A stretch of DNA of 64,000 bases from Balneolales bacterium (lineage in GTDB: Bacteria; Bacteroidota; Rhodothermia; Balneolales; Natronogracilivirgulaceae): contig SLNO01000024.1 of the NCBI GenBank assembly GCA_007132975.1, positions 1-64,000 of the forward strand. Direction: 5' to 3'. Below the pieces are notes generated by a model, which was not told where the DNA came from, did not search any database, and saw nothing but the letters and a program-made list of their open reading frames with translations. Shown one piece after another: positions 1 to 64,000 of the stretch. The translations under genes and the position numbers were made by a program. Positions within the stretch are counted from its first letter, which is position 1. The number at the start of each line of letters is the position of its first letter.

Positions 1-289
1 GTGAAATCAAATTGCGGTCATCTATCATCTGAAGCGCCTGTTCTGCTTCGCTGTGATCAAGAAGGCCCACGGTTGCAGCAGTACGGATACAATTTTTCGG
101 GGATGCGCAATCCAGCCCTTCAGAAACCCGCAGCCACACTTTGATCGTTTTCCAAAATAATTCCACGGTGTATTCAAAACGTTGCAATGTTGCATCTCTC
201 AAAATGACAGAATAAGGTTCGTCTTGTAAAGCTTCGAGGCTTTCAAGAGCTGCTGAAAAATTCTTAAGGTTCCTGTTCAGTTTTTCCAA
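1..289 (-). CDS. HEPN-domain protein (HI0074/HepT-like), partial
   Basis: This is the partner of the nucleotidyltransferase encoded just upstream on the same strand; such MNT/HEPN pairs act as toxin-antitoxin modules, with HEPN as the putative RNase toxin. The readable N-terminal 96 residues contain FEYTVELFWKTIK, typical of the nucleotidyltransferase substrate-binding (HI0074) family, and end at DDRNLIS, where the family RNase motif (Arg, a few residues, His) would begin; the window edge cuts it there. The only start in the frame after the preceding stop is a TTG at 289, giving a 13-bp overlap with the MNT gene, so translation is probably coupled. The C-terminus lies outside the window. Confidence 0.75.
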   Translation of the reverse strand, partial: MEKLNRNLKNFSAALESLEALQDEPYSVILRDATLQRFEYTVELFWKTIKVWLRVSEGLDCASPKNCIRTAATVGLLDHSEAEQALQMIDDRNLIS

Positions 290-591
290 ATCAAAACACC
301 CCTTTTTGTTGCGTTTTCAATGAGAGTGGCAGGCGCATCTTCATGCCATACTATATCAACATTTCTGGTGATATTGGAATCTTCAATATCCTCCCGAAAA
401 TGGCTGATCCGGGTGCGTTCATTTTGGCTGGAAACAATGAGCAAATCTATATCCGAAGATGTGACCATTACATTTTCTGCCGCTGAGCCAAACAGATAGC
501 AGCGCACACCAGGGTTGTGGAAGTGCTTGGCAAGCAACCTGATGATGATGCCGTACTCTTTATCAGTGATATTTTTATTTGAAACAGACAT
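277..591 (-). CDS. MNT-type nucleotidyltransferase (putative antitoxin)
   Basis: This 104-residue minimal nucleotidyltransferase is related to MntA antitoxins, which in known systems AMPylate the HEPN toxin. The pol-beta signature is seen as FGSAAENVM followed by SDIDLLIV (residues about 34-53), which supplies GS and the two metal-binding Asp residues. A third acidic residue is plausible in NVDIVW near residue 79. It is first in a two-gene operon and overlaps the HEPN gene by 13 bp. AT content is higher than in the genes to the right, consistent with a mobile module. The family is certain; the toxin-antitoxin role is inferred from the pair. Confidence 0.8.
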   Translation of the reverse strand: MSVSNKNITDKEYGIIIRLLAKHFHNPGVRCYLFGSAAENVMVTSSDIDLLIVSSQNERTRISHFREDIEDSNITRNVDIVWHEDAPATLIENATKRGVLIWKN

Positions 592-848
592 ATAATGCGC
601 TAGTGCTGAAGACGCTGATGGGCAGTTCTGCTTTCCGCATCCAAGAGTTTACCTATATACCGGGAGAACAATCACGGAAACATCAAACCATGTTGCAATT
701 GCAATTCAAGATAACAAAGGAGCCTGTAATAAGCATCTTGCTCCAGTAGCAATTTAAAAAACGAACGATGTCCGGGAGTGGGGGAATTCAAGTGTATTAA
801 TAGAATTTAGTGCAAGGATGAGGTTGCCTCGCTTAAATGTATTGGAAT
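592..848. other. Divergent intergenic region
   Basis: This gap separates the leftward MNT/HEPN pair from the rightward copper-uptake operon. It is AT-rich. I see no convincing coding frame or hairpin until the palindromic site that starts at 849. Confidence 0.4.
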
Positions 849-874
849 AAAGAGTCTTTTATCCTATATTAAAA
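849..874 (+). promoter_or_regulatory. Candidate Rrf2-type operator in front of the copper-uptake operon
   Basis: The site reads AAGAGTCTTTTATCCTATAT in its central part and matches the reverse complement of the site upstream of the rrf2 gene (11249-11274) at 21 of 26 positions. Its core is TCTTTTA-TCC-TATATTA, an imperfect 7-3-7 inverted repeat. It ends only a few bases before the start codon at 877/880, so it must overlap the promoter or transcription start. Assignment to the Rrf2 protein of this island is inference from its also lying in front of the regulator gene and the nos genes. Confidence 0.55.
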
Positions 875-879
875 TCGTG

Positions 880-1245
880 ATGAAATCGATCCGGGTATTC
901 ATATTGCTTTTCTCGTTTCTGACGGGCACAATCCAGCCGGTGCTGCCGATGCTGGAATACCACCTGTTCAAGGATTACATCACCGAAAACCTTTGCGAGG
1001 AACGCAGGCTTGAGGTTTCCGACTGCGAAGGCATGTGCTACCTGAGAAATCAGCTCAAGGATCACGAGGAAACGCGGAACGACATGCCGGCCATGACGGG
1101 AGAATACTATCCGGGTACCATTTTGTGTGATGGCGCGAAGGATTTCACCCTGTTCCCTGAAGACAGGCAGCTTTTCACCGGTTTGGCCCATGCTGTTGCC
1201 GACCACTTGAGCACTGTGGACACCCCCCCTCCTGAAGGTCACTGA
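880..1245 (+). CDS. Small secreted cysteine-containing protein of copper/TonB loci
   Basis: This protein of about 120 residues has an N-terminal hydrophobic signal or anchor (about residues 4-23) followed by a short domain with the pattern C-EERRLEVSD-C-EGM-C-YLRNQL. I recall similar small proteins (pattern C..C.G.C.L..QL) next to TonB receptors and copper genes in Bacteroidetes, but know no assigned function. The first possible start is GTG at 877; ATG at 880 is preferred. It is followed by the YtkA-like lipoprotein and the copper receptor on the same strand, and a candidate operator abuts its start. A periplasmic metal-binding or redox role is a guess. Confidence 0.6.
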   Translation: MKSIRVFILLFSFLTGTIQPVLPMLEYHLFKDYITENLCEERRLEVSDCEGMCYLRNQLKDHEETRNDMPAMTGEYYPGTILCDGAKDFTLFPEDRQLFTGLAHAVADHLSTVDTPPPEGH

Positions 1246-1326
1246 GCCTGTTTTGCGCTTTTATTCATAAAAGGGCAAACACATCCACTATTCCACATTC
1301 CCTAGACAAAACTCAGTGGCCAAATT

Positions 1327-2136
1327 ATGTTCACATTCAAAACACTGCGCCTCAGCGGACTGCTGTTCCTGGCCCTCGCTGCGGCCGTATCCTGCAACTC
1401 TTCGGACGACGAAACCGGTCTGTTCAACGAACCGGACCTTTACAAACTCGGTGAATTCACGGCAGACGGGGTGACCGTCGCCGCCTACTCGCCGGCTCCA
1501 CCCGCCGTGGGTTTTCAGCACATCTTTTTCGAGGTGCACGAGGACGAGGTGCTGGTGGAGCGACCCGAGATTACGTTCATGCCCATCATGCACATGGAAC
1601 ACCACTCGCACGCATCCCCGCATCAGTCACCTCCCGGTGAAAGGGATCCGGACTTCGGTCTGTTCCGCGGATGGACCATCTTCACCATGCCCAGCGGCAT
1701 GATGGGGAACTGGGAGCTGGCCGTAACAGTACAGGACCCGGATTCGCCGGAACGCGAGATCGAGGGCGTGATCAATGTCGAAATAGCGGAATCGGCCATG
1801 GTCCGGACGTTCCAGGCCGGCAATGGAGAGCGCTATGTCCTTACACTGGTGCAACCGGACGATCCGAAAACCGGCCTCAACGACCTGGTCGTGGCCCTGC
1901 ACCACCGCGAGACCATGATGCATTTCCCGCCGGTCACGGGCGCCGCCATGGATTTCGAACCCTGGATGCCCTCCATGGATCACGGGTCCAGCAACAATGT
2001 GGATCCGGTCCATGAATCGGACGGCTTCTACCGCGGAAAGGTCAATTTCAACATGACCGGCGACTGGGAGCTGCGGTTTGACATCCACCAAAGCGATGAA
2101 CACCTCGGCAACGTCGTTTTTGACATTGATTTCTGA
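1327..2136 (+). CDS. YtkA/FixH-like Met/His-rich lipoprotein, putative periplasmic copper binder
   Basis: This is a 269-residue lipoprotein: hydrophobic signal, then AAAVSC as lipobox (Cys about residue 23). Two tandem beta-sandwich repeats resembling the YtkA-like domain follow (about 40-150 and 160-268). Both contain a GNWEL or GDWEL strand and a Met/His-rich loop (MPIMHMEHHSHASPH in the first, METMMH-like and MPSMDHG in the second). Such loops are typical of Cu(I) sites. The gene lies 22 bp ahead of the copper TonB receptor, so a role in taking copper from the receptor is likely. The fold is assigned by pattern only. Confidence 0.6.
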   Translation: MFTFKTLRLSGLLFLALAAAVSCNSSDDETGLFNEPDLYKLGEFTADGVTVAAYSPAPPAVGFQHIFFEVHEDEVLVERPEITFMPIMHMEHHSHASPHQSPPGERDPDFGLFRGWTIFTMPSGMMGNWELAVTVQDPDSPEREIEGVINVEIAESAMVRTFQAGNGERYVLTLVQPDDPKTGLNDLVVALHHRETMMHFPPVTGAAMDFEPWMPSMDHGSSNNVDPVHESDGFYRGKVNFNMTGDWELRFDIHQSDEHLGNVVFDIDF

Positions 2137-2166
2137 TCACCGGAATGCACGAGTGAGGTGCGAACC

Positions 2167-4668
2167 ATGAAGAATCGAACATCGATACGAGAAAACCAAA
2201 CAGCCGATTCGGGTGGATGCGGCCCCGGGTCCTATCGGATTGCCACGGGCCGGTCACAAGCTTTGCCAATCGGGGTGGCGACGATGTTGGCCCTTGTGGC
2301 GCTGCTGCTGATCGCTCCGCCTGTACAGTCGTCCGGCAAACCGGGGTTTTCACACCAATTCGAAATTCCGGCAGATTCGACACAGGCCAAAATGGCCGTC
2401 CTTGCCGGCGAAAAGGCAACATCAAATCGGGAAGGGTCTGTCAACAAGCCTGCCATGTGCTGCAGCATTGACTCGTTGCGGTTGCGAGGAGAAGTGCGGG
2501 ACCGGGAAACCGGCCGGCCGCTCTCCGGAGCGCACGTAATAGTCAGGGAGGCGCCGTGCTGTTCCACCCGAAAGCAGACAGGCACCGTGACAGGGGCCGA
2601 CGGCAGTTTTGCCCTGGCACTGGACGAGGCAGCACGCCACATTCTCATCACCCATGTCGGTTATCGGACGAAAAGGGTGGATGGGGCATCGTTGTGGGAC
2701 GAGGCGCCGATCTTCCTGGAACCGGTTACGGTCTTCAGCGAGGACATTCTGATTACGGCGGGACGGCTGCCCGGGGGCTACACGGGATTGTACCGCGACG
2801 CGCGTACCCGTCCGGTCGAAGACCATCTGTCCCATATCCCGGGCATGGACCTGGTCTCACGGGCCAATTTCGCTAAGGATCCGGTCATCCGCGGACAGCG
2901 TGACGGCCGCATCACGGTCACCATTGATGGCATGCGCATGACGCCTGCGTGCGTGGATGGCATGGATCCGCTCACCGCATATATTGAACCCGACAACCTG
3001 CAGGCCGTTGATATTAGCCGGGGGCAGGATGCCCGTGAAGGAGGAGCGTCCGGCACAGGCGGATCGGTCAACTTTGCCATGGCGCGGCCGGTGCTGAATA
3101 CGGGCACATCGGCAACCCTGGAATCGGGGTACCACTCCGTGAGCTCGCAGCACCTGATGCAGGGCGGTGTGTCGCACGGCTCTGATCGGTGGGCATTCCG
3201 GTTTTCAGGCACCTACCGCAACGCCGGCGACTTCCGGACGGGCTCCGGCAGTTTCCGTTCGAGCTCAGCTGACAGGGTCGAAGGTTCCGGGCTTGAAAAA
3301 GGCAACATTTACAGCGCTCTGCTCGTGCGTCCCGATGATGACCATACCCTTTCCCTGCGTTATATCGGGGATTTCGCCGGTTTCATCGGCTACCCGCGCC
3401 TGCTCATGGACACCCGTCGCGCTGACGCCCACATCGCCGGACTGGAACACCTCTGGGAACGGCCGGGAGCCCGCATCCACACGATACGCACCGATGTGTA
3501 CATGAACCGGGTCACGCACTGGATGGATGATTACGGCCGGGATGTCACCCGGCGGGATGTGATGCCGGACATGTTCATGCCGATGTACGGCGAGACCGTG
3601 ACGGCCGGAGTTGCCACAGAGTTGGATGCTTCGTCCGGCAGCCGCACCCTGCAGCTTCGGCTGGAAGCATGGAACGTCGAGGCGTTTGCGGACATGCTCA
3701 TGGAACATGTGGATCCCGGTGTGCGGGACATGTACCTGGTGAACCTGGGGGATGTCTCCCAGCGAAATGCCCTGGCGGCAGTGCGTTACCGCCGCTATCT
3801 GGATGGCGGATGGACCCTGGGCGGGCGCCTCCAGCTGGAGGGATCGCTGAGCAGGATCCGTGAGGAGAGCGCTGTTGCCACTTACAAAGCGGAGTACCCG
3901 GATATGACAACCCTGGAACCGGCGGTTTTCGGCTACATCGCCGCGTTGCAGACCGAAAAAGTGCTTCGATCAGGCCTTTCCGGCGGTGTCCGTGTCTCAC
4001 ACGGCACCCGGCTCCCCGATCACCTTGAGCGGTACGGCTACTACATCTACCAGCCGATGGACGGGTTTTTCTATATCGGAAATCCGGAGCTTGAGCCGGA
4101 GCGCAGCTCACAGGCCGAGGGATTCCTTACCCTTGGGGATGACCGCTCGCGCTGGAGCGGACACGCCTCGGTATGGGTCAACCGCATGGACCGTTACATT
4201 GCCGGGCGGCGGACCGACGACCTGTTCAAACGCTATGACAACATGGGCCGGGCCGAGCTGACCGGGTTTGAAATTGAGCTGGACCTGAGGGTTTCGGACC
4301 GCTGGCGTACCGGCGGGGCCGCATCCAGAGTCATTGGACAGCATCTGGCCCTGAATGAACCGCTGCCCATGATTCCGCCGCTCAAGGGGCACGGTTATCT
4401 GCGCATGGAGTCACAAAGGATTTCCCTGGAAGGGCGCATTCGCTGGGCGGCGGCGCAGGACCGGATTGCGTCGGCCAACAGCCTGGAGACAAGGACTTCT
4501 GGCCATGCCCTGTTCGACCTGCACATGAGCGCGCGACTGACAGACCACGTGCGTTTTCGCGGCGGGTTGGAGAACATCGGGAACCGCCATTACGTCGACC
4601 ATCTAAGCGTTAACGAACTGCCGGGGACAGGCAGGAACATCTATGTCTCCCTCAGACTGACGTATTGA
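2167..4668 (+). CDS. TonB-dependent outer-membrane copper receptor (OprC/NosA-like)
   Basis: About 833 residues: signal, a carboxypeptidase-regulatory-like N-domain (about 105-190), plug (about 195-305) and a 22-strand-type barrel ending in the aromatic Tyr of LRLTY. The plug holds CVDGM (Cys 265, Met 269 counting from the GTG at 2158) and the barrel holds HWM (His 454, Met 456). This matches the CxxxM plus HxM copper site described for Pseudomonas OprC. The N-domain also has two CC pairs (MCCS and PCCS), unusual for this class. The ATG at 2167, 9 bp after GAGTGAGG, is preferred to the GTG at 2158; either way the hydrophobic signal starts unusually late (about residue 40). Copper import for NosZ is inferred. 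Confidence 0.8.
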   Translation: MKNRTSIRENQTADSGGCGPGSYRIATGRSQALPIGVATMLALVALLLIAPPVQSSGKPGFSHQFEIPADSTQAKMAVLAGEKATSNREGSVNKPAMCCSIDSLRLRGEVRDRETGRPLSGAHVIVREAPCCSTRKQTGTVTGADGSFALALDEAARHILITHVGYRTKRVDGASLWDEAPIFLEPVTVFSEDILITAGRLPGGYTGLYRDARTRPVEDHLSHIPGMDLVSRANFAKDPVIRGQRDGRITVTIDGMRMTPACVDGMDPLTAYIEPDNLQAVDISRGQDAREGGASGTGGSVNFAMARPVLNTGTSATLESGYHSVSSQHLMQGGVSHGSDRWAFRFSGTYRNAGDFRTGSGSFRSSSADRVEGSGLEKGNIYSALLVRPDDDHTLSLRYIGDFAGFIGYPRLLMDTRRADAHIAGLEHLWERPGARIHTIRTDVYMNRVTHWMDDYGRDVTRRDVMPDMFMPMYGETVTAGVATELDASSGSRTLQLRLEAWNVEAFADMLMEHVDPGVRDMYLVNLGDVSQRNALAAVRYRRYLDGGWTLGGRLQLEGSLSRIREESAVATYKAEYPDMTTLEPAVFGYIAALQTEKVLRSGLSGGVRVSHGTRLPDHLERYGYYIYQPMDGFFYIGNPELEPERSSQAEGFLTLGDDRSRWSGHASVWVNRMDRYIAGRRTDDLFKRYDNMGRAELTGFEIELDLRVSDRWRTGGAASRVIGQHLALNEPLPMIPPLKGHGYLRMESQRISLEGRIRWAAAQDRIASANSLETRTSGHALFDLHMSARLTDHVRFRGGLENIGNRHYVDHLSVNELPGTGRNIYVSLRLTY

Positions 4669-4676
4669 TTTACGAT

Positions 4677-4756
4677 CCGGGCAGAAGACGACCAACCGTA
4701 ACTTCCGCCCGGGAAACGGCTCTCCGGGCCGGGCACAATCCCTGCAGGCTGCCCGG
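4677..4756. terminator. Inverted CCGGGC/GCCCGG repeats between convergent genes
   Basis: Two consecutive hairpins can form between the copper receptor and the convergent ric gene: CCGGGC at 4677-4682 with GCCCGG at 4707-4712, and CCGGGC at 4724-4729 with GCCCGG at 4751-4756. There is no long T-run, so a bidirectional terminator is only a possibility. Confidence 0.3.
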
Positions 4757-4787
4757 AAAACGCCGGGCCAGGCCGCACCCCGCATCC

Positions 4788-5513
4788 TCAGGCAATCAGG
4801 GCCTGTGCCTTGCGGAACAGAATGTTGTTCTCAAGGTGCACGTGCTTGTGCAGATTCTCCTCAAAGCCGGCCAGGTTCTGATACAGGATGCGGTAGGTGG
4901 TGCACGCTTCCGGCGGCGGGGTGAAATCATTGCTAAGGTGGCGGATCTGTGCCATGACCTCTCCGGCATGTTCATGGTCCGACTCCAAGCCGTCAAGTTC
5001 GGCCTGCAGCTGCTCCCTGAGCTGGTCGTCGAGGGGCTGGCCCTCTGCCCGCAGCCGGGAGGCCTTTTTGATCAGGGGGAAAACGACCGATTCTTCGGCT
5101 TCCAGGTGCTGGAGCAGATCCTGGATCAGCCCGTAGAAAGCATGGAATATGGATACGTTCTCCGGATGCCGCTCGCCGTGCACTTTGGCAACTTTCTGCG
5201 AATAAGCCGCAATTTCATTGGATTTTGAGCGGACAAAACGATGATGTGTGTTCTCGATATAGTCGATCAGAAAGGCGGGGTCCCACTCGTGGTAATTATC
5301 AGAAGAACCGGTGGATGCGGCCCCGGCAAGATCCGCAATCTGCTGCACGACAACGTCCAGCGGCGCCTGCTTCTTTTCACAGGCCTCCTGCAGGCTGATG
5401 CCGCCGCCGCAGCAGAAATCGATGCCGTATTGCCGGAGTACTCCGGCTGCGTGGTAATTCCAGGTGACAATGTCACCAACCTTTTGTTGGGATAATGATT
5501 CGGGATATATCAT
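4788..5513 (-). CDS. ric: Di-iron Fe-S cluster repair protein (RIC/ScdA/YtfE family)
   Basis: This 241-residue cytoplasmic protein repairs Fe-S clusters damaged by nitric oxide or oxidants. The N-terminal ScdA_N/DUF542 domain (about 1-60) shows the hallmark FCCGGG. The C-terminal hemerythrin-like four-helix domain (about 80-235) carries the expected His/Glu ligands in YIENTHHRF, KVHGERH, EAEESVVFP, DHEHAG and HKHVHLENN. It is transcribed convergently to the copper operon and lies beside a SufR-like regulator and nrfHA, as expected for nitrosative-stress defence. A weak copy of the island palindrome lies 23-44 bp upstream. Confidence 0.9.
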   Translation of the reverse strand: MIYPESLSQQKVGDIVTWNYHAAGVLRQYGIDFCCGGGISLQEACEKKQAPLDVVVQQIADLAGAASTGSSDNYHEWDPAFLIDYIENTHHRFVRSKSNEIAAYSQKVAKVHGERHPENVSIFHAFYGLIQDLLQHLEAEESVVFPLIKKASRLRAEGQPLDDQLREQLQAELDGLESDHEHAGEVMAQIRHLSNDFTPPPEACTTYRILYQNLAGFEENLHKHVHLENNILFRKAQALIA

Positions 5514-5535
5514 GGGTGCTCAGGTGTTTTGGTTA

Positions 5536-5557
5536 TTAATTAAGATTAAAATGTCTG
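5536..5557 (-). promoter_or_regulatory. Weak candidate copy of the island operator upstream of ric
   Basis: On the minus strand the site reads CATTTTAATCTTAATTAA with a small TTAA-TC-TTAA palindrome. It agrees with the site before the cytochrome c-nosZ genes at 15 of 22 positions without gaps. The region is AT-rich, so chance is a real alternative. Confidence 0.25.
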
Positions 5558-5620
5558 AAATAAGATTATGGATATGTTCCGCCGATGGATTTGGTCTTCA
5601 GGGAAGTTTGTCAGGTTGGA

Positions 5621-6397
5621 TCAAGTGTCGGACGTCTGACCAGGCTGAATTGACTTTCCGATGCGATAAGTGCAGGAGTCGCCGCCATCGGGAATGAAGG
5701 ACGTCCGTGTCACTTTCTGTCCGAATACCTGCTCGTAGAACCGGGCTTCGAGCCGGCAGGGCAGGCTGGTTTCACGGATCACGGACTTGAACGGGCAGTT
5801 GCATTCCCGGACAATCAGCGTATTGTCGGTTTCGTCGAAGTGGATTTCGGGCATGAACCCCTCTGCTTCCAGCAGGTCTGAGAGGGCTTTCAGGCCGGGT
5901 GTCAACGGTCCGCCATCTTCCGGTTCCGCCTCGTTGGACACGGCAGCAGCCTGCATCAGCTCGCAGGCCCTGGCGGCACGCTTGTTCCAGAAAGATTCAA
6001 AAAAAGCCTCAAGAAGATGCTGTTTCCCCTCATCCCGCAAATACCGGATCAGATCGCCCAGCAGCTCGCGCTCCTCCGAAGGGAAACGTGCATCACCTTC
6101 GCGGGTAAGCCGGTACTGCAGGGCCGGTCGCCCCGGTCCGTTCCGTCTGTGGCTCCTGCGGACAAGTCCGTCGCGTTCGAGCAGGGCGAGATGCTCACGG
6201 AGCGTTGTCCGGGCAAGGCCGGTACGTCCAGCGAGCTGATCCATATCGGCAGCGCCAAGGCGCTTGATGCATTCTAGTATTTGGGATTTGGAGTCGGATG
6301 TAGCCACGTCAGGTATGGGACTGCCCGATTGGTGGGTTTTGCAAGTATCTGTGCTGTAACTGGAACCTATGATAGCTATAGCAGAATCCAATGTCAA
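5621..6397 (-). CDS. SufR-like winged-helix Fe-S transcriptional regulator
   Basis: 258 residues. An N-terminal winged helix-turn-helix (about 35-100: LAGRTGLARTTLREHLALLE) is followed by a C-terminal domain with ECNCPFKSVIRE, LPCRLE and GGDSCTYRI. The Cys pattern CxCPF...C...C is that of SufR-type regulators, which bind an Fe-S cluster and repress suf genes. No suf gene is visible here; the neighbours are ric (107 bp downstream, same strand) and nrfHA (divergent, sharing a 221-bp intergenic region). A sensor of NO or iron status controlling ric and/or nrf is a reasonable inference. The first 30 residues look poorly conserved, so the true start may be internal. Confidence 0.7.
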   Translation of the reverse strand: MTLDSAIAIIGSSYSTDTCKTHQSGSPIPDVATSDSKSQILECIKRLGAADMDQLAGRTGLARTTLREHLALLERDGLVRRSHRRNGPGRPALQYRLTREGDARFPSEERELLGDLIRYLRDEGKQHLLEAFFESFWNKRAARACELMQAAAVSNEAEPEDGGPLTPGLKALSDLLEAEGFMPEIHFDETDNTLIVRECNCPFKSVIRETSLPCRLEARFYEQVFGQKVTRTSFIPDGGDSCTYRIGKSIQPGQTSDT

Positions 6398-6618
6398 TAA
6401 AATCGGTATAAACCGTTTTTTCGCTGTAATCCATTCATTTATACTGTTTTTAAGTTGCGCTTATTCGGCCTGTTTAATAGATTTGTTCTATAAAATATAT
6501 TGATCGGACTTATTGTTTTTCCAGAACAGGTTCAGGCGTTAAAGTTATTTCTGCAAGTGGAAGGTACAAACCCGGCAAGCGACACTATTGATATTGCCGC
6601 AACACAAACTCTGTCCAG

Positions 6619-7206
6619 ATGAATAGGGGCACCAAAATTATCCGCTGGCTTCTGCCACCCGCCCATTGGCGCCTACCGGTGATTCTCCTTTTGGGAGTGC
6701 TGGTTGGCCTTTTTTTCTATGCTTTTTATGTGTCCAATGCCGCCAGCTATCTGTCTGATTCGCCGCAGACATGCGTGAACTGCCATGTGATGGCGCCGCA
6801 CTATACGACCTGGTTCCACAGTTCGCACCGTGAGCATGCCACGTGCAACGATTGCCACGTCCCCCAGGACAATATTTTTCGCCACTATTATTTCAAGGCC
6901 CAGGACGGCGTGCGCCACGCATACATCTTCACGATGCGCGAGGAGCCCTTTGTGATCCGCATCCACGAGGCCGGACAGCAGGTGGTCCAGGAAAACTGCA
7001 AACGATGCCACGAACACACGAATTTTATGGTCAGCGCCTTTGATGCCACGCTTCAAACGGCCAAGGCCGGAGAGCACAAGCTGTGCTGGGACTGCCACCG
7101 GGAAGTGCCGCATGGAGCAGTGACCAGCTCGGCAAGCGTGCCTTATACCCACGTGCCGCTTCCACAGGCGCCCGTGCCGGAGTGGCTGCGGAGATTGATA
7201 GAATAA
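6619..7206 (+). CDS. nrfH: Cytochrome c nitrite reductase small subunit NrfH
   Basis: NrfH belongs to the NapC/NirT family; it takes electrons from menaquinol and passes them to NrfA at the periplasmic face. The 195-residue protein has one N-terminal membrane anchor (about 18-40) and four c-heme motifs: CVNCH, CNDCH, CKRCH and CWDCH. The first is followed by VMAPHYTTW, giving the Met typical of heme 1 in NrfH. It lies 83 bp upstream of nrfA and is divergent from the SufR-like gene. Confidence 0.95.
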   Translation: MNRGTKIIRWLLPPAHWRLPVILLLGVLVGLFFYAFYVSNAASYLSDSPQTCVNCHVMAPHYTTWFHSSHREHATCNDCHVPQDNIFRHYYFKAQDGVRHAYIFTMREEPFVIRIHEAGQQVVQENCKRCHEHTNFMVSAFDATLQTAKAGEHKLCWDCHREVPHGAVTSSASVPYTHVPLPQAPVPEWLRRLIE

Positions 7207-7289
7207 ATTGAAACGGCATCTGCCCGGAACCACATCAGGCTACCGGACGATGCCCGACCAGGCAACAGAAATCCAATGATTTATAACAC

Positions 7290-8807
7290 ATGAAAACGCT
7301 CGGAAAACGCATTGAAGAAAAACCCTGGATCGGCTGGGTGGTATTCCTCATCACTGTAGTGGTGGTATTTCTGGCCGGACTGTTCACCTACACCATTGTG
7401 GAGCGGCGGACCGAAGCGCAGTTTGTCTTCCAGCCGGTGAAGGACCTGCATCCCCTTGAACCAAGGCTGGAGGTCTGGGGCGAGGCGTTTCCGCGCCAGT
7501 TCAACACCTACAACCAGATGGCCGATACCACATTCCGCAGTGAGTTCCTGGGATCCACTCGCCTGGATCTGCTGGAAAAGAACCCGCGGCTTGTGATACT
7601 TTTTGCCGGCTTTGCATTCGCGACGGACTACAACCTTGCCCGCGGACACTACTATTCGGTCACCGACGTCCACGAAACCCTGCGCACCGGAGCGCCCATG
7701 AAAGCGGGGGAAGGTCCTATGCCGGCCACATGCTGGAGCTGCAAAAGCTCGGATGTCCCACGGCTGATGGCCGAGATGGGTGACGACGAATTCTATGCCG
7801 CCCGATGGTCGGAAGTGGGTCATGAAGTGGTAAATCCTATTGGATGTGTCAACTGTCATGATCCCCAGACCATGAACCTGCGTATCTCGCAGCCCGCACT
7901 TGTGGAGGCGTTCGAGCGTCAGGGACGTGACGTAACCAAAGCGACCCACCAGGAGATGCGTTCGCTCACATGCGCCCAGTGCCATGTGGAATATTACTTC
8001 GGCAGCGGCAACAAGCTGATATTCCCTTGGGACCGCGGACTGAAGGCTGAGGAGGTTGAGGAGTACAAGGACAACATCGAGTTCGCCGACTGGGTGCATC
8101 CGCTCAGCCGCACACGCATGCTCAAGGCACAGCATCCCGACTATGAAATTTTCAAGCTTGGGATCCATGCCCAGCGCGGTGTTTCATGCGCAGATTGCCA
8201 CATGCCCTACCGGACCGAAGGTGGAGTGAAGTACACGGACCACCGGGTGCAGAATCCGCTGAATAACGTGGCCAATGCCTGCCAAACCTGCCACCGTCAG
8301 AGCGAGGCGGAACTGGTGCGCAATGTGGTTTCCCGTCAGCGTGACGTGTACGATGTACGCGAGAAGCTGGAAATTGCCCTTGTCAACGCACATCTGGAGG
8401 CCGAGTTCGTCTGGAATCTTGGGGCGACCGAAGATCAGATGGCCCCGGTATTGCAGCACATTCGGACCGGGCAGTGGCTATGGGATTACGGTGCGGCCAG
8501 CCACGGAGGTGCCTTCCACGCACCCCAGGAGATGATGCGGATGTTCGGAAATGGGGTCAACCACGCCCAGGAAGCGCGCCTTGAACTGGCCCGTATCGCC
8601 GCAAGATTGGGGCATTCGGATCCCATACCCATACCTGACGTTTCCACCAAGGCAAAAGCCCAGGCCTATCTGGGAATCGACCTGGAGCAGCGTCAGCGTG
8701 AGAAAAACGAATTCCTGCGGATCGTGGTCCCGGAATGGCTGCAACGCGCCGATGAGCGCCATCGACAGTGGGACTCCGGCGAACGGGATATCGTCCCTTC
8801 ACGGTGA
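7290..8807 (+). CDS. nrfA: Pentaheme cytochrome c nitrite reductase NrfA (ammonia-forming)
   Basis: NrfA reduces nitrite to ammonium with six electrons in the periplasm. In its 505 residues the catalytic heme motif CWSCK lies at 148-152, followed by four CxxCH motifs at about 186 (CVNCH), 228 (CAQCH), 300 (CADCH) and 331 (CQTCH). The lysine-ligated CxxCK is diagnostic. An N-terminal hydrophobic segment (about 15-38) may act as an uncleaved anchor or signal. The gene sits in an nrfHA-ccsB-ccsA operon, so the maturation genes next door probably serve the CxxCK heme too. Confidence 0.97.
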   Translation: MKTLGKRIEEKPWIGWVVFLITVVVVFLAGLFTYTIVERRTEAQFVFQPVKDLHPLEPRLEVWGEAFPRQFNTYNQMADTTFRSEFLGSTRLDLLEKNPRLVILFAGFAFATDYNLARGHYYSVTDVHETLRTGAPMKAGEGPMPATCWSCKSSDVPRLMAEMGDDEFYAARWSEVGHEVVNPIGCVNCHDPQTMNLRISQPALVEAFERQGRDVTKATHQEMRSLTCAQCHVEYYFGSGNKLIFPWDRGLKAEEVEEYKDNIEFADWVHPLSRTRMLKAQHPDYEIFKLGIHAQRGVSCADCHMPYRTEGGVKYTDHRVQNPLNNVANACQTCHRQSEAELVRNVVSRQRDVYDVREKLEIALVNAHLEAEFVWNLGATEDQMAPVLQHIRTGQWLWDYGAASHGGAFHAPQEMMRMFGNGVNHAQEARLELARIAARLGHSDPIPIPDVSTKAKAQAYLGIDLEQRQREKNEFLRIVVPEWLQRADERHRQWDSGERDIVPSR

Positions 8808-8945
8808 CAATTGATCAGTTTAGCAATCATACAGCAATACAGATAGCAAGGGACGCAATCGCACCCCGGGACTGACATCATATTATTTACAAACAGTTAA
8901 AATCAGGCGCTACTGCCTTGAGCAGGAAGCCTGCATAATTTGCAG

Positions 8946-10346
8946 ATGGAACCATTTACATCCAACGGAAGAAAAAACAGAATTAAACCCAGAAAAACGG
9001 TTTGGCTTTTCCCATGGGGTTATACAGAGGCCTTTCTTATCGCAGCCGCTCTGCTGCTGGTCGGGTTCGCCCTGGAATGGGTCACCCCCGGCGACGGATT
9101 GTCCGCGCCCTCATGGCCCTGGAACGGGGTTATCTGGGTGGTGCTTTTGCTCATTCCGCTCCTGCTGCATATAACCATGCCCCAAAACCCGATTGTCCGG
9201 TGGATGAGCCAGGTCCCGGCAAGCATGGGTGCCATCGCAGCGGTGACGTTTTCGGTATTGTTGATGGGACTTTTCCTGCAGGGTCAGCCTTCCGGTATCG
9301 GTTGGATGGACCGGCTGGGTCTTTCCCGCATGGCATCAAGCTGGCCTTTTCTGCTGAGCATATCCTGGTTCCTTTTTGTCTTGGTCATGACCACTATCCG
9401 GCGAAGCATCCCGTTCCGGGGACGCAACATCGGTTTCCTGCTGAACCACCTCGGTCTATGGATCGTCATAGCAGGCGGGATCCTCGGCAGCGGCGACCTG
9501 CTAAGGGTTACCATGACGTTGTCGGAAGGACAAACCGTCTGGTACGGCACCGATCGTGACGGCCGCACGGTGGAGCTGCCCCTTGCGCTGGAGCTGCACC
9601 GTTTCCACATGGAGGAATATCCACCCAAAATGGGTGTGTTGAGTCATGAAACGGGCGGCCTGATCATCCGCGGCGAGCAGGATCTGGTGGAAATCGAGCG
9701 AGGCAGGAAGGGGCACATGTCTGGGTGGGATTATGAGATCCTCCAGTTTTTTGCCGAATCGGCGCGCATCGAGGACCGGTTTGAGCCGCTCCACGACATC
9801 GGTGCGGCCCCGGCGGCGCAGATCAGGGCCGTTCATGCCGAGCGGGGCGACACGGTCACCGGCTGGATCACCTGCGGCAGTTTCAACATGAAGCACCAGT
9901 TCCTGGAGTTGGAGGAGGGCAGGGCCATGGCCATGACGGTGCCGCAATCCAAACGGTATATGTCGCTTGCCCGGCTGTACACTCAAAGCGGTGACAACCG
10001 CATGATCGACATCGAAGTGAACCATCCCTACTCGGCCGAGGGCTGGAAGCTCTACCAGTTCAGCTACGATGACCGGTTCGGCAAGTGGTCGCCCATCAGC
10101 ATAATCGAGGCGATTCGTGATCCCTGGCTTCCGGTGGTCTACACCGGGTTCATCATGATGCTGCTGGGAGCGGTCTATCTGTTCTGGCTCGGGAAGGATA
10201 TCGGCACCGAACTGACGCAGAATACAGACGAGGTGGATAGCGCCCCGGATGCGCAGGACAGCCCAGGATCATCCGGCAGCGCAACCAATGAAAAAGAAGT
10301 ATCCGGCCAGCCAGCCGAAGCCAGACTCAAAACGGAGATATCATGA
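8946..10346 (+). CDS. Cytochrome c biogenesis protein ResB/CcsB-like
   Basis: 466 residues with about four transmembrane helices near the N-terminus (about 23-165), a large periplasmic domain (about 180-400) and a C-terminal helix (about 405-425). This layout is that of ResB/CcsB in system II cytochrome c maturation, which delivers heme with CcsA. The stop overlaps the start of ccsA by 4 bp (ATGA), so translation is coupled. A TTG at 8940 is possible, but the ATG at 8946 is preferred. The C-terminus is an acidic, Ser/Gln-rich tail. Wolinella and relatives have a fused CcsBA dedicated to NrfA; here the two halves remain separate genes. Confidence 0.85.
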   Translation: MEPFTSNGRKNRIKPRKTVWLFPWGYTEAFLIAAALLLVGFALEWVTPGDGLSAPSWPWNGVIWVVLLLIPLLLHITMPQNPIVRWMSQVPASMGAIAAVTFSVLLMGLFLQGQPSGIGWMDRLGLSRMASSWPFLLSISWFLFVLVMTTIRRSIPFRGRNIGFLLNHLGLWIVIAGGILGSGDLLRVTMTLSEGQTVWYGTDRDGRTVELPLALELHRFHMEEYPPKMGVLSHETGGLIIRGEQDLVEIERGRKGHMSGWDYEILQFFAESARIEDRFEPLHDIGAAPAAQIRAVHAERGDTVTGWITCGSFNMKHQFLELEEGRAMAMTVPQSKRYMSLARLYTQSGDNRMIDIEVNHPYSAEGWKLYQFSYDDRFGKWSPISIIEAIRDPWLPVVYTGFIMMLLGAVYLFWLGKDIGTELTQNTDEVDSAPDAQDSPGSSGSATNEKEVSGQPAEARLKTEIS

Positions 10347-11137
10347 CCTGGACTGTATTTCCCACCGTATTTGCCCTATCGACCGCACTCTGGGGCGCCG
10401 CCGTTGCGGTGGTGTACCTGGCCCGGCTGAAGCCCAGAGCAGAGATATTGGGCCACCTGTTTTTCTGGGCCGGAATGGCAGTGATGACCATCTTCATCCT
10501 TGGCCTCTGGGGAAGCCTGGATCGTCCGCCCATGCGCACACTTGGTGAAACTCGTCTATGGTACGGTTTCTTCATGCCGCTTATCGGTTACCTCACATGG
10601 CGTCGCTGGCAGCTTGCATGGGTGCTTGCGTACAGCATTCTGATGGCTGTTGTATTCCTGGGGATCAATGTGCTTAATCCGGATGTTCACGACCGCGCCC
10701 TCATGCCGGCGTTGCAAAGCGTCTGGTTTGTTCCCCACGTGATCGTTTACATCTTCGCCTACGCGCTGCTGGCCGTCTCGGCCATCGTAGCCGTGAAGGC
10801 GCTCTATGAGGGGCGCAGCGGACAATTCCGGTTGAAAACACTCACGCTGGCCGACAATATGGTCTACATTGGTTTTGCATTCCTGACCCTTGGCCTGATC
10901 TTCGGCGCCATATGGGGCAAGGAGGCCTGGGGGCACTACTGGAACTGGGATCCCAAGGAAGTATGGGCGCTGCTGACGTGGATCGTCTACCTTGCGTACA
11001 TACATATCAGGGCGCACAGGTCAGATCTGGTGCGTCCGGCCATGTGGACCCTGGCACTGGCTTTTGTCGTTCTGATGGTCTGCTGGTTTGGCGTTAACTA
11101 TCTGCCATCGGCGCAGGGGAGCATCCACACCTACTGA
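10343..11137 (+). CDS. ccsA: Cytochrome c biogenesis protein CcsA (ResC/CcmC-like)
   Basis: 264 residues, about eight membrane helices. The tryptophan-rich heme-handling motif is seen as WGHYWNWDPKEVWALLTW (about 192-209), diagnostic for the CcsA/CcmC/CcmF superfamily. Conserved His residues flank it (FVPHVIVY and YIHIRAH). With the upstream CcsB it should form the system II heme lyase that attaches heme to NrfH, NrfA and the nos cytochrome. A strong hairpin and T-run follow, closing the nrf operon. Confidence 0.9.
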   Translation: MTWTVFPTVFALSTALWGAAVAVVYLARLKPRAEILGHLFFWAGMAVMTIFILGLWGSLDRPPMRTLGETRLWYGFFMPLIGYLTWRRWQLAWVLAYSILMAVVFLGINVLNPDVHDRALMPALQSVWFVPHVIVYIFAYALLAVSAIVAVKALYEGRSGQFRLKTLTLADNMVYIGFAFLTLGLIFGAIWGKEAWGHYWNWDPKEVWALLTWIVYLAYIHIRAHRSDLVRPAMWTLALAFVVLMVCWFGVNYLPSAQGSIHTY

Positions 11138-11178
11138 CAGAAACAGTCCGTATTGGAATGGGCTGTGCCCGTTCAGTT

Positions 11179-11217
11179 GCGGCGCAACATGTTGAGGCCG
11201 CATCCGCAGCATTTTTT
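11179..11217 (+). terminator. Terminator of the nrfHA-ccsBA operon
   Basis: The hairpin GCGGC-G-CAAC-AT-GTTG-AG-GCCGC (11179-11201) is followed after ten bases by a run of six T (11212-11217) and more T-rich sequence. It sits 42 bp after the ccsA stop and just before the rrf2 promoter. Confidence 0.55.
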
Positions 11218-11227
11218 CATTTTTTTC

Positions 11228-11268
11228 TTGACATGTTCATTCGGTCTATCTTATTTTAGGATAAAATA
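11228..11268 (+). promoter_or_regulatory. rrf2 promoter with perfect palindromic operator
   Basis: A TTGACA hexamer (11228-11233) is followed, 17 bp on, by TTATTT as a possible -10. Overlapping it is the perfect 7-3-7 inverted repeat TATTTTAGGATAAAATA (11252-11268). The ATG of rrf2 is at 11285, so binding would block transcription; autoregulation is the simplest reading. Similar sites lie at 849-874 and 11761-11783. Confidence 0.55.
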
Positions 11269-11284
11269 CTCTTAAATATGAATT

Positions 11285-11764
11285 ATGCATTTTTCCAAGG
11301 CCAGCACATACGGTATCAGATCGGTTGCATTCATGGCGGCGAGACAAGACCGGGAGATGATCTCCATCCGCGAGCTGAGCCGGGAGCTGGACATACCCCC
11401 GGCGTTTCTGACCAAGGTGATGCAGCGGCTGGCATCCCGCAATATTGTGCAGACGATGCGGGGCTACGGCGGCGGCGTGGCGCTTGGAAAACCGGCCAGC
11501 GAAATCACGCTCAAGGAAATCATTACCGCAGTTGAAGGGGAAGAAGCCTTTCATCCATTCGGTCTGGGCATACCGAAAGAACAGATGGAGAAAACACCCG
11601 TTTTTTTCAAAAAATGGACCAATCTGAATGACAGCATCGACCTCTTTTTTTCCCACACCAAACTCTCCGAACTATGTCCGGCCGAAACCCCCGGAGCCGC
11701 CGGTCTGTCAGGAACTTCAGATGAAGGGCATGTCGCAGAAGGGGATGCTTCCTTGCGACCTTAA
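11285..11764 (+). CDS. Rrf2-family transcriptional regulator without the cluster cysteines
   Basis: 159 residues. The winged helix-turn-helix is clear (about 1-80: YGIRSVAFMA, LDIPPAFLTKVMQRL, GGGVALGKP). The region that in NsrR/IscR-type members carries three Cys reads FHPFGLGIPKEQ...PVFFKKW and has none; the only Cys is in SELCP near residue 129. Rrf2 proteins near nos or NO genes usually sense NO through an Fe-S cluster, so this one must sense something else, use another ligand, or act with a partner. It is divergently palindromic at its own promoter and directly precedes the cytochrome c-nosZ operon. The C-terminal 30 residues look disordered. Confidence 0.85.
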   Translation: MHFSKASTYGIRSVAFMAARQDREMISIRELSRELDIPPAFLTKVMQRLASRNIVQTMRGYGGGVALGKPASEITLKEIITAVEGEEAFHPFGLGIPKEQMEKTPVFFKKWTNLNDSIDLFFSHTKLSELCPAETPGAAGLSGTSDEGHVAEGDASLRP

Positions 11765-11783
11765 ATAAGATAAAATACACTTA
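11761..11783 (-). promoter_or_regulatory. Candidate operator upstream of the cytochrome c-nosZ genes
   Basis: Read on the minus strand the site is TAAGTGTATTTTATCTTATT plus three bases and matches the rrf2 promoter site at 17 of 23 positions, with a core TATTTTA-TCT-TATTTAA. It overlaps the rrf2 stop codon and lies about 30 bp before the next start codon, where a promoter would be expected. Confidence 0.5.
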
Positions 11784-11813
11784 TATCCATAACCAATCAC
11801 TACGGAACTAATC

Positions 11814-12293
11814 ATGCAGCAAGTAACAAGAATCCTGCTCCTGCTCATTCTAGCCCTTGTGTATACCGGTTGCGGCAACGGGGAAGAACGCGAATCCGCA
11901 CCCGCCAGGGATGAAGCGCCGGAGCTGACCCAATTTGAACTGGAACACGGAATCGGGCCGGTCACCGAAAGACTGGATATCGGAGATATTAATGTGGAAC
12001 GCGCCCGCCGGGGAGCAGAAGTTTTCGACCTGCGTTGCACGGCCTGCCACCGCATGGGCCGCCGTTTCGTAGGCCCGCCGCTGGGCGAGATCACCGAGGC
12101 AAGATCGCACGAGTTCATTATCAACTTTATCCTCAATCCCGAGGAAATGACCAACCGCCACCCGGTGGGACAGGCACTGCTTCAGGAGTACATGACCATC
12201 ATGCCCTACCAGAACGTATCCAAGGAGCAGGCGATAGAGATTGTCGACTTTTTGCGCTATTACGCTGAAACAGGCGAAGATTTGAGGGATTAA
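11814..12293 (+). CDS. Monoheme c-type cytochrome lipoprotein of the nos cluster
   Basis: 159 residues. A short signal ends in the lipobox VYTGC (Cys about residue 19). A single CTACH heme motif lies at about 76-80 with a likely Met ligand in YMTIMPYQNV near residue 125, the arrangement of class I cytochrome c. It stands 33 bp ahead of nosZ in the same operon. Clade II nos clusters commonly encode such cytochromes (nosC in Wolinella), so it probably brings electrons to the CuA site of NosZ. The name nosC is not assigned because the family is broad. Confidence 0.85.
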   Translation: MQQVTRILLLLILALVYTGCGNGEERESAPARDEAPELTQFELEHGIGPVTERLDIGDINVERARRGAEVFDLRCTACHRMGRRFVGPPLGEITEARSHEFIINFILNPEEMTNRHPVGQALLQEYMTIMPYQNVSKEQAIEIVDFLRYYAETGEDLRD

Positions 12294-12326
12294 CCCACAA
12301 CTGAACAACCATTAACAATTCGAACC

Positions 12327-14297
12327 ATGGCACAACAAACAACCATTTGGAAAATAACATCATTGCTCCTGGGGCTGGGCCTGCTCGCGATGATCATGTA
12401 CGGATGTCCGTCCCAGACGGGTATGCTGGACACCCGTGAAGCCGCTCAAAAGGTGTACGTAGCACCGGGCGAATATGATGAGTATTACGCTTTCTTTTCG
12501 GGGGGATACAGCGGCCAGCTGAGCGTCTGGGGCCTGCCCTCTGCGCGCATGTTCCGCAATATTCCAGTCTTTTCACAGGATCCGGAATCGGGATACGGCT
12601 ACTCCGAAGAGACCAAGCCGCTGCTGATGACCAGCTACGGATTCATCCCGTGGGATGATTCGCACCATCCGGATTTCTCACACACGGACGGGATGCCTGA
12701 CGGACGCTGGATCTTCATCAACGGTAACAATACCCCTCGCGTCGCACGCATTGACCTGACCACTTTTGAAACGGTCGAGATCCTGGAGCTTCCCAACACG
12801 GGTGGCAACCACGCCTCCACCTTCGTTACCGAGAACACCGAGTACATTATCGGTGCCACCCGGTTCAGTATTCCCTATGAAATGGACAAGGATGTGTCGA
12901 TCGATTCCTACAAGGAAAACTTCGACGGATCTCTCAGCTTCATAGCTGTCGATCCCGAGTCCGGTGAAATGAGCATGGATTTCCAGATTATCATGCCTCC
13001 CTACCACTATGATCTGGGTCGCGCAGGCAAGGGTCCGTCCGCCGACTGGGCCTTTTTCACTACATACAACACCGAGCAGGCCCATACACTGCTGGAGATA
13101 TACGCTTCCGAATTTGACAAGGATTATGTAGTGGCCGTCAACTGGAGAAAGGCACAGGAGTATGTGCGCGAAGGGAGAGCACGCACCGTGCCGGCCAAAT
13201 ACTACCATAACCTGAAAGACAAGAATACCGGCATTGCCGTCTCCACGGTCCATGACGAGGTGCTGTTGCTTGATCCCAAAGATGCACCTGATATGATCTA
13301 TTTCATGCCTACACCAAAATCGCCGCATGGCGTGGATATCGATCCCACCGGTGAGTATATCGTTGCCGGCGGGAAGCTTGCCACCGTAATACCGGTGCAT
13401 TCCTTCAGCCGCATGCTGGAGGCCATCGGAAACGAGGCTTTTGAGGAGGTTATCAACGGTATTCCGGTGCTTGAATACGAAGCCACCATTATCGGTGAAG
13501 TGGAGAATCCGGGTCTTGGCCCTCTGCATACCGAGTTTGACGGCGATGGCAACGCATACACTTCGGTCTACATCTCCTCGGAAATCGTGAAGTGGTCGCT
13601 GGAAACCTTTGAGGTGACGGACCGCATCGATGCCTACTATTCGATTGGTCACCTGATGATCACCGGAGGGGACACCCCGAATCCGGACCGCAAATATATG
13701 GTCGGCCTTACCAAGACCGCGCGCGACCGGTTCCTGCCGACCGGACCGAAGCAGCTTCACCCCGCCCAGCTGTATGATATTTCGGGCGACCGAATGGAAC
13801 TGCTGCTTGATTTCCCGACAATTGGTGAACCGCACTACGCGCAGGCCATCCGGGCTGATATTATCAAGCCTAATGTAAAACAGATTTATGACCTGGATGA
13901 TAATAATCACCCGCATGCGGTCAAGCGTCCGCGCGATGCCCGTGTTGAACGTGACGGCGATGTGGTCAGGGTCTACATGACCAACATCAGAAGCCACTTT
14001 ACGCCGGACAATATCGAGGGCATCCGAGTAGGTGACACTGTCTATTTCCACCTGACCAATATCGAGCAGGACTGGGATATGGTGCACGGCTTTGCCATCA
14101 AAGGCGCCAACAGCGGAGAAGTGCTTATCGCTCCTGGTGAGACAAAGACCATCGTCTGGCATCCGCAGCGCACGGGTATCTATCCGTTCTATTGCACCGC
14201 ATTCTGCTCGGCGCTCCACCAGGAGATGCAGGGTTATGTACGGGTGTCTGCCGCAGACTCGAACGTCCCGCTGACATGGCGTACCGGAGATGAATAA
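12327..14297 (+). CDS. nosZ: Nitrous oxide reductase NosZ, clade II (Sec-type)
   Basis: NosZ reduces N2O to N2 in the periplasm. The 656-residue protein has a plain hydrophobic signal without a twin-arginine motif, ending near MYGC (possibly lipidated), as in clade II enzymes. An N-terminal seven-bladed propeller supplies the CuZ His ligands (DDSHHPDFSH, GGNHAS, PYHYDLG, KSPHG, GPLHTEF, KQLHP and GEPHY are visible). The cupredoxin CuA domain at the C-terminus has Cys 623, Cys 627, His 631 and Met 634 in CTAFCSALHQEM. The cytochrome c gene precedes it and the NosB-like gene follows, with a terminator-like hairpin between. Confidence 0.97.
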   Translation: MAQQTTIWKITSLLLGLGLLAMIMYGCPSQTGMLDTREAAQKVYVAPGEYDEYYAFFSGGYSGQLSVWGLPSARMFRNIPVFSQDPESGYGYSEETKPLLMTSYGFIPWDDSHHPDFSHTDGMPDGRWIFINGNNTPRVARIDLTTFETVEILELPNTGGNHASTFVTENTEYIIGATRFSIPYEMDKDVSIDSYKENFDGSLSFIAVDPESGEMSMDFQIIMPPYHYDLGRAGKGPSADWAFFTTYNTEQAHTLLEIYASEFDKDYVVAVNWRKAQEYVREGRARTVPAKYYHNLKDKNTGIAVSTVHDEVLLLDPKDAPDMIYFMPTPKSPHGVDIDPTGEYIVAGGKLATVIPVHSFSRMLEAIGNEAFEEVINGIPVLEYEATIIGEVENPGLGPLHTEFDGDGNAYTSVYISSEIVKWSLETFEVTDRIDAYYSIGHLMITGGDTPNPDRKYMVGLTKTARDRFLPTGPKQLHPAQLYDISGDRMELLLDFPTIGEPHYAQAIRADIIKPNVKQIYDLDDNNHPHAVKRPRDARVERDGDVVRVYMTNIRSHFTPDNIEGIRVGDTVYFHLTNIEQDWDMVHGFAIKGANSGEVLIAPGETKTIVWHPQRTGIYPFYCTAFCSALHQEMQGYVRVSAADSNVPLTWRTGDE

Positions 14298-14350
14298 CAA
14301 GTTTCCATTGAGGCCACTCAGGCTGAAAATGCATAACTGAGGTTAAAAAT

Positions 14351-14380
14351 GGGCAGGGCTGTGACAGGTCCTGCCCTTTT
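14351..14380 (+). terminator. Hairpin with T-run between nosZ and the NosB-like gene
   Basis: GGGCAGG (14351-14357) pairs perfectly with CCTGCCC (14370-14376) across a 12-base loop and is followed directly by TTTT. It is a textbook intrinsic terminator. As the genes after it belong to the same nos cluster, partial read-through would give more nosZ than maturation factors. Confidence 0.65.
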
Positions 14381-14411
14381 CAAAAGAAGAGTTCCGTAAG
14401 TAACCGTAAAG

Positions 14412-14990
14412 ATGAAGAAATCAACCCGACTTGGCCTTATCCTGGCCGCATTGCTGCTGATACCGGCGTACTTCACACCCATCTGGACTATCAAGCTGAC
14501 CGCACCGCAATACCCGGACGGGCTGGGAATGTATATCTGGATGAACGACATCACCGGCCATGAAAGGCACGATATCCGCAATATCAATATCCTGAATCAC
14601 TATGTAGGGATGAAAGAGATTGATCCGGATCTGGTCGGCACACTGGACATCATGCCCTGGGTGGTTGGCGGATTGATTACACTAGCGGTTGTCGCCGCCC
14701 TTGTCGGCAAGATCTGGCTCGCCTGGGTCTGGATCGTACTGTTTGTGGTGGCTGGTACGGCAGGCATGGTGGATTTCTACATGTGGGGCTATGACTACGG
14801 GCACGATCTGAATCCGCGTGCGGCCATTAAAGTGCCCGATATGAGCTACCAGCCGCCGTTGATCGGCAGGAAAACCCTGCTGAACATCACGGCCACATCC
14901 TGGCCCTACTGGGGCACGCTCTGGATCGGCCTGTCGCTGGCAGCCGGAACGGCAGTTACCGTCCGTGAATCGTTTTTCGGAAAAAAATAG
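14412..14990 (+). CDS. NosB-like integral membrane protein
   Basis: 192 residues with four predicted membrane helices (about 7-27, 78-98, 103-125, 160-182). Conserved stretches include PIWTIKLTAPQYPDG, WMNDITGHERHDI and ATSWPYWGTLWIGLSL. A membrane protein of unknown function (NosB) directly downstream of nosZ is a hallmark of clade II nos clusters; position and topology agree, but I assign it by context. A clear paralogue is encoded at 22735-23295. The His of TGH and the aromatic motifs are shared by both copies. Confidence 0.65.
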   Translation: MKKSTRLGLILAALLLIPAYFTPIWTIKLTAPQYPDGLGMYIWMNDITGHERHDIRNINILNHYVGMKEIDPDLVGTLDIMPWVVGGLITLAVVAALVGKIWLAWVWIVLFVVAGTAGMVDFYMWGYDYGHDLNPRAAIKVPDMSYQPPLIGRKTLLNITATSWPYWGTLWIGLSLAAGTAVTVRESFFGKK

Positions 14991-15095
14991 ATGGATGGAT
15001 GTTCTTGCTGGCGGGTTGCGGTGCAACACAGAACAAAAACGCAACGGCCGCGACAGCAAGGTCAGAACAATTTGGTAGAAATCAGAAAGAAGGAT

Positions 15096-15713
15096 ATGCA
15101 TACGAGTATCAACATATCAGTTATCCTAACAAAACTTGCGGCAGCGGCGCTGCTGCTGGTAGTCGCAATGGCATGCGGCAGGAATGATGGCCGGTCGGCG
15201 AGTAACAGTCCGGCATCGGTGGAGGCATCTTCCGCATCCATCCAGGCAGCACTTCATGACGCACCGGCGGACCTGTTCCGCACCGAAAGGCCCGTGTCGC
15301 ACTATTTCGGAAACCTGGAAGTCAGTCTGTACGGCGAGCACTGCGTCCACAGCGGCAAAGAGCTGAGAAGTCGCCGGTATGGCGCCGTGGCGCTGACGGA
15401 AGAGGGCTCGGTGCTGAGATTCCGCTCCGTGGAGAATCTGGTCTGGTACATGCAGGAAAAAGAACTCCAAAGTGAAGATTTTCAGGCTATTGGAATTGTG
15501 GATTTCATCACTGCCAGACGCCTAATGCAACCCGATAGACTGATGTTCCATCTGAGCAGGAACCTTCCGAGTCCGGGTGGATCCTGGGTAAGCGCGATGG
15601 ATCCGGATGCCGACCCGTCACTGCTCTATAACATCATGGAGGCCTATCCGGGCACACGACACTCCTGGGACGAAGTCCAGGCATTCCTCTCGGAGAAGCG
15701 CGGGGGCATTTGA
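15096..15713 (+). CDS. NosL-like lipoprotein with degenerate metal site
   Basis: 205 residues. The ATG at 15096 has a good ribosome-binding sequence (AAGAAGG) and begins a proper signal ending in VAMAC; the longer frame upstream lacks signal character. The body resembles NosL (a Cu(I)-binding chaperone lipoprotein for NosZ), with RRYGAVALTEEGSVLRFRSV and ENLVWYMQ matching the core. But where NosL has CxxCGM, this protein has EHCVHSGKEL, keeping only the first Cys. It may be a partner of the intact NosL encoded next, or a scaffold without its own copper site. Confidence 0.55.
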   Translation: MHTSINISVILTKLAAAALLLVVAMACGRNDGRSASNSPASVEASSASIQAALHDAPADLFRTERPVSHYFGNLEVSLYGEHCVHSGKELRSRRYGAVALTEEGSVLRFRSVENLVWYMQEKELQSEDFQAIGIVDFITARRLMQPDRLMFHLSRNLPSPGGSWVSAMDPDADPSLLYNIMEAYPGTRHSWDEVQAFLSEKRGGI

Positions 15714-15734
15714 CTTCCATTACGAACTTTATGT

Positions 15735-15765
15735 TATTAATAATATATAGCTTGTAATATTAATA
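15735..15765. promoter_or_regulatory. AT-rich inverted repeat upstream of nosL
   Basis: TATTAATAATA (15735-15745) faces TAATATTAATA (15755-15765), complementary at 10 of 11 positions with nine bases between. It fills the 60-bp gap before nosL and could be an operator or an internal promoter. It does not match the TATTTTA palindrome found elsewhere in the island. Confidence 0.35.
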
Positions 15766-15782
15766 TAGAACTAGTGAGACTT

Positions 15783-16325
15783 ATGAAAAAATTGGGAACC
15801 TCGGTTATAAACAGTCTGCGTCAGGCAGTTCTGCTTGCTGTCCTGATATTGGCCATGGCATGTGACCGCGGACCGCAGGAGATCCGGATCGGACAACAGG
15901 AGTGCGATCACTGCCGCATGATGATAAGCCAGAAGCAGTTTGCCGCACAGCTGATAACACAGCAGGGCCGGCAATATGCCTTTGACGCCATTGAGTGCAT
16001 GGCCGCTTTTGTTGACAGCGGTGACGGGCGGGAGCTGGACATCCACGCGCTCTGGGTGCCGGATTTTCTGAATCCCGGGAGCTGGTTGGAAGCAGAATCG
16101 GCCTGGTATCTGCAAAGCGATGGCCTTCGAAGTCCGATGGCATTGAATTTTTCGGCTTATAGTAGTGAGGACATTGCGCGCAGCCAGCAGTCCGAGTTCG
16201 GCGGCCATGTTTTCCGGTGGGTGGATGTGAGGGAAATCGTCAGGGACAGCTGGTCCGGCGGAACTCATGGACACAGCCATGCAATTGGCACGGACCACAT
16301 CCACACCCATTCTCACAAAAATTGA
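15783..16325 (+). CDS. nosL: NosL copper-chaperone lipoprotein
   Basis: 180 residues. The signal ends in LAMAC, followed by the NosL signature ECDHCRMMIS (about 42-51), with the Cys pair and Met pair that bind Cu(I). YAFDAIECMAAF is the second conserved block. NosL supplies copper for CuZ assembly together with NosDFY. The C-terminus carries a His-rich tail (HGHSH, DHIHTHSH) not usual in the family, probably an extra metal-binding extension. ATG 15783 is preferred to the GTG at 15774. nosD follows after 23 bp. Confidence 0.85.
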   Translation: MKKLGTSVINSLRQAVLLAVLILAMACDRGPQEIRIGQQECDHCRMMISQKQFAAQLITQQGRQYAFDAIECMAAFVDSGDGRELDIHALWVPDFLNPGSWLEAESAWYLQSDGLRSPMALNFSAYSSEDIARSQQSEFGGHVFRWVDVREIVRDSWSGGTHGHSHAIGTDHIHTHSHKN

Positions 16326-16348
16326 TTTTCAGTAAAAAGACCAGGCAG

Positions 16349-17764
16349 ATGCACTGCAAATGCAACATATCACTTGGGATGATCCCGGCCTTGCTGGCAG
16401 CGTTTGTGGCCGGTGGGATGCCGGCATACGCTACGCACGGATTGTCACCGCATTCGGAAATCATATCAAAAAATTCGGAGAGCATATCCGAAAGTGCTGC
16501 GGAAATAACCGAGGCCAATGTTTTGTCATCACCGATGCTCGATGAGGGCAACAGTATCGGCAACGGCTCCGGGGATTCAGGCCGCTCCCTGACCGTGGGG
16601 CAGCGGGGCGAATTTACAAGGATAGCCGATGCGCTGTCTGCAGCGGCCTATGGTGACACCATCCGAATAGAAGCCGGCGTGTACCGGGAATATGAGCTTC
16701 TGGTGGACCGGCAGGTGACCATACTTGGCATTGGCCGGCCGGTGATCGATGTGGAGCACAGAGGAGAAGGGATCCGGATCACTGCGGAAAATGTGCATGT
16801 GGAAGGCCTTGAGATACGCAATGTGCCAACCAGCCACAGCCGGGACCATGCCGCCATCCGGTTTGACAGGGCTTCCGGCGGAAAAGTGATAGACAATGTT
16901 CTGGATGATACCTTTTTCGGCATCTATTTGGCGCGCGCCCACGACATGGAGATCCGGGGAAACCGGTTGCGTGCATACCATGATAGGGAAGCCGTATCAG
17001 CCAACGGAATCCATCTGTGGAATTCGAACAATGCTGTTATTGCGGATAACGAGATCATCGGGCATCGCGACGGCATCTACCTGGAGTATGTGCAGGAGAG
17101 CAGCATCACCGGTAATAAAGTCGCAGAAAACATTCGTTATGGCCTCCATTTCATGTTTTCGGATGACTGTGTATACCGCGACAACCGGTTTGAGAAAAAC
17201 GGAGCCGGCGTGGCCGTGATGTACAGCAGGCGCGTCAAAATGAAACACAACCTGTTTGTCAACAACTGGGGCGCTTCATCCTACGGATTGCTTCTGAAGG
17301 AGATCACTGACAGCGAAATCTTCGAAAATGAATTCAGTGGCAACACTATCGGAATTCGGTCTGAGGGGAGTGACCGCGTCAAAAAGTACCGAAACAGTTT
17401 CATCCGGAACGGTTGGGCCATCCGGATCATGGCAAGCAGCATGGACAACCACATCACGGAAAACAACTTTATAGACAACGCATTTGACGTATCGACCAAC
17501 AGCCGCAGGCACAGCCGCAACAACTTCGAAGGCAACTACTGGGACAAGTACAGCGGTTACGATCTCAACGGCGACGGTTTTGGTGATGTGCCGTACCGCC
17601 CGGTCCGGCTTTTTTCGCTGATCGTGGAGCGTAACCCCATGGCACTGATGCTGCTGCGAAGCATGTTCGTACAGATTCTGGACCTTACCGAGCGCGTCAT
17701 GCCAACGATCACACCGGAGACACTGGTCGATGAAAAACCGCTCATGCGGAAGGTGGCTTTATGA
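16349..17764 (+). CDS. nosD: NosD periplasmic beta-helix copper-assembly protein
   Basis: 471 residues from the ATG at 16349, which begins a signal peptide (LLAAFVAGGMPAYA); the frame is open upstream but would overlap nosL. The bulk is a right-handed parallel beta-helix with short N/G/D-rich turns (ADNEIIGHRDGIYLEY, FSDDCVYRDNRFEKNGAG, ENNFIDNAFDV), the CASH/NosD fold. It works with the ABC transporter NosFY and NosL in building the CuZ centre of NosZ. The first 85 mature residues are low in complexity. Its stop overlaps the nosF start by 4 bp. Confidence 0.93.
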   Translation: MHCKCNISLGMIPALLAAFVAGGMPAYATHGLSPHSEIISKNSESISESAAEITEANVLSSPMLDEGNSIGNGSGDSGRSLTVGQRGEFTRIADALSAAAYGDTIRIEAGVYREYELLVDRQVTILGIGRPVIDVEHRGEGIRITAENVHVEGLEIRNVPTSHSRDHAAIRFDRASGGKVIDNVLDDTFFGIYLARAHDMEIRGNRLRAYHDREAVSANGIHLWNSNNAVIADNEIIGHRDGIYLEYVQESSITGNKVAENIRYGLHFMFSDDCVYRDNRFEKNGAGVAVMYSRRVKMKHNLFVNNWGASSYGLLLKEITDSEIFENEFSGNTIGIRSEGSDRVKKYRNSFIRNGWAIRIMASSMDNHITENNFIDNAFDVSTNSRRHSRNNFEGNYWDKYSGYDLNGDGFGDVPYRPVRLFSLIVERNPMALMLLRSMFVQILDLTERVMPTITPETLVDEKPLMRKVAL

Positions 17765-18648
17765 TCCAGGTCAGTAAACTGAACAAGAATTACGGCACAG
17801 TGCAGGCGCTTTCGTCTGTGGATGTGGAAATTGAACCGGGACGCATTACGGCCGTACTGGGCCCGAACGGTGCCGGTAAAACCACCCTGATCAAGAGCAT
17901 CCTCGGGCTGGTGAAGCCGGACAGCGGCGTCATCACCGTGGACGGCATACGGGTAAACGGCGAGAGCCGTTACCGGGAAATGATCGGATATATGCCCCAG
18001 CTGGCCCGATATCCCGAAAACCTGACCGTCACGGAAATCGTGGACATGATACGGGACATCAGAAAGTCCGCGTCGACGTCTGAAGGCCGGTCCGCATCCA
18101 CCCGTACCGATTCACACAACAGCAAGAACCGCACCGCGGACAAGTTTCATGCCGGGGAAAAGTCCGCAGGAAGACCGGAGAACAACGGCAAGCCCGCTGA
18201 AGGCCAGGTACCGGCGCATGACGGCTCGCCGGACCTGGAGATCTGGGAGCGTTTCGGGCTTGATTCCGAGAAGGACAAGGCATTCCGCACACTGTCAGGC
18301 GGCAACAGGCAGAAGGTGAGCGCGGTTCTGGCATTCCTTTTCCGTCCGAGGGTGCTGTTCCTGGATGAGCCGACGACGGGGCTCGATCCCGTATCCAGCA
18401 GTATCCTGAAAGACAAGATCCTTGCGGAGCGCGACCGGGGGACCACCATCGTCCTCACTTCCCATATCATGAGCGAGGTCCAGGAGCTGGCGGAGCAGGT
18501 GGTGTATCTGCTGGAGGGGGAAATCTATTTTGAACGGACTGTTGCCGAACTTCTGGAGGAGACGGGGCAGTCCACGCTGGAGCGGGCGATTGCCGTCAAG
18601 CTTGGCCGCCAGCCCAAAGTTACTGCAGAAACAGGAGCAACATCATGA
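17761..18648 (+). CDS. nosF: NosF ABC-transporter ATPase with a low-complexity insertion
   Basis: 295 residues. Walker A GPNGAGKTT (about 38-46), Q-loop near IGYMPQ, signature LSGGNRQKV, Walker B VLFLDEPTTGLDP and a switch His in TSHIM are all intact. NosF powers NosY, and NosDFY is needed for NosZ maturation. Between the Q-loop and the signature, where related ATPases have a short helical connector, about 60 residues rich in Ser, Lys, Gly and Pro are inserted (about 100-160). The start overlaps nosD and the stop overlaps nosY, each by the 4-bp ATGA, so the three are translationally coupled. Confidence 0.93.
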   Translation: MIQVSKLNKNYGTVQALSSVDVEIEPGRITAVLGPNGAGKTTLIKSILGLVKPDSGVITVDGIRVNGESRYREMIGYMPQLARYPENLTVTEIVDMIRDIRKSASTSEGRSASTRTDSHNSKNRTADKFHAGEKSAGRPENNGKPAEGQVPAHDGSPDLEIWERFGLDSEKDKAFRTLSGGNRQKVSAVLAFLFRPRVLFLDEPTTGLDPVSSSILKDKILAERDRGTTIVLTSHIMSEVQELAEQVVYLLEGEIYFERTVAELLEETGQSTLERAIAVKLGRQPKVTAETGATS

Positions 18649-19427
18649 TCTTGAAAATTCTGAAATACCAGCTTCGCGATGTGTTTCGCAGCCGCTGGAT
18701 CATCGCGTACGTGCTATTTTTCCTGGTGCTGACCGATGTGCTGTTCCGGTTCGGCGGTGACGGTTTGCGGGTGGCCACCAGCATGATGAATATCGTGCTG
18801 ATCGTGATTCCGTTGTCGTCCATTATCCTGGGGGCGTTTTATCTGTATAACGCGCGGGAATATATGGAGCTGCTCTTATGCCATCCGGTGAAGAGGCATC
18901 AGCTTTTCTGGGGGATGTTTCTGGGTCTTGCCCTGCCTCTGGTTGCCGCTTTTGCAGGCGGTGTGATGCTGCCGTATCTCTACAACGCCGCCAGCGCCGA
19001 AGCGTGGCAGTCTGCGCTCATGCTGGTTTTTACGGGGTCGATGCTTACGGTCATTTTCGTGGCGCTGGCCTATTACCTTGCGCTGCGATTCGATGACCGG
19101 ATCAAAGGCCTCGGACTGGCGCTGGTCATCTGCTTGTTCTTCACCATCATTTACGACGGTATCATCCTGTTCGTGATATACATGTTCTCCAGTTATCCGC
19201 TTGAGAAACCGGTGCTGGTTATGTCGCTGCTGAACCCGATCGATCTGGGCCGTATTTTGCTGCTGCTCCAGTTTGATATTTCGGCGCTGATGGGGCTGAC
19301 GGGCGCGGTATTCCGGGAGTTCTTTGGCACGCCGCTGGGAATGACCGTCAGCGTGGCCTCGCTGCTGATATGGCTGACGGTCCCGGTGACGGCAGGATTC
19401 CGGCGGTTCCTGGTCAAGGATTTCTGA
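18645..19427 (+). CDS. nosY: NosY ABC-2-type permease
   Basis: 260 residues, six predicted transmembrane helices typical of ABC-2 permeases (first at about 18-38, last at about 232-252). It is coupled to nosF by a 4-bp overlap. With NosF and NosD it forms the NosDFY complex in the inner membrane that supports CuZ assembly; the transported species is not settled. It closes the compact nosL-D-F-Y run. Confidence 0.92.
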   Translation: MILKILKYQLRDVFRSRWIIAYVLFFLVLTDVLFRFGGDGLRVATSMMNIVLIVIPLSSIILGAFYLYNAREYMELLLCHPVKRHQLFWGMFLGLALPLVAAFAGGVMLPYLYNAASAEAWQSALMLVFTGSMLTVIFVALAYYLALRFDDRIKGLGLALVICLFFTIIYDGIILFVIYMFSSYPLEKPVLVMSLLNPIDLGRILLLLQFDISALMGLTGAVFREFFGTPLGMTVSVASLLIWLTVPVTAGFRRFLVKDF

Positions 19428-19541
19428 AGGCGGGAGAAGAAATAATGCTTCATCCCCCGCGCTGATTGACAGACCGGCAAGCAGCACCTGTGCTTGCAAA
19501 TGAAAGTACATTATTATCCAACCACTAAATGTAAAAATATT

Positions 19542-19859
19542 ATGGCTGTACGATGTGAAGTCACCAACCCTTCCGAAGAACATTTTCCGGAAAAGGGCAT
19601 ACTTAGTGAAACCGTCCACAAGAACGACTATACGGCGCTTGTGGTCATGCACCTTGCCCCGGGAGAGGAGCTGAACGAGCACACCTCGAAATTTCCCGTC
19701 TGGATTCAAACCATGGAGGGTCAGGGAGTGTTGAAAACTCCATCCGGGGAGCACAAAATGCGTCCGGGCACCTGGATTTTCCTGGATCCCTCCGAGGAAC
19801 ACGCGGTGTATCCGGTCGGTGACAAGGTCCTGCGGTTTGCCCTGGTCATCATGAAATAA
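19542..19859 (+). CDS. Small single-domain cupin protein
   Basis: 105 residues from the ATG at 19542. The frame opens earlier (ATG 19500), but those codons are AT-rich and look like leader DNA. A cupin core is visible: APGEELNEHTSKFPVW (motif 1-like, with one His and Glu) and PGTWIFLDPSEEHAVYP (motif 2-like). The metal ligands seem reduced to two His and one Glu. It lies between nosY and ctaA on the same strand. Small cupins occur in nitrogen-oxide clusters, but their function is not known, and I cannot assign one. The sequence TTATTATCC in its leader is only a weak relative of the island operator. Confidence 0.65.
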   Translation: MAVRCEVTNPSEEHFPEKGILSETVHKNDYTALVVMHLAPGEELNEHTSKFPVWIQTMEGQGVLKTPSGEHKMRPGTWIFLDPSEEHAVYPVGDKVLRFALVIMK

Positions 19860-19941
19860 GGGCTGTCCGCCTGAGTGGAAAAACCGTGGTATTCCTTTGC
19901 AGGGACAGGAATGATGGTACCTCTGGAAGAAACTGTAAATT

Positions 19942-21066
19942 ATGAATAAATATGACGCATCTGTATGGAAAAGAAGACGCGTAATCTGGCTTTTCAGCGG
20001 ATCTGCCATGATTGCGATGATTCTTGTAGTCGGAGGTTTGACGCGTTTGAACCAGGCCGGTCTGTCCATTACCGAATGGGAGGTGGTCCGTGGTGTCATA
20101 CCCCCGCTTGGCCAGGCACAATGGGAAGAGGTATTTGAAACCTATCGTCAGTATCCGGAATATCAGGAGATTCACACCGGTATGAGCCTGTCCGAGTTCA
20201 AGGTGATCTACTGGTGGGAGTATTCCCACCGCATGTTGAGCCGTCTGCTGGGGGTTCTTTTCCTTCTGCCATTCCTCTGGTTCGTCGCAAAGAGGGCCAT
20301 GCCGCCCGGCGATGCGCTCAAGCTGGCAGGTATCGCTCTGCTGGGCGGGGTACAGGCTTTTCTCGGCTGGTACATGGTCCAGAGCGGCCTGGACACTCAG
20401 CCGGTGGTAAGCCATCTGAGGCTGGGGATCCATCTGATCGTGGCATTTCTCCTTTTTTCGCTGCTCTGGACGATGGCGCTGAACCGGTTGCCCGGCCGCA
20501 ATGCCGGATCCGGCAGATCAAGCGGCATCAGAACCGGCTTTTCGAATATGCCAGGCTTCGGCCGGCGTTTCCGTTTAAACAGAGGGAGCCTCCTGCAGAT
20601 AACAGTCCTTGCCGCCATAGTTTTGCTCTTTTTGCAGGTCATGGTCGGCGGTTGGACTGCCGGACTGAAAGCCGGCTACGTCTACCCCACATTCCCCAAA
20701 ATGGGTGACTACTGGATTCCCCCGCAACTCGGTTATTTCACACCGCTGTGGTTTGATCTCACGCACAACGCCATCTCCGTCCAGTTCATGCACCGCGTAC
20801 TGGGACTGCTGCTGACAATATTCATTCTGATACCGGCCGTGGCCGGTCTGCGATCCGGGTCCGGACCGTTACAACTCGCAGGATTTGCATTGCTGCTCAT
20901 CATAACACTGCAAATAACCACCGGGGCACTGAATCTCCTGTGGGGAGTACCGGTCTGGCTCGCTTCGCTTCATCAACTGGGCGCGCTGTTTCTGCTTGCG
21001 GCCCTTCTTACATGGCAGAACCTGCACTCCAGAATGGACTCATCCACCCGGAATTTCACCATCTGA
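19942..21066 (+). CDS. ctaA: Heme A synthase-like protein CtaA/COX15
   Basis: 374 residues, eight predicted membrane helices in two similar halves. Recognisable are GGLTRLNQAGLSITEWEVVR, YWWEYSHRMLSRLLGV (heme-ligand His) and, in the second half, TAGLKAGYVYPTFPKMG and VQFMHRVLGLLL. These are conserved COX15/CtaA motifs. The enzyme turns heme O into heme A for oxidases of the aa3 type. No oxidase subunit or ctaB is next to it; the following gene is a distant oxidase-like membrane protein. About 30 residues between the halves are low in complexity. Confidence 0.88.
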   Translation: MNKYDASVWKRRRVIWLFSGSAMIAMILVVGGLTRLNQAGLSITEWEVVRGVIPPLGQAQWEEVFETYRQYPEYQEIHTGMSLSEFKVIYWWEYSHRMLSRLLGVLFLLPFLWFVAKRAMPPGDALKLAGIALLGGVQAFLGWYMVQSGLDTQPVVSHLRLGIHLIVAFLLFSLLWTMALNRLPGRNAGSGRSSGIRTGFSNMPGFGRRFRLNRGSLLQITVLAAIVLLFLQVMVGGWTAGLKAGYVYPTFPKMGDYWIPPQLGYFTPLWFDLTHNAISVQFMHRVLGLLLTIFILIPAVAGLRSGSGPLQLAGFALLLIITLQITTGALNLLWGVPVWLASLHQLGALFLLAALLTWQNLHSRMDSSTRNFTI

Positions 21067-21150
21067 CCCATGCCAGCCATTTCGCGTCTCTTTCTGAAGA
21101 CCGGAATCGTCTATCTGGTCCTGTCCTACCGTGGCACCTACTGACCCACC

Positions 21151-22473
21151 ATGATCACGCGCTGGTTTTACCTTCCTTCCCTGCAGTTCCTGCTGCTGGC
21201 ATTGCTCACCGGCACCTGGCTGCGCCTGCAATGGGGCTGGCCGCAGTGGCAGATATTGGGCCTGCAAATGCCAAAGGCCCTGTTCTTCCGGGCGGATTAT
21301 CTGCTGCACGGACATTCACACGTCGCCCTGCTGGGCTGGACCTTCCTGGCGCTGGCCGGACTCGTGCTCGAAGCAGGAACCCGCCGCACCCGGCTGCCGG
21401 TCCGTTCGCTCCGGGTGCTGGCCGCCCTGATCATCCTGGTGACACTCGTGCTTTTCATCGCATTTGTAATGGATGGATACGCCCCGCTGTCCATCGCGCT
21501 GTCCACCATCCACATGCTGCTGGGATACGGCATCGCCTGGATATTCTTCCGCCACGCCCGCACCGACGGCAACACCGGCTCGCGTTACTTCTTCGAGGGG
21601 GCTGTCTTCTGGATGGTCATGGCAACCGCCGGACCCTGGCTCCTTGCCACCGGACGCGGTCTTTCTCCTTTCTGGATGGATGCGGCCGTACAGTATTACC
21701 TGCATGTGCTTTTCAATGGCTGGCTGCTCTTCGGTTTGGCGGGACTCGCCTTTCGCTATCTGATACACCCCCGCTTCCGGCAGAAGACATGGCCGTTCTG
21801 GCTGATGATGGCCGGCTTGGTGCCCTCACTGTTGCCCCGGCTGGGATCCGGGGCTCCGGATGCTTTTGGCTTGCCTGCACATTCCATAACAGCGGCCGCC
21901 ATGGCAGGGAGCGTCCTTTTCGCGGCAGGCGGACTGACCGTTGTCTGGTTCATTTATGTATCAATCCGCGTCAATAAGATATCCCGGGGAATGAGAACCA
22001 ACCGCCAGATTGGGAAATCGCTTTTGTGGGTCGGTCTTTTTGGATCTGTCCCCGTGCTTTTACTGCCTGTATTCATGTCATGGCCACCGGTACATGCGCT
22101 CTGGTCGCAGTCGGATTTCCTGACCATGGGCTTTATCCACCTGCACTTGCTGCTGGTCGTATCCACCCTGCTTTTGTACACAACTATTCAGCGAGTGGTA
22201 TTCGCGACCGGAACCGGTCCGCCTACTTCGTGCCCAGCCAGGGGCGTAGGAGGGTTCCAATTGCTGCTTCGGCTGGGCATCCTTCTTTTTGCCTCAGGCA
22301 GCCTGGCCATGGTGGGCCTGTTGATTGCAACGGGTTTGTTTCAGCTTGCAGGATCGCTGCCTCCATATCCCGTGCAGAAAACGTTGTTTTTTTCAGGTAT
22401 TATGACCTATTCAGGGGCCGTTCTGGTTGTCTTCTTACTTTTTCTTTGCTATTTCAAACCTTGTTTGAAATAG
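21151..22473 (+). CDS. Multi-pass membrane protein with oxidase-subunit-I-like HGHSH motif
   Basis: 440 residues, about twelve hydrophobic helices. YLLHGHSHVALLGWTFLALA (about 50-69) resembles the heme-ligating helix of heme-copper oxidase subunit I and of stand-alone proteins of that type in Bacteroidetes, where I remember HSHFAFTGW. Other His occur in helices (SALSTIHMLLGYG-like, YYLHVLFNG, FIHLHLLL). No CuB or proton-channel signature can be claimed. It follows ctaA by 84 bp, hinting at a heme-containing membrane protein. Role in the island unknown. Confidence 0.55.
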   Translation: MITRWFYLPSLQFLLLALLTGTWLRLQWGWPQWQILGLQMPKALFFRADYLLHGHSHVALLGWTFLALAGLVLEAGTRRTRLPVRSLRVLAALIILVTLVLFIAFVMDGYAPLSIALSTIHMLLGYGIAWIFFRHARTDGNTGSRYFFEGAVFWMVMATAGPWLLATGRGLSPFWMDAAVQYYLHVLFNGWLLFGLAGLAFRYLIHPRFRQKTWPFWLMMAGLVPSLLPRLGSGAPDAFGLPAHSITAAAMAGSVLFAAGGLTVVWFIYVSIRVNKISRGMRTNRQIGKSLLWVGLFGSVPVLLLPVFMSWPPVHALWSQSDFLTMGFIHLHLLLVVSTLLLYTTIQRVVFATGTGPPTSCPARGVGGFQLLLRLGILLFASGSLAMVGLLIATGLFQLAGSLPPYPVQKTLFFSGIMTYSGAVLVVFLLFLCYFKPCLK

Positions 22474-22734
22474 ATCAAAGACTCGAAAACGTACGCAGGC
22501 TGCAAAAAATGTTTCCCCGGATTAATGGGAGAAGAGGTTATTGTTTGATTAATTCAGAATTTCTGACGGACAATTGAAACATTTTATTTATTTTTGTTTA
22601 TGAATTTGCGAAGAATATGAAGCTGATAGGGTGAGCAGATATCATAGATAATTCCCTGAGGGGACGGGCAATAGTCATTAAGGAAAAGTGAATTAAATTC
22701 CGCGGGCGTATCGTATCCGGCCAATTCCACACCA
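22474..22734. other. Intergenic region before the second NosB-like gene
   Basis: About 260 bp, AT-rich in the middle. I see no coding frame, strong hairpin or copy of the island palindrome. Confidence 0.4.
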
Positions 22735-23295
22735 ATGAAAAAACAATCTCGAATAGGATTCATAATTGCGGCACTGTTTTTGATCCCGGTGTTTCATATG
22801 CCTATCTGGACTATTACGGTATCTTCGCCCCAGATGTTGAGTACTCCGGGTATCCATATCTGGGTAGATAACATAACGGGCCATAACTATGGAGATTTAG
22901 AGAGAGTTAATCTGATCAATGATTATATAGGCAAGGCCCACTTCCAACTTGAAGGCAACACCTTGCTGAGAAGCATGCCGGAAATTGCTTATGGACTGAT
23001 CGGTGCTGCCTTGCTTATTGCTATTGTCGGATTTCGCTGGATGGGGTGGCTGTGGGTAATTATTTTTTCGGTACTGATTGCCTACGGGCTGACAGAGGCG
23101 CTAATGTGGGCCTACAATTATACCCAAAACCTGGATCCCAGATCCGTTGTGCAACTGCCCGAAGCCCTATCCCCGGCGAGGCCCGGTTCGTCGGAGCTGC
23201 TGAAGGTCTCTGCCACATCCTGGCCGTTCTGGGGCTCGGCATGGATAGGTCTTTCCCTTGTCTCGGGGATCATGGTGATCTGGTGGGATCGCTGA
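22735..23295 (+). CDS. Second NosB-like membrane protein (paralogue of 14412-14990)
   Basis: 186 residues with the same four-helix plan as the protein directly after nosZ. Aligned landmarks are MKKQSRIGFIIAALFLIPV, PIWTITVSSPQ, WVDNITGHNYGDL, NDYIGKAHF and ATSWPFWGSAWIGLSL; identity looks about 35-40%. Two copies bracketing the nos cluster suggest either a second specialised subunit or a gene duplication. It ends the island; the next gene is a secreted protease with its own promoter. Confidence 0.65.
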   Translation: MKKQSRIGFIIAALFLIPVFHMPIWTITVSSPQMLSTPGIHIWVDNITGHNYGDLERVNLINDYIGKAHFQLEGNTLLRSMPEIAYGLIGAALLIAIVGFRWMGWLWVIIFSVLIAYGLTEALMWAYNYTQNLDPRSVVQLPEALSPARPGSSELLKVSATSWPFWGSAWIGLSLVSGIMVIWWDR

Positions 23296-23428
23296 GAACA
23301 ATCCCCGATTACCCAGTTTTTTTTCTCAAGAGTGCTTGTCCGGCAATGCTTTTGGTCCCGGAAATATGCCCATGTAAAAAAAATGTCCGGCAAAAATGAA
23401 CTTTTGGTTATCTTGTTCGTAAATATGT

Positions 23429-23445
23429 GTAAAATCATGTTTTAC
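23429..23445. promoter_or_regulatory. Perfect inverted repeat upstream of the subtilase gene
   Basis: GTAAAA-TCATG-TTTTAC is a perfect 6-5-6 palindrome 29 bp before the start codon, in an AT-rich promoter-like stretch. It may be an operator. Nothing else in the window has the same sequence. Confidence 0.3.
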
Positions 23446-23474
23446 GATAAGATATAATCAATAGATCAAATCCC

Positions 23475-25199
23475 ATGAAATTTTCATTAATTGCCATTTC
23501 TTTGCTCTTTGCGCTCTCGTTGACCGCCGCCGCACAAGATGGAGGATCAGCCGCGCATCATCCGGAGCGAATCATGATCATGTTCCAAGAGCACAGCCTG
23601 GTTCCCGCTGAAATTCGGACGCATCAGAAATCTGCGGAACCAGGAGTTGCGGGTACGGTATCTCTGGATCAGTCACAGCGCTACCCGATGGCCGCCGCAT
23701 TCATGGCAGACCTTGGGCTGACATCACTCCGGACTATGGTCCGGTCATCCAGGCGACACAAAACGGCAGTTCCCGGCAATACCGCCCGTGACCGGATGTT
23801 CATAGGTCTGGTTCAGGATCCTGCCCGGTTTGAGACCGTGCTTCAGCAGCTGCGCGCCCATCCCGAAATCGAATACGCGGAACCCGATTTCATAGGGCAT
23901 GGAAGCGGGAAACGCAACCCAGGCGGGTTTGAAATAACCGTACCCCATGAACCCAATGGACCCTTCGGAACGCTCTCAGATCTTTTTCCGAACGATCAGT
24001 TTTTTGGGTTACAGTGGGGACTCGAAAACAGCGGCCAGGCCATAGCTGAAGTTAATGGTGTGGCAGGGGAGGACATCAATATCATACCGGCCTGGAGCAT
24101 TACGACCGGCAGCAGCGACATAATCGTTGCCATCCTGGACTCGGGCCAGCCCGACGAAGTTCCTGACTTCGGCGACCGGGTGGTGCCGGGTTACAATTTT
24201 GTGAGTGACAACAGCATAACAGTAGATGACCATGGCCATGGCACCAGTGTGGCCAGTATTGCCCTGGCAACCGGAAACAACGGCGGAACCATGGCCGGCG
24301 TCGACTGGAACGCGAAGATCATGCCGATTAAAATCCTGGATGAGAACAATTCCGGATTGTATTCCTGGTGGGTGGATGGCATTTACTGGGCCGTCGACAA
24401 CGGGGCCGATGTCCTGAACATGAGCGTTGGCGGCAGCAGCCCCAGCAGCTTCATGCAACAGGCCGTATCGGATGCCATTGAGAGCGGAGCCCACGTAATC
24501 GCCTGCATGATGAATGAAAACAATAATGTGCCGTTCATTCCTGCCTCATATGATGGTGTGGTTTCGGTCGGTGCCATCAACAATCTGGGTGCACGCGCCG
24601 TACCATTCTGTTGGGGCGGCGGCAGCAATTACGGCAGCCATATCGATCTTGTTGCGCCCGGTGACAGGATAGTAAGCCTGAGGAGTTCAGATCCGACGAC
24701 AGCAGCATACTGGTGCGGAACCTCACAGGCGACACCCATGGTGGCAGGTGTGGTATCGCTGATGCTCTCCATCGACCCGGAACTCACAACCGCCGAAGTA
24801 AAGCAGATTTTGACCGAAACAAGCCGTGGAAACGGCAGCTGGAACCAGTTTACGGGATGGGGCGTGCTTGATGCGCATGCCGCCGTGTCCAAAGTGCTGG
24901 AAATGCAGGAAACAGGGATTGCGCAGGAGTTGCCGTTAACGATGTTGCTGGACCAGAACTATCCCAATCCATTCAACCCGACCACGTTCATAAGCTACCA
25001 GGTTCCCGAGCAATCCCACGTGACCCTCTCTGTGTATTCGGTTGATGGCCGGCGGGTTGCGGTTCTTGTGGATGGAGTCCAGGCTGCCGGGAGACATTCC
25101 GTGCCTTTTGACGCAACCGGTCTCGGCAGCGGAGTGTACCTTTATGAAATGATCAGCGGAGGCCAACGCAGCGTTCGCCAGATGACACTGGTCAAATAG
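23475..25199 (+). CDS. Secreted subtilisin-like (S8) protease with type IX-like sorting domain
   Basis: 574 residues. A signal peptide (LLFALSLTAAA) and an inhibitor-like propeptide (about 30-145, ending near HPEIEYAEPDF) precede the S8 catalytic domain (about 170-475). The triad is Asp in VAILDSG, His in DDHGHGTSVAS and Ser in GTSQATPMVAG. The last 80 residues form a beta-sandwich starting LLDQNYPNPFNPTTFISY and ending RQMTLVK, the type A C-terminal sorting domain of Balneolota, Ignavibacteria and Bacteroidetes. It is therefore probably exported across the outer membrane. Confidence 0.93.
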   Translation: MKFSLIAISLLFALSLTAAAQDGGSAAHHPERIMIMFQEHSLVPAEIRTHQKSAEPGVAGTVSLDQSQRYPMAAAFMADLGLTSLRTMVRSSRRHKTAVPGNTARDRMFIGLVQDPARFETVLQQLRAHPEIEYAEPDFIGHGSGKRNPGGFEITVPHEPNGPFGTLSDLFPNDQFFGLQWGLENSGQAIAEVNGVAGEDINIIPAWSITTGSSDIIVAILDSGQPDEVPDFGDRVVPGYNFVSDNSITVDDHGHGTSVASIALATGNNGGTMAGVDWNAKIMPIKILDENNSGLYSWWVDGIYWAVDNGADVLNMSVGGSSPSSFMQQAVSDAIESGAHVIACMMNENNNVPFIPASYDGVVSVGAINNLGARAVPFCWGGGSNYGSHIDLVAPGDRIVSLRSSDPTTAAYWCGTSQATPMVAGVVSLMLSIDPELTTAEVKQILTETSRGNGSWNQFTGWGVLDAHAAVSKVLEMQETGIAQELPLTMLLDQNYPNPFNPTTFISYQVPEQSHVTLSVYSVDGRRVAVLVDGVQAAGRHSVPFDATGLGSGVYLYEMISGGQRSVRQMTLVK

Positions 25200-25220
25200 C
25201 GTCCAGACAGGTCTGGACGC
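25199..25220. terminator. Perfect 10-bp inverted repeat after the subtilase gene
   Basis: GCGTCCAGAC-AG-GTCTGGACGC starts at the last base of the subtilase stop codon. No T-run follows, so it is a terminator core or mRNA 3' stabiliser. A second, weaker hairpin (AAACTCT/AGAGTTT, about 25248-25269) follows before the convergent gene. Confidence 0.45.
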
Positions 25221-25344
25221 GGCCTGAAAGCGACCTGCTGATTCGGCAAACTCTTCTGAAACAGAGTTTATATGCCTGAACAGGAGGTGCCATGTCCAAT
25301 TGCAGGATGATTGGCCAGTACCGGCCGGTTGAAAAACCGTGAAC

Positions 25345-28152
25345 TTAATTCCGGTCCTGAAGCTTGCTGTCCAGCTCCTCAAGAAGCTCGCCGTAACGCG
25401 CCCAGTTGCCGTCGTTCATGGCCTGCCGCAGCTCCTGCCACAATGAACGAATCTCCTCCAGTTCGCGCTCCGAGACAGCGCTCACCGGACGGCGCGCGGC
25501 TGGATCCGTAACCGGCAGCGGCTCCTCCATCTGCGCGATCAGCTCATCTTCGTCTGGCATCCGCACCGGCATGACTCCTGGATCCAGGAAATCAAGCTCG
25601 TCGCCGAACAGGTCGATCATAGCTGCCCGAATGGTCGGCTGCATCGAAATATCGTCGCCCACGGCAACGATGACCCGTTGCAGCTGGGGAATGTCGTCGC
25701 GGTCGGCCAGCAGAAAAACCGGCTCCACATACATGAAGGAGTTTTCGATAGGCACCACAAGCAGGTTGCCGCGGATCACCCGGGAACCGCGCTGGTCCCA
25801 AAGAGCAAGCTGCCGTGATATCTCGGGATCCTGGTCAATGCGTGACTCGATCTGCGCCGGTCCAAATATCAGCCGGTCCTTGGGCAGCCGGTAGGTGACC
25901 AGCTCGCCGTAGTGTTCGGGGTCGGATCGGGCCGCCATCCACGCAATCATGTTGTTCCGGCCCTCCGGTGTGAACGGACTGATGAGCATGAATTCCAGCT
26001 CCTTGCCGGAGTTGTCGCCGCCGGATACTTCACCACCGGCACTTTCACCGCCCGGGCTGTCTGGCAGATGGCCGAGTACGTAATACGGTTCCATGGTCAT
26101 CCGTCGTCCGGCATACACCTCAAACGGCCGGCGCCAGCGGTCTTCGTCGTTGTAGAAGACACGCGGGTTGGTCATGTGGTAGCGGCTGTACTGTTCCATC
26201 TGCACCTCGAAGAGGTTGACAGGATACCGGAAATGCTCCTGGAGTCCGTAGGGGGCCTCATCCACCGGTATGAACATGTCGGGAAAGATCCTCTGGTAGA
26301 TGCCGATGATCGGGTCGCTATTGTCGATCACATAGAACGTGACCGTGCCGTCGTACGCATCCACAGTCACCTTGACGGGATTGCGCATGTAGTTGATGCC
26401 GCGGTTGGGCTCCGAGTAGGGGAATTTGTTGGATGTGGTGTAGGCATCCTGGATCCAGATCAGGCGTCCGTCGTGCACCACCAGATAGGGATCCTCGTCG
26501 AGCTGCAGGAACGGGCTGACGCGGTTGATGCGGTCCTGCACCCCGCGCCAGATCTGCAGGCGGCTTTCCGGGGTGATGTAATCGGAGAGCAGGATGTTGA
26601 TGTCGTTCAGTTCCCAGGCGAAGAGGAGTTTGCGCAGGAAACTGCTGATCGGGATGCCGCCGCGACCGGTGTAATGGTGGTAGACGTTGCCGTCGCCGGA
26701 GGGATAGTGCAGCTCCTCGGTGGTGGTGTTGACGATGAAATAACCCGGGCTGACCTTGCCGTAGTAAATCGCGGCGTTGTCGATGGGGATGTCGGGGTGG
26801 GTGACCGGCGGGAGGTCACGGGCGATCATTAGCGGTTCGCCCTGGCGGTTGGCGGCGTTCACCGGACTCATGGCAATGCCGAAGCCGTGGGTGTACTGCA
26901 GATGGCGGTTGACCCATGAGCGGGACCCTTCAGGCAGACGGGGCGAGAGTTCACGTCCGGCCAGCATCACCTGCTGCTTCTGTCCGTCAATGGTGTACCG
27001 GTCGATGCCGATGGTATTGAACTGGTAGTAGGGACGGATCTCCTGGAGCTGGCGGTAGGTCTGGATGAGCAGCCGATGGTCCCACAGGCGAATGTTCTCG
27101 ATCGCTTGCTGGTTGTTGCGGATATCGTCCACGCGCAGGGTGTCGTCGGCGGGATAGTCGACTTCGCGGACACGGTCGAGCCCGAAGGCGAGCCGCGTCA
27201 TGGCAATATTGTTCTCGATGAACGGCCGCTCCACCTCCAGTTCGTTGGGGTTGACGCGGAACTGCTGAACGGCGGAGGGGAGTAGGCCGCGCCCGATGAT
27301 AAGCACCAGCACGGTAAGGGCCGCGGTGGCGATCATGACCTTGCCGAGCTTAATCCACCGGCTCAGGAAAAGCAAGACGGCCAGCAGCGCAGTGAGGATG
27401 GAAGCCGCCCACAGTGCAGGCAGTTCGATGTTCACATGGGTGTAGCCGGCGCCGAAGACAGCCCCATCCTCCCGGAAAAGGAGCTCGTATCGCGACAGGA
27501 AAAACCCGGCGGCAAGTATGAGAAGCCACAGGGCGGCGTTGAGCTTGAGGTGGTTGAGGGCGGGTGGATGGGCTTTGAGCCCTTGGCCGGGCCGGGCGCT
27601 GATCATGTCGGTGACGAAATAGACGACGGCCAGCAGGAAAGTGACGAAAAAGAAAAGTGCGGCGAGCGAGCCCTGGATCAGGTTGAGCAGGGGTAGCTGG
27701 AACATGTAAAAGCTGATTTCGCGGCCGAAGACCGGATCGGTGGCGCCGAAGGACTGGACGAAAAAGAAGCGGAGGGCATCGTCCCAGCGGAACATGATGG
27801 CCAGGGAGAATATAAGCGCGGTGAACAGCCCCAAAAGGGTGAAGCCGTTGCGCATCCATTTGAACTGGCGCTCGTACGGGACAGCAATGTTGAGACTGCC
27901 GGTGATCATGGAGACCAGCCGGGAGTCGCGCAGCAGGTGCGCAAGGTAGCGGAAGTTCAGCAACAGGTAGAGCGCCGCGATCAGGAATGATCCCGTGAAG
28001 AGCAGCAGTTGCGTACCCTTGAGCACCCGGAAGACGTCGGCGTACCCCAGCTCGCGGAGCCAGAGCCACTCCATGATCCAGCTGGAGAAGAGCATCAGCA
28101 GGATGATCGGTACGATGATGATAAGGGCAATGCGCAGGATTCGTAAGGTCAT
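25345..28152 (-). CDS. UPF0182 family large membrane protein
   Basis: 935 residues. Seven or so N-terminal membrane helices (first at about 5-27) precede a large extracytoplasmic domain with conserved UPF0182 stretches such as NIRLWDHRLLIQTYRQLQEI, YTHGFGIAMSPVN, IYYGKVSPGYFIVNT and WIQDAYTTSNKFPYSEP. The function of this widespread family is unknown. A Gly/Ser/Glu-rich insertion (SPGGESAGGEVSGGDNSGKE) interrupts the C-terminal third, and the last 60 residues are a charged helix, probably coiled coil. It stands alone, convergent to the subtilase gene. Confidence 0.9.
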   Translation of the reverse strand: MTLRILRIALIIIVPIILLMLFSSWIMEWLWLRELGYADVFRVLKGTQLLLFTGSFLIAALYLLLNFRYLAHLLRDSRLVSMITGSLNIAVPYERQFKWMRNGFTLLGLFTALIFSLAIMFRWDDALRFFFVQSFGATDPVFGREISFYMFQLPLLNLIQGSLAALFFFVTFLLAVVYFVTDMISARPGQGLKAHPPALNHLKLNAALWLLILAAGFFLSRYELLFREDGAVFGAGYTHVNIELPALWAASILTALLAVLLFLSRWIKLGKVMIATAALTVLVLIIGRGLLPSAVQQFRVNPNELEVERPFIENNIAMTRLAFGLDRVREVDYPADDTLRVDDIRNNQQAIENIRLWDHRLLIQTYRQLQEIRPYYQFNTIGIDRYTIDGQKQQVMLAGRELSPRLPEGSRSWVNRHLQYTHGFGIAMSPVNAANRQGEPLMIARDLPPVTHPDIPIDNAAIYYGKVSPGYFIVNTTTEELHYPSGDGNVYHHYTGRGGIPISSFLRKLLFAWELNDINILLSDYITPESRLQIWRGVQDRINRVSPFLQLDEDPYLVVHDGRLIWIQDAYTTSNKFPYSEPNRGINYMRNPVKVTVDAYDGTVTFYVIDNSDPIIGIYQRIFPDMFIPVDEAPYGLQEHFRYPVNLFEVQMEQYSRYHMTNPRVFYNDEDRWRRPFEVYAGRRMTMEPYYVLGHLPDSPGGESAGGEVSGGDNSGKELEFMLISPFTPEGRNNMIAWMAARSDPEHYGELVTYRLPKDRLIFGPAQIESRIDQDPEISRQLALWDQRGSRVIRGNLLVVPIENSFMYVEPVFLLADRDDIPQLQRVIVAVGDDISMQPTIRAAMIDLFGDELDFLDPGVMPVRMPDEDELIAQMEEPLPVTDPAARRPVSAVSERELEEIRSLWQELRQAMNDGNWARYGELLEELDSKLQDRN

Positions 28153-28271
28153 GGCAAATAATATTGGAAAATAGTCAGGGTTTTGTGCTCATCCGCAATG
28201 CCTTAAAAGTAACCAAAAGAGTGCGCTGGCCAAAGCAGTTTCTGATATAGACATGCCCTGGAGCCGCAGGC

Positions 28272-28400
28272 GGCATGTGGCGCTGGATTTAGCCGGTATC
28301 CCACCAGTGTCACAGACCACATGGCGAGGTGCATCCGATATCCCACCAGTGTCACAGACCGTGTGGCAAGATGCAGCCGGTATCCTACCTGAGTCGCAGC
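28272..28400. repeat. Tandem 42-bp repeats (about 2.5-3 units)
   Basis: Units start at 28293, 28335 and 28377 (CCGGTATCCCACC, CCGATATCCCACC, CCGGTATCCTACC), so the period is exactly 42 bp. Units one and two share CCCACCAGTGTCACAGACC. A degenerate half unit precedes. They fill most of the 312-bp gap between two leftward genes. The period is a multiple of three and one plus-strand frame stays open through them, but that frame looks non-coding. Confidence 0.75.
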
Positions 28401-28464
28401 GGTTTCCCCATTTCAGGGCAATGCTGATGCGTGTGGATGCGGCTCGCCTTTTGTCAGGTGGGCA

Positions 28465-29973
28465 TCACTGTTGCTTCACTTCGCTGATGGCTTCGTCAAG
28501 GGAGGCCTCTTTGGTGTAGAAACGTCCCCACTTGGATTCCGGATCGTGCGGGGTGAGCAGGGAGACCACGATCAGGACCAGGATGGATGCGGATGCCGCC
28601 GGCAGGATGATGTACTGCTCGTTTAGCAGCTGCTCGCCGGTGGTGCTTACCAGGACGGAGTTGGCCACGGTGATGAAGAGGGTGACGCCCATACCGGTGG
28701 CGATGGAGGCCACGCCTCCGGCTACGGTGACCCGTTTCCAGAGAAAAGCGGCAAGCAGGGCGGGCGTGAGTCCGGCCCCGACCATCGTGTATGCCGTCAG
28801 GGCCATCGCCAGGATGGTCTGGAACTGCGTGAGCAGCAGGTAGGCCATGACACCGAGCAGCACGACCATCATCCGCTGGATCACGATGATGCGCTTGCCG
28901 TCAACCGACGGGTTGATGAACCGCTGGTAGATATCGCGGGTCAGGTTGGTGGATGGCGTGAGCAGGAAGCTGTTGCCGGTGGAGGTAATAATGGCGACGG
29001 AAGCCATGATGAGAAGGAGTCCGACCGCGAGCGGCAGGCCCACTTCGGCGCCGTAGCGGGCGGTGTGCAGGATGATGCGCTCAGAGTCGCCGCTGGCAAG
29101 GAAGAACTCGGAGGTGGAGGGCAACGCGTTGAAATGGCTGAAGGCGAAGATGGCCAGCGAAGCGAGGGCCGTCTCCACGATGATGGTGCCCACGACCCAC
29201 CACATGACCGCCGTTTTAGCCGATTTTTCGTTGCGGGCGGAGAAAAATTTCTGGTACATGTTGGATTCGCCCAGCAGCAGGAAGAAGGTCGGCAGGAAGA
29301 TGCCCATGGCCCACCAGAAGTTCTTTTCGCCGAAGACGGTGAAGTAGGACGGGTCCAGCGTGGCGGTGAGGTGCTCGGCCCCGCCGATGTTGATGTAGAC
29401 CAGCGGCACGGCAATGATCACGGCCGCGGTGATGACGGCGCCGTTGATGATATCCACCGAGACGATGGAGAGCATACCGGCAAAGGCGGTGAAGATGACG
29501 ATGAAGCCGGCGGTGAGCAGCACGCCCTGCCATTCGGGAATGCCGGCGACCAGGTCCAGCACAAATCCACCCGCACGGAACTGATAGCCCACGATGGTGG
29601 TGTAGGCGATCACGATGACGATGGTGCCGAGGATGCGCGCCCATTTGTTGTAGCGCAGCTCGAGGATGTCGGGCACGGTGAATTCGGCGATTCGGCGCAC
29701 GCGGGCGGCCAGGAAGAAGACGATGACGATCGCGACCCAGGCCCCGGCCGCCATCCACAATTCGGAAAAGCCGATGTTGGCGGCGAGACCGGCCCCGGCG
29801 AGCAGGCTGCCCGATCCCATCCAGGTGCACAGGAGCGTGCCGACCAGCTTGGGGGTGGAGACGGAGCGTCCGGCCACCATGAAATCCTCCTGATTCTTGA
29901 CCAAAAAGCTCTTCCATATGGAAATGGACATGAGCAGGACCAGGTAACCGATGACGACAAAGAAAAAGATCAC
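28465..29973 (-). CDS. Sodium:solute symporter (SSS family)
   Basis: 502 residues, about 13 membrane helices. SSS landmarks include EDFMVAGRSVSTPKLVGTLLCTWMGSGS near residue 33, the AEFTVPDILELRYNKWARI loop, and GNSFLLTPSTNLTRDIYQRF, which carries the GN-TRD-like sodium-site helix. It imports a solute with Na+; PutP/PanF-type substrates (amino acids, pantothenate) are possible, but the sequence does not fix one. It stands alone on the minus strand. An Na+-driven carrier suits a marine or saline habitat, which is inference. Confidence 0.9.
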   Translation of the reverse strand: MIFFFVVIGYLVLLMSISIWKSFLVKNQEDFMVAGRSVSTPKLVGTLLCTWMGSGSLLAGAGLAANIGFSELWMAAGAWVAIVIVFFLAARVRRIAEFTVPDILELRYNKWARILGTIVIVIAYTTIVGYQFRAGGFVLDLVAGIPEWQGVLLTAGFIVIFTAFAGMLSIVSVDIINGAVITAAVIIAVPLVYINIGGAEHLTATLDPSYFTVFGEKNFWWAMGIFLPTFFLLLGESNMYQKFFSARNEKSAKTAVMWWVVGTIIVETALASLAIFAFSHFNALPSTSEFFLASGDSERIILHTARYGAEVGLPLAVGLLLIMASVAIITSTGNSFLLTPSTNLTRDIYQRFINPSVDGKRIIVIQRMMVVLLGVMAYLLLTQFQTILAMALTAYTMVGAGLTPALLAAFLWKRVTVAGGVASIATGMGVTLFITVANSVLVSTTGEQLLNEQYIILPAASASILVLIVVSLLTPHDPESKWGRFYTKEASLDEAISEVKQQ

Positions 29974-30114
29974 AGTGAGTCTCCGTTGGTTGCGGGTGTG
30001 GAACGGGTCAGGCAGGCGGGATGGTCAGAACTCCCGGCGTAAGGTGTGATAATAAATGAATGCGCGCATTTTAACAAGTAGGGAGGATGGCGGATGCTAT
30101 TTCTGTCACGCATC

Positions 30115-31035
30115 CTAACGGATCACGAATGCGGAGTTGGCGCGGATGCCGATGCCGAGCAGGTGCACGCCTTCGGGGATGGCGGGGATGCCGCTGTCGT
30201 GCAGGTATTCGTAGCTGACTTGCACGCGGAATTCACCCCCGCTTCGGTGCAGGTTCCATCCGGCGGAGAAGCCCCGGTTGATGTACAGGCCGCTGTCGAG
30301 GCTGATAATATTGATGCGTGAATCCACAAATGGCCCGCTGCCGTACGGGTTTTCCATCCAGTGTGCCTGCAGGGTGAATTCGTTCTGGAGGTCGTTCCAG
30401 TCGGGGGGATGCTCCTCCAGTGCGCGCGGGTCGCGGCGGTCGTAGGTGATCAGATAGTTGTCGTAGGCGCCCATCAGGATCAGGTCGTTGTCGCGGAAAA
30501 CCGACAGCGGTTGCTGGTAGCGTACGGTGACGCTGCTGAAAATAAGGGAGCGCTCCTCGCCGCGGTCCATGTTATCGATGTCGTGCTTGCAGCGGTGCAG
30601 GAAGCCAAGCTGCAGGTAACCCGGGTTCATACGCACGGTGTACAGCAGCCCTTCCTCCCAGAAAATGGCCCGTGGATTGAAGTTGATGTCGTTGTGCGGA
30701 TCGGCGATGAACTGGATCTGTCCGGTAAGCAGAAGCGACTGGGAGCGGCCGTTGCGCCAGAGTTCCACGTATCCGCCCAGGTCCTGGTACCACAGGTGGT
30801 GGTCGTCGCTGCTGTAGGCGAAATGTCCGAAACCGGCCCAGCCGCCGAACGAGTGGAAGCCGCGGACTTCACCGTCGGGCAGGTGCAGCCGCTCGTCGAG
30901 CAGCGGGTTGATGATCAGGCTGCGGGTGGCCTGGCGTTGGGCTTCAGACTCGCCGGGGTGTGACACCAGGACGAGCGCAGCCGCAAAGCACGCAGCCAGC
31001 AGGGTTGTGGGGGATGCATTTCCGCGCAGGTTCAT
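30115..31035 (-). CDS. Predicted outer-membrane beta-barrel protein of unknown family
   Basis: 306 residues with a signal peptide (LLAACFAAALVLV...SEAQ). The rest alternates polar and hydrophobic residues in strand-like runs rich in Tyr/Trp (HHLWYQDLGGYVELWRNG, GLYINRGFSAGWNLHRS, GEFRVQVSYEYL) and ends IRANSAFVIR, though not in a typical terminal Phe. An FLHRCKHDID motif is distinctive. I do not recognise the family. It is encoded upstream of speE on the same strand with an 84-bp leader, so no shared role is implied. Confidence 0.5.
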   Translation of the reverse strand: MNLRGNASPTTLLAACFAAALVLVSHPGESEAQRQATRSLIINPLLDERLHLPDGEVRGFHSFGGWAGFGHFAYSSDDHHLWYQDLGGYVELWRNGRSQSLLLTGQIQFIADPHNDINFNPRAIFWEEGLLYTVRMNPGYLQLGFLHRCKHDIDNMDRGEERSLIFSSVTVRYQQPLSVFRDNDLILMGAYDNYLITYDRRDPRALEEHPPDWNDLQNEFTLQAHWMENPYGSGPFVDSRINIISLDSGLYINRGFSAGWNLHRSGGEFRVQVSYEYLHDSGIPAIPEGVHLLGIGIRANSAFVIR

Positions 31036-31119
31036 ATATGCCTCGCACTCTGCAGTGTTATGGGGGTTGCGCTCCTGTCCGTGTGGTATGGCTTGCCGAT
31101 TTTGTGCACGATGTTCTGT

Positions 31120-31839
31120 TTATTTGCGCCTCGCCGCCAGGAAGGTCCATGCCTCGCCGAACGAGGGAATGAACACGCGCTGTTCCGTGAACTGGTGGAA
31201 ATCGCCGGCAAGGGCCGATTCGATGTCGGCCATGATTTCATGACGGGCGATGCCGGTTTCCGGGTCGAAGGGCCTGGTGCCGCAGCACTGCATGTTGAGC
31301 ATGCCGCCGGGTTTGAGGCTGCGGGCCACTTTCTGCATCAGTTCCTGAAGGAATTCACGGCGGGACTGTCCCTCGCGCACCGGATCAATGGTCAGATCGT
31401 AGATTACACCGTCCAGATCCTGATGGGTGTCGATATACTCGAACACATCGCCGATGATAACCTCCGCCTTGGGATGCTCGAAGGCGTCGCCGCAAAGGAC
31501 GGGCAGGTACTCCCTCGAGAGGCGGGTTACCTCGGCATCGATGTCTATCATCACGGCCGATTCCAGATCGCGGCCCTGGTGCTGGTCAATATCCAGCAGC
31601 TCATGCAGCACCCCGCCATCGCCTCCGCCCAGGATAGCAACGCGACCGAAAGCACCAAGCATGATCAGCGGGCTCACCATGGCCACGTTGTAGGACCGGT
31701 CCGATTCGGATATCTGCAGATCGCCGTCGATGACCAGCTGGTTGCCGAATTTGGGATGGTGGCGTATTTCGATCTCCTGCCAGGGGCTGGTGACCCGTGC
31801 GATCGGCGTGATTTCGTAATGTTGTATCTCCTGTGGCAT
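31120..31839 (-). CDS. speE: Spermidine synthase-like protein (SpeE family)
   Basis: 239 residues from the ATG at 31839; the frame runs on upstream but is antisense to mnmE there. A beta-strand N-domain (about 1-70) precedes a Rossmann methyltransferase-like domain with VAILGGGDGGVLHELL (about 70-85), MIDIDAEV and YDLTIDPV, which match the dcSAM-binding loop, acidic ribose ligand and catalytic Asp loop. The enzyme moves aminopropyl from decarboxylated SAM to putrescine. The usual SDPxGPA catalytic loop is replaced by DLTIDPVRE, so a different polyamine acceptor is possible. Confidence 0.85.
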   Translation of the reverse strand: MPQEIQHYEITPIARVTSPWQEIEIRHHPKFGNQLVIDGDLQISESDRSYNVAMVSPLIMLGAFGRVAILGGGDGGVLHELLDIDQHQGRDLESAVMIDIDAEVTRLSREYLPVLCGDAFEHPKAEVIIGDVFEYIDTHQDLDGVIYDLTIDPVREGQSRREFLQELMQKVARSLKPGGMLNMQCCGTRPFDPETGIARHEIMADIESALAGDFHQFTEQRVFIPSFGEAWTFLAARRK

Positions 31840-31963
31840 GGCGGGATGTGCTTTGGCAGGCCGGCGATGGTGACACACTTTGCCGGTGCAGGTTTGGTTT
31901 GTATCTTTGAAATCAGGTTTTTGCTGAAAATCCAAGCTTTCCAGAGCTAAATCTAACAATAAC

Positions 31964-33601
31964 GTGGAAGATTCGCATCCCCAATCGATCCAACAAAGAC
32001 CAGCCATTGCCGCTATTGCCACTGCGCTCGGTGAAGCGGGCATATCGGTGATACGGGTTTCAGGTGAAGGTGCGCTGGAGAAGGTGTCCCGCATTTTCAG
32101 GGGGAAGGATCTGTCCGCACAGTCGACGCATACTGCCCATTTCGGCAGAATAGTGGACCGGCCGGATGCGGACGAGGCAACCGATTCCGGTGGCTTGCCG
32201 GACAGGGAAGTGGAACCGAATGTGGTCAGCGGAGATGGTCCGGGAAGCAAAGCCGGATTGCTGCCAGAACCGCGAGTCATTGACGAAGTGGTGGCCACCA
32301 TTTTCCGATCGCCACGGTCGTATACCGGTGAGGATACGGTCGAGATCTCGTGCCATGGCGGGGTGCTGGTGACCCAGGAAGTGCTTGAAGCGATTCTGCG
32401 CCAAGGGGTTCGTCATGCTGAGCCTGGGGAGTTCACCCAGCGGGCATTCCTGAACGGGAAGCTGGAACTGTCGCAGGCCGAGGCGGTGGCGGACATGATC
32501 CACGCCAGAAGCCGCAAGGCGGTCGAGGCGGCGGGACGCCAGCTCGAGGGCGAGCTCGGCAAACACGTCAGGGCTTTCCGGCAGCAGATCATCGACGCCA
32601 CGGCCATGGTGGAATTGGAACTGGATTTCATCGAGGAGGATGTGGAGTTCGCCAACAAGGAAGAACTTGCGCGGTTGCTGGGGGATGTGCGCACCGAGAT
32701 CGGACGGCTGCTTGAGACCTATGAGTCGGGGCGGCTGGTGCGCAACGGAGTGCAGACGGTGTTCGTCGGGCGTCCCAATGCCGGGAAATCCACCCTGCTA
32801 AATACGCTTATGGGCAAGGAGCGGGCAATCGTTTCGGCCACGGCGGGCACCACGCGTGATGTGATTGATGCCGACTGGAGCTATGATGGACTGACGTTCA
32901 CCCTGACCGACACGGCGGGATTGCGCGAGACGGCCGACGAGATCGAGTCGGAGGGCGTGCGGCGATCTGAGTCGGCGGTGGCCCGGGCCGATCTTATCCT
33001 CTATCTCAAGGATGTCTCCGAGCCGCCGGACGATGAAGAGCGCCGGCTGCTGGATCGCATCCGCGAACGGTCGGAGGGCAAGGTGCTGCTGAACGTGGGG
33101 ACAAAACTGGATCTGGCCGATCCGGCCATTCGTGAAGAGCTGTTGCGTCAGGTGCAGGCCGCATCCACCAGTAAACCGGAGAAACCGGCGGGCCGTGGAG
33201 GTGCGGACCCGGACGGCGATAGTGATGATCCGGGTAAGGATGATGTGGCATCTGGTGTCGGCAGCGTTGCATCGGACACGACACGCTTTGATGCGATCAT
33301 ATCCGCCAGGGACGGTACGGGCATTGAGGAGCTCAAGCGCCGGATGCGCGCCGAGGTGCTGCACCACAAGGAGATAGACACCGGGCAGGTGATGATCACA
33401 TCCACCCGCCACCGGGATGCGCTGGAAAAGGCGCGGCATCATGTGGACGAGGCGCTGCGGGCGCTTGAGGGTGGCATGACCGGCGATTTTCTGGCCATTG
33501 ACCTGCGGGCGGCGCTTGGAGAGCTTGGGGCCATTACCGGGGAGATCACCACGGAGGATCTGTTAGACAGCATATTTTCGCGGTTCTGCATCGGCAAGTA
33601 A
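31964..33601 (+). CDS. mnmE: tRNA uridine-34 modification GTPase MnmE
   Basis: 545 residues, longer than the usual 450-460. An N-terminal folate-binding domain (IAAIATALGEAGISVIRVSG), a helical domain and an inserted G domain are present with FVGRPNAGKST (G1), ATAGTTRD (G2) and DTAGLRET (G3). The C-terminus FCIGK gives the catalytic Cys. MnmE with MnmG makes (carboxymethyl)aminomethyl-U34 in tRNAs. Two low-complexity insertions explain the length: about residues 65-100 and a Gly/Asp-rich one near 405-440 inside the G domain. The only plausible start is GTG at 31964. Confidence 0.95.
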   Translation: MEDSHPQSIQQRPAIAAIATALGEAGISVIRVSGEGALEKVSRIFRGKDLSAQSTHTAHFGRIVDRPDADEATDSGGLPDREVEPNVVSGDGPGSKAGLLPEPRVIDEVVATIFRSPRSYTGEDTVEISCHGGVLVTQEVLEAILRQGVRHAEPGEFTQRAFLNGKLELSQAEAVADMIHARSRKAVEAAGRQLEGELGKHVRAFRQQIIDATAMVELELDFIEEDVEFANKEELARLLGDVRTEIGRLLETYESGRLVRNGVQTVFVGRPNAGKSTLLNTLMGKERAIVSATAGTTRDVIDADWSYDGLTFTLTDTAGLRETADEIESEGVRRSESAVARADLILYLKDVSEPPDDEERRLLDRIRERSEGKVLLNVGTKLDLADPAIREELLRQVQAASTSKPEKPAGRGGADPDGDSDDPGKDDVASGVGSVASDTTRFDAIISARDGTGIEELKRRMRAEVLHHKEIDTGQVMITSTRHRDALEKARHHVDEALRALEGGMTGDFLAIDLRAALGELGAITGEITTEDLLDSIFSRFCIGK

Positions 33602-33636
33602 ATCTGAAAAGAAAATAGCAGGGTACGGCATCACTT

Positions 33637-34524
33637 GTTTTCCGCATCTCCGGATGCTTTTTCTGCCCTGATACACCAGACCAGGCTGTCATTTGGATAG
33701 ACAAGGAAGACGAGAGTTTCCGCTCAATTAGAGATGCAGAATCCCTGATAGCCCATATCAAGGAGCATTCGCCGCCGAATCTGTCAAAAATCATCATCAT
33801 TATAGATGAAATCCAGGAGATCACGGACTTTGAATCGGCAATTCGCTACTTCGCCGCAAAGGAGCAGTACGACATTTACATCACCGGCAGCAATTCGGAT
33901 ATGCTTTCCGGAGAGCTGTCGTCCCGGCTGACCGGGCGGTTTGTAGAAATACCGGTGTTCGGACTCGATTTCAATGAATTTTGCACCTTTCATAATAAGG
34001 AACAAAATTCCGAAAGCATGAAACTGTTCCTGAAATCCCAAAAGGTCATCATTTCGGTCAATACAGTGCTCGACTACCTGGGGTATCTTGCCGCCAGCCA
34101 TCTTGCAATGCCGGTTAAACGGCTGGACATTCGGGGTAAAAAAACATTTGAGGTCGGGGAGAAGTACTATTTTCAGGATACAGTCATCCGCAACGCCCTG
34201 TTCGGGTATCGCATTTCCGATATCGGTCAAATCATGGAAAATGTCGTCTGGCACCACCTGGTATCGCATAGATATGAGGTGTTCACCGGCGACCAGGGTG
34301 GACGGGAAATCGACTTTGTCGCCATTAGGAACAATGAACGCATCTACATCCAGGTGGCATATTTACTTGCGAGTGAATCCACCATAGCAAGGGAGTCTGG
34401 CAATCTGCTTGAAATCCGGGATAATTACAGGAAAATTGTTGTGAGCATGGATGATTTTGCGGGTGGCTCGCAAGAAGGGATTGAGCACGTGCGCCTCATC
34501 GATTTTCTCAAGAAGTTCGATTAG
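33637..34524 (+). pseudogene. Remnant of an AAA-type ATPase (ATPase/DUF4143-like), twice deleted
   Basis: The frame encodes VIWIDKEDESF, KIIIIIDEIQEI (Walker B), ITGSNSDMLSGELSSRLTGR and later the C-terminal DUF4143-type nuclease-like end with GREIDFVAIRNNERIYIQVAY. The expected N-terminal Walker A segment is absent: the frame starts straight in the post-Walker A part and no ATG precedes. A second gap of roughly 130 residues lies at about 34000, where HNKEQNSESMK joins straight onto FLKSQKVIISVNTVL. The start and middle are therefore lost, and an active ATPase is not possible. The family is common in Bacteroidetes and is often lost. Confidence 0.7.
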
Positions 34525-34617
34525 GAAGATTTTTCCGCTCTGCCGGTTCCGGTTGCAGACGCGGAGTGGGACCCTGATCCGCAAAATGGTGCTTGTGCGA
34601 TGACCGGGAATCGGTTT

Positions 34618-36567
34618 CTATTTCACCAATGTCATGGTGCGCGTCAGCACCTTGCGCGCAGGATTACGGCCCGTTAGGCCCTGATTGTGCCCCACTCTAC
34701 TATCATTGTCCATGCCGACACCGGCTGCGAAGTAACCGCCCACTTGCAGCCTGCTGATGTAGACACCGCTGGACAGTCCGGATGCATCAAAATCAACAGT
34801 ATGCCGTCCGGCCTGCCGCCGTTCGTTGACCAGCAGGGCTACGCGCCGCCCAAGCATATCGAATATTTCAAGGCGCACATCAGCGGCCTCAGTCAAGCTG
34901 AACGAGATTCGGGTTGTGGGATTGAAAGGGTTGGGATGGTTTTGCGACAACCTGATTTCCAGCGCGGTATCCTCATGCGGCCCTGGATCTGATACATAGG
35001 TATCCGTATCCTGCATGGACATGTGCGGGTATCCGTTATTAACGGAGTGGTCGGTATCGTGAATCCATGTATGTTCGAAATTCCAGTTTGCAAAAACACC
35101 CTCTGCGTAGGGATAGGTCATTTCGTCGGTTGTGCGTCCGTATCCTCCATCACTCTCATCCTGTTCCGTTTTCTCGATATCGTAGTAGGAGTCAATGACG
35201 TTTTCGGATGAATCGCCGTCATTCAGGCCCACGAGGCCCCCTGCCTGATCGGCGTCAAAGACTTTTCCGACGGCATAGGAATTGGTGATTTTTCCACTGC
35301 GCCGATTTGCTTCGGTATTGTGGCCAACCAGCCCTCCGACCATGTTATCGCCTTTGACACTGCCTGTCGCATATGAATTTTCAATGATTGCATATGATGA
35401 GTTCACACCTGCAAGGCCACCAACCCGGACATCTCCATCCACCGATCCCGTTGCAAAAGCCCTGATGATACTTCCTCGGTTTGATCCCACCAGTCCACCG
35501 ATCTGGCCCAGCCCCCCGGAGCCTGTCACGTTGCCCGATGCGAATGTCTGATGCCGCCAGTATGAAGTTGGATAATAGATGATTTCGCCATTATCGGTAT
35601 CCCCTACAAGTCCGCCTATAAAGGACTCTCCATCAACATCACCGGTCGCATAGGAGTCGGCAATTTTGCTGTTATGAAGATAACCGACCAGTCCCCCCAC
35701 TCTCCATACACCCGTGACATTGCCGGTGGCGTAACAATTTACCAAATCATATCCCCTGCCGGGATTGTATGATCCTGCAAGACCTCCGACTCTGTTGCCT
35801 GTGCCGGTGACGTCCCCAGTAGCATGGGAAGTGCTAATGGAGCTCCTCAGATTAACCAAGCCCGCCAGGCCTCCGGCGTACGTGAGACCCTCCCCGGTGC
35901 CTGTGACATTGCCGTCAGCATGGGACCTGTCGATGCGTGCATCAGCGGTAACACGGCCAGCCAGTCCGCCAACAGCGTATTCACCGGTTACATCTGCAGA
36001 CGCATGCGAATCGGTTATGATGGCGCCCTGCTGTCTGATCTCTCCGACAAGTGCACCGACAGAAGTGTGCCCATTGAGGACGCCTGAAGCATAAACCCCT
36101 GATATGGTTCCTTCTACATTACGGCCAGCCAGTCCACCAACATTATTTTGGCCAGTGATATCGATATCGGCCAAGGTCACATTTTTGATGAGGGCTCCTT
36201 CCGTATCGGCGAAAAGACCTTGATGATCTTCATCGGGGCGATATATATAGAGTCCGCTGATGGTATGACCGTCACCGTCGAGGGTTCCGGTAAACGGAGC
36301 ATTATCGGGGTCATTCCAGTCGATATAAATCCCGATGGCCTCCCAGCCATTTTCTTCATTCCATGGTGCAATACCCAGGTCGATATCGTCCACCAGAATG
36401 AAGTGTGCACTCAAGTGATCCCGGACATTGTGCAATTGTTCGGCAGTCTGGATTTGCCAGGGACTGTCAGGTGTACCGTCACCGCCGGCAAACTGTGAGT
36501 GAGCGGTTCCGGAAAAGGCGAGGAGAAATAATGCAATGAGCGGAAAAGCGCTGTAATAACGGTTCAT
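34618..36567 (-). CDS. Secreted GLUG-repeat surface protein with type IX-like sorting domain
   Basis: 649 residues. After a signal (LFLLAFSGTAHS) comes a fold that begins GGDGTPDSPWQIQTAEQLHN and holds about ten repeats with VGGLAG or VGGLVG, spaced about 30-40 residues, each with a Y/HATGxVTG partner: the GLUG motif of surface adhesins. The C-terminal sorting domain starts LSQNHPNPFNPTTRISFSL. Its last hairpin carries an extra 28 or so residues (AAGVGMDNDSRVGHNQG...) before TRTMTLVK, which is unusual. Element A of the dispersed repeat forms its leader. Confidence 0.88.
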   Translation of the reverse strand: MNRYYSAFPLIALFLLAFSGTAHSQFAGGDGTPDSPWQIQTAEQLHNVRDHLSAHFILVDDIDLGIAPWNEENGWEAIGIYIDWNDPDNAPFTGTLDGDGHTISGLYIYRPDEDHQGLFADTEGALIKNVTLADIDITGQNNVGGLAGRNVEGTISGVYASGVLNGHTSVGALVGEIRQQGAIITDSHASADVTGEYAVGGLAGRVTADARIDRSHADGNVTGTGEGLTYAGGLAGLVNLRSSISTSHATGDVTGTGNRVGGLAGSYNPGRGYDLVNCYATGNVTGVWRVGGLVGYLHNSKIADSYATGDVDGESFIGGLVGDTDNGEIIYYPTSYWRHQTFASGNVTGSGGLGQIGGLVGSNRGSIIRAFATGSVDGDVRVGGLAGVNSSYAIIENSYATGSVKGDNMVGGLVGHNTEANRRSGKITNSYAVGKVFDADQAGGLVGLNDGDSSENVIDSYYDIEKTEQDESDGGYGRTTDEMTYPYAEGVFANWNFEHTWIHDTDHSVNNGYPHMSMQDTDTYVSDPGPHEDTALEIRLSQNHPNPFNPTTRISFSLTEAADVRLEIFDMLGRRVALLVNERRQAGRHTVDFDASGLSSGVYISRLQVGGYFAAGVGMDNDSRVGHNQGLTGRNPARKVLTRTMTLVK

Positions 36568-36667
36568 CAGATTATGATTTTGGATTTATGAGGTCGTCAC
36601 TTCAACTGTCCAAGGCGTTAATAATCATGCACCTGTGCGACAGGACTGTGGTCAGGAACATTTCAGT
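36568..36667 (-). repeat. Dispersed leader element, copy A
   Basis: This is a diverged copy oriented toward the GLUG-protein gene and ending at its start codon. It keeps GAAATGTTCCTGACC, CACAGGTGCATGATT and CATAAATCCAAAATC-like blocks. The arms (ATGTTCCTGAC and GCCTTGGACAG) pair at 7 of 11 positions. The inner hairpin is ACAG/CTGT. The mini-ORF starts ATG at 36628 but stops after eight codons at 36602. It is the most degenerate of the copies. Confidence 0.55.
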
Positions 36668-37029
36668 TGAAGTCAAAAAAACAATGAACAGGAGACCAAA
36701 TACTATGCGGATTCTATTCGCTCGGTCCTGAATGCGATGGTCCGGCTGCATCTCTGTGGTGTTGCTGCGACATGGATCCGGAATGAATACTGTACTTGTC
36801 GCTGAGAAACCCTCTTTCTCTGGACATAAATAATGGATATGGCAAACAAGCAACTCTTACACTTCGATGTAAAATGCTGAATTGAATTGAAAAAACAAAA
36901 AAAATCGGCGCTGGATCACAGCATGTGCTCGTTTTTACTGAGTGAAATTATGATTGGTCAGGGTTTGTTACTGCTACAGCGGCACGTAGTTTATTATGAA
37001 CTAAAATTGTGTGATATCTGGGAATTATT
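36668..37029. other. Intergenic DNA between divergent genes
   Basis: This is mostly AT-rich DNA without a convincing gene. A segment at 36668-36694 (TGAAGTCAAAAAAACAATG then AACAGGAG) is nearly repeated at 40600-40629 upstream of the DmpA-type gene. A poly-A stretch is near 36890. Confidence 0.35.
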
Positions 37030-37126
37030 GGAGAATCTACATGATAGCTTGGAACATGCCCAATTGAATGGGTTGTTGTCATGGACGTTCTATGTGACCT
37101 TGGAAATCTAATTTTTTAAACAGTTA
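37030..37126 (+). repeat. Dispersed leader element, copy B
   Basis: This copy lies just upstream of an MscS gene. The 3' half is well kept: GTCATGGACGTTCTATGTGACC, GAAATCTAATT and TTTTAAACAG. The 5' half has diverged, but the arm ATCTACATGAT (37035-37045) still pairs with GTCATGGACGT (37078-37088) at 9 of 11 positions including wobbles, and the inner hairpin CCCA/TGGG is present. AGGAG is absent. The frame MDVLCDLGNLIF (37081-37119) ends at the conserved TAA. Twenty bases lie between that stop and the MscS start. Confidence 0.6.
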
Positions 37127-37138
37127 AAATATCAGCCA

Positions 37139-38140
37139 ATGGAAGAGCAACCAATCGATCAGCCAGTCGACATAGAGATAAACAATGATCAAGTTTTTGA
37201 AGAGCAACCCATTGAAGAACTCATAGCCGAGTTTGCCGTGACCGGGAAGGAGTGGGTGATCAATGATCTGCCGGGAGTGATCGTGGTCATTGCCATTTTC
37301 ATTATCCTGTTCAAAGTGGTCAGCATCGTTTTCCGCAAAATCCGAAAAAACCTGATCAACCGTGCGGAAAAAAAAGAGGAAGTGGACTCGAACGAAGCGG
37401 CAAAACGCATCAACACCCTGACAAGCATTTCCCATGGTTTTGTAAGGGTGCTTCTCTGGATACTGTTCTTTATGATGCTGCTGCAGAACGTGGGGATCAA
37501 TATCGGACCCATCCTGGCCAGTGTGGGTATCATCAGTCTTGCCGTCGGATTCGGAGCGCAGGAGCTGGTCAGGGATTACATCTCGGGCTTCTTCATGCTC
37601 CTGGAAGACCAGATACGCGCCGGCGATGTCGCCATTCTTAACGGAACCGGCGGTTTTGTGGAGAAAATTGAACTACGGACCACTACTCTGCGCGATTTTT
37701 CCGGTATCGTGCACGTCTTCCAGAACGGAAAGATCAACTCGCTGTCGAACATGACCAAGGAGTGGTCGGCCATGGTGTTCGACATCGGCGTGGCGTACAA
37801 GGAGGATGTGGATGAGGTCATGGATATCATGAAGCAGGTCGGCGACGAACTCTGCGAGGATCCCGATTTCAAGGACCTGATCCTGCCGCCGGTAGAGATC
37901 TTCGGCCTGGATGATTTCGCCGACAGCGCCCTGGTCATCAAGGCGCGCATCCGCACAAAGCCTATCCAGCAGTGGACCGTGGGACGCGAATACCGAAAGC
38001 GGCTGAAAAAAGCCTTCGACCAGAAAAATGTTGAAATCCCGTTCCCGCACAGGACCATCTACTGGGGCGAGGAGATCAATTCACTTAAAGTTGATGCGAA
38101 TAACCACATCAAAGGCGAGATTAGGAGCAAAAACGAGTAA
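37139..38140 (+). CDS. Small-conductance mechanosensitive channel (MscS family)
   Basis: 333 residues. An acidic N-terminal stretch precedes three helices (about 43-65, 95-118, 122-150). The pore helix and following beta domain show ILASVGIISLAVGFGAQELVRDYISGFFMLLEDQ, here recognised in parts: SVGIISLAVGFGAQ then LVRDYISGFF. A hydrophilic cytoplasmic domain follows to about 320. It releases osmolytes on hypo-osmotic shock. The gene lies behind element B; another MscS-family gene is at 53021-54106. Confidence 0.93.
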   Translation: MEEQPIDQPVDIEINNDQVFEEQPIEELIAEFAVTGKEWVINDLPGVIVVIAIFIILFKVVSIVFRKIRKNLINRAEKKEEVDSNEAAKRINTLTSISHGFVRVLLWILFFMMLLQNVGINIGPILASVGIISLAVGFGAQELVRDYISGFFMLLEDQIRAGDVAILNGTGGFVEKIELRTTTLRDFSGIVHVFQNGKINSLSNMTKEWSAMVFDIGVAYKEDVDEVMDIMKQVGDELCEDPDFKDLILPPVEIFGLDDFADSALVIKARIRTKPIQQWTVGREYRKRLKKAFDQKNVEIPFPHRTIYWGEEINSLKVDANNHIKGEIRSKNE

Positions 38141-38196
38141 CCGGGCACTCCGGAAACGGAGTGATTAACGCTCCGGCCTGAGTACTTTGCAAAACC

Positions 38197-38298
38197 ACAT
38201 GAAATGTCCATGACCGGACATCTACCGGTCACACAGGAGTATGATTAAAAACGTCATGGACATTCTATCTGACCATATAAATCCAACATTTTAAACAG
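38197..38298 (+). repeat. Dispersed leader element, copy C (best conserved)
   Basis: The copy starts ACATGAAATGTCCATGACC. Arm ATGTCCATGAC (38204-38214) is perfectly complementary to GTCATGGACAT (38253-38263). The inner hairpin is GACCGG (38212-38217) with CCGGTC (38225-38230) around ACATCTA; its first bases overlap the outer arm, so the two stems compete slightly. AGGAG (38235-38239) precedes the ATG of a 17-codon ORF (38241-38294). The TAA lies in TTTTAAACAG, followed by ATG at 38299, which here begins only a five-codon frame and then a terminator. Confidence 0.75.
38241..38294 (+). CDS. 17-codon mini-ORF inside element C
   Basis: The frame reads MIKNVMDILSDHINPTF and is preceded by AGGAG one base before its ATG (closer than the usual spacing). 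The same length and stop position recur in element E (MFKNVMVILCVLMNQAF). The two differ by nine base substitutions and no indels, all changing the amino acid, so the peptide itself is not under visible selection. It may act as a leader whose translation opens the long stem, or be a by-product of the element. Confidence 0.3.
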   Translation: MIKNVMDILSDHINPTF

Positions 38299-38301
38299 AT
38301 G

Positions 38302-38339
38302 AAAGAGCCGTTCTGATTTGTTTCAGGATGGCTCTTTTT
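38302..38339 (+). terminator. Intrinsic terminator right after element C
   Basis: AAAGAGCC (38302-38309) pairs with GGCTCTTT (38330-38337) across a 20-base loop, and the T-run continues to 38339. It sits inside and after the five-codon frame that starts at the end of element C. It may end the MscS transcript or a short RNA made of element C alone. Confidence 0.65.
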
Positions 38340-38558
38340 GCATTATTAGGCTTGTAACCATCGGCACCGTTGGCATCACCTCCATTGGCATTACCACTAG
38401 TATTGCACGAGCTGTTTTTCCAGCATAGTTTTCCAGCAGAGATTGTATTATATCATTATCTCATTCCATCCCTAAACCAACCTGGAGTTGAAATGCGCCA
38501 TTTTGCAATTCCTTTGACGTCATTGATGAACACTTCAGGGAAATCTCGAAAATTGAAT
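38340..38558. other. Leader before the sialate esterase gene
   Basis: This 219-bp stretch continues the esterase frame to the left without stop, but lacks signal-peptide character. I take it as untranslated leader. Starts at 38493 or 38526 cannot be excluded. Confidence 0.35.
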
Positions 38559-40535
38559 ATGGAAAGATCAAAGTTGCCCCGAATCACACCCAGTGTCTTG
38601 ATCCCGATTCTTATACTGCTGGCGCTGCCTGTTCTGGCGCAACCCGGGCTTCCCAGGATCCTGAGCGACGGGATGGTCCTGCAGCGTGATCAGGAAGTCA
38701 GGATTTGGGGATGGGACGATCCCGGTTCCAGAGTGGAAGTGTCCTTCCGTCATGAAACGTTCACAGGCAAAGCGGATGACAGCGGGCGATGGACTGTCGC
38801 CATAATTTCCGGGGAAGCCGGCGGGCCTTTTGAAATGGAGATGAGGTCCGGGGATCAGCCCGAACCGGTGACCATCCGGGATATTCTGGTTGGCGAGGTT
38901 TGGGTCGCTTCTGGTCAGTCAAACATGGAACTTCGCCTGGACTTGGTGCATCCAAACAGAGAAGACCGGTATGCCATCGCAAACTACCCCGGTATCCGCC
39001 ATTTTGAAGTGCCAAACCGGTATGACTTCCAGAATCCCCGGGAGGATTTGTCCGGCGGACAGTGGGTCGCCTCCTGCAGCAGCAGTATCCACCGGTTCTC
39101 CGCTGCCGCCCACTATTTTGCGATCCATATCCACGAGCATCTGGGTGTTCCGGTTGGGATAATCAACACGAGTATGGGCGGCTCTCCCGCAGAGTCGTGG
39201 ATGAGCGAGGAAGCGCTGAAGGCATTTCCCGTCCACTACGAGGAAGCGCAGCTGTTCAAGGATGACGCGCTTATCAGACAGATTGAGCAGGAAGATCGTG
39301 AGCGTATAAACGCCTGGCACGAAAAGGTCACGGCAGAGGATGCGGGATACCGGGCTTCCGACGCACCCTGGCATGCCCGCGAAATTGACGTGACCGGCTG
39401 GGACACCATGACGGTCCCGGGCTATTGGGCAGACGACATCGGGAGGGAGGTGAATGGTGTCTTCTGGTTCCGCAAGGAGGTCGAGGTTCCCGGGTCCATG
39501 ACCGGACAGCCGGCGCGCCTTGATCTGGGCCGTATCGTGGATGCTGATTCCATCTTTATTAATGGCGTTTTTGTCGGGAATACCACTTATCAGTATCCGC
39601 CCAGATGGTATGATGTCCCTGATGGTATATTAGAGGATGGGGTCAATACCTTTGCCATTCGTGTGGTGAATGAACGGGGACGCGGGGGTTTTGTCCTCGA
39701 CAAGCCGTTTGAACTTTCCACCCCCAATGATACCATCGACCTTAGAGGCACATGGCATTATCGTATGGGGGCAGAGATGCCGCCGCTTGAGGGACCAACC
39801 TTTATTCGCTGGAAGCCGCTTGGCCTTTTTAATGCCATGATCGCGCCAATTGTTGATTATCGGATCAGGGGGGCGATCTGGTATCAGGGGGAATCCAACA
39901 CGGGTCGCCCGGACGAATATTCGGAGCTGTTTCCAGCTATGATAGCGGACTGGAGAAATCACTGGCACCAGGGCGAGTTTCCATTTCTTTATGTCCAGCT
40001 TGCAAACTACATGGAGTCATCCGACCGCCCGCAAGACAGCAACTGGGCGCGTTTGCGGGAGTCTCAGCTGAAGACGCTATCGGTTCCCGGTACCGGAATG
40101 GCTGTGGCTATAGATATCGGCGAGTGGAATGACATCCACCCGCTTAACAAATGGGATGTTGGCGACCGGCTGGCACTGGCTGCCCGGCATGTTGCCTATG
40201 GTGAAGACCTTGTCTGGTCAGGTCCATTGTATGAGGAAATGGCTGTGAGTGGGGATACGGTTCGGATATCGTTCACGCACACCGGAAGCGGATTGAAAGC
40301 TGATGGCAATGACGCGGGCAAAGTGCGTCACGTTACCATTGCAGGTGAGGAGCGTAAATTTGTCTGGGCGGAAGCCTGGGTTGAGGGTGATCACATGCTG
40401 GTGCGCAGCGATGAAGTACCGGATCCGGTGGCAGTGCGCTATGCCTGGTCCGATAATCCGGACTCGGCCAACCTGTACAACAGGGAGGGTTTGCCGGCAT
40501 CACCGTTCCGGACGGATGACTGGGACCTGGAGTAA
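38559..40535 (+). CDS. Secreted sialate O-acetylesterase-like enzyme (SGNH hydrolase)
   Basis: 658 residues from the ATG at 38559, which begins a proper signal (LIPILILLALPVLA). An N-terminal beta domain (about 25-105) precedes the SGNH blocks VWVASGQSNMELRL (catalytic Ser), IWYQGESNTGRPDEY and NDIHPLNKWDVGDRLALAA (catalytic Asp/His). Between them a glycoside-hydrolase family 2-type sugar-binding domain is inserted (about 275-410; GVFWFRKEVEVP, IFINGVFVGN). Such enzymes deacetylate sialic acid or related sugars on polysaccharides. Element C and a terminator lie 220 bp upstream. Confidence 0.88.
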   Translation: MERSKLPRITPSVLIPILILLALPVLAQPGLPRILSDGMVLQRDQEVRIWGWDDPGSRVEVSFRHETFTGKADDSGRWTVAIISGEAGGPFEMEMRSGDQPEPVTIRDILVGEVWVASGQSNMELRLDLVHPNREDRYAIANYPGIRHFEVPNRYDFQNPREDLSGGQWVASCSSSIHRFSAAAHYFAIHIHEHLGVPVGIINTSMGGSPAESWMSEEALKAFPVHYEEAQLFKDDALIRQIEQEDRERINAWHEKVTAEDAGYRASDAPWHAREIDVTGWDTMTVPGYWADDIGREVNGVFWFRKEVEVPGSMTGQPARLDLGRIVDADSIFINGVFVGNTTYQYPPRWYDVPDGILEDGVNTFAIRVVNERGRGGFVLDKPFELSTPNDTIDLRGTWHYRMGAEMPPLEGPTFIRWKPLGLFNAMIAPIVDYRIRGAIWYQGESNTGRPDEYSELFPAMIADWRNHWHQGEFPFLYVQLANYMESSDRPQDSNWARLRESQLKTLSVPGTGMAVAIDIGEWNDIHPLNKWDVGDRLALAARHVAYGEDLVWSGPLYEEMAVSGDTVRISFTHTGSGLKADGNDAGKVRHVTIAGEERKFVWAEAWVEGDHMLVRSDEVPDPVAVRYAWSDNPDSANLYNREGLPASPFRTDDWDLE

Positions 40536-40633
40536 GCAATGCCGTCGCGTCATAAAGAGCGTTATGCTTCTAAGCGAGAAATGTTCTTTTTCAAAATTCT
40601 GAAGTCAAAAAAATCAATGTGAACAGGAGTTTC

Positions 40634-41878
40634 ATGATGAATCCAGATGCTTTGTTTATTGTGTTCTTGACGGGTTTGTTCTTGCTGGCGGGTGTTTGCG
40701 TCGCAACGTCCAAAAACACACCTGAAAGAAAAAGGGCCGATCAGCTTAGAGTCCATGTGGGCGTATTGCCCTCCGGGCCGCTGAATATGATCACTGACGT
40801 GTCCGGCGTCAGGGTGGGACACGTCACCCGCATCGAGGGCGACCACATACGCACTGGCGTCACCGCCATCCTCCCGCACGGCGGCAACATTTTCCGGGAA
40901 AAAGTGCCTGGCGCCATCTACAATTTCAACAGCTTCGGCAAAATGGCCGGTTCACTACAGGTGGATGAGCTGGGTAACATCGAAACGCCGATCGTCCTGA
41001 CCAACACTTTGAGCGTTGGCACCGCTGTTGAGGCAACGGCGGCCTGGGTCCTGGCGCAGGACGGCAACGAGGATGTGCGATCGGTGAACGCGCTGGTAGG
41101 CGAGACCAACGACGGATACCTGAACGACATCCGCGGGCAGCACATCACAGCGGAGGATGTGTTCCGCGCCATTGAATCGGCGAAAGCTGCCGAAGTGGCC
41201 GAGGGCAGTGTGGGCGCGGGCACCGGCACGCGCAGCTTTGGCTACAAATCGGGTATCGGTACCGCATCGCGTGTCACAGTGCCTATTGGCGGACAGCAAT
41301 ACACTGTGGGTGTGCTGGTGCAGTCCAATTTCGGCCGCGACCTGTACATCAACAGTGTGCCGTTCTCGCGCGAAATAGAGCGATTGGAACGAAAGGAGCA
41401 GCAGAAAAAGCAAGAACAAATGCAACAAGGCCAGATGGGAGGTAATCTGCAGCAGGGTCACATGGAAGAAGACGACGGCTCGGCCATGATCATTATCGCC
41501 ACCGACGCGCCGCTGTCGGACCGCAACCTGCGTCGCATGGCCAAGCGCTCGTTCATGGGCATGGGGCGTACGGTGGGGTACATGTCCAACTTCTCCGGGG
41601 ACTTCGCCATCGCCTTTTCCACCGCCTATACCATCCCGACGGGGGGAATGCGCCTGGTGGATCCCGCGCCGGCCCTGATCGGCAACAACGAGATGAACCC
41701 GCTGTTCCAGGCCGTGGAGGAAGCCACGCAGGAAGCGTTCTACAATGCTCTGTTCATGTCCGAGGGTATGACCGGACGTGACGGCAACCGGATGGATGCC
41801 ATACCGCTGGACAAGGTCATCGAAATCCTCGATCACTACAACATGAGGCACCTGAACGACCGGCTTCCACGCGAATAA
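40634..41878 (+). CDS. DmpA/P1-type N-terminal nucleophile aminopeptidase
   Basis: About 414 residues. The ATG at 40634 follows AGGAG by four bases; the GTG at 40619 would bury that site in coding sequence. A signal-like helix (residues about 3-23) starts the protein. ITDVSGVRVGHVT, TGVTAILPHG, LVGETNDG and GTRSFGYKSGIGTASR are typical of the DmpA family, and self-cleavage is expected at Gly-Ser in DDGSAMIIIATDAPL. A Gln/Met/Lys-rich insertion of about 30 residues precedes the cleavage site. It hydrolyses D- or L-amino-acid amides or beta-peptides, and is probably exported. Confidence 0.88.
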   Translation: MMNPDALFIVFLTGLFLLAGVCVATSKNTPERKRADQLRVHVGVLPSGPLNMITDVSGVRVGHVTRIEGDHIRTGVTAILPHGGNIFREKVPGAIYNFNSFGKMAGSLQVDELGNIETPIVLTNTLSVGTAVEATAAWVLAQDGNEDVRSVNALVGETNDGYLNDIRGQHITAEDVFRAIESAKAAEVAEGSVGAGTGTRSFGYKSGIGTASRVTVPIGGQQYTVGVLVQSNFGRDLYINSVPFSREIERLERKEQQKKQEQMQQGQMGGNLQQGHMEEDDGSAMIIIATDAPLSDRNLRRMAKRSFMGMGRTVGYMSNFSGDFAIAFSTAYTIPTGGMRLVDPAPALIGNNEMNPLFQAVEEATQEAFYNALFMSEGMTGRDGNRMDAIPLDKVIEILDHYNMRHLNDRLPRE

Positions 41879-42008
41879 CCGGAGACCGGCGGTTGTTTGG
41901 AAAAGGTGCGGTGAGTGTGGACTCAGGTCATGGTTAAGGAATAAACTGCAACAATTTGAACCGTAAACTCACAAAACAGAATCGATTATCTGAAAACAGC
42001 AAAAATAC

Positions 42009-42812
42009 ATGGCTCAGAATCCACACAAAAATATCATCGGGATTGTCGGGGGGATGGGACCCGTGGCCGGGGTGGACCTGGCATCCAAAATCATTTCACA
42101 GACCATCGCAATCAGGGATCAGGACCACCTGCCTTTTGTTTTGCACTCATTCCCCAGCGAAATCGGGGATCGAACGGAATACATTTTGAGAAGTAAGGCT
42201 GGTGGTGAAAGTTCGTCGCCGGACGATCACTCCAATCCCGGTTTGGCCATTGCCCGGGTCCTGATGAAACTGGAAGAGGCCGGGGCTACCGTCGCGGGCA
42301 TGGCTTGCAACTCCGCCCATGCCCCCGTCATTTTTAACCGGATTGTATCGGAGCTGCAGGCAAACAATTGCAAAATCCAACTGCTCCACATGGTTCGGGA
42401 AGTAGGCTGGCATATAATTTACAATCTTTCCGGGGTGCGGAAAGTGGGAATTGTCGGCACGACCGGCACGCGGGCATCCGGTCTCTATGGCATGCTCGGC
42501 GAGCTTGGCCTGGAGGTGCTGGATGTGACCGACGATGAGCAGAGTGTGCTGCAATCGGCGATCTACGATCCGGAATGGGGCATCAAAGCCACGCCCGACG
42601 GGGCATCGCCGGAATCGGTCAGAATACTTGCCGAAACCTGCCAATCCCTCCGCCAAAGAGGTGCTGAAGCCGTCGTTTTTGGATGCACGGAATTCCCGCT
42701 GGCCTGGCGCGAACCGGAAATAGAGGGTTTGCCGCTGATCGATTCCAGTCTGGTGCTGGCCAGGGCGCTGGTCCGAGCCGGCGATCCCGAACGGCTCAGG
42801 CCGTGGGGGTAG
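42009..42812 (+). CDS. Aspartate/glutamate racemase family protein
   Basis: 267 residues, two alpha/beta domains. IIGIVGGMGPVAGVDLASKI starts the N-domain. The catalytic Cys pair lies in MACNSAHAP (about 97-105) and FGCTEFPL (about 228-235), as in PLP-independent Asp/Glu racemases. KVGIVGTTGT is the second conserved loop. It may supply D-aspartate or D-glutamate. It follows the aminopeptidase gene, which suggests D-amino-acid handling, and is convergent to the GH42 gene with only 6 bp between the stops. Confidence 0.9.
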   Translation: MAQNPHKNIIGIVGGMGPVAGVDLASKIISQTIAIRDQDHLPFVLHSFPSEIGDRTEYILRSKAGGESSSPDDHSNPGLAIARVLMKLEEAGATVAGMACNSAHAPVIFNRIVSELQANNCKIQLLHMVREVGWHIIYNLSGVRKVGIVGTTGTRASGLYGMLGELGLEVLDVTDDEQSVLQSAIYDPEWGIKATPDGASPESVRILAETCQSLRQRGAEAVVFGCTEFPLAWREPEIEGLPLIDSSLVLARALVRAGDPERLRPWG

Positions 42813-42818
42813 CCTTCG

Positions 42819-45155
42819 TTACTCCGCATTGATCCGCCACACCCGGACATCCCGTCCTGGTACCCGGGTATCGAAACCGATACGCCCGTCATCGGCAGAT
42901 ACACGCTTCCGTTCATCGTGGATGATATCCTGGAGCCGGAAACGCCCGGCCCCATCCACCATCACAGAAACCGACAGTTCGGCCTCTTCGTGGCCATGGT
43001 TGATCAGGAAAAGCAGGTATCCCCTGCCATCGGTCTGCAGCCGTGCCACGATGGGTGTGTCAGAGACACCGTCCCGCGAGGTGGATACCGGTCGTGTAAC
43101 CCCTGCCCAGTCGGCCAGCGCTTCCATGAATGCGTTGTTTGCGGGCAGGGTCTGCGGAAAGTTGGCCATGCCGAGGAAGGAGCCGGCCAGCAGCGCCTCC
43201 CCCTCTCCGTAGCGGTTGACGACCACGGCCGGGTCGCCGGTCATATCAAGCTGCGCGATGACCTCGGCCTGATCGCTTATCAGCTCCACGGTTTTGCCGT
43301 AAAGGGTACCGACCAGCGTGTCGGCGGGAGTCGGGCGCCTGGCATCCTGCAACCCTGCTGGATCCACAAAGCGGCTCCAGAATGGATGCTCATTTTGCGT
43401 GAGCACCAGCGGGATGTCGTGTTCGCGCATCCACACTTCGTGTTCGCGGACGCCAAAAACCTCGTGCAGGCCCATGCCGGGTATCTCCATGGAAGCATAT
43501 CCGCGATCGTCGTTCCAGCCGATGCGCGCCTCACCGACGGCATGGCCGCCATCGGCGACGAATTTTCTGAGTCCGTCGGCCGCGTGCTGTGTGAGCATGA
43601 GCGACCACGGGAGGATGATGAGCTTGTACTGCGAAAGGTCGCCTGATTCCAGGTCTCTGCGGTGGATGAAATCAACGGGGATGTTGTTTTCGGCGAAGAC
43701 GCGGTAGTAGCCGATCAGCGAGTTATGGTGCGCCATGGGGTGGTCAGCGCGCCGTTGCGCCCCGCCAACCATCTGCGAAAGCGGGTTGTAGACTATGGCC
43801 ACTTCGGCCGGAACGGGCTGCGAATTGAGGAACAGTTCTTGGTTGCGGTCCACCACGGACGCCAGCTCTCCGGCCCGCACTGCCCGCTCGGTGAGCGATC
43901 CGTCCTGATTCACCAGGCCGTATCCACCCGACTCGTAACCCGACGACATAGGGTAGTAAGCGTAGATGTTGATGGCCTTGGCGCCCTTGGCGATGGCGGA
44001 CCAGATCCAAACGCGGTGGTCGCCGGGTGTCACGGGATCGCTGACGATAAGGGCTATGGTGCCTTTGCCGGCCTGCAGCTCACCGACGTACCAGCCCTTG
44101 TTGCCGCGGTTGGCGCTGCGGGCGAAGTCCATCATGTTCATTACGCGCCAGGCGGGCCAATGGCGGTCTGGATGGTTGTGCTTCGGGTAAAGCGAGACGC
44201 CGTAGTAGTCGACCATGTCGGCCATCAGGAAGTCGTCGGTGGCGCCCACACCCATATGCGGGGAGATGATGATGGAGGATACCGCCGCATGGGACGTGAT
44301 CACGTTATGGTGATCTGCAAGGCGCACTGCGTCATAACGCATGCGCAAATCGTCGGCCAGTTTTTCGTAGATGAAGGTCTTCCAATCGAGGTAGTCGGTG
44401 TAGCTCAGGATGGTGCTGAAGCGGGGCGGACTCACATCCTCCCACTCCTCGAAGCCGCGATGCCAGGCAGTGTTGAGCGCGTCAAGTGAACCGTATTTTT
44501 CCCGCAACCAGTCGCGAAAACGAGCCTGTGTGGACTGACAGTAGCAGAACTGGGCATTGGCTACGTAGTCGATATTGGCCCAGTTGATGATGTGCGGTTC
44601 GCTCCAAAGGTCCCATCCATAGAAATTTTTGTACTCATTTGCGACGCGGGCGGTTTCGGTATAGAAGTTGAGAACCGCGTCACGTACTGCGTCATGATCG
44701 GTGCAGAATCCGGGGGCGGACTGAGACGCAACGAGGGTGCCGTCCTGTGCCTTGAATTTGGCATCCGGATTCTGCCTGCCGACCCAGTCGGGGGCCGAAT
44801 CCACATAGAACTGAATGAATACCTTGAGCCCGGCCTCATCGGCAAGCTCCATCAGCAGGCGCAGGTTGTCAAAGTTGTACTCGCCCTGCCGCGGCTCCAC
44901 GCGCTGCCACTCGACCCAAGTGCGGACCGTGTTGAAGCCAAGTTCCCGGATCTGGCGCAGGTCGCGAAGCCACTCTTCGCGAGAGTCGGGCGTGATTTCG
45001 GAGAGCATGGGAGCCCGCGCATCTCCGCCGCTGTACCATACGGAGAAGGGGAAGTAGTCGGTCGGATAGGGCGTGTCGGGCTGTTGCTGCGAAAAAGACT
45101 GGTTGTGGGCAAACAGGATCAGAAAAAAGAGCGAACATATCAGGTGTGATTTCAT
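42819..45155 (-). CDS. Secreted GH42-like beta-galactosidase
   Basis: 778 residues from the ATG at 45155, followed by a signal (LICSLFFLILFAHNQSFS). The frame is open for 29 more codons upstream, without signal character. The TIM barrel (about 35-400) shows ELGFNTVRTWVEWQRVEP, acid/base Glu in YGWDLWSEPHI and nucleophile Glu in WYVGELQAGKG, as in GH42. A flavodoxin-like trimerisation-type domain follows (about 480-690: YKLIILPWSLMLT, NRYGEGEALLAGSF) and then a small beta domain. It hydrolyses beta-galactosides or similar glycans outside the cytoplasm. Confidence 0.88.
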   Translation of the reverse strand: MKSHLICSLFFLILFAHNQSFSQQQPDTPYPTDYFPFSVWYSGGDARAPMLSEITPDSREEWLRDLRQIRELGFNTVRTWVEWQRVEPRQGEYNFDNLRLLMELADEAGLKVFIQFYVDSAPDWVGRQNPDAKFKAQDGTLVASQSAPGFCTDHDAVRDAVLNFYTETARVANEYKNFYGWDLWSEPHIINWANIDYVANAQFCYCQSTQARFRDWLREKYGSLDALNTAWHRGFEEWEDVSPPRFSTILSYTDYLDWKTFIYEKLADDLRMRYDAVRLADHHNVITSHAAVSSIIISPHMGVGATDDFLMADMVDYYGVSLYPKHNHPDRHWPAWRVMNMMDFARSANRGNKGWYVGELQAGKGTIALIVSDPVTPGDHRVWIWSAIAKGAKAINIYAYYPMSSGYESGGYGLVNQDGSLTERAVRAGELASVVDRNQELFLNSQPVPAEVAIVYNPLSQMVGGAQRRADHPMAHHNSLIGYYRVFAENNIPVDFIHRRDLESGDLSQYKLIILPWSLMLTQHAADGLRKFVADGGHAVGEARIGWNDDRGYASMEIPGMGLHEVFGVREHEVWMREHDIPLVLTQNEHPFWSRFVDPAGLQDARRPTPADTLVGTLYGKTVELISDQAEVIAQLDMTGDPAVVVNRYGEGEALLAGSFLGMANFPQTLPANNAFMEALADWAGVTRPVSTSRDGVSDTPIVARLQTDGRGYLLFLINHGHEEAELSVSVMVDGAGRFRLQDIIHDERKRVSADDGRIGFDTRVPGRDVRVWRINAE

Positions 45156-45332
45156 AATAATGTCCCAGCAAGTAGTGTGGAGGGTAGGAATTCCGTGGCC
45201 CTGGAGCAAAAGGTGGCTTTCCAACACCTTGTTGCATTGCAATGATTTGAGCGAATGCGGTCAGACCCGCTTTCCGGTCAAGATATAATAATTGGATGCT
45301 TTTTCAATGCAGACCTTGCGGAATTTGGCCGT

Positions 45333-46751
45333 TCAGCCGGCCAGCTTTCGGATCATCCCGTTGAAGATGAAAAAGTGGAAAGGCAGTACCAGATACCAGT
45401 ACAGGCGACCCCAGACCCCGCGTGGACGGAATGTGGCTTCCTGTATCAGCCTGTCCTCCTCAATACGGAATTCCAGCCAGGCCTCGCCCGGCAGCCGCAT
45501 CTCGGCAAACAGCAGCAGCCGTCCTTCGTCTTTGTCGGCCAGCAGCACCCGCCAGAAGTCGAGGGTGTCGCCGGTGCTGATATCGTCCAGGGATGTGCGC
45601 CCGCGCCTCAGCCCGACCCCGCCGAAAAGCTTGTCAAGGAAGCCCCTTATGCCCCATAGCCAGTCGGCGTAATACCAGCCAGTCTGCCCGCCGATGGACC
45701 ATATCCGGCCCAGCACACCGTCCCGGTCGCGTATTGGCCGCTCCTTCCGGTCCTTGAAACAGCCAAATTTGGGTACCTGGATGTGCTGGCCAAGCCCGGT
45801 CCGCAGCCTGCCGCTGATGAGGGAGTCCTTCCAGCTGGAAAGGATCGCGTTCTGCTCGATCTTTTCAAAAGCCCGTGATACGGCCTCTGCGTAGGGAATA
45901 GGTTTGATCCGGAGCATCTCTGGCAGGTCATTGTCGCGGCAGGTCACATCCACCTTCATGCTGTCGACCAGCTTCACCGCCAGCGAGTAGGTTGTGGAAG
46001 TGACAAAATAGAGCCAGTACGAAGATAGCTTGGGAGTGAGCACCGGAACGGTGACAATGGCGCGCCGCAGTCCGCGTACCCTGGCGTACTCCATCAGCAT
46101 CTGCTTGTAGGTGAGCACATCCGGCCCGCCAATATCGAAATTCCGGTCCCAGGTACGCTCATCGCCCAGGCATCGCTCCAGATACGTTATGACATCCCTC
46201 ACGGCTATGGGCTGCGAGCGGGTTTTCAGCCACTTCGGGGCGATCATCACCGGCAGCTTCTCCACAAGATCGCGGATGATCTCGAACGATGCGCTTCCCG
46301 AGCCGATGATGATGCCGGCCCGCAGTGTTGTGAGCGCATAGCTTCCAGAATCCAGGATGTCCTCAACCTGTTTGCGCGATGCCAGATGCTTCGACAGGTT
46401 CTGGTCGTTGATGATGCCGCTCAGGTAGATCACGTGCCGTACATTGGTCCGGTCCATGCAATTCCGGAAATTTTCGGCCGACTGACGCTCCAACTCCTCA
46501 AAATCACCGGACCGGGAGGACATGGAATGCACAAGATAATACGCCCCGTCAATATCGTCAGGGATGCTTTCAAGAGAATCGGAGTCAAGGAAATCCGCCT
46601 CCACCACCGTAACCCTGGACGCCAGATCCCTTCCCAGGTTAAGGCGCCCGCGGTCCCGCACGCAGCAGACCACATCGTGGCCTTTTTCGACCAGTACGGG
46701 CAGCAGCCGCTTGCCAATGTAGCCGGTTACGCCGGTGAGCAGTATTTTCAT
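45333..46751 (-). CDS. NAD(P)-binding SDR-type protein with C-terminal DUF2867
   Basis: 472 residues. The N-terminal Rossmann domain begins ILLTGVTGYIGKRLLPVLVE (GxxGYIG dinucleotide site); YYLVHSMSSR and VRHVIYLSGI are typical of the YbjT-like atypical SDR branch. From about residue 320 a DUF2867 domain follows (RTSLDDISTGDTLDFWRVLLAD, WGRLYWYLVLPFHFFIFNGM). The substrate is unknown; some relatives act on quinones or isoprenoid-like molecules. Elements D and E lie in tandem directly upstream and D ends at the start codon. Confidence 0.88.
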   Translation of the reverse strand: MKILLTGVTGYIGKRLLPVLVEKGHDVVCCVRDRGRLNLGRDLASRVTVVEADFLDSDSLESIPDDIDGAYYLVHSMSSRSGDFEELERQSAENFRNCMDRTNVRHVIYLSGIINDQNLSKHLASRKQVEDILDSGSYALTTLRAGIIIGSGSASFEIIRDLVEKLPVMIAPKWLKTRSQPIAVRDVITYLERCLGDERTWDRNFDIGGPDVLTYKQMLMEYARVRGLRRAIVTVPVLTPKLSSYWLYFVTSTTYSLAVKLVDSMKVDVTCRDNDLPEMLRIKPIPYAEAVSRAFEKIEQNAILSSWKDSLISGRLRTGLGQHIQVPKFGCFKDRKERPIRDRDGVLGRIWSIGGQTGWYYADWLWGIRGFLDKLFGGVGLRRGRTSLDDISTGDTLDFWRVLLADKDEGRLLLFAEMRLPGEAWLEFRIEEDRLIQEATFRPRGVWGRLYWYLVLPFHFFIFNGMIRKLAG

Positions 46752-46855
46752 CTGTTTAAATCAATTAATATTCATAAGGACAGTATGAATTCACATGACA
46801 GGATTTAATTATTCTCCTGTGTGCCAGCTGGTGGCTGTCGTGTTCATTTCATGTG
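46752..46855 (-). repeat. Dispersed leader element, copy D
   Basis: D is head-to-tail with E and ends TGATTTAAACAG at the start codon of the SDR gene. It keeps ACATGAAATG, CACACAGGAG, ATTAAA and GTCATG. The arms ATGAACACGAC and GTCATGTGAAT pair at 8 of 11 positions; one position (A-U here, C-G in copy C) is compensatory. The inner hairpin is GCCA/TGGC, different in sequence from copy C. The mini-ORF start is ATA instead of ATG and the frame carries a one-base shift, so it is probably not translated. Confidence 0.65.
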
Positions 46856-46955
46856 TTTAAAATGCTTGATTCATGAGGACACATAGAATGACCATGACGT
46901 TTTTAAACATGCTCCTGTATGTCCGGGAGATACCGATCATGTTCATTTCATTTTT
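46856..46955 (-). repeat. Dispersed leader element, copy E
   Basis: E is directly upstream of D. Arms ATGAACATGAT and GTCATGGTCAT pair at 10 of 11 positions, with a U-A to A-U exchange relative to copy C (compensatory). The inner hairpin is CGG/CCG. ACAGGAG precedes the mini-ORF, and the TTTTAAAC that ends E runs straight into the ACATGAAATG that begins D, giving a period near 103 bp. Confidence 0.65.
46857..46910 (-). CDS. 17-codon mini-ORF inside element E
   Basis: The frame MFKNVMVILCVLMNQAF is the same length as that in element C. AGGAG lies one base before its ATG, closer than usual, and its TAA is inside TTTTAAAC. No database family is known to me. See the entry for element C for the argument against selection on the peptide. 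Confidence 0.3.
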   Translation of the reverse strand: MFKNVMVILCVLMNQAF

Positions 46956-46974
46956 TTCTGGTGGATGTGGCGGG

Positions 46975-47619
46975 TCAGCCGGAAATAACTGCAGAACCAA
47001 TGTCCCCCGGCTGTGTGAAAATCCCGAACGGTGTGTATCGCTCAAAAGTTTCTTTGCTGTTGAGGCCCCAGCAAGCCGCACCGAAAGCGACTCCAACGGC
47101 CTCTGCAGCTTCGAGGTCGCGCAGCTCGTCACCGACATACATTACATCCCGGTGATCTGCGTCTGCCTTGTCCAGAAGCCTCTGCAATTTTCCTTTCTTG
47201 CCAAAAAATGACGCGCCGCACTGATAATGGCTGAACAGCGGCTCCAGCTCCGGCCCCAGCACCGCTCGAATGTTCTTTTCCGCATTGGAGCTGAGGACAG
47301 CCAGGCGGATACCCCTGTTTGCCATATCGAGCAGGACGCCTGCAATGCCCGGGAACAGCTCCAGCCTTGCGGTGTCGCGGCGCATCTTCCGGCGCAGCTC
47401 CCACATGATGAGAGGCATTTTCCAGGTGGATATTTCCAGATAAGAGAGCAATTCCTTCGGAGGGAGTGCCCGGATGTGATCGTACTCTTCGGGTTCCACA
47501 TTCCTGGTCCTGTACCGGGCTGAAATGCCGGGCATCTGATTTGCTGCCCAGCCCAGAGTGTCGGCCAGCGTGCCGTCAAAATCGAATACCACGACCCTGA
47601 ATCTCACAATATCCTTCAT
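46975..47619 (-). CDS. HAD-superfamily phosphatase, phosphoglycolate phosphatase-like
   Basis: 214 residues. Motif I is VVVFDFDGTLADT (nucleophile Asp, about 11-15). An alpha-helical cap with KMPLIMWELRRKM follows. Motif II is LAVLSSN (Ser/Thr), motif III Lys is in FFGKKGKL, and motif IV is VMYVGDELRDLEAA. The substrate is not evident; small sugar phosphates or phosphoglycolate are typical. It is encoded upstream of the tandem elements E and D on the same strand. Confidence 0.9.
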   Translation of the reverse strand: MKDIVRFRVVVFDFDGTLADTLGWAANQMPGISARYRTRNVEPEEYDHIRALPPKELLSYLEISTWKMPLIMWELRRKMRRDTARLELFPGIAGVLLDMANRGIRLAVLSSNAEKNIRAVLGPELEPLFSHYQCGASFFGKKGKLQRLLDKADADHRDVMYVGDELRDLEAAEAVGVAFGAACWGLNSKETFERYTPFGIFTQPGDIGSAVISG

Positions 47620-47767
47620 TTATGTTGGCTGGAACCGGTATAGTGGCAATTACAACTTCTTGGTACATTATAGTAAGGATTTGCTAACTTCCGGTAGATA
47701 ATTATCGATCAGTGCCTTTATGGGGCGCACAGCCACATCCACCAGATTGTTAGGTAAACGCTGCAAC

Positions 47768-47870
47768 CATGAAATGTCCATGACCGGGCATCTCGCTGAC
47801 ACACAGTCGTTTGACTGAAATCGTCATGAATATTCTACGTGTTTCTATGAATCTAAATTGATTTAAACAG
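47768..47870 (+). repeat. Dispersed leader element, copy F
   Basis: F reads CCATGAAATGTCCATGACCG at its start, nearly identical to C, and ends TGATTTAAACAG at the start codon of the outer-membrane protein gene. Arms ATGTCCATGAC (47774-47784) and GTCATGAATAT (47823-47833) pair at 10 of 11 positions, with a G-U wobble. AGGAG is replaced by CAGTCG. The mini-ORF would start at TTG 47811 and end at TGA 47859-47861 (16 codons, with EIVMNIL). Confidence 0.7.
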
Positions 47871-48500
47871 ATGCAATTATTGAAAATTACGGCATTGGTC
47901 ATCGCTGCGCTCATGATCCTGCTGCTTCCTCGCCAGGCGGATGCCCAGCTTCTGGATTACGGTTTTAAGGCCGGGGTGAACATCTCGTCCGTGACCAACT
48001 CGGTCTACCGAACCGGCTCCATGACGGGGTCCCATTTCGGCATGTTCGCCGCCTACAACTTCCGCATTCTGCCGATTTCCATCCAGACAGAGATGCTTTA
48101 CTCCCAGCTGGGTACCGAATATGACGAGATTGTCATTGGCTTTCAGGCACCGCGTCCGGCCTCCCTCCGCATGAACTACATCCAGTTGCCACTGCTCGTT
48201 AAGGCGCACCTGCCCATCCCGGGACCAGTCACACCCAATATTTTTGGTGGACCGTACGTCGGCTTCCGGTCGGGGATATCGTTCAATTTCGGCGGCATGG
48301 ATGTGCCGCAGGCTGAGGAGTGGTATCGTGACGGCGATTTCGGATTTGTGGTTGGGGTTGGGACCCGGGTGGGCTTTTTTGTAGTCGATCTTGATCTGGA
48401 AGTGCGTTTGCTGTTTGGCATGGAAAACATATTCGATCGGCAGTTTGAATATGATGAGCAGCACCGCGCCATATCATTCTCCGCCGGTATCGTCTTCTGA
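47871..48500 (+). CDS. Outer-membrane beta-barrel protein (PorT-like family)
   Basis: 209 residues. A signal (ALMILLLPRQADA) is followed by strands typical of the PorT/outer-membrane beta-barrel family of Bacteroidetes: YGFKAGVNISSVTNS, HFGMFAAYNFRILPISIQTEMLYSQLG, LRMNYIQLPLLVKAHLP and PYVGFRSG. It ends with a strand of the AISFSAGIVF type and terminal Phe. Function unknown; many relatives are in envelope or sorting loci. Element F forms its leader. Confidence 0.8.
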   Translation: MQLLKITALVIAALMILLLPRQADAQLLDYGFKAGVNISSVTNSVYRTGSMTGSHFGMFAAYNFRILPISIQTEMLYSQLGTEYDEIVIGFQAPRPASLRMNYIQLPLLVKAHLPIPGPVTPNIFGGPYVGFRSGISFNFGGMDVPQAEEWYRDGDFGFVVGVGTRVGFFVVDLDLEVRLLFGMENIFDRQFEYDEQHRAISFSAGIVF

Positions 48501-48534
48501 CATCACTTTTACCTGCCACCAAACCCAGCCTGAT

Positions 48535-49851
48535 TTGTCCGCGAAGGAAAAGACACTTGACAAAGCATACGAACTGCTGACGATTGACGATGACCGCGCC
48601 TGCCGCGACATCTCCGACAGTGCCTGCCGTGAGGCGCCGGGCAATTTTTTCCTGAATGCCGGCAACGGGGCGCTGACGAAGCTGGCCGAACAGATTGCCA
48701 GTCCGGGTCTGGTCCTTCCCTGGCTGCTGAGCGCCATGGGTGCGCCGTCATCGCTGAGCGGGTTTCTGGTGCCCCTGAACCGCAGCGGCTCGCTGGTGCC
48801 GCAGTTGCTGGTGTCGTCACGAATCCGCAAATATCAGCGGCGCAAGTACTTCTGGGTGGCCTCAGGCTATGTCCAGGCGCTGGCCCTGCTTTTGATGATA
48901 CCGCTGACCCTGTTCGTCGGTGGTCTGTGGGGCGGCATCGGCATACTGGTTTTGCTGGCCGTTTTCAGCGTGGCAAGCGGCGTGGCCTCGGTCAGCTTCA
49001 AGGATGTGATGGCCAAGACCATCCCGAAAGGCAGACGCGGCACGCTGCTCTCCATCCGGGCCACGGTCGGCGGCGCGCTTGCCCTGGCCGCCGGTGCCTG
49101 GCTGACCCTGACCGCCGGGGATGACGAGCCCATCCAGTTTTACGCAGGCCTTCTGGCCTTTGCCGCTGGGCTCTGGTTTGCGGCCACCACCCTTTTTGCG
49201 TTCATCCGTGAAGAGGCCGGAGCCACCGATGGCGGACGCAACGCAATAGAAGAAGCGCGCAACGGCTGGCGCATTCTATCGGAACAGCACGGATTCAGGA
49301 ATTTTGTCATAGCTCGTAGCCTGCTGCTCGGCGTTCCGCTGGTCGTGCCGTTTTACTCCCTCTTCGCCCGCGAACTTGGCGCCGGCCTCGGCGGGCTCGG
49401 GCTGTTTGTCATGGCCAACAGTCTTGCCATGGTACTCAGCAGCTATTTCTGGGGGAGGATAGCAGACCGGTCCAGCAACAAAGCCATGGGCTGGGGCGGA
49501 CTCATCGGTGCGGCGGCGGCCCTGATAGCCCTGGCCGTAGGGTGGCTGGATCTGGATTACACCTCCTGGTGGCTCGCAACCATAATCTTCATCACCGGAT
49601 TCGCCCAGGCCGGCACCCGGCTGGGACGCAAAACCTATCTGGTGGATGCGGCTCCGGAAAAGGAACGTCCGCTTTACGTGGCCGTGAGCAATACGCTTGT
49701 CGGGATCATTTTCCTGGGTTCCTCCCTCATCGGGCTGCTGGCCGCGCTCATCGGAGTGCCGGGTGTGATTGCCGCCTTTACACTTATGATGCTGGTCGGC
49801 TCCGTGATGGCTTTCCGCCTCCCGGGACCTGAAAACATGGTGAAGGACTAA
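48535..49851 (+). CDS. Major facilitator superfamily transporter
   Basis: About 438 residues with 12 membrane helices, such as YFWVASGYVQALALLLMIPL and GIGILVLLAVFSVASGVAS. KTIPKGRRGTLLSIRATVGG is an MFS-type loop. No substrate-specific motif is visible. The start is uncertain: no ATG lies after the previous gene, and TTG at 48535 is the first plausible start; ATG codons at 48451 and 48454 would overlap the barrel gene by about 50 bp. Its stop overlaps the convergent rimO stop by 4 bp. Confidence 0.82.
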   Translation: MSAKEKTLDKAYELLTIDDDRACRDISDSACREAPGNFFLNAGNGALTKLAEQIASPGLVLPWLLSAMGAPSSLSGFLVPLNRSGSLVPQLLVSSRIRKYQRRKYFWVASGYVQALALLLMIPLTLFVGGLWGGIGILVLLAVFSVASGVASVSFKDVMAKTIPKGRRGTLLSIRATVGGALALAAGAWLTLTAGDDEPIQFYAGLLAFAAGLWFAATTLFAFIREEAGATDGGRNAIEEARNGWRILSEQHGFRNFVIARSLLLGVPLVVPFYSLFARELGAGLGGLGLFVMANSLAMVLSSYFWGRIADRSSNKAMGWGGLIGAAAALIALAVGWLDLDYTSWWLATIIFITGFAQAGTRLGRKTYLVDAAPEKERPLYVAVSNTLVGIIFLGSSLIGLLAALIGVPGVIAAFTLMMLVGSVMAFRLPGPENMVKD

Positions 49852-51170
49852 GGGCGCCCGGCAATCACACCGAACAGGTCGAATGCCTCGGCATCCACAA
49901 TGCGCACGTTGTAGAATGACCCGGTGTGCAGGTCGCCGGTTGAAAAGCCCGGATCGGCGCCCTGGATGATGACCTCGTTGTCCACTTCGGGCGTATCCCA
50001 TTCGGTGCGTCCGTATGCGATTCCGTCCTCGATGCGGTCGATAAGCACCGGAAGCTCCTGGTCGATGAGCGCTTCGTTGTGTTCTCTCGAAATCTCCTCC
50101 TGGACGGCCATGAGCTCCCTGACACGACGCTTTTTCTCTGCTGCCGGCACCGGATCCCCCAGATCGTAAGCGGTCGTGGCCTCTTCCTGCGAGTAGGCGA
50201 AACATCCCAGCCGCTCAAACCGGATGTCGCGGACAAAATCGATCAGCTCAGCGAAATGCTCCGGTGTTTCGGCGGGATAACCGACGATCAGGGTGGTCCG
50301 CAGCCGGATTCCCGGCACTTCCTCCCGGATGTGATGCAGCAGCTCCCGCATGCGGGGCCCGCTCATGCCGCGCCGCATGGATTTAAGCACTTCCGTGCTG
50401 GCATGCTGCACAGGCATGTCAAGATAGTTGCAGATGTTGCCGCGTTCGCGGATGACAGGAAGGATGTCCATCGGAAATTTGGCGGGATAGGCGTACTGCA
50501 GGCGGATCCACTCGAAACCGACATCCGATAGCCGCATCAGCAGATCGGCCAGCGTACGTTTGCCGTACAGGTCGAGGCCGTACCAGGTAAGGTCCTGCCC
50601 GATGAGCACCAGTTCGCGCACACCTTTGGCGCGCAGCTTCTTCGCCTCGATGAGCAGCTCGTCGGCCGGACGCGAAACATGTCCGCCGCGCATGATGGGA
50701 ATCGCACAGAACGAGCACTTCTGGTCGCATCCTTCCGAAATTTTCAGGTACGCGTAGTGCGACGGATTGGTTAGCATCCGTTCGCCAACCAGCTCTTTGC
50801 GATAGCGTCCACCCAGCTCCTTGAGCACCTCGGGCAGGGAGGTGTGGCTGCTGCCGAAATATTTGTCGACTTCTGGGATGTCGGCACGCAAGTCGTTCAG
50901 GTACCGGTCCGACAGGCAACCCATCACCAGCAGGCGCTCCACCTTGCCCTGCTTTTTAAGCTCCACGCCCTCCAGGATGTGGTCAATCGACTCCTGCTTT
51001 GCATCCTCGATGAAGCCGCAGGTGTTGATCACCAGAACGTTGGCCTGCTCGAGGTCCGAGACCACTTCAAATTCATTGGCCCTGGCCTGGGCGATGAAAA
51101 CCTCGGAATCGACCTGGTTCTTGGAGCAGCCGAGCGTGTCGACGAAAATGCGGGGCAGTCGCGTTTGCAT
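49848..51170 (-). CDS. rimO: Ribosomal protein S12 methylthiotransferase RimO
   Basis: 440 residues from the ATG at 51170. The MTTase N-domain starts RIFVDTLGCSKNQVDSE, with further cluster Cys in INTCGFI and LVMGCLS. The radical-SAM motif is CDQKCSFC (CxxxCxxC) followed by AIPIMRGGHVSRP. A C-terminal TRAM-like domain ends near DLFGVI. It adds a methylthio group to Asp in ribosomal protein S12, using two 4Fe-4S clusters. The frame is open for 23 codons upstream of the chosen start. Confidence 0.95.
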   Translation of the reverse strand: MQTRLPRIFVDTLGCSKNQVDSEVFIAQARANEFEVVSDLEQANVLVINTCGFIEDAKQESIDHILEGVELKKQGKVERLLVMGCLSDRYLNDLRADIPEVDKYFGSSHTSLPEVLKELGGRYRKELVGERMLTNPSHYAYLKISEGCDQKCSFCAIPIMRGGHVSRPADELLIEAKKLRAKGVRELVLIGQDLTWYGLDLYGKRTLADLLMRLSDVGFEWIRLQYAYPAKFPMDILPVIRERGNICNYLDMPVQHASTEVLKSMRRGMSGPRMRELLHHIREEVPGIRLRTTLIVGYPAETPEHFAELIDFVRDIRFERLGCFAYSQEEATTAYDLGDPVPAAEKKRRVRELMAVQEEISREHNEALIDQELPVLIDRIEDGIAYGRTEWDTPEVDNEVIIQGADPGFSTGDLHTGSFYNVRIVDAEAFDLFGVIAGRP

Positions 51171-51302
51171 GGAAATTTCAAGGGGTGAATGTGATGAGCC
51201 GGTCTCTGGCGGGTTGCGCGCAATCCAGGTTTGGTGCACGATAGTCTGGTTGGTGCACGATAGGGGATCAGTTTGGATTCCGGCAGGGCTAAAAATAAGG
51301 AA

Positions 51303-52967
51303 TTACTTGCGGATACGCCATTCCGCCGGATAATAGTTGTTCATTCGCCGGCCAACGTTCTTTATCCAGCCAAGCGCAAGCCCGTCATGGAGAACCAGGT
51401 TCCATCCCGCAGGCGCATCCGTTGGCACGGTCAGGTTTTCCCGGCGAAGGTAGCGTGTGGCCTCATCGCGGCTGAGGTCCATCACCGGGAAGGCGAATTG
51501 GTTCAGGTGGATGTCGAAGGCGGCCGCAGGCGAGGGGATGACCTCATCGCGGATGACGCGTCCTGCTTCGGTTCCGGAATGACGTACAAATAGCGGAATG
51601 ACAAGTTGCCGCAGCAGGGGGAGATGGCCGGAGCGGATGCGGAACAGGCGATTCTCCAACTGGTACCACTCGAAATCGTGACCGGTAAACCAGCTTTGCG
51701 TTTTGGAGAGGATGGATGGGTTGGGTTGCGTCAATTCGGGCGGACCGGTGGCGGAACTCCCGGAAGACTTGCGGCCGGTTTTGCCATGACGGAATCGTTT
51801 TCCGGTATGCATTTCATCGGAAAGCGGACCCTTCTTTTGTGAAGTTGCACCTATATCTCGAACCGCGTCATAACTATACGCACTTTTAGCGTTATATGTG
51901 GCTTCAGGATCAATATGCTCATGATTATGCGTCATGGAATCAGGCTTTCGGACAATGCCAGCGAAGAATCCCTCGCCCTGGGATCGGTGCGGATGGAAAG
52001 CGTACCCGTTAGCATCGCCATCGCAGACCTCCCGGATTAACGGTTCCGGCCCTTGCGTCAAAAACGATGCCGCATCCACCCGTACCGGCTCACCGCCGGT
52101 ATGTTCCATGAGCCAGGCAAGGTTGTGTTCGTTCTCATCCGGATTGAAAGTACAGGTGGTGTAAACGAGCAATCCGCCGGGCCGAAGGGCGGGCCAGAGC
52201 TCGGAAAGGATGGAGCGTTGGCGCAGGGCGCAATGTCTTCCGTTGTCGGAGGACCATTCCCGACGCGAAGCGGAGTCCTTGCGGAAAAGTCCCTCGCCGG
52301 AGCAGGGGGCATCGGCCAGGATAAGGTCGAAAAAACCGGGCAAGCGACGGAAATGAGACGGGTCGTTCTGAGTGACGACGATGTTCCCGGTCCCCCATTT
52401 CGTGCTGTTTTCCAAAAGGGGCGGCACGCGTGAACGGATAACCTCGTTGGCTACGACGAGTGCGTCCGGGAAAAGGGCAGCCAGGAGCGTTGTCTTGCCG
52501 CCGGGAGCGGCGCAGGCATCGAGGATGGTCGAGGGCGGCCGAAAAAAACCGGCAAGCCCGGAGGCGCCGGATCGCAGGCCATCGGATGGCCCGGAGTAGG
52601 TGACAGCAGAAGCAGAATCGGCCGGCGCAGTGCGGTAAACAGAGCCGGTTGCTGCCAGTACGTGCTCCAGGAACATGGAACTGGCCTCCTGGACGTAGTA
52701 GGCGCCAGCGTGGAACAGCGGGTCGTGCGTGAAAGACGGGCGCTCCGGCAGGAAACGACCGTGGAGCGACCAGGGAACGGGTTCACCGGGTGGCAGCGGA
52801 CGGCTGCGGATGCGTTCCCATTTATGTGGGTTCAAGCGAATGGATGTTTCGGGAGGAAGGTCCAGCGCCGCCGTGAATTCCTTGTGCTCATCCGGAAACT
52901 GCTCGCGGATCCGACGGATGAATGCATCGGGCAGAGCTGGTATTTTTGTGTTCCGGGGATTGGACAT
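51303..52967 (-). CDS. NOL1/NOP2/Sun-type rRNA cytosine-C5 methyltransferase (RsmF-like)
   Basis: 554 residues, longer than the usual 450-470. The N-domain has TSIRLNPHKW and YVQEASSMFLEHVL. The SAM-binding core has ILDACAAPGGKTTLL, and the catalytic Cys pair is in ADAPCSGEG and YTTCTFNPDENE. The C-terminal PUA-like domain is FPVMDLSRDEATRYLRRENL...GWNLV. The enzyme makes m5C in 16S rRNA. Two low-complexity inserts, one at about 125-147 before the SAM motif and one of about 80 residues near 345-425, account for the length. Confidence 0.9.
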   Translation of the reverse strand: MSNPRNTKIPALPDAFIRRIREQFPDEHKEFTAALDLPPETSIRLNPHKWERIRSRPLPPGEPVPWSLHGRFLPERPSFTHDPLFHAGAYYVQEASSMFLEHVLAATGSVYRTAPADSASAVTYSGPSDGLRSGASGLAGFFRPPSTILDACAAPGGKTTLLAALFPDALVVANEVIRSRVPPLLENSTKWGTGNIVVTQNDPSHFRRLPGFFDLILADAPCSGEGLFRKDSASRREWSSDNGRHCALRQRSILSELWPALRPGGLLVYTTCTFNPDENEHNLAWLMEHTGGEPVRVDAASFLTQGPEPLIREVCDGDANGYAFHPHRSQGEGFFAGIVRKPDSMTHNHEHIDPEATYNAKSAYSYDAVRDIGATSQKKGPLSDEMHTGKRFRHGKTGRKSSGSSATGPPELTQPNPSILSKTQSWFTGHDFEWYQLENRLFRIRSGHLPLLRQLVIPLFVRHSGTEAGRVIRDEVIPSPAAAFDIHLNQFAFPVMDLSRDEATRYLRRENLTVPTDAPAGWNLVLHDGLALGWIKNVGRRMNNYYPAEWRIRK

Positions 52968-53020
52968 GGAGCCGGATTGCCTGGGCGGAATGCTTTTCTG
53001 TGGCGGTTTGGTGGATTGTG

Positions 53021-54106
53021 TCAGGATAGATGCGGCGGCGTCTCACCAGACGATGGCTGCCGTCCGGAAATCGGTGTCCGTCCGGGAGCCGGCCCTGTTG
53101 CCGATCCCGAGGCGGGTGACTGCCCGTAGTCCGGGCCTGTGCCTGGTGCATTGCCGGACTCGTCATCTGCCATGCCCCACCCGGTGTATCCCTCGCGCGA
53201 ACGGTCGTAGTAGCGGATGGTCGGGTAAGCGAAGGAGATATCCTCATGCTTCGAGAATTCGTTGAGCACCTCCTCCCATATCTGCTGCTCGGTGCCGCGA
53301 CGGGTGCGCGGATTGGTCAGATAGCGGATGGTCAGCACGATACCAAAATCCTTGACATATGTGTATACCGTGGGGGTGAGGATGCGATACGTGATAAGAT
53401 AGGAGCGCGCTGCGCTGCGCAGCTGCTCCTTGGCCTGGTCCGAGATGTTGGCCGAGTGCCGGTCGGCGATCTCCTGCAGCAGTTTCTTTGCCTTCTTCCA
53501 GTTGCTCTCCAGGCTGACGCGCACCGGGATCTCGTTCCATATGAACTGGAAATCGGCGGTATAGTTGCCAATGTTCTCCGTGAAAACCTTGTGATTGGGG
53601 ATGTGGATGACCCTGCCCGTGCTCTGGTCCGCATCCACCCAGTTTCCGATCTCCATGACGGTGAACTTGAAAATGCGCTGGTCAATGACATCGCCGTGGA
53701 TACCGGCTATCTCGATCCGGTCGCCCAGTTCGAAAGGCTTGCGCCACAACAGGAAAAGCCATCCCGCAAGGTCGGCCACCGATTCTTTGAGGGCAATGAC
53801 CAGTGCCGCCGATACAATGCCGAGGAACGTGGCCACGCTCTGAAACCCCTCGAACCACGTGCGTCCAAGTATGAGGATGGCGATGAAAAAGAGCGTCCGC
53901 GTCAGGTACTTGCGCCACTTGTAGTGCAGCTCGGGGTCTTCGGTCCGGCGATACACGATGCGCATGATGATCTTGCGGAGCAGCCAAAAAACGAAGATCA
54001 ACCCCACCGTGAAGATCAGGTTCTGAGTGAACCCGTGACCCAAGTCCGCCATATCGGCTACTGAGCGGGTGATCCGGTCAACAATATTGATATCCTCCTG
54101 CATCAT
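53021..54106 (-). CDS. MscS-family mechanosensitive channel
   Basis: 361 residues. Three membrane helices (about 28-47, 70-87, 92-122) precede the pore-domain sequence VATFLGIVSAALVIALKESV. A beta domain with GDRIEIAGIHGDVIDQ and VIHIPNHKVF follows; the latter is the conserved MscS loop. The C-terminal 50 residues are a Gly/Ser/Pro-rich disordered tail. It is distinct from the shorter MscS gene at 37139. It stands alone, upstream of the methyltransferase gene on the same strand. Confidence 0.9.
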   Translation of the reverse strand: MMQEDINIVDRITRSVADMADLGHGFTQNLIFTVGLIFVFWLLRKIIMRIVYRRTEDPELHYKWRKYLTRTLFFIAILILGRTWFEGFQSVATFLGIVSAALVIALKESVADLAGWLFLLWRKPFELGDRIEIAGIHGDVIDQRIFKFTVMEIGNWVDADQSTGRVIHIPNHKVFTENIGNYTADFQFIWNEIPVRVSLESNWKKAKKLLQEIADRHSANISDQAKEQLRSAARSYLITYRILTPTVYTYVKDFGIVLTIRYLTNPRTRRGTEQQIWEEVLNEFSKHEDISFAYPTIRYYDRSREGYTGWGMADDESGNAPGTGPDYGQSPASGSATGPAPGRTPISGRQPSSGETPPHLS

Positions 54107-54212
54107 ACTCTGGAAGCGGTGAGCCCGTTATTTTTACACGTGCGAAAGTTTGAAATGATACGATAATTCGGTAATTTACAAATCTTATCCCGACAATAGT
54201 AGCGACAAAATC

Positions 54213-54587
54213 ATGCTTTATACACTGACTATCATTCTAATTACGATCATCGCGTTCCTGATGGTCATCGTAGTTCTGCTCCAGAGCGGGCAGGGACAAG
54301 GTCTTTCCGGCGGTATTGCCGGCGGCGGTGGTATGGTCGGAGGCGCCAACATGATGGGTGCCCGGAGAACCGCGGATTTCCTCTCCAAAGCCACCACGGT
54401 ACTGGCTACGCTCTTCCTTACACTGTGTGTGCTCGCAAATTTCTTTATCGATCGCGAAGCCGTGACCCAAAGCACCATCCAGGACAGGGCCATGCCGATC
54501 CAGACCGAGCAGGACTTTGGCGCCCCGGCGGAAACACCACCGGCACTTCCTCCGCAGGATCAGGGATCCGACCCCCTTCCGGAATAG
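54213..54587 (+). CDS. secG: Protein translocase subunit SecG
   Basis: 124 residues. The first helix is TIILITIIAFLMVIVVLLQSGQGQGL, recognised in parts (VVLLQSGQGQGLSGG), then a glycine-rich loop (GGIAGGGGMVGG) and a second helix (ATTVLATLFLTLCVLANFF). This is the SecG plan with the conserved loop. An acidic Pro-rich C-terminal tail is extra. It is a stabilising subunit of SecYEG. It stands alone and diverges from the MscS gene. Confidence 0.93.
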   Translation: MLYTLTIILITIIAFLMVIVVLLQSGQGQGLSGGIAGGGGMVGGANMMGARRTADFLSKATTVLATLFLTLCVLANFFIDREAVTQSTIQDRAMPIQTEQDFGAPAETPPALPPQDQGSDPLPE

Positions 54588-54611
54588 CAGCTGCCTCCTG
54601 CAGGGCAGCTG

Positions 54612-54653
54612 GTTGCTGAGCATCAACAAGTAGTTGCTGAGCATCATCAAGCC
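54612..54653. repeat. Two tandem 21-bp repeats after secG
   Basis: GTTGCTGAGCATCAACAAGTA is followed directly by GTTGCTGAGCATCATCAAGCC. They lie in the 3' region between secG and the convergent SRAP gene and show no coding sense. Confidence 0.6.
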
Positions 54654-54670
54654 GCAGAACAGCCTCGGCC

Positions 54671-55351
54671 CTATTTGAGCCTGGGGTTGATGAGATCCGG
54701 ACCGTTGTTGCGCGCGTTATTCACGTTTGTGCCAACTTTGTACGCGGACATGTATTCGGTTGGATACGGCCTGAGCAGTGATTGCAGCATCTCAGGCCTG
54801 GGCTGCACCGGATTAAGCCAGACATTGTAATCATCCTCCCGAAGGATCACCGGCATGCGGTCATGCAGCGGTTGCATCAGTGCGTTGGCCTCGGTCGTCA
54901 GAATGGCAAAGGTGTGCAGTTCATTTCCGCTGCCATCCTTGTGCGTTTCATAGATACCGGCCATACCGAAAAGGTCCTGGTTGAGCAGCCTGATGTAGAA
55001 AGGTATTTTTTTCCCATCCCCGAAGTCTTTCCACTCGTAAAAGCCGTTGGCGGGCACAATGCATCTTTTCCGCTGGAATGCTTTTTTAAAGGAGGGTTTT
55101 TCGTTCACCGTCTCGCTGCGCGCGTTGATAAGCGGCTTCCAGTCTGACAGGTCCTTGACAAACGGCGGGACGAGCCCCCATTTCAGGGCACCTGCAACCC
55201 GGTCATGGGTGCCCTGTGTGAGCACAACGGGCCGAACCGTGCCAGGGGCCGCGTTATAGTCGGGTTGGATGAGATCATCGTCGGCAATGGCGACATCGAA
55301 TTGCACCTCGATGGCTTTTTTATCCGAATAAAGCGTGTATCTTCCGCACAT
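54671..55351 (-). CDS. SRAP-domain protein (HMCES/YedK family)
   Basis: 226 residues. The catalytic N-terminal Cys is in MCGRYTLYSD, and the conserved NAR in LINARSETV, the Glu in PANGFYEWKD and the His in MQPLHDRMPVIL are all present. These proteins form a stable thiazolidine crosslink with abasic sites in single-stranded DNA and protect replication forks. The family is single-domain and length is normal. It is encoded convergently to secG and divergently from the CPBP gene. Confidence 0.95.
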   Translation of the reverse strand: MCGRYTLYSDKKAIEVQFDVAIADDDLIQPDYNAAPGTVRPVVLTQGTHDRVAGALKWGLVPPFVKDLSDWKPLINARSETVNEKPSFKKAFQRKRCIVPANGFYEWKDFGDGKKIPFYIRLLNQDLFGMAGIYETHKDGSGNELHTFAILTTEANALMQPLHDRMPVILREDDYNVWLNPVQPRPEMLQSLLRPYPTEYMSAYKVGTNVNNARNNGPDLINPRLK

Positions 55352-55443
55352 AATCGATCCTTGTACATAGAAAAAGGTTGATTTGCCGCGTCATTTATTG
55401 CGGCTTCCGGTCTTGCCGGACCGTCAAGATACATCATTTTTCA

Positions 55444-56391
55444 ATGACTGTTTACCCGATGACACCGTTTCAGACCATTTTTGTTTCAACGGACGGACGC
55501 ATCCGTGCAGGCTGGCGGCTGCTCATGCAGCTGGTGCTCAGCATTCTGATCTACATCCCACTGTCACTGGTCGCCGCACAGTTCGGCGGACAAAGAACGC
55601 AGATGGTGGCTTTCGGAGTGGCGGTAACCATAGCCATCTGGCTGGCAGCCGTGGCGTTCGACAGACGTCCGATGCGGGACTTTGGGCTCAGGATAGACAC
55701 CCAGTGGTGGCGCGACTGCCTGGCCGGATTTCTTCTCGCAACCATGGTCATGTCCCTTATTGTGCTCTTCCAGTGGGCCATGGGGTGGATAGAGTTCACG
55801 GGATACGGGTGGGACCGCGCATCGCAACGAAATTTCGTTGTCATGCTGGGGGGATATGTACTGGCGATGGCTGTTGTTGGTTTTTATGAAGAGCTTTGGT
55901 CGCGTGGATACCAGTTAAAGAACCTTACGGAGGGTTTTTACACCGGTAGCAACCGGAACGTCGCTGGTCTGGCTGCCATCGCTATTTCGTCACTTGTTTT
56001 CGGGTTTTTGCATATTGGAAATCCAAATATCACTTTGCTTGGAATTGTCGTCATCATTCTGGCAGGTGTGATGTTTGCGATGTCCTATGTGATGACCGGC
56101 CAGTTGGGCTTTGCAGTAGGGTTGCATTTTGCATGGAACGTCATCCAGGGCGCGCTTTACGGGCTGCCGGTGAGCGGGGTCCGTTTCAGGCAGTCGGTGC
56201 TGCAATTTGAAGCTTCGGGTCCCGAACTCTGGACCGGCGGACGTTTTGGTCCCGAAGGCGGCATACTCGGAGTGATCGGTGTCCTGCTTATTATGCTGCT
56301 CACCTGGTCGCTGCTGCGCCGCCGAGGCCTGCGCCTGGCCATATCAGATGAGCTTGTGCGTCCGCCATCTTCCCCTGACACTTACCATTGA
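55444..56391 (+). CDS. CPBP-family intramembrane protease (CAAX protease/bacteriocin-processing)
   Basis: 315 residues from the ATG at 55444 (a longer frame begins antisense to the SRAP leader). About eight membrane helices. The three catalytic motifs are EELWSRGYQLKN (EExxxR), FGFLHIGNPN (FxxxH) and HFAWNVIQGALYG (HxxxN/B). Members cleave prenylated or other membrane peptides; the substrate here is unknown. The promoter lies in the 90-bp gap shared with the divergent SRAP gene. Confidence 0.9.
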   Translation: MTVYPMTPFQTIFVSTDGRIRAGWRLLMQLVLSILIYIPLSLVAAQFGGQRTQMVAFGVAVTIAIWLAAVAFDRRPMRDFGLRIDTQWWRDCLAGFLLATMVMSLIVLFQWAMGWIEFTGYGWDRASQRNFVVMLGGYVLAMAVVGFYEELWSRGYQLKNLTEGFYTGSNRNVAGLAAIAISSLVFGFLHIGNPNITLLGIVVIILAGVMFAMSYVMTGQLGFAVGLHFAWNVIQGALYGLPVSGVRFRQSVLQFEASGPELWTGGRFGPEGGILGVIGVLLIMLLTWSLLRRRGLRLAISDELVRPPSSPDTYH

Positions 56392-56475
56392 CTGCTTTTT
56401 TGTGTATATTATACGGATAGCATGAATTGCTTATTTAAAAGAAATAAGCCAATATTTTAAACACAGCAGATAATT

Positions 56476-58368
56476 TTGTCATTTGATAGATTCAACCTCC
56501 AGAGCGAGGTATTAGACGGTTTGAGGGATATGGGATTTGAAAAGCCCACCCCAATCCAGGAAGCATGTATTCCACTGATCATGGAAGGCCGGGATGTCCT
56601 GGCCTCAGCACAAACAGGAACCGGCAAGACGGCGGCTTTCGCCATCCCGGTCCTTCACAACCTTCTTGAAAAAAAGAAGAAAAAACAGGAAGGCATCCGT
56701 GCTCTGGTGATCACACCCACCCGCGAACTTGCCAGCCAGGTCGACGAGGCGTTTTTCGCCATCGGATACCATACCGGTCTCACCACGGCCAAGGTATACG
56801 GCGGGGACGATTGGTCGCGTCAGGAAAAGGCGCTTTCGCGCGGAACAAATATCATTGTTGCCACACCGGGAAGATTGCTCGACCATATCAAAATCCACGA
56901 TGTGGATTTCAGCAACATCGACTTCCTCATCCTCGATGAAGCCGACCGGATGCTGGACATGGGTTTTATCCCCGATATCACGCAGATTGTCAGCAAGCTT
57001 CCGAAAGAGCGCCAGACCCTGCTGTTCTCGGCCACCATCCCCCCGAAAATAGAACAGCTCGCCAGGAAGATGATGAGCAACCCCGAGCGGGTCAACATGG
57101 CGCCCCCCAACATGGCCGCCGAAGGTGTGACTCAGGGCATGTATTATGTAGAGGAGCGGGACAAGCTGCCGCTGGTGCTGCATCTTTTCGAAAAAGAGCA
57201 GTGGTCCTCTGCCATCATATTCATGTCCACAAAGCGAGCGGTCGACAAACTGGGCCGCGAGCTCCGGAAAAAAGGCGCTGATGTGACGAGCATACACGGT
57301 GACCGCACACAGGCTGAAAGGGAAAAGGCGCTTGAAAGTTTCCGCAAAGGCGAGTTCAGGATCATCGTTGCAACCGACGTCATGTCCCGCGGAATCGATG
57401 TGGAGGGGATTTCCCACATTATCAACTTCAGTGTGCCCCATGACGTGGAAGACTATGTCCACCGGATCGGACGTACTGCCCGTGCCGAAGCCAAGGGCGA
57501 TGCCATCACCCTGGTTTCCGGTCAGGACCGCCGTTACATGGAGAACATCATCCGGGCGATGAAATCAACAATCACAAAGTTGGAAGTACCGGACATTCTC
57601 GGCGATAAGAAGGATGATCGCGAGAAGAGAGATGACCGCGAGAAGAGGGATGACCGCGGCGGGAAAGATGCCCGTGACACCCGTGCGAAGCAGGAGAAAC
57701 CGGGCAAGGAGAAAGAACAGAAAGAAACCGGAAAGGCTGCAAAAGATCAAAAGGATGAAGGAAAGCCGGATGCGGCCAAACCGGAATCCACCCAGGATGA
57801 CTCCGAAGACCGTCCGAAACGCCGCCGCGGCAGAAAACGTCCGGGCGGACGACGCCGAACCGGTAAAAGCCAGGACCAGGGCGGCGATGAACAGCAATCG
57901 GCCGGGAAAAAGGACCAGAAGGCAGCCGATGATGGCGATAAGAAGAGTTCTCGTGCAAAAACCGCTCCCAAGGCCGATGACAAGCAGCCTGCCCCCAAGG
58001 GCCGGGAAAAGAAGGAGGACTCCGAACAGCCATCCGGATCCGGGCAGCGGAAATCCGGCCGAGGCCGCGGCAGAGGCAGACGAAAACCGCAGCAGCAGGA
58101 AGACCAGTCCGCCGCCGCCGAAGACTCCCGTCGCAAAGGCCGTTCCGGCCAGCGCAGGGGGCAGCAGCGCAGTGGTGGAAGGGGTCGTGGCCAGGGTTCA
58201 TCGGGACGCCAGGCCGACACCGGCCGCAAGCAATCCTCCCGGAAAGAAGCCGAACGCAAGGAACTCTTCCAGAACATCACCTCACCGGACATGGACAGGG
58301 TGAACAAAGCCGTGGACAAGAAAAAGGGTATCTGGTCGAAAGTGAAGGGTATTTTCGGAGGAAGCTGA
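56476..58368 (+). CDS. DEAD-box RNA helicase with long charged C-terminal tail
   Basis: 630 residues. The Q motif GFEKPTPIQ, motif I AQTGTGKT, motif II DEAD (LILDEADRMLD), motif III SAT and motif VI HRIGRTAR are all present. From about residue 375 the protein is a 250-residue tail of Lys/Arg/Asp/Gln repeats with RGRGRGRR and GGRGRG boxes, likely an RNA-binding disordered region. Only TTG at 56476 is available as start. The gene probably helps in ribosome assembly or cold adaptation. Its leader has ATTTTAAACACAG, only distantly like the end of the dispersed element. Confidence 0.93.
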   Translation: MSFDRFNLQSEVLDGLRDMGFEKPTPIQEACIPLIMEGRDVLASAQTGTGKTAAFAIPVLHNLLEKKKKKQEGIRALVITPTRELASQVDEAFFAIGYHTGLTTAKVYGGDDWSRQEKALSRGTNIIVATPGRLLDHIKIHDVDFSNIDFLILDEADRMLDMGFIPDITQIVSKLPKERQTLLFSATIPPKIEQLARKMMSNPERVNMAPPNMAAEGVTQGMYYVEERDKLPLVLHLFEKEQWSSAIIFMSTKRAVDKLGRELRKKGADVTSIHGDRTQAEREKALESFRKGEFRIIVATDVMSRGIDVEGISHIINFSVPHDVEDYVHRIGRTARAEAKGDAITLVSGQDRRYMENIIRAMKSTITKLEVPDILGDKKDDREKRDDREKRDDRGGKDARDTRAKQEKPGKEKEQKETGKAAKDQKDEGKPDAAKPESTQDDSEDRPKRRRGRKRPGGRRRTGKSQDQGGDEQQSAGKKDQKAADDGDKKSSRAKTAPKADDKQPAPKGREKKEDSEQPSGSGQRKSGRGRGRGRRKPQQQEDQSAAAEDSRRKGRSGQRRGQQRSGGRGRGQGSSGRQADTGRKQSSRKEAERKELFQNITSPDMDRVNKAVDKKKGIWSKVKGIFGGS

Positions 58369-58384
58369 ACATGAGAGCGGCGAA

Positions 58385-59620
58385 ATGAACATCTACGCTG
58401 TCATCATACTACTGGCCCTTGCCGTCAACTACCTGTTGAACCTCATCTCAGACCTGCTGAACCTCAGGGCACTGGAAAGCAAGCCGCCTGAGGAGTTCCG
58501 CGACGTGTATGACGAGGAGAAGTACCGCAAAGCTCAGGAGTACACAAGGGTTCGCACCCGCTTCGGGCTGCTGACATCCACATTCAGCCTTGTCGTCCTG
58601 CTTGTATTCTGGTTCGCGGGCGGTTTCAACTGGGCAGACCAGTTTGTACGAGAGTTCGGTCACGGAACCATCATTACCGGCCTTCTTTTCGTTGGCATCC
58701 TTATCCTGGCCCAGACGATCCTCTCCCTGCCATTTTCCATATACTCCACTTTTGTGATTGAAGAGCGCTTCGGCTTCAACAAGACGACACCCGCCACCTT
58801 CGTTGCCGACCGTCTCAAAGGGCTGTTGCTCACCATACTGCTTGGCGGACCGCTTCTGGCCGGTGTCATTGGCATCTTCGAATTTTTCGGCACCGTGGCC
58901 TGGCTTTACGCGTGGATTGTGGTGGTGGTGTTCACTCTCTTCGTGCAGTTCATCGCTCCCACATGGATCATGCCGCTGTTCAACAAATTCACTCTGCTGG
59001 AAGACGGCGAGCTCAAACAGGCCATTCTCGGCTATGCCGAAAAGGTCTCCTTTCCGCTGAGGGGCATCTACAAAATTGACGGTTCCCGGCGCTCCAGCAA
59101 ATCCAACGCGTTTTTCACAGGTTTCGGCCGAAACAAACGCATCGCCTTGTTCGATACGCTGATCGAAAAGCATACGGTTCCCGAACTGGTGGCCGTTCTG
59201 GCCCATGAAGTCGGGCACTACAAGAAAAAGCACATCCCCAAGAACATGATCGTCAGCATGCTGCACACCGGCGCCATGCTGTTCCTGCTTTCGCTTTTCA
59301 TTCGCGTACCCGGTCTCCACGAAGCTTTTTTCATGGAGGATATTTCCATTTATGCCGGACTTGTGTTCTTCGGGCTTCTTTATTCGCCCATTGAAATGGT
59401 CCTTTCGGTCGTCATGCAGATGGTGTCTCGCAGGCACGAGTTTGAGGCCGATCGGTTTGCCGCCGACACCACGGGCGACCCCGAGAGCATGGTCTCCGTG
59501 CTGAAGAAACTTTCGGCCGACAATCTGTCCAACCTCACGCCTCACCCATTCCACGTTTTCCTTCATTATTCGCATCCCCCGGTGCTCCAAAGGATAAAGG
59601 CCATCAGGACCGGCCGCTGA
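58385..59620 (+). CDS. M48-family CAAX prenyl protease 1-like zinc protease (Ste24)
   Basis: 411 residues. An N-terminal membrane domain of about five helices (first at 3-23) carries FVIEERFGFNKTT, a signature of Ste24. The zinc motif is HEVGHYKKKH (HExxH), with the third ligand Glu in RHEFEADRFAA. It starts 17 bp after the helicase stop, suggesting one operon. In bacteria such proteases act on misfolded membrane proteins or small peptides; the natural substrate here is unknown. Confidence 0.93.
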   Translation: MNIYAVIILLALAVNYLLNLISDLLNLRALESKPPEEFRDVYDEEKYRKAQEYTRVRTRFGLLTSTFSLVVLLVFWFAGGFNWADQFVREFGHGTIITGLLFVGILILAQTILSLPFSIYSTFVIEERFGFNKTTPATFVADRLKGLLLTILLGGPLLAGVIGIFEFFGTVAWLYAWIVVVVFTLFVQFIAPTWIMPLFNKFTLLEDGELKQAILGYAEKVSFPLRGIYKIDGSRRSSKSNAFFTGFGRNKRIALFDTLIEKHTVPELVAVLAHEVGHYKKKHIPKNMIVSMLHTGAMLFLLSLFIRVPGLHEAFFMEDISIYAGLVFFGLLYSPIEMVLSVVMQMVSRRHEFEADRFAADTTGDPESMVSVLKKLSADNLSNLTPHPFHVFLHYSHPPVLQRIKAIRTGR

Positions 59621-59721
59621 GCGCCGTTCGTCCATACTGCTCTTTTACATGTCCTGGACAGGCCTTGTCCGGCATCCTGCATCCGGCATCCTGCCTCCTC
59701 ACCATAAACTCAGGGACAGCC

Positions 59722-61521
59722 ATGAACATCCACCAATACTTATTTCCTCTCACACTGATTGCCATGGTAACTTTAGCATTCCAATCCGGCTGCGACCGCG
59801 ACGCGTCCAGGCACGACCCCGCCATGCTGGATGCCGGTGTGTGGGCCGACAACGTTCTTGACGCCATGACCGACCGCCAGAAGATCGGCCAGCTTGTGAT
59901 GGCCACCACTCCCTGGGAGTCGGGGTTTCCTTTTCCGGAGGATGCGTACGGTCCGCCAACGCAGCGTCAGACGGACCATATGCGGCAGATGATCACCGAG
60001 TACCATGCCGGTTCGGTCATCATCTACAACTGGGGCCGGGCCGAGTCCATGGCGCGGTTCAACGGTCAGCTGCAGGAGTGGTCCATGGAAAGCAATGCCG
60101 GCATCCCGCTTTTCATATCGGCCGATCTGGAGTATGGCCTGGCCCAGCGCATTCCGATGGAATCGACCGTTTTCCCGCGCCAGATGGGCATTGCGGCGAC
60201 CGGCGACCCGCAGGCGGCGTACGAGCAGGGACGCATCACCGCTATTGAGGCGCTCGCAACCGGTTTCAACTGGAGCTATTCCCCGGTGGCCGACGTGAAC
60301 GTCAACCCCAGGAACCCGGTGATAGGGGTCCGGTCGTTCGGTGAGCGGTTCACGGTGGTTTCGGAAATGAGCCGGGCCATGATCCGGGGCAGCCAGGAGC
60401 ATGGTGTTCTGGCCACTCCGAAACACTTCCCGGGCCACGGCGACACCGGTTTTGACTCGCACTACGACCTTTCCACGGTTTCCTACGATCTTGAGACGCT
60501 CCGGGAGATCCATCTGCCCCCGTTCCAGACCTCATTTGACGCCGGTGCCGACGCGGTGATGTCGGCACATGTAATCATTGAGGCGATCGACCCGACGGTC
60601 CCTGCCACACTGTCGCCGCTTGCCCTGAACGGACTTCTGCGCGAAGAGATGGGTTTTGACGGGATCATCGTCACCGATGCCATGAGCATGGATGCCATTG
60701 ACAGCCACTGGGGTGCCGGTGAAGCCGCGGTGATGGCTGTCAAGGCAGGCGCCGACATCATTATGGCTACTGGCACGGCCGCACAGCAGGCCGAGACCTT
60801 CGAGGCGCTCTACCAGGCCCTGCGCGACGGCGAGATCAGCGAGGAACGCCTGAACCAGTCGGTGCACCGCATCCTGCGCGTCAAACACAAATACGGCCTG
60901 CACCATGGTTTCACCCCGCCGGATCCGGCACGCGCCCTCGAGGTGACCACCGACCCGGAGCACCGCCGAATTGCCCGTGACATCGCCGCAAGGTCGATCA
61001 CGCTGGTCCGTAACCGTGAGACCCTGCCTTTCGACCGTGACGAGGAACTCACAACGATGGTCGCCGGCGTGGCCTATACCGCTGAACTGGCAGAGCTGGT
61101 GCGCCAGGCCGGTGGCGGAGAGGTGATTGTATGGGACTACGGCGACGGTCCTAACGACAATGATCCCTCGCCCGAATCCATCCTCGACGCAATCAGGGTA
61201 GCCGAAAATGTCGACCGCATCATCCTTTTCACCTACTCATCCAGCGTGCTGCCTGAGGGACAGGCGCGTCTTGCCGAGGCCCTCTCCATCATGGGCAAGC
61301 CCATGGCAGTGGTCGCGATGGGGCTGCCATACGACCTGCAGGAGATGCTCATGGTGCCGGCCTTCGTTGCCGCCTATTCGCTGGATCGCTGGCCCGACGC
61401 CACCCCGACTCCGGTGGTCTGGGATGCCGTCGTGGATATGCTCTTCGGCGAACAGCCCGGCGGCAAGCTTCCCGTGACGCTGGGCATGGATTATCCGGTT
61501 GGACACGGCCTGAGCTACTGA
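59722..61521 (+). CDS. Lipoprotein glycoside hydrolase family 3 enzyme (NagZ-like)
   Basis: 599 residues from the ATG at 59722. The signal ends in LAFQSGC, a lipobox. The GH3 N-terminal TIM barrel has GFNWSYSPVADVNVNPRNPVIG, KHFPGHGDTGFDSHYDL (substrate-binding KH and GHGDT loop) and the nucleophile Asp in IVTDAMSMDAI. A second alpha/beta/alpha domain follows. It most resembles beta-N-acetylhexosaminidases. The protein is probably anchored to a membrane. A decayed 37-bp repeat of its last codons follows the stop. Confidence 0.9.
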   Translation: MNIHQYLFPLTLIAMVTLAFQSGCDRDASRHDPAMLDAGVWADNVLDAMTDRQKIGQLVMATTPWESGFPFPEDAYGPPTQRQTDHMRQMITEYHAGSVIIYNWGRAESMARFNGQLQEWSMESNAGIPLFISADLEYGLAQRIPMESTVFPRQMGIAATGDPQAAYEQGRITAIEALATGFNWSYSPVADVNVNPRNPVIGVRSFGERFTVVSEMSRAMIRGSQEHGVLATPKHFPGHGDTGFDSHYDLSTVSYDLETLREIHLPPFQTSFDAGADAVMSAHVIIEAIDPTVPATLSPLALNGLLREEMGFDGIIVTDAMSMDAIDSHWGAGEAAVMAVKAGADIIMATGTAAQQAETFEALYQALRDGEISEERLNQSVHRILRVKHKYGLHHGFTPPDPARALEVTTDPEHRRIARDIAARSITLVRNRETLPFDRDEELTTMVAGVAYTAELAELVRQAGGGEVIVWDYGDGPNDNDPSPESILDAIRVAENVDRIILFTYSSSVLPEGQARLAEALSIMGKPMAVVAMGLPYDLQEMLMVPAFVAAYSLDRWPDATPTPVVWDAVVDMLFGEQPGGKLPVTLGMDYPVGHGLSY

Positions 61522-61524
61522 ACC

Positions 61525-61561
61525 GGACTATCCGGTTGGATGTGGCCTGAGCATGTGAGCA
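61525..61561 (+). repeat. Decayed duplicate of the GH3 gene tail
   Basis: GGACTATCCGGTTGGATGTG and the following bases repeat the last coding bases at 61488-61524 (GGATTATCCGGTTGGACACG) with a period of 37 bp and roughly 28 of 36 identities. It starts right after the stop codon. A 37-bp tandem duplication followed by decay is the simplest explanation. Confidence 0.55.
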
Positions 61562-61657
61562 GGACGGGACCCGTTTTTTCCGGCAGGTCCCGCCATCCAC
61601 CCGTTTGCGGCTTTTCAATTATGATCCACTTCATGCGTATGGCATGGATGCCAGGCG

Positions 61658-62179
61658 CTACCCGAACAGGATCCGGACCACGATCACGGAAGAGATGATG
61701 CCTGCAAGGTCGGCGATCAGCCCGGTCTGCACGGCATATTTCACGCGTCGCACGCCGATGGCGCCGAAATAGACGGCAATCACGTAGAAGGTGGTTTCGG
61801 TGGACCCGAACATGGTGCCCGCCATTTTCACGATCAGCGAATCCTCGCCGTAGGTGGCGATCATATCCGCCATCACTCCCAGGGACCCGCTGCCCGTAAG
61901 CGGCCGGAAGATGGCCATGGGCACCAGCTCCACCGGGAAACCGAGGAAACCGAGCACCGGGGCAAGCGCCATCATGAAGAACTCCATGGCGCCGCTTTCG
62001 CGGAACATGCCGATGGCAAAAAGGATGGCCACAAGATAAGGGATGATGCGCACGGCAATGTGGAAACCTTCCTTGGCGCCGTCGACAAAGACCTCATAAA
62101 CGTGGACTTTCTTGATTATTCCGTAGAGCGGAATAAGTACGATGATAAGGGGCAGGATAAATGCTGCAACGGTTCTCAT
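61658..62179 (-). CDS. spmB: SpmB-like nucleoside-recognition (gate) domain membrane protein
   Basis: 173 residues, about five membrane helices. GAKEGFHIAVRIIPYLVAILFAIGMFRESGAM, seen in parts, and PLTGSGSLGVMADMI match spore maturation protein B/YjiH gate proteins. SpmA and SpmB together affect spore cortex in Bacillus but are also found in non-sporulating bacteria, where their function is unclear. The gene follows spmA with 3 bp between. Confidence 0.85.
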   Translation of the reverse strand: MRTVAAFILPLIIVLIPLYGIIKKVHVYEVFVDGAKEGFHIAVRIIPYLVAILFAIGMFRESGAMEFFMMALAPVLGFLGFPVELVPMAIFRPLTGSGSLGVMADMIATYGEDSLIVKMAGTMFGSTETTFYVIAVYFGAIGVRRVKYAVQTGLIADLAGIISSVIVVRILFG

Positions 62180-62182
62180 GGA

Positions 62183-63124
62183 TCAGTCCTCAATTTTTTG
62201 GTCGTCGGGAATATTCTCAATGTGCTCCTCCTCGGGGTGGAACCGCTCGTAGATCTTGGCGGCGGTGATACCCACGACAAGGGAGATGAAGGTCACGATC
62301 AGGATGCTGATCATCAGTTCGTTCACTCCGGTGCCGATCAGCGCCACCAGCGTGGCGGGCGGGAGCAGCTGGATACTGGCCGTATTGACGGTGAGCAGCA
62401 TGCACTGGGCGTTGGTGGCTTTATCCTTGCTGGGATTCAGCTTTTGCAGCTCTTCCATGGCTTTGATCCCGAGCGGGGTGGCGGCGTTGCCAAGGCCCAG
62501 CATGTTGGCGGCCAGGTTAAGGCTGATGACACCGTGGGCGGCATGCCCTTTCGGAACATTGGGGAACAGGAACCGCATGAACGGCTGTACGGCTTTCACC
62601 AGAAGGTACATCAGTCCGCTCTGTTCGGCTATTTTCATGAGTCCCAGCCACAAGGCCATGATGCCCACCAGCCCGATGGCCAGAGTGACGGCAAACTCGG
62701 CCATATTGAATGCCGCCGTGGCAATGGCATTGAGCTTGACGTAGTACACGCCTGGAAGAACGATATCCGCCCGGCCGCTTGACCGGTCAAAGGCGGCCAC
62801 CTCCGCAGTGAGCTCCTCCTTGTTGTTCGAGTCCTGGTCCTGGGCAATGTTCAGCCACAGCTCCGGCATCTCGTCATCCACCCGGATGATAATTTCAGGA
62901 TTGTCTTCATAGGGACGCCATGCCGCATCGAACGTCCCCTCATGTCCCTGTATCCGGAAACGTACGGTCTGCCGCCTGTCCGGATCCCCGTTCTCGGGGA
63001 ATGTGATTTCAATAGTGTGTTCCTTGCCGTTCTGGTAGGGATCCTGAACCAGGTCCATGACGTCCTGGGTCACGGCAAAGACGAGACTGATAATGATCAG
63101 CCCGGCCCAAATATAATTTAGCAT
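62183..63124 (-). CDS. spmA: SpmA-like membrane protein with an inserted extracytoplasmic domain
   Basis: 313 residues; usual SpmA proteins are about 195. The N-terminal helix (LNYIWAGLIIISLVFAVTQDV) is followed by an insertion of about 90 residues (30-120) rich in acidic and beta-type residues, then NAIATAAFNMAEFAVTLAIGLVG, seen in parts, LWLGLMKIAEQSGLM, and the gate-type motif NLAANMLGLGNAATPLGIKAM. The insertion lies between helices and should face outside. It is followed by spmB in an operon of two. Confidence 0.85.
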   Translation of the reverse strand: MLNYIWAGLIIISLVFAVTQDVMDLVQDPYQNGKEHTIEITFPENGDPDRRQTVRFRIQGHEGTFDAAWRPYEDNPEIIIRVDDEMPELWLNIAQDQDSNNKEELTAEVAAFDRSSGRADIVLPGVYYVKLNAIATAAFNMAEFAVTLAIGLVGIMALWLGLMKIAEQSGLMYLLVKAVQPFMRFLFPNVPKGHAAHGVISLNLAANMLGLGNAATPLGIKAMEELQKLNPSKDKATNAQCMLLTVNTASIQLLPPATLVALIGTGVNELMISILIVTFISLVVGITAAKIYERFHPEEEHIENIPDDQKIED

Positions 63125-63352
63125 AGGATTGGTGAGGTTGGTGAAATGGATTCATCAAAAAAAACGACCGCCCGTGCAAAAAAGCAAACCGAATTGCTAT
63201 TTTACCGGGCACCGACGATTCGGTCTGGTCCGGACCTGTCCCTGCAGCCTGGTTGCCGGAGCCACCCGAAGCATCTGTATCCGTAATCCACGTCCGGTGA
63301 ATGATATAGCCGATCCACCTGTTACACTGGAACGCTTCACGAATCACACAAT

Positions 63353-64000
63353 ATGAGCAGCACGCCGTCACAAAGCAACAGGAATCCGAAGATGTCCCCG
63401 AAAAGCAGTTCCGGGGAGGGATCAATGCATGATCCGCGGGACAATCCTAAAGGGATATCGCAGAAAGGGGCAACACCGAAAAAGACAATGCCCAAGGGTG
63501 CAGCGCAGAAAGGGGCAACGCCTGAAAGGGGAACGCCCCGGGGTGATAATCATTTGGATGGTGGATCGGAGTCCGGCCGCAATCCGGGCCTGCATCCCGA
63601 AAGCCGCGCGCTGCACGCCGGATGGCACCCGGACGCGCCGGGCGAACCGCTTGCCCCCTCATGGGACCCATCCACCGTATTTCGCCATCCCGAACAGGGC
63701 CTTTCCGGCGACAGCTGGAGCTACACCCGCCTCGACAACCCCAACCGCTCACAGCTGGAGCGGACGCTTGCATCCCTCGAAGGCGGTTCCGAAGCGCTCG
63801 CTTTCTCCTCCGGCATGGCGGCGGTGCAGGCCGCGTTCCACATCCTGGAACCCGGCGACCATGTGCTGCTGCCCGACGATCTCTACCATGGCGTGCGCAA
63901 CCTCATCACGGATCAATACGCCCGTTGGGGACTCACATTTGATTTTGTGGACATGACCCGCCCCGGTGATGTCACTGCGGCGGCCAACCCGAAGACCCGG
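63353..64000 (+). CDS. PLP-dependent Cys/Met metabolism enzyme (cystathionine gamma-synthase/lyase-like), partial
   Basis: The frame is open from ATG 63353 to the window end. From about residue 87 it reads LHAGWHPDAPGEPLAPSWDP, YTRLDNPNRSQLERTLASLEGG, ALAFSSGMAAVQAAFHIL and DDLYHGVRNL, the N-half of the Cys/Met-metabolism PLP family; the PLP Lys lies beyond the end. The first 85 residues are Lys/Gly/Pro-rich with QKGATP repeated and are not part of the fold, so starts at 63425 or 63488 are equally possible. Lyase or synthase activity cannot be told from this half. Confidence 0.8.
   Translation, partial: MSSTPSQSNRNPKMSPKSSSGEGSMHDPRDNPKGISQKGATPKKTMPKGAAQKGATPERGTPRGDNHLDGGSESGRNPGLHPESRALHAGWHPDAPGEPLAPSWDPSTVFRHPEQGLSGDSWSYTRLDNPNRSQLERTLASLEGGSEALAFSSGMAAVQAAFHILEPGDHVLLPDDLYHGVRNLITDQYARWGLTFDFVDMTRPGDVTAAANPKTR

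Follow-up and report, generated by a model that had tools for sequence, protein, structure and literature searches.

A conserved inverted repeat before rrf2, cytochrome c-nosZ, ric and a putative copper operon in Balneolales is a candidate operator for an Rrf2-type repressor

The window, the first 64,000 nucleotides of contig C22 in a draft Balneolales genome (3.24 Mb, 88% complete), carries a putative copper operon, the Fe-S repair gene ric, a gene for an Rrf2-family regulator and a run of nos genes headed by a cytochrome c gene (Table 1). The putative copper operon begins with a gene for a 122-residue protein (cu122), homologues of which were found in 45 of 128 genomes of the order, and its gene order is kept in relatives. 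For the TonB-dependent receptor, the best of 10 models was that of the TonB-dependent copper receptors (TIGR01778), whose curated cut-off was not reached; this match, the neighbouring YtkA gene and the copper genes that share the element described below suggest that the receptor may transport copper.

Several other genes surround these features. A SufR-like regulator beside ric (5621-6397; TIGR02702, 65 bits, below the cut-off of 178.8) is kept next to ric in the related genomes G110, G116 and G124. The genes nrfHA, for an ammonifying nitrite reductase (nrfA was named by reading), and the clade II nos cluster are grouped with genes for ResB/CcsA-type cytochrome maturation (window 6619-8807 and 11814-19427). 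The nos cluster includes a small cupin gene (19494-19859) with a homologue divergent from ric in G110, and two similar-looking membrane proteins of 192 and 186 residues, neither with an NCBIfam match, are encoded in or after it (14412-14990 and 22735-23295).

Table 1. Positions of genes, promoter hexamers and putative operator copies in the window
Feature	Position	Strand	Details
Putative operator copy, copper operon	848..867	-	ATAGGATAAAAGACTCTTTA; between TTGGAA and TATATT hexamers; 4 mismatches
cu122, first gene of putative copper operon, 122 aa	877..1245	+	no Pfam/NCBIfam match
YtkA-domain protein	1327..2136	+	PF13115, 65.5 bits
TonB-dependent receptor	2158..4668	+	TIGR01778, 133.9 bits against a cut-off of 472.45
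ric (ytfE/scdA-type Fe-S repair di-iron protein)	4788..5513	-	TIGR03652, 228.5 bits over 204.7
Weak putative operator copy before ric	5540..5559	-	5 mismatches
rrf2 promoter hexamers	11228..11257	+	TTGACA-18-TATTTT, touching operator
Putative rrf2 operator	11256..11275	+	TTAGGATAAAATACTCTTAA; 1 mismatch to consensus
rrf2, Rrf2-family regulator without cluster cysteine triad	11285..11764	+	PF02082, 91.3 bits over 30
Putative cytochrome c-nosZ operator	11765..11784	+	ATAAGATAAAATACACTTAT; 3 mismatches; conserved in relatives
Cytochrome c, first gene of nos run	11814..12293	+	PF00034
nosZ, Sec-dependent, clade II type	12327..14297	+	TIGR04246, 890.4 bits over 625

Relatives were drawn from 128 genomes of the order Balneolales and from 20 genomes of the window's family, several of them incomplete (51-98%); a scan of genome contigs gave seven loci, all in Balneolales MAGs. 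Comparison of the regions upstream of nos-linked rrf2, cytochrome c, cu122 and ric revealed a cross-species footprint before each gene, with diverging bases on either side. What these regions share is an inverted repeat of 20 bp, TTAAGA-N8-TCTTAA, with the consensus TTAAGAYAAAATACTCTTAA, learned mainly from the upstream regions of relatives; its centre is constant and asymmetric. At up to 4 mismatches the window holds three sites, against a mean of 0.017 in 60 Markov simulations. A weaker site before ric, mentioned in a preliminary description of the window, was located at 5540-5559; its arms, TTAAGA/TCTGAA, depart from the repeat at one of 12 arm positions. One further weak match, with 6 mismatches, lies at 23438-23461 before a subtilase-like gene.

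The preliminary description had placed a shared palindromic site at 849-874, 11249-11274 and 11761-11783. Indeed, all three sites are present and, aligned anew, the first (on the reverse strand) and the third agree with the rrf2 site at 21 of 26 and 17 of 23 positions. The perfect 7-3-7 palindrome reported at rrf2, TATTTTATCCTAAAATA, is likewise exact at 11252-11268, and at up to 3 mismatches it has four matches in the window, two of them a single rrf2 position read on either strand, where shuffles gave 0.06 on average. As the shared element, however, this palindrome had to be given up, for at rrf2 it is half operator and half -10 hexamer. Its left arm varies across relatives as TATTTT, TATATT or TATAAT, like a -10 hexamer, whereas the right half and the downstream TCTTAA are constant, and it was therefore rejected as the operator. 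The conserved dyad is centred about 5 bp away.

The element lies at promoter positions before rrf2, cytochrome c-nosZ and the 877-4668 operon, as first described. It is kept at all nine nos-linked loci of the cysteine-less rrf2. A simple hexamer scan of the nine rrf2 loci paired the -10, which is TATAAT in four relatives, with TTGACA, TTGACT, TTGACC or TTGCTT 17-18 nt upstream in eight of them; the pair listed for G117 was TTGACA-16-TCTATT. At cu122, the same kind of scan placed the operator copy of the window within the spacer of TTGGAA-17-TATATT, and in G116 and G112 the copy lies between TGGATA and TATAAT or TATTAT. No clear hexamer pair was found by the scan at more distant cu122 homologues, nor convincing hexamers at the window cytochrome c gene. 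At cu122 (window 865-880), the likely -10 ends some 6-9 nt before the start codon, so close that the transcript would be leaderless. The overlap of the element with core promoters favours a repressor, and the element most likely acts in repression.

The asymmetric, conserved centre would also suit a promoter class, that is, an extended -10 or the site of some other activator, and the central TAAAAT could be the cytochrome c -10 in some relatives (TTGCAA-16-TAAAAT in G013, for example). Such a promoter class would have to accommodate an inverted repeat that is reversed at cu122, is preceded by a separate TATAAT at rrf2 and tracks the presence of rrf2, and we regard it as very unlikely in place of an Rrf2 operator.

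The rarity of the element was assessed in the whole 3.24-Mb host genome, where the consensus at up to 3 mismatches has four sites and the reversed control none. Two are the sites at rrf2 and cytochrome c-nosZ and two lie on contig C58 near a second Rrf2 gene, one adjacent to it and the other ahead of a gene resembling the DUF2249 gene of G112. The copper site, at 4 mismatches, lies beyond this cut-off and is not outstanding by itself in one genome. A looser pattern, composed with these sites in view, matched exactly five places, namely the four sites and the copper site, with one more at 2 mismatches; its backward control also gave six matches at up to 2 mismatches. The fourth-best core match of the genome (C80:15654) had no arms in its context and was taken as chance.

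Support for the copper site comes instead from conservation in relatives. Among the 30 genomes with the best-matching cu122 of the 45 that have it (29 loci after one too short was dropped), a site at up to 4 mismatches was found upstream at 16 loci and was lacking at 13, compared with 0/29 for an inside-gene control and 6/580 shuffles. Chance likeness to the rrf2 site in an A+T-rich promoter could account for 4 mismatches and for a backward control equally rich at up to 2 mismatches in the loose genome scan, but equivalent sites lie 12-22 nt before the start of the match in many cu122 homologues, usually in the same reversed orientation, with the element before the gene in G123 and G018 as well. 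Chance is a highly improbable source of the copper site.

Across the order, copies of the element stand before rrf2, cytochrome c-nosZ, the YtkA/TonB-receptor operon and ric. With T at the Y position and up to 3 mismatches, the consensus has 342 matches in the 128 genomes against 146 for the backward pattern; among the 18 genomes in which nothing matched the window Rrf2, the figures are 15 and 17. Counts at rrf2 and cytochrome c are not independent, since the consensus was learned partly from these same regions. At ric, tested in the best-matching 30 of the 84 genomes with the gene, a site at up to 4 mismatches was present upstream at 25 loci and absent from five, against 0/30 inside the gene and 0/600 shuffles.

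The element also precedes multicopper-oxidase or NirK-like genes in G116, G124, G127, G009, G021 and G036. The G116 protein has a Pfam Cu-oxidase domain; N-terminal pieces from G036 and G009 gave weaker or no matches. At a distance of 190-266 nt, the element precedes a gene of the plastocyanin/azurin family in G122 and, judged by sequence likeness, another in G123, where a radical-SAM gene has the element as well. In G110, a cupin gene is divergent from ric and the element stands at both. The nitrosative-stress and denitrification genes expected of an NsrR-type target set are thus represented by ric (25/30 loci) and by NirK-like genes. The link first drawn between rrf2, cytochrome c-nosZ and the 877-4668 operon stood, but the set is wider, taking in ric, NirK-like, cupredoxin and second rrf2 genes. 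Some matches stand before apparently unrelated genes, among them one divergent pair that we take to be an acyl-CoA synthetase and a tryptophanase gene, and no evident element was seen upstream of nrfH in the three genomes viewed. Two tandem copies precede cytochrome c-nosZ in G097 (L074 ~9570-9640, minus strand), and G116 has two nearby copies of ric (L063 13179-15354), the first with a 4-mismatch and the second with a 3-mismatch element.

Within the family, the element (2-9 copies) was found in all 11 genomes with nos-linked rrf2 and in none of the nine others (Fisher 6e-6), a comparison that partly counts the two sites of the nos locus itself and includes several incomplete genomes. This count was made with the first pattern (T at the Y position); when Y was allowed there, a single 3-mismatch match appeared in one of the nine, G111. 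In another, G120, nosZ is present where the contig begins, with rrf2 out of view.

The window Rrf2 reaches the cut-off of the Rrf2 family model TIGR00738 (93.1 bits over 73.3) and falls short of the NsrR (NF008240, 47.6 bits against 182) and IscR (TIGR02010, 49.5 bits against 207.55) equivalogs. Natural IscR has the cluster cysteines. Structures of IscR (PDB 4HF0-4HF2, 4CHU) are the best solved relatives of the window protein, which lies far below the IscR model cut-off; its own AlphaFold model has a mean pLDDT of 56. In an alignment of the window Rrf2 with its eight nearest nos-linked relatives, the three cluster-binding cysteines were found in none. These nine proteins group in a single clade (99/96) whose stem is long, and the tree tool warned of long branches. 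A search of 395 genomes of the phylum with their alignment, in a sample with few genomes of the window's family and cysteines read in part of the matches, gave the window protein at E 7e-88 and next, at 1.4e-33, a cysteine-bearing protein of G013.

Each of the nine genomes with the cysteine-less protein also encodes a second, C58-type Rrf2 with the triad. Upstream of C58-type genes, the arms were present at up to 2 mismatches in 10 of 13 regions; the exceptions were G124 (4 arm mismatches), G125 (3) and G119, whose region was seen in part. Random stretches, from source loci that include true sites, had such arms in 125 of 4000 cases. A C58-type Rrf2 without autoregulation through the element was considered and rejected, since the arms alone are present upstream, though the full consensus is absent in G109, G119 and G125. 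From the arms before 10 of the 13 genes, both paralogues probably read the same arms. A third Rrf2 lineage, with differently spaced cysteines, occurs at nos in G122 and G123 (L155, L160), and the element upstream of its rrf2 is full (0 mismatches) or near (4).

With a triad-bearing paralogue whose own promoter has the same arms, control by the local Rrf2 only stays putative. The C58 protein might, as an NsrR-like NO sensor, regulate all the sites, leaving the local Rrf2 as an accessory or decaying paralogue. It is found with its triad wherever the cysteine-less protein is, its promoter mostly carries the arms, and outside the family the nos-linked Rrf2 itself carries a C-x6-C-x5-C triad together with the full element. 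Genomes with only the C58 type (G109, G119, G125), however, lack the full element at 3 mismatches, and the cysteine-less protein is intact in nine genomes, sharing 59-88% identity with the window protein and a recognition helix (FLTK..QRL) that does not vary, which argues against decay. We therefore consider sole regulation by the C58 protein unlikely.

The element is probably the operator of an Rrf2-type repressor, through which the local Rrf2 is autoregulated and also represses cytochrome c-nosZ and the cu122 operon, with the signal arriving by way of the second Rrf2. A dimer of such a repressor would bind the arms TTAAGA and TCTTAA, 8 bp apart, and block RNA polymerase, beside the -10 at rrf2 and in the -35/-10 spacer at the copper operon; at cytochrome c-nosZ it would cover the likely core promoter. 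With the 11285-11764 protein as the common repressor of cytochrome c-nosZ and of the cu122-YtkA-TonB receptor operon, putative copper import and the copper enzyme NosZ would be derepressed together. Likely targets also include ric and, on contig C58, the DUF2249 and Rrf2 genes. The signal would most likely be NO or nitrosative stress and, because the local Rrf2 lacks the cluster cysteines, would probably enter through the cysteine-bearing second Rrf2, by competition or mixed dimers.

Some evidence weighs against this repressor model. The window copies at the copper operon (4 mismatches) and ric (5) are weak. Replacement of the three cysteines in Streptomyces NsrR leaves a protein unable to fit its operator DNA, according to the available excerpt of PMC9338935, and this speaks against DNA binding by the local Rrf2. 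In the same excerpt, the hyA operator is bound by cluster-free apo-IscR, so that a naturally cysteine-less Rrf2 might bind or might not. The retained recognition helix and operators speak for DNA binding by the cysteine-less Rrf2. More tentatively, within a single Balneolales family an NsrR-type repressor linked to nos may have lost its Fe-S sensor while keeping its operators, and may now be the cluster-free member of a two-protein switch whose other member, a cysteine-bearing paralogue, reads the same arms; the switch would set copper import, NosZ and Fe-S repair jointly.

The regulation of clade II nosZ has been little studied. Among biological sinks of N2O, the copper-dependent enzyme NosZ is the best known, and the conserved operator offers a ready test of whether copper import and N2O reduction lie in one switch. 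A natural cluster-less Rrf2 likewise tests how the family acts without its Fe-S sensor. Among the matches listed by full-text searches of open-licence papers, none described the element, an NsrR regulon in Balneolales or copper import as a target.

Among known systems, the NsrR regulons (PMC1274295, in excerpt) likewise join an Rrf2-family regulator to an inverted-repeat operator at promoters, with nirK, dnrN (a relative of ric) and, in one species, nos as targets. Their motif, gATGyAT-N5-ATrCATc, is by eye unlike TTAAGAYAAAATACTCTTAA, the excerpt names no copper-import operon, and the window Rrf2, unlike NsrR, lacks the cysteine triad. Genes for rrf2 and c-type cytochromes do occur in clade II nosZ clusters (PMC6264515), where the authors found the role of rrf2 hard to predict; the accessible portion of their text gives no operator or targets. 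Copper TonB receptors NosA/OprC and CrtA (PMC12914433, in excerpt; PMC8610252) tie outer-membrane copper uptake to a copper respiratory enzyme; the part of PMC12914433 at hand mentions no operator common to nosZ, and the window receptor lies below its model cut-off. In Thermus thermophilus, a local Rrf2 protein, NsrR, regulates denitrification genes in company with NsrS (ScdA domain) and NsrT (cupin) and has a palindromic site (PMC5748679, in excerpt); the element-bearing ric and cupin genes of G110 recall these Fe-S-repair and cupin partners. The Thermus regulator, as described there, carries three cysteines and is an activator as well as a repressor, unlike the repressor proposed here. An NsrR-like denitrification regulon is known in kind, and the Balneolales case differs in its candidate operator, its putative copper-import target and its cysteine-less candidate regulator.

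Follow-up and report, generated by a model that had tools for sequence, protein, structure and literature searches.

A probable family of short non-autonomous mobile elements, site-specific at ATGAA(A) and located mainly at gene start codons, in Balneolales

The 64-kb stretch of DNA that was analysed (the window) holds six copies of a short repeat, denoted A to F (Table 1), near genes for a GLUG-repeat protein, MscS, an SDR/DUF2867 protein and an outer-membrane barrel. When the window was read and aligned, the copies were found within a few bases of the positions, and on the strands, reported in an earlier note on this DNA. Copies D and F end at start codons, as had been described there, and the same applies to copy A, which abuts the ATG at 36567. 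The suggestion that all six copies are placed in gene leaders holds at the start codons adjoining A, D and F but not for copy C, which is at no gene start. The insertion point of copy C is an ATGAAA just 5' of a terminator-like hairpin that follows mscS.

Table 1. Copies of the element in the window, with the component features of copy C.
Feature	Position	Strand	Description
Copy A	36563..36665	-	Right end abuts start codon 36567-36565 of GLUG-repeat protein gene 34618-36567
Copy B	37030..37127	+	Decayed, having lost the right-end ATGAA; ends ~12 bp 5' of mscS start codon (37139)
Copy C	38199..38303	+	Near consensus; ATGAA at both ends; 3' of mscS
Stem S1 left arm, copy C	38204..38214	+	ATGTCCATGAC
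Stem S1 right arm, copy C	38253..38263	+	GTCATGGACAT
Guide, copy C	38263..38271	+	TTCTATCTG; complementary to CAGATGAA, one bulge
Right-end site, copy C	38296..38303	+	CAGATGAA
Copy D	46747..46852	-	Right-end ATG (46751-46749) is start codon of SDR/DUF2867 gene 45333-46751
Copy E	46848..46951	-	Tandem, upstream of D; ATGAA 46852-46848 common to D and E
Copy F	47769..47873	+	Right-end ATG (47871) is start codon of outer-membrane barrel gene 47871-48500

The unit of the repeat is ~95–100 bp long and dispersed, with copies that are up to 99% identical. The consensus of 226 distinct copies opens with ATGAA and ATGTCCATGAC, followed by a loop, part of which varies while CACACAGGAGYATGATTAAAA is conserved, and then by GTCATGGACAT. 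It continues with TCTATSTGACCTTATRAATC and closes with TTTTAAACAS-ATGAA, where S is G or C. In the right-end motif CASATGAA every base except S is at least 97% invariant among the 226 copies. ATGTCCATGAC and GTCATGGACAT are the arms of an 11-bp stem, S1, which is kept by compensatory changes. In an alignment of 68 copies from the genome that contains the window, the proposed pairs had 55 cells changed on both sides where shuffles gave 21 ± 3, and within S1 changes on both sides were seen at five pairs, counts that are inflated by the relatedness of the copies. Clearly distinct types of S1 arms include ATGTCC/GGACAT, ATATTC/GAATAT and GAACATGGCAG/CTGCCATGTGAGTTC. RNAalifold returned no pairs at default settings and gave the stem together with a 3' hairpin under RIBOSUM scoring. 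In the core stem G-U pairs are slightly more frequent than A-C pairs, a difference too weak to tell which strand folds. Terminal inverted repeats are absent, as the left end (ATGTCCATGAC) and the right end (TTTTAAACAS) are not complementary.

Units are often found in tandem, with 70 of 167 non-redundant arrays consisting of two to four units arranged head to tail. Adjoining units have one common ATGAA at each junction unless a linker lies between them, which is the arrangement expected from repeated insertion. A preference of new units for the gene-proximal side of an array was not significant (39 versus 26 arrays, p=0.14). Many units are preceded by a 17-nt module, CYGAARGTCRCGAAGYG, located after ATGAA or TGAA. 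It contains two possible mini-hairpins with GAA loops, in which matched changes are present (CCGAAGG/CTGAAAG and CGCGAAGCG/CACGAAGTG). At one locus (L057) the module lies on the opposite strand inside the guide sequence described below, at an antisense ATGAA.

The unit also contains a guide, TTC[n]ATSTG, in which eight bases are complementary to the right-end CASATGAA with one base bulged, and other guide types have the bulge in a shifted position (TTCAT[n]STG and TT[n]CATSTG). The guide matched its own site at all eight bases in 157 of 215 copies, whereas the number fell to 99 when it was compared with the site of a random other copy and to 1 with a shuffled guide region. At the S position the pairs G-C (90) and C-G (89) greatly exceed the mismatches G-G (26) and C-C (14), and when only the first unit of each array was counted the corresponding numbers were 42, 29, 17 and 2 (p ~1e-9). 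No covariation was seen between the guide and the target base that precedes ATGAA (position −1; one-sided p=0.98). Since the guide covaries with its own S position but not with the −1 base of the target, the pairing is considered to be within the element, and the data do not support a role of the guide in choosing targets by bases other than ATGAA. Folding models suggest that the guide can pair with the ATGAA at either end, left or right (mean paired fractions of 0.43 and 0.28, respectively), and the mean pairing probability of the start AUG is 0.71. On the basis of these models, pairing of the guide with the left or right ATGAA could affect translation.

A BLAST search with copy C gave 62 matches in its own genome at E<1e-3, including the query, of which the best were 94–99% identical, and the similarity among copies is far beyond chance. 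This genome (G000) is a metagenome-assembled genome (MAG) of 3.24 Mb in 153 contigs and is 88% complete. A profile search of the regions of the genome that were examined yielded 75 copies, some of them weak, and 12 further matches were found in 400 kb outside the window. The genome probably contains ~100 copies in total, a number scaled crudely from the 400-kb sample. A covariance model was built from 68 copies and run against related genomes, 245 in the class. At least 11 copies were found in 16 of the 20 searched genomes of the same family (f1) and two copies in G014, with no match to the model in the remaining family members G015, G016 and G018. Eight genomes from the rest of the order Balneolales contained between at least one and at least seven copies each, and no further genome among the 245 searched gave a match. 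A small number of outlying copies, such as those in G092, could reflect transfer or binning error. The named records bearing the element are Balneolales MAGs, mostly from the CSSed series of bins, which is derived from soda-lake sediment, together with one DLM2 bin. The phage, plasmid and viral collections that were searched contained no match to the element, and no Rfam model matched it at the gathering score.

Six gene starts, chosen because the element is found there in at least one genome, were compared across relatives. The evidence for mobility is presence or absence between species, with no movement seen within one species. The metK site is filled only in the genome containing the window and is empty in ten relatives, and the mdh, pheT, purQ, atpC and plsX sites are filled in differing subsets of the relatives. 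Pairwise alignment of filled and empty sites gave inserts of a single unit at metK (100 bp), mdh (97 bp, versus G009) and pheT (95 bp, G002 versus G008), and of two units at atpC (192 and 215 bp). In the aligned sites 28–39 of 40 flanking bases were identical; for purQ, plsX and some further alignments, divergence was too great to place the insert exactly. The empty site has a single ATGAA, whereas in the filled site one ATGAA flanks the insert on either side and no target sequence is lost, such that the order in the filled site is ATGAA, the insert (ATGTCCATGAC ... TTTTAAACA and then G or C), ATGAA and the gene. In this way the upstream flank retains its ATGAA while the gene again begins with ATGAA, showing that insertion is precise and that the start codon is re-created. 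As the flanking ATGAA always has the same sequence, a true target-site duplication is indistinguishable from an element end that bears ATGAA. At atpC and mnhE, which we take to be operon genes, the downstream gene still has a start after insertion.

In the genome containing the window, 31 of the 42 arrays that could be judged terminate at an ATG that opens a reading frame, and in all genomes examined 107 of 142 non-redundant arrays (~75%) are exactly at a start codon, with the other quarter at ATGAA sites that are not starts. The number 107 comprises 104 arrays together with those at L020, L039 and L052, whose re-placed sites are starts. Start codons account for 13 of the 44 non-coding ATGAA in the window and for 51 of 278 in 464 kb (18–30%), as estimated with a crude gene caller, and a null value of even 40% would be insufficient to account for 75% at starts. 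Of 104 start insertions, 96 have A after ATGAA, compared with 32 of 72 ATGAA starts that lack the element, and hence the target is nearer to ATGAAA. Because a start codon within ATGAA fixes the orientation of the element, its sense orientation relative to genes needs no regulatory explanation and is not independent evidence for one. The genes targeted include metK, mdh, pheT, purQ, atpC, plsX, ispF and that of a carbonic anhydrase. Pfam scans of 20 proteins encoded downstream of elements revealed, where a domain was matched, AsmA/DUF748, right-handed beta-helix, GLUG, SDR/DUF2867, outer-membrane barrel, HAD, DUF5117, TonB plug, YgbB (ispF), carbonic anhydrase, citrate/sodium symporter, OsmC, ABC permease, polysaccharide synthesis, FMN reductase, GH3 and zinc dehydrogenase. 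No pathway is common to these 20.

Several types of enzyme that might mobilize the element were searched for among relatives rich and poor in the element. Reverse transcriptase (PF00078) was not found in G000, G009 or G012. The IS110 transposase (PF02371) was not found in G000, and among five element-rich genomes only G013 was positive. The resolvase domain of serine recombinases (PF00239) was found in none of 11 genomes, with control genomes positive, and the Y2 transposase (PF04986) gave no match either in these searches or in the control genomes. G000 contains only two tyrosine recombinases, XerD- and XerC-like as judged by eye, and no integron integrase was found there. Action of XerCD on a dif-like site is thought unlikely because the targets have only ATGAA in common. 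Among the loci examined there was no autonomous copy, that is, one with a gene between the element ends, and no recombinase gene evidently recurs beside copies. The incompleteness of MAGs weakens any single absence of an enzyme, and affects the joint pattern over several genomes less.

We propose that the repeats are a family of non-autonomous mobile elements of ~95–100 bp that are site-specific at ATGAA(A), mainly at gene start codons, and we regard this as probable. A recombining enzyme would act on the element in trans and would recognize a folded single strand, of DNA or RNA, in which the right end is paired with the guide, by a logic resembling that used at the ends of IS200/IS605 elements. 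The high share of start codons would then reflect both targeting and the harmlessness of start sites, at which the AT-rich right end may serve as the translation-initiation leader of the target gene. A more specific scheme, which would amount to a fundamentally new mode of DNA movement, has the element transcribed within host mRNAs, its anti-start guide finding AUGAA at translation starts, and an RNA or single-strand intermediate used by an enzyme that belongs to none of the known transposase, integrase or reverse-transcriptase families; it seems to us unlikely.

It is possible, if somewhat doubtful, that insertion is blind to start codons, with any ATGAA being used and the other insertions being removed by purifying selection or hidden by decay. 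This would be in agreement with the lack of an evident motif beyond ATGAAA upstream of the target, with the ~25% of arrays at non-start ATGAA, and with the presence of the 17-nt module at an antisense ATGAA. However, non-coding ATGAA that are not starts outnumber those that are by 2.4 to 4.5:1 and most of them should tolerate an insertion, yet starts take 75%. A Y1 HUH transposase of the IS200/IS605 or RAYT type, moving a MITE-like or REP-like element, is a very improbable agent in spite of a bottom-strand layout that fits it, in which the hairpin has at its 5' foot a guide that pairs with the cut end, the ends are asymmetric and the short flank is fixed. The transposase (PF01797) was not found in G000 or in 11 of the 14 searched genomes that are rich in the element, whereas G015, G021, G024 and G028 carry several and had no detectable element. 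Moreover, the ends of the IS200 elements of G001 and G013 are common to both and unlike those of the element studied here. Y1 HUH was rejected as the mover on both grounds, the distribution across genomes and the unrelated ends.

The earlier note had offered a cis-acting RNA leader or promoter element of an envelope-related regulon or, alternatively, a mobile repeat settled upstream of genes. A riboswitch- or thermosensor-like leader RNA of a regulon, whose guide would mask or release the start and whose copies would be spread by recombination and retained by selection for regulation, appears improbable. Position at starts would always allow transcription, the stem is conserved next to an anti-start guide, and the sharing of the guide between left and right ATGAA and the paired start AUG in folding models are what such a leader could use. 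Against this, the targets, from metK to carbonic anhydrase, have no common function and do not form an envelope-related regulon, the same gene is filled or empty among close relatives, Rfam offers no match, and the tandem arrays, non-start sites such as that of copy C and duplicated ATGAA are signs of insertion. The mobile repeat proposed in the note is thus borne out by the empty and filled orthologous sites, whose occupancy varies between species. The covariance-model scan of related genomes that it recommended did reveal many copies. It had expected covarying pairs to indicate an RNA, and random placement with target duplications to indicate a MITE and, together with a lack of covariation, to refute its RNA reading. 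This outcome was seen only in part. ATGAA is indeed duplicated, but placement is non-random and the pairs covary, so that covariation and mobility are both present and the two are not alternatives here.

As a mobile element of ~95–100 bp, the repeat resides at start codons and restores each one that it interrupts, even in metK, pheT and atpC. This shows a route by which ~100 copies can be reached without visible breakage of genes, and by which the leaders of many genes have been altered differently in each species. That several known mobilizing enzymes were not found in its own genome points to an unrecognized recombinase, and a system for insertion specifically at start codons would be a useful tool.

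In the IS200/IS605 family a hairpin carries at its 5' foot a guide for pairing with the cut end, and the elements have asymmetric ends and a fixed short flank. The features by which such elements are recognized, namely a hairpin beside the cut site with a guide pairing with the cut end and insertion 3' of a short fixed target (here ATGAA), were found in the element, which with its fixed flank and asymmetric ends resembles non-autonomous (PATE-type) derivatives of this family. Unlike these, it has a single main hairpin, not one at each end, and ATGAA on both sides, and no Y1 enzyme was found in its own genome. Like the MITEs of DDE transposons it is short and non-autonomous with a short flanking direct repeat, but it has no terminal inverted repeats and its direct repeat does not vary in sequence. 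Integron attC sites and cassettes share a folded single-strand site, tandem arrays in the same orientation and a gene start directly after the site, although here solitary units precede ordinary chromosomal genes and no integrase was found in the own genome. The HEARO or omega RNAs of IscB elements are likewise structured mobile units adjoining ATGA-like sequences, whereas the element is about half their size, has no HNH gene and matches nothing in Rfam. The REP and REPIN sequences (described in PMC3733652 and PMC3116915, respectively) are many short, dispersed, non-autonomous, extragenic hairpin units with a tag beside the hairpin, and to that extent the element is similar to REP/REPIN with RAYT. 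It differs in being three to five times longer, in its location at start codons, in the repeated ATGAA and in that most genomes carrying it have no Y1 gene that could be found. A search of the open-access literature found no described equivalent. The element is of a known kind, the small non-autonomous mobile repeat, and as far as these searches show what is new is that it targets start codons and re-creates the codon, that its guide is complementary to its own right end and that its enzyme is missing.

Many units of the element are preceded by a 17-nt module, CYGAARGTCRCGAAGYG, which follows ATGAA or TGAA (loci L022, L017, L054 and L101, among others). The module apparently forms two mini-hairpins with GAA loops, in which changes are matched. 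It is present twice, in tandem, at L022, and one module at L117 is separate from the element. At L057:1618-1646, in genome G013, the module is found on the opposite strand within the guide region of an element copy (the segment complementary to the element's own right end), and ATGAA is read there on the bottom strand.

At the left ends of most copies, for example at window positions 38199-38213, continued use of the original start context would have translation begin at the left ATGAA and yield a leader peptide of four codons, such as MKCP-stop, that would terminate in the stem. At L063 (taken to be genome G051), which is outside the main family, element units occupy the start codons of both genes of an adjacent divergent pair. 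The partial match tabulated below may be a start-codon copy that has decayed.

Weak sequence match to the element in the window
Feature	Position	Strand	Basis
Element right end only (...ATGATTTATAACACATGAAAACG)	7266-7294	+	sequence match

Four contigs of the genome that holds the window (C20, C91, C73 and C110) start inside or adjoining element copies, and thus the repeat probably interrupts short-read assemblies in this bacterial family.

What the first reader, a model, noticed from the sequence alone, without database searches (positions are those of the whole stretch)
38204..38263. Long-range stem in the element with compensatory changes between copies
Seen directly: in copy C an 11-nt arm at 38204-38214 is perfectly complementary to 38253-38263. 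In E the fourth pair is A-U instead of U-A, and in D the fifth pair is A-U instead of C-G; F changes one pair to a wobble. The inner hairpin is kept with different sequences (GACCGG/CCGGTC in C, GCCA/TGGC in D, CGG/CCG in E, CCCA/TGGG in B, ACAG/CTGT in A). This pattern is what selection on structure gives, though the sample is only six copies.
Basis: seen in the sequence. Interest (0 to 1): 0.7.

Follow-up and report, generated by a model that had tools for sequence, protein, structure and literature searches.

The report
Mobile hairpin element inserting at start codons
The "RNA stem" is part of a roughly 100-base mobile DNA repeat, present in dozens of copies in this bacterium and its relatives, that inserts just behind a gene's first codon (after ATGAA) and rebuilds that start codon at its own far end; no enzyme that could move it was found.

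Summary
The 11-nt stem in copy C is real, but alone it is no better than chance: the window holds 4 such inverted repeats, shuffles 0-5. It becomes meaningful as part of a ~100-nt repeat with at least 78 copies in this genome, and in other Balneolales (91 and 40 copies in two better-assembled relatives). G.T and A.C mismatches in P1 are equally common, so the pairing need not act in RNA.

Orthologous genes show occupied and empty sites. The element sits exactly between the native upstream region plus ATGAA and the rest of the gene, with a second ATGAA at its right end. Species have independent insertions at the same start codons (mdh, pheT, ispF and others). A genome of another class has 73 matches to the core box and the same layout.

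Best reading: a small non-autonomous mobile element that targets ATGAA, mostly start codons, and regenerates it. Y1, reverse-transcriptase and IS110 families are not co-distributed, so the mobiliser is unknown.

The parts
38199..38203 (+). left target ATGAA of copy C (kept from the pre-insertion site)
   Evidence: boundary rule from occupied/empty orthologues of other copies; sequence
38204..38303 (+). copy C: inserted unit, 100 nt, ending with the regenerated ATGAA
   Evidence: body 100% identical to copies in L001 and L002 at loci with unrelated flanks
38204..38214 (+).
38215..38227 (+). inner hairpin CGG-loop-CCG (or GACCGG/CCGGTC, which competes with the top of P1)
   Evidence: kept with other sequences in G225
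38230..38249 (+). conserved unpaired core box CACACAGGAGTATGATTAAA
38253..38263 (+). P1 3' arm
38263..38271 (+). internal guide TTCTATCTG, pairs with CAGATGAA 38296-38303 (P2)
   Evidence: covariation of s: 168 of 208 complementary, p 9e-20; 19 of 19 in G225
38296..38303 (+). right end CAGATGAA: P2 3' arm and regenerated target; in copy C it opens only a 5-codon ORF
46847..46953 (-). upstream copy of a tandem pair in front of the epimerase-like gene 45333-46751
   Evidence: site empty in five congeners
46746..46854 (-). downstream copy of the tandem pair; its final ATG (46751-46749) is the gene's start codon
47767..47876 (+). copy ending at the start codon (ATGCAA, 47871) of the outer-membrane beta-barrel gene 47871-48500
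   Evidence: site empty in L040, L041
36562..36668 (-). diverged copy ending at the start codon of the GLUG-repeat gene 34618-36567
37020..37130 (+). degenerate copy (right half recognisable) just upstream of mscS 37139-38140

Best explanation
It is a small non-autonomous mobile element of about 95-101 nt, with longer variants. It inserts directly after the sequence ATGAA, mostly the start codon plus two bases of a gene in sense orientation, and its own right end (CAsATGAA) rebuilds the ATGAA. The gene keeps an intact start behind a new leader, while the native start codon becomes a 2-4 codon mini-ORF. Shown by sequence: dispersal, exact insertion site, duplication of ATGAA, reuse of the same start codons in different species, tandem growth at the regenerated ATGAA, and conserved P1 and P2 pairing. 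Inferred: the hairpin P1 is the recognition structure and the internal guide TTnYATsTG selects the ATGAA junctions by base pairing, as guides do in single-strand (IS200/IS605, REP) transposition; a trans-acting enzyme not yet identified does the cutting and joining.
For: At least 78 copies in the genome, all ten genus genomes positive. Empty versus occupied sites with exact ATGAA boundaries at the window's epimerase and OMP genes and at mdh, metK, pheT, ispF, carbonic anhydrase, OsmC, pstA-like and other genes, with independent hits at the same codons. 115 of 173 array ends start ORFs of at least 60 aa and 19 more run off the sequence; all ATGAA sites 25%. Identical copies at loci with unrelated flanks. 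P1 and P2 covariation. Same layout and P2 covariation (19 of 19) in a genome of another class.
Against: No mobiliser: Y1_Tnp in 1 of 10 genus genomes and absent from G017 with its 40 copies, RVT_1 and Transposase_20 absent from most carriers. No autonomous copy. Guiding is not tested; the copy at a TTGAA site (L027) does not show a matching guide change. In G225 only 5 of 15 terminal copies begin a long ORF. Start-codon enrichment may come partly from selection against insertions elsewhere.
Confidence: 0.8

Rival explanations
1. A cis-regulatory RNA leader: the mRNA 5' UTR folds into P1 and P2, with P2 hiding the start codon, and copies are kept in place by selection for regulation (riboswitch-, thermometer- or sRNA-type).
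For: Copies end exactly at start codons in sense orientation; P2 pairs with the AUG region; copy C RNA folds better than most shuffles.
Against: No Rfam family; downstream genes unrelated; congeners lack it at the same genes; no excess of G.U over A.C; tandem copies and non-start sites occur.
Confidence: 0.12
2. A non-autonomous derivative of a Y1 (HUH) system, that is an IS200/IS605 PATE or a REP mobilised by TnpA_REP. On the bottom strand the order target-guide-hairpin-target matches that topology.
For: Guide-to-end complementarity; hairpin next to the guide; intact target left in the flank; guide logic known in these systems (PMC8266576). Y1 genes exist in G001, G011, G013 and G225.
Against: Y1 absent from 9 of 10 genus genomes and from G017, and present in the carrier-free G015, G016, G018. 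Y1 loci are not flanked by copies, except one in G225, which chance allows.
Confidence: 0.2
3. Spread by homologous recombination or gene conversion of leaders, with no transposition.
For: Tandem copies share junctions and could be homogenised by recombination.
Against: Insertion into previously empty sites without shared flanks, with exact ATGAA boundaries.
Confidence: 0.03

Closest known systems
REP/REPIN elements with TnpA_REP (RAYT)
   Same: Many short extragenic hairpin repeats, often in arrays; short guide next to the hairpin; targeted by IS110-type insertion sequences
   Different: ~100 nt rather than 20-40 nt; ATGAA start-codon target with regeneration; no tagged GTAG hairpin in P1; no co-distributed Y1 gene
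IS200/IS605-derived non-autonomous elements (PATEs)
   Same: Insertion 3' of a fixed short target kept at the left, an equivalent sequence at the right end, guide complementary to it
   Different: One hairpin and one guide serve both ends; TnpA not found in most carriers; target is the start codon
Bacterial MITEs such as Correia elements, RUP, ERIC/RU
   Same: ~100-150 bp, many copies, near gene starts, short target duplication
   Different: No terminal inverted repeats; fixed ATGAA target; rebuilds the start codon exactly
TAACTGA start-codon repeats (PMC4679880)
   Same: Repeats just upstream of many unrelated start codons, also in some Bacteroidetes
   Different: Heptamer tandem repeats; no hairpin, no ~100-nt unit, no ATGAA duplication described

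Membership tests
REP/RAYT (REPtron) | Y1 TnpA_REP gene in the same genome | tested here: not met
   PF01797 in 1 of 10 genus genomes; none in G017 with 40 copies
REP/RAYT (REPtron) | 20-40 nt palindrome tagged by GTAG or CGTC | tested here: not met
   the unit is 95-101 nt and P1 has no such tag; some 19-nt linker hairpins contain GTAG
IS200/IS605 derivative (PATE) | TnpA (Y1) available in carriers | tested here: not met
   present in G001, G011, G013, G225 only
IS200/IS605 derivative (PATE) | guide complementary to the ends next to a hairpin | tested here: met
   168 of 208 copies and 19 of 19 in G225; no biochemical test
MITE | terminal inverted repeats | tested here: not met
   ends ATGTCC... 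and ...TTTAAACAs are not inverted copies (alignment)
MITE | target-site duplication | tested here: met
   ATGAA on both sides in occupied sites, once in empty sites; equally readable as a target plus an element end
Cis-regulatory RNA family | match to a described RNA family | tested here: not met
   no Rfam match at gathering score in the window
Cis-regulatory RNA family | conserved association with particular genes | tested here: not met
   unrelated genes, mostly empty sites in congeners
Cis-regulatory RNA family | G.U-biased compatible changes on the transcribed strand | tested here: not met
   63 G.T versus 56 A.C
Group II intron or other retroelement | reverse transcriptase in carriers | tested here: not met
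   RVT_1 in 5 of 20 genomes
IS110 (bridge RNA) derivative | IS110 recombinase in carrier genomes | tested here: not met
   PF02371 in 5 of 21 genomes, none in the genus

The most novel reading that the evidence does not exclude
A new class of guide-directed small mobile element in the phylum Bacteroidota (sensu GTDB). A 95-101 nt hairpin DNA (or its RNA) finds start codons by base pairing its internal guide with ATGAA and is inserted by an enzyme unrelated to known transposases. It builds tandem leaders in front of essential genes without breaking them.
Probability: 0.3. Interest if true: 0.87.

Novelty: new variant of a known kind. Interest (0 to 1): 0.7.

Why it matters
A mobile element that lands in the start codons of essential genes (metK, mdh, pheT, ispF) and restores them as it inserts would be a very clean example of harmless, site-specific parasitism. 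It would also repeatedly replace bacterial 5' leaders. The target rule, empty sites and covarying guide make the mechanism directly testable, and the missing enzyme is a concrete discovery target.

Tried and rejected
RNAalifold on the MAFFT alignment returned no pairs, probably because subfamilies shift the right arm; explicit pair counting and per-copy pairing replaced it. A coding mini-ORF from the box (ATGATTAAA...TAA) was rejected: it is 17 codons long in 88 copies but otherwise varies from 4 to 39 codons, with single-base indels. A sigma-70-type promoter was not found around copy C. An autonomous version with the ends split around a gene was not found in the fetched DNA; the few left/right pairings are in one G017 region and look like diverged copies. 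Inverted copies in G026 and G050 flank ordinary genes, most copies ending at a gene start, so they are not a composite transposon. L207 and L223 (other Bacteroidota) first looked like chance box matches; they carry the left half, and L223 ends at a flavodoxin-like start codon, but they are too diverged to claim firmly. No match in plasmid or phage collections. Literature searches found no start-codon-targeting element; the library is open-access only.

Full report
Observation. The two 11-nt arms at 38204-38214 and 38253-38263 are exactly complementary. Alone that means little: four such inverted repeats lie in the window and ten shuffles gave 0-5. Copy C folds only a little better than shuffles, with z -2.3 as RNA and -2.6 as DNA on the other strand. 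Six related copies are in the window. The compensatory changes claimed from six copies are mixed: the copy with the altered fourth pair has a mismatch at the fifth, and the minimum-energy folds of the other copies do not form the stem as described.

Family. BLAST of copy C against its own genome gives 63 matches. A profile finds 78 copies in the fetched loci, up to four or five in a row. The ATGAA-to-ATGAA period is mostly 95-97 or 99-102 nt, with variants near 120. Tandem copies share the junction CAsATGAA. All ten genomes of the genus and most of the sampled family carry it; G013 has 91 copies and G017 has 40, while G015 and G016 of the same family have none. Named records place it in Balneolales MAGs, mostly from one sediment series (CSSed). 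That these are soda-lake sediments is my own knowledge of the sample names.

Insertion site. Orthologous gene sets show species with and without the element. Occupied: native upstream - ATGAA - element - ATGAA - gene. Empty: native upstream - ATGAA - gene. The mdh gene is an example...tttattatcATGAA|ATATCC...AAACAG ATGAA|AATAACTG in G000, and ...atattatcATGAA|AATAACTG in G009. The same is seen at metK, pheT, a carbonic anhydrase gene, a pstA-like gene, OsmC, the epimerase gene of the window and others. Different species have different copies at the same start codon (mdh, pheT, ispF, OsmC, pstA-like, carbonic anhydrase), so these sites were hit repeatedly. Gene names here rest on the translated starts and my knowledge of the families, except those. 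Of 173 array ends with ATGAA, 115 start an ORF of at least 60 aa and 19 run off the sequence, against 25% for all ATGAA sites. The native start codon is left with a stop after 2 or 4 codons in 123 of 139 cases. Copy C is an exception: its right ATGAA opens a five-codon ORF that abuts AAAGAGCC...GGCTCTTTTT, which looks like the end of the mscS transcript (sequence; not called by the terminator scan). Copy C's body is identical to copies at two other loci whose flanks are unrelated to its own, so the spread is recent.

Structure. P1 and P2 were counted on 75 copies: 87% paired, 66 two-sided changes against 28 in shuffles, and slid structures no better than 38%. Two measures, the number of pairs with two-sided changes and of further pair types, did not exceed shuffles. 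Per-copy pairing on 262 distinct copies gives a median P1 of 12 positions, with clear exchanges such as G-C to A-T and C-G to A-T or T-A. P2 joins the guide TTnYATsTG to the element's right end CAsATGAA; s is C or G and complementary in 168 of 208 copies (p = 9e-20; copies are related, so the p-value overstates independence). At CAs left flanks, the left s is preferentially not complementary (65 vs 20, p = 1e-6), as if perfect repeats on both sides were unstable. G.T (63) and A.C (56) mismatches in P1 are about equal, so structure in either DNA strand explains the data as well as RNA does.

Wider family. A core box of the element, searched in 395 genomes across the phylum, matched G000, G050 and two others. 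One of the two, G225, belongs to another class and has 73 matches to a relaxed box, with none for the reversed control pattern. Its copies have the same order of parts with different sequences: ATGAA|ATGCCC...GGGCAT...CCATsTG...AAACAs ATGAA, and guide and right end are complementary in 19 of 19. That is independent support for P2. Of the 15 terminal G225 copies, 5 begin an ORF of 60 aa or more, so start-codon use is weaker there.

Mechanism. Insertion after ATGAA with regeneration of ATGAA is shown by the empty sites. That P1 is the recognition structure and that the guide selects the site is inferred from conservation and from the parallel with IS200/IS605 and REP systems, where guide tetranucleotides choose cleavage sites (PMC8266576). 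The classical enzymes are not co-distributed: Y1_Tnp, RVT_1, Transposase_20. No autonomous copy was seen. The mobiliser is therefore unknown.

Verdict. The stem is real as part of a mobile element, and the conserved-structure claim survives a larger alignment. The interesting object is the start-codon-targeting element. It is filed as a new variant of small non-autonomous mobile repeats and not as a REP, MITE or RNA family, because tested defining features of each were not met.

Noticed in passing
L252 1790-2400; L303 644-700; L189 1854-1951: Insertions inside the element's conserved box (..ATGATTATA|..): an IS110-family ORF in L252 (G225), an IS110 region in L303 (G013) and similar flanking sequence in L189, as if IS110 elements use this repeat as a target, like REPs in other bacteria (PMC1525189).
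   Followed up: partly
L021 2575-2636; L017 2178-2196; L049 1907-2033; L064 2649-2815: A second, ~19-nt hairpin repeat (CTGAAAGTCACGAAGTGAA / CCGAAGGTCGCGAAGCGCT) with compensating arms sits between tandem copies after ATGAA, in reverse complement inside the guide (G013), or inside the tail (G017); it may be a smaller mobile repeat with the same target.
   Followed up: partly
all tandem arrays: The base s in the left-flank CAsATGAA is preferentially not complementary to the copy's guide (65 vs 20), opposite to the right end.
   Followed up: partly
first copies of arrays: After insertion the native start codon runs into a stop after 2 or 4 codons in 123 of 139 cases (e.g. ATG AAA TGT CCA TGA).
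   Followed up: partly
window 38302-38340: Hairpin AAAGAGCC...GGCTCTTTTT directly at the right end of copy C, probably the mscS terminator; the insertion lies at its foot.
   Followed up: no
L061, L062: Isolated element-bearing small contigs in G026 and G050, genomes otherwise free of the element: horizontal transfer or misbinned contigs.
   Followed up: partly
window 28277-28399: Three tandem 42-nt imperfect repeats within the reading frame of ORF 25345-28152 or just outside it.
   Followed up: no
window 63446-63535: Short-period imperfect direct repeats (15/30 nt) within the ORF 63429-63956.
   Followed up: no
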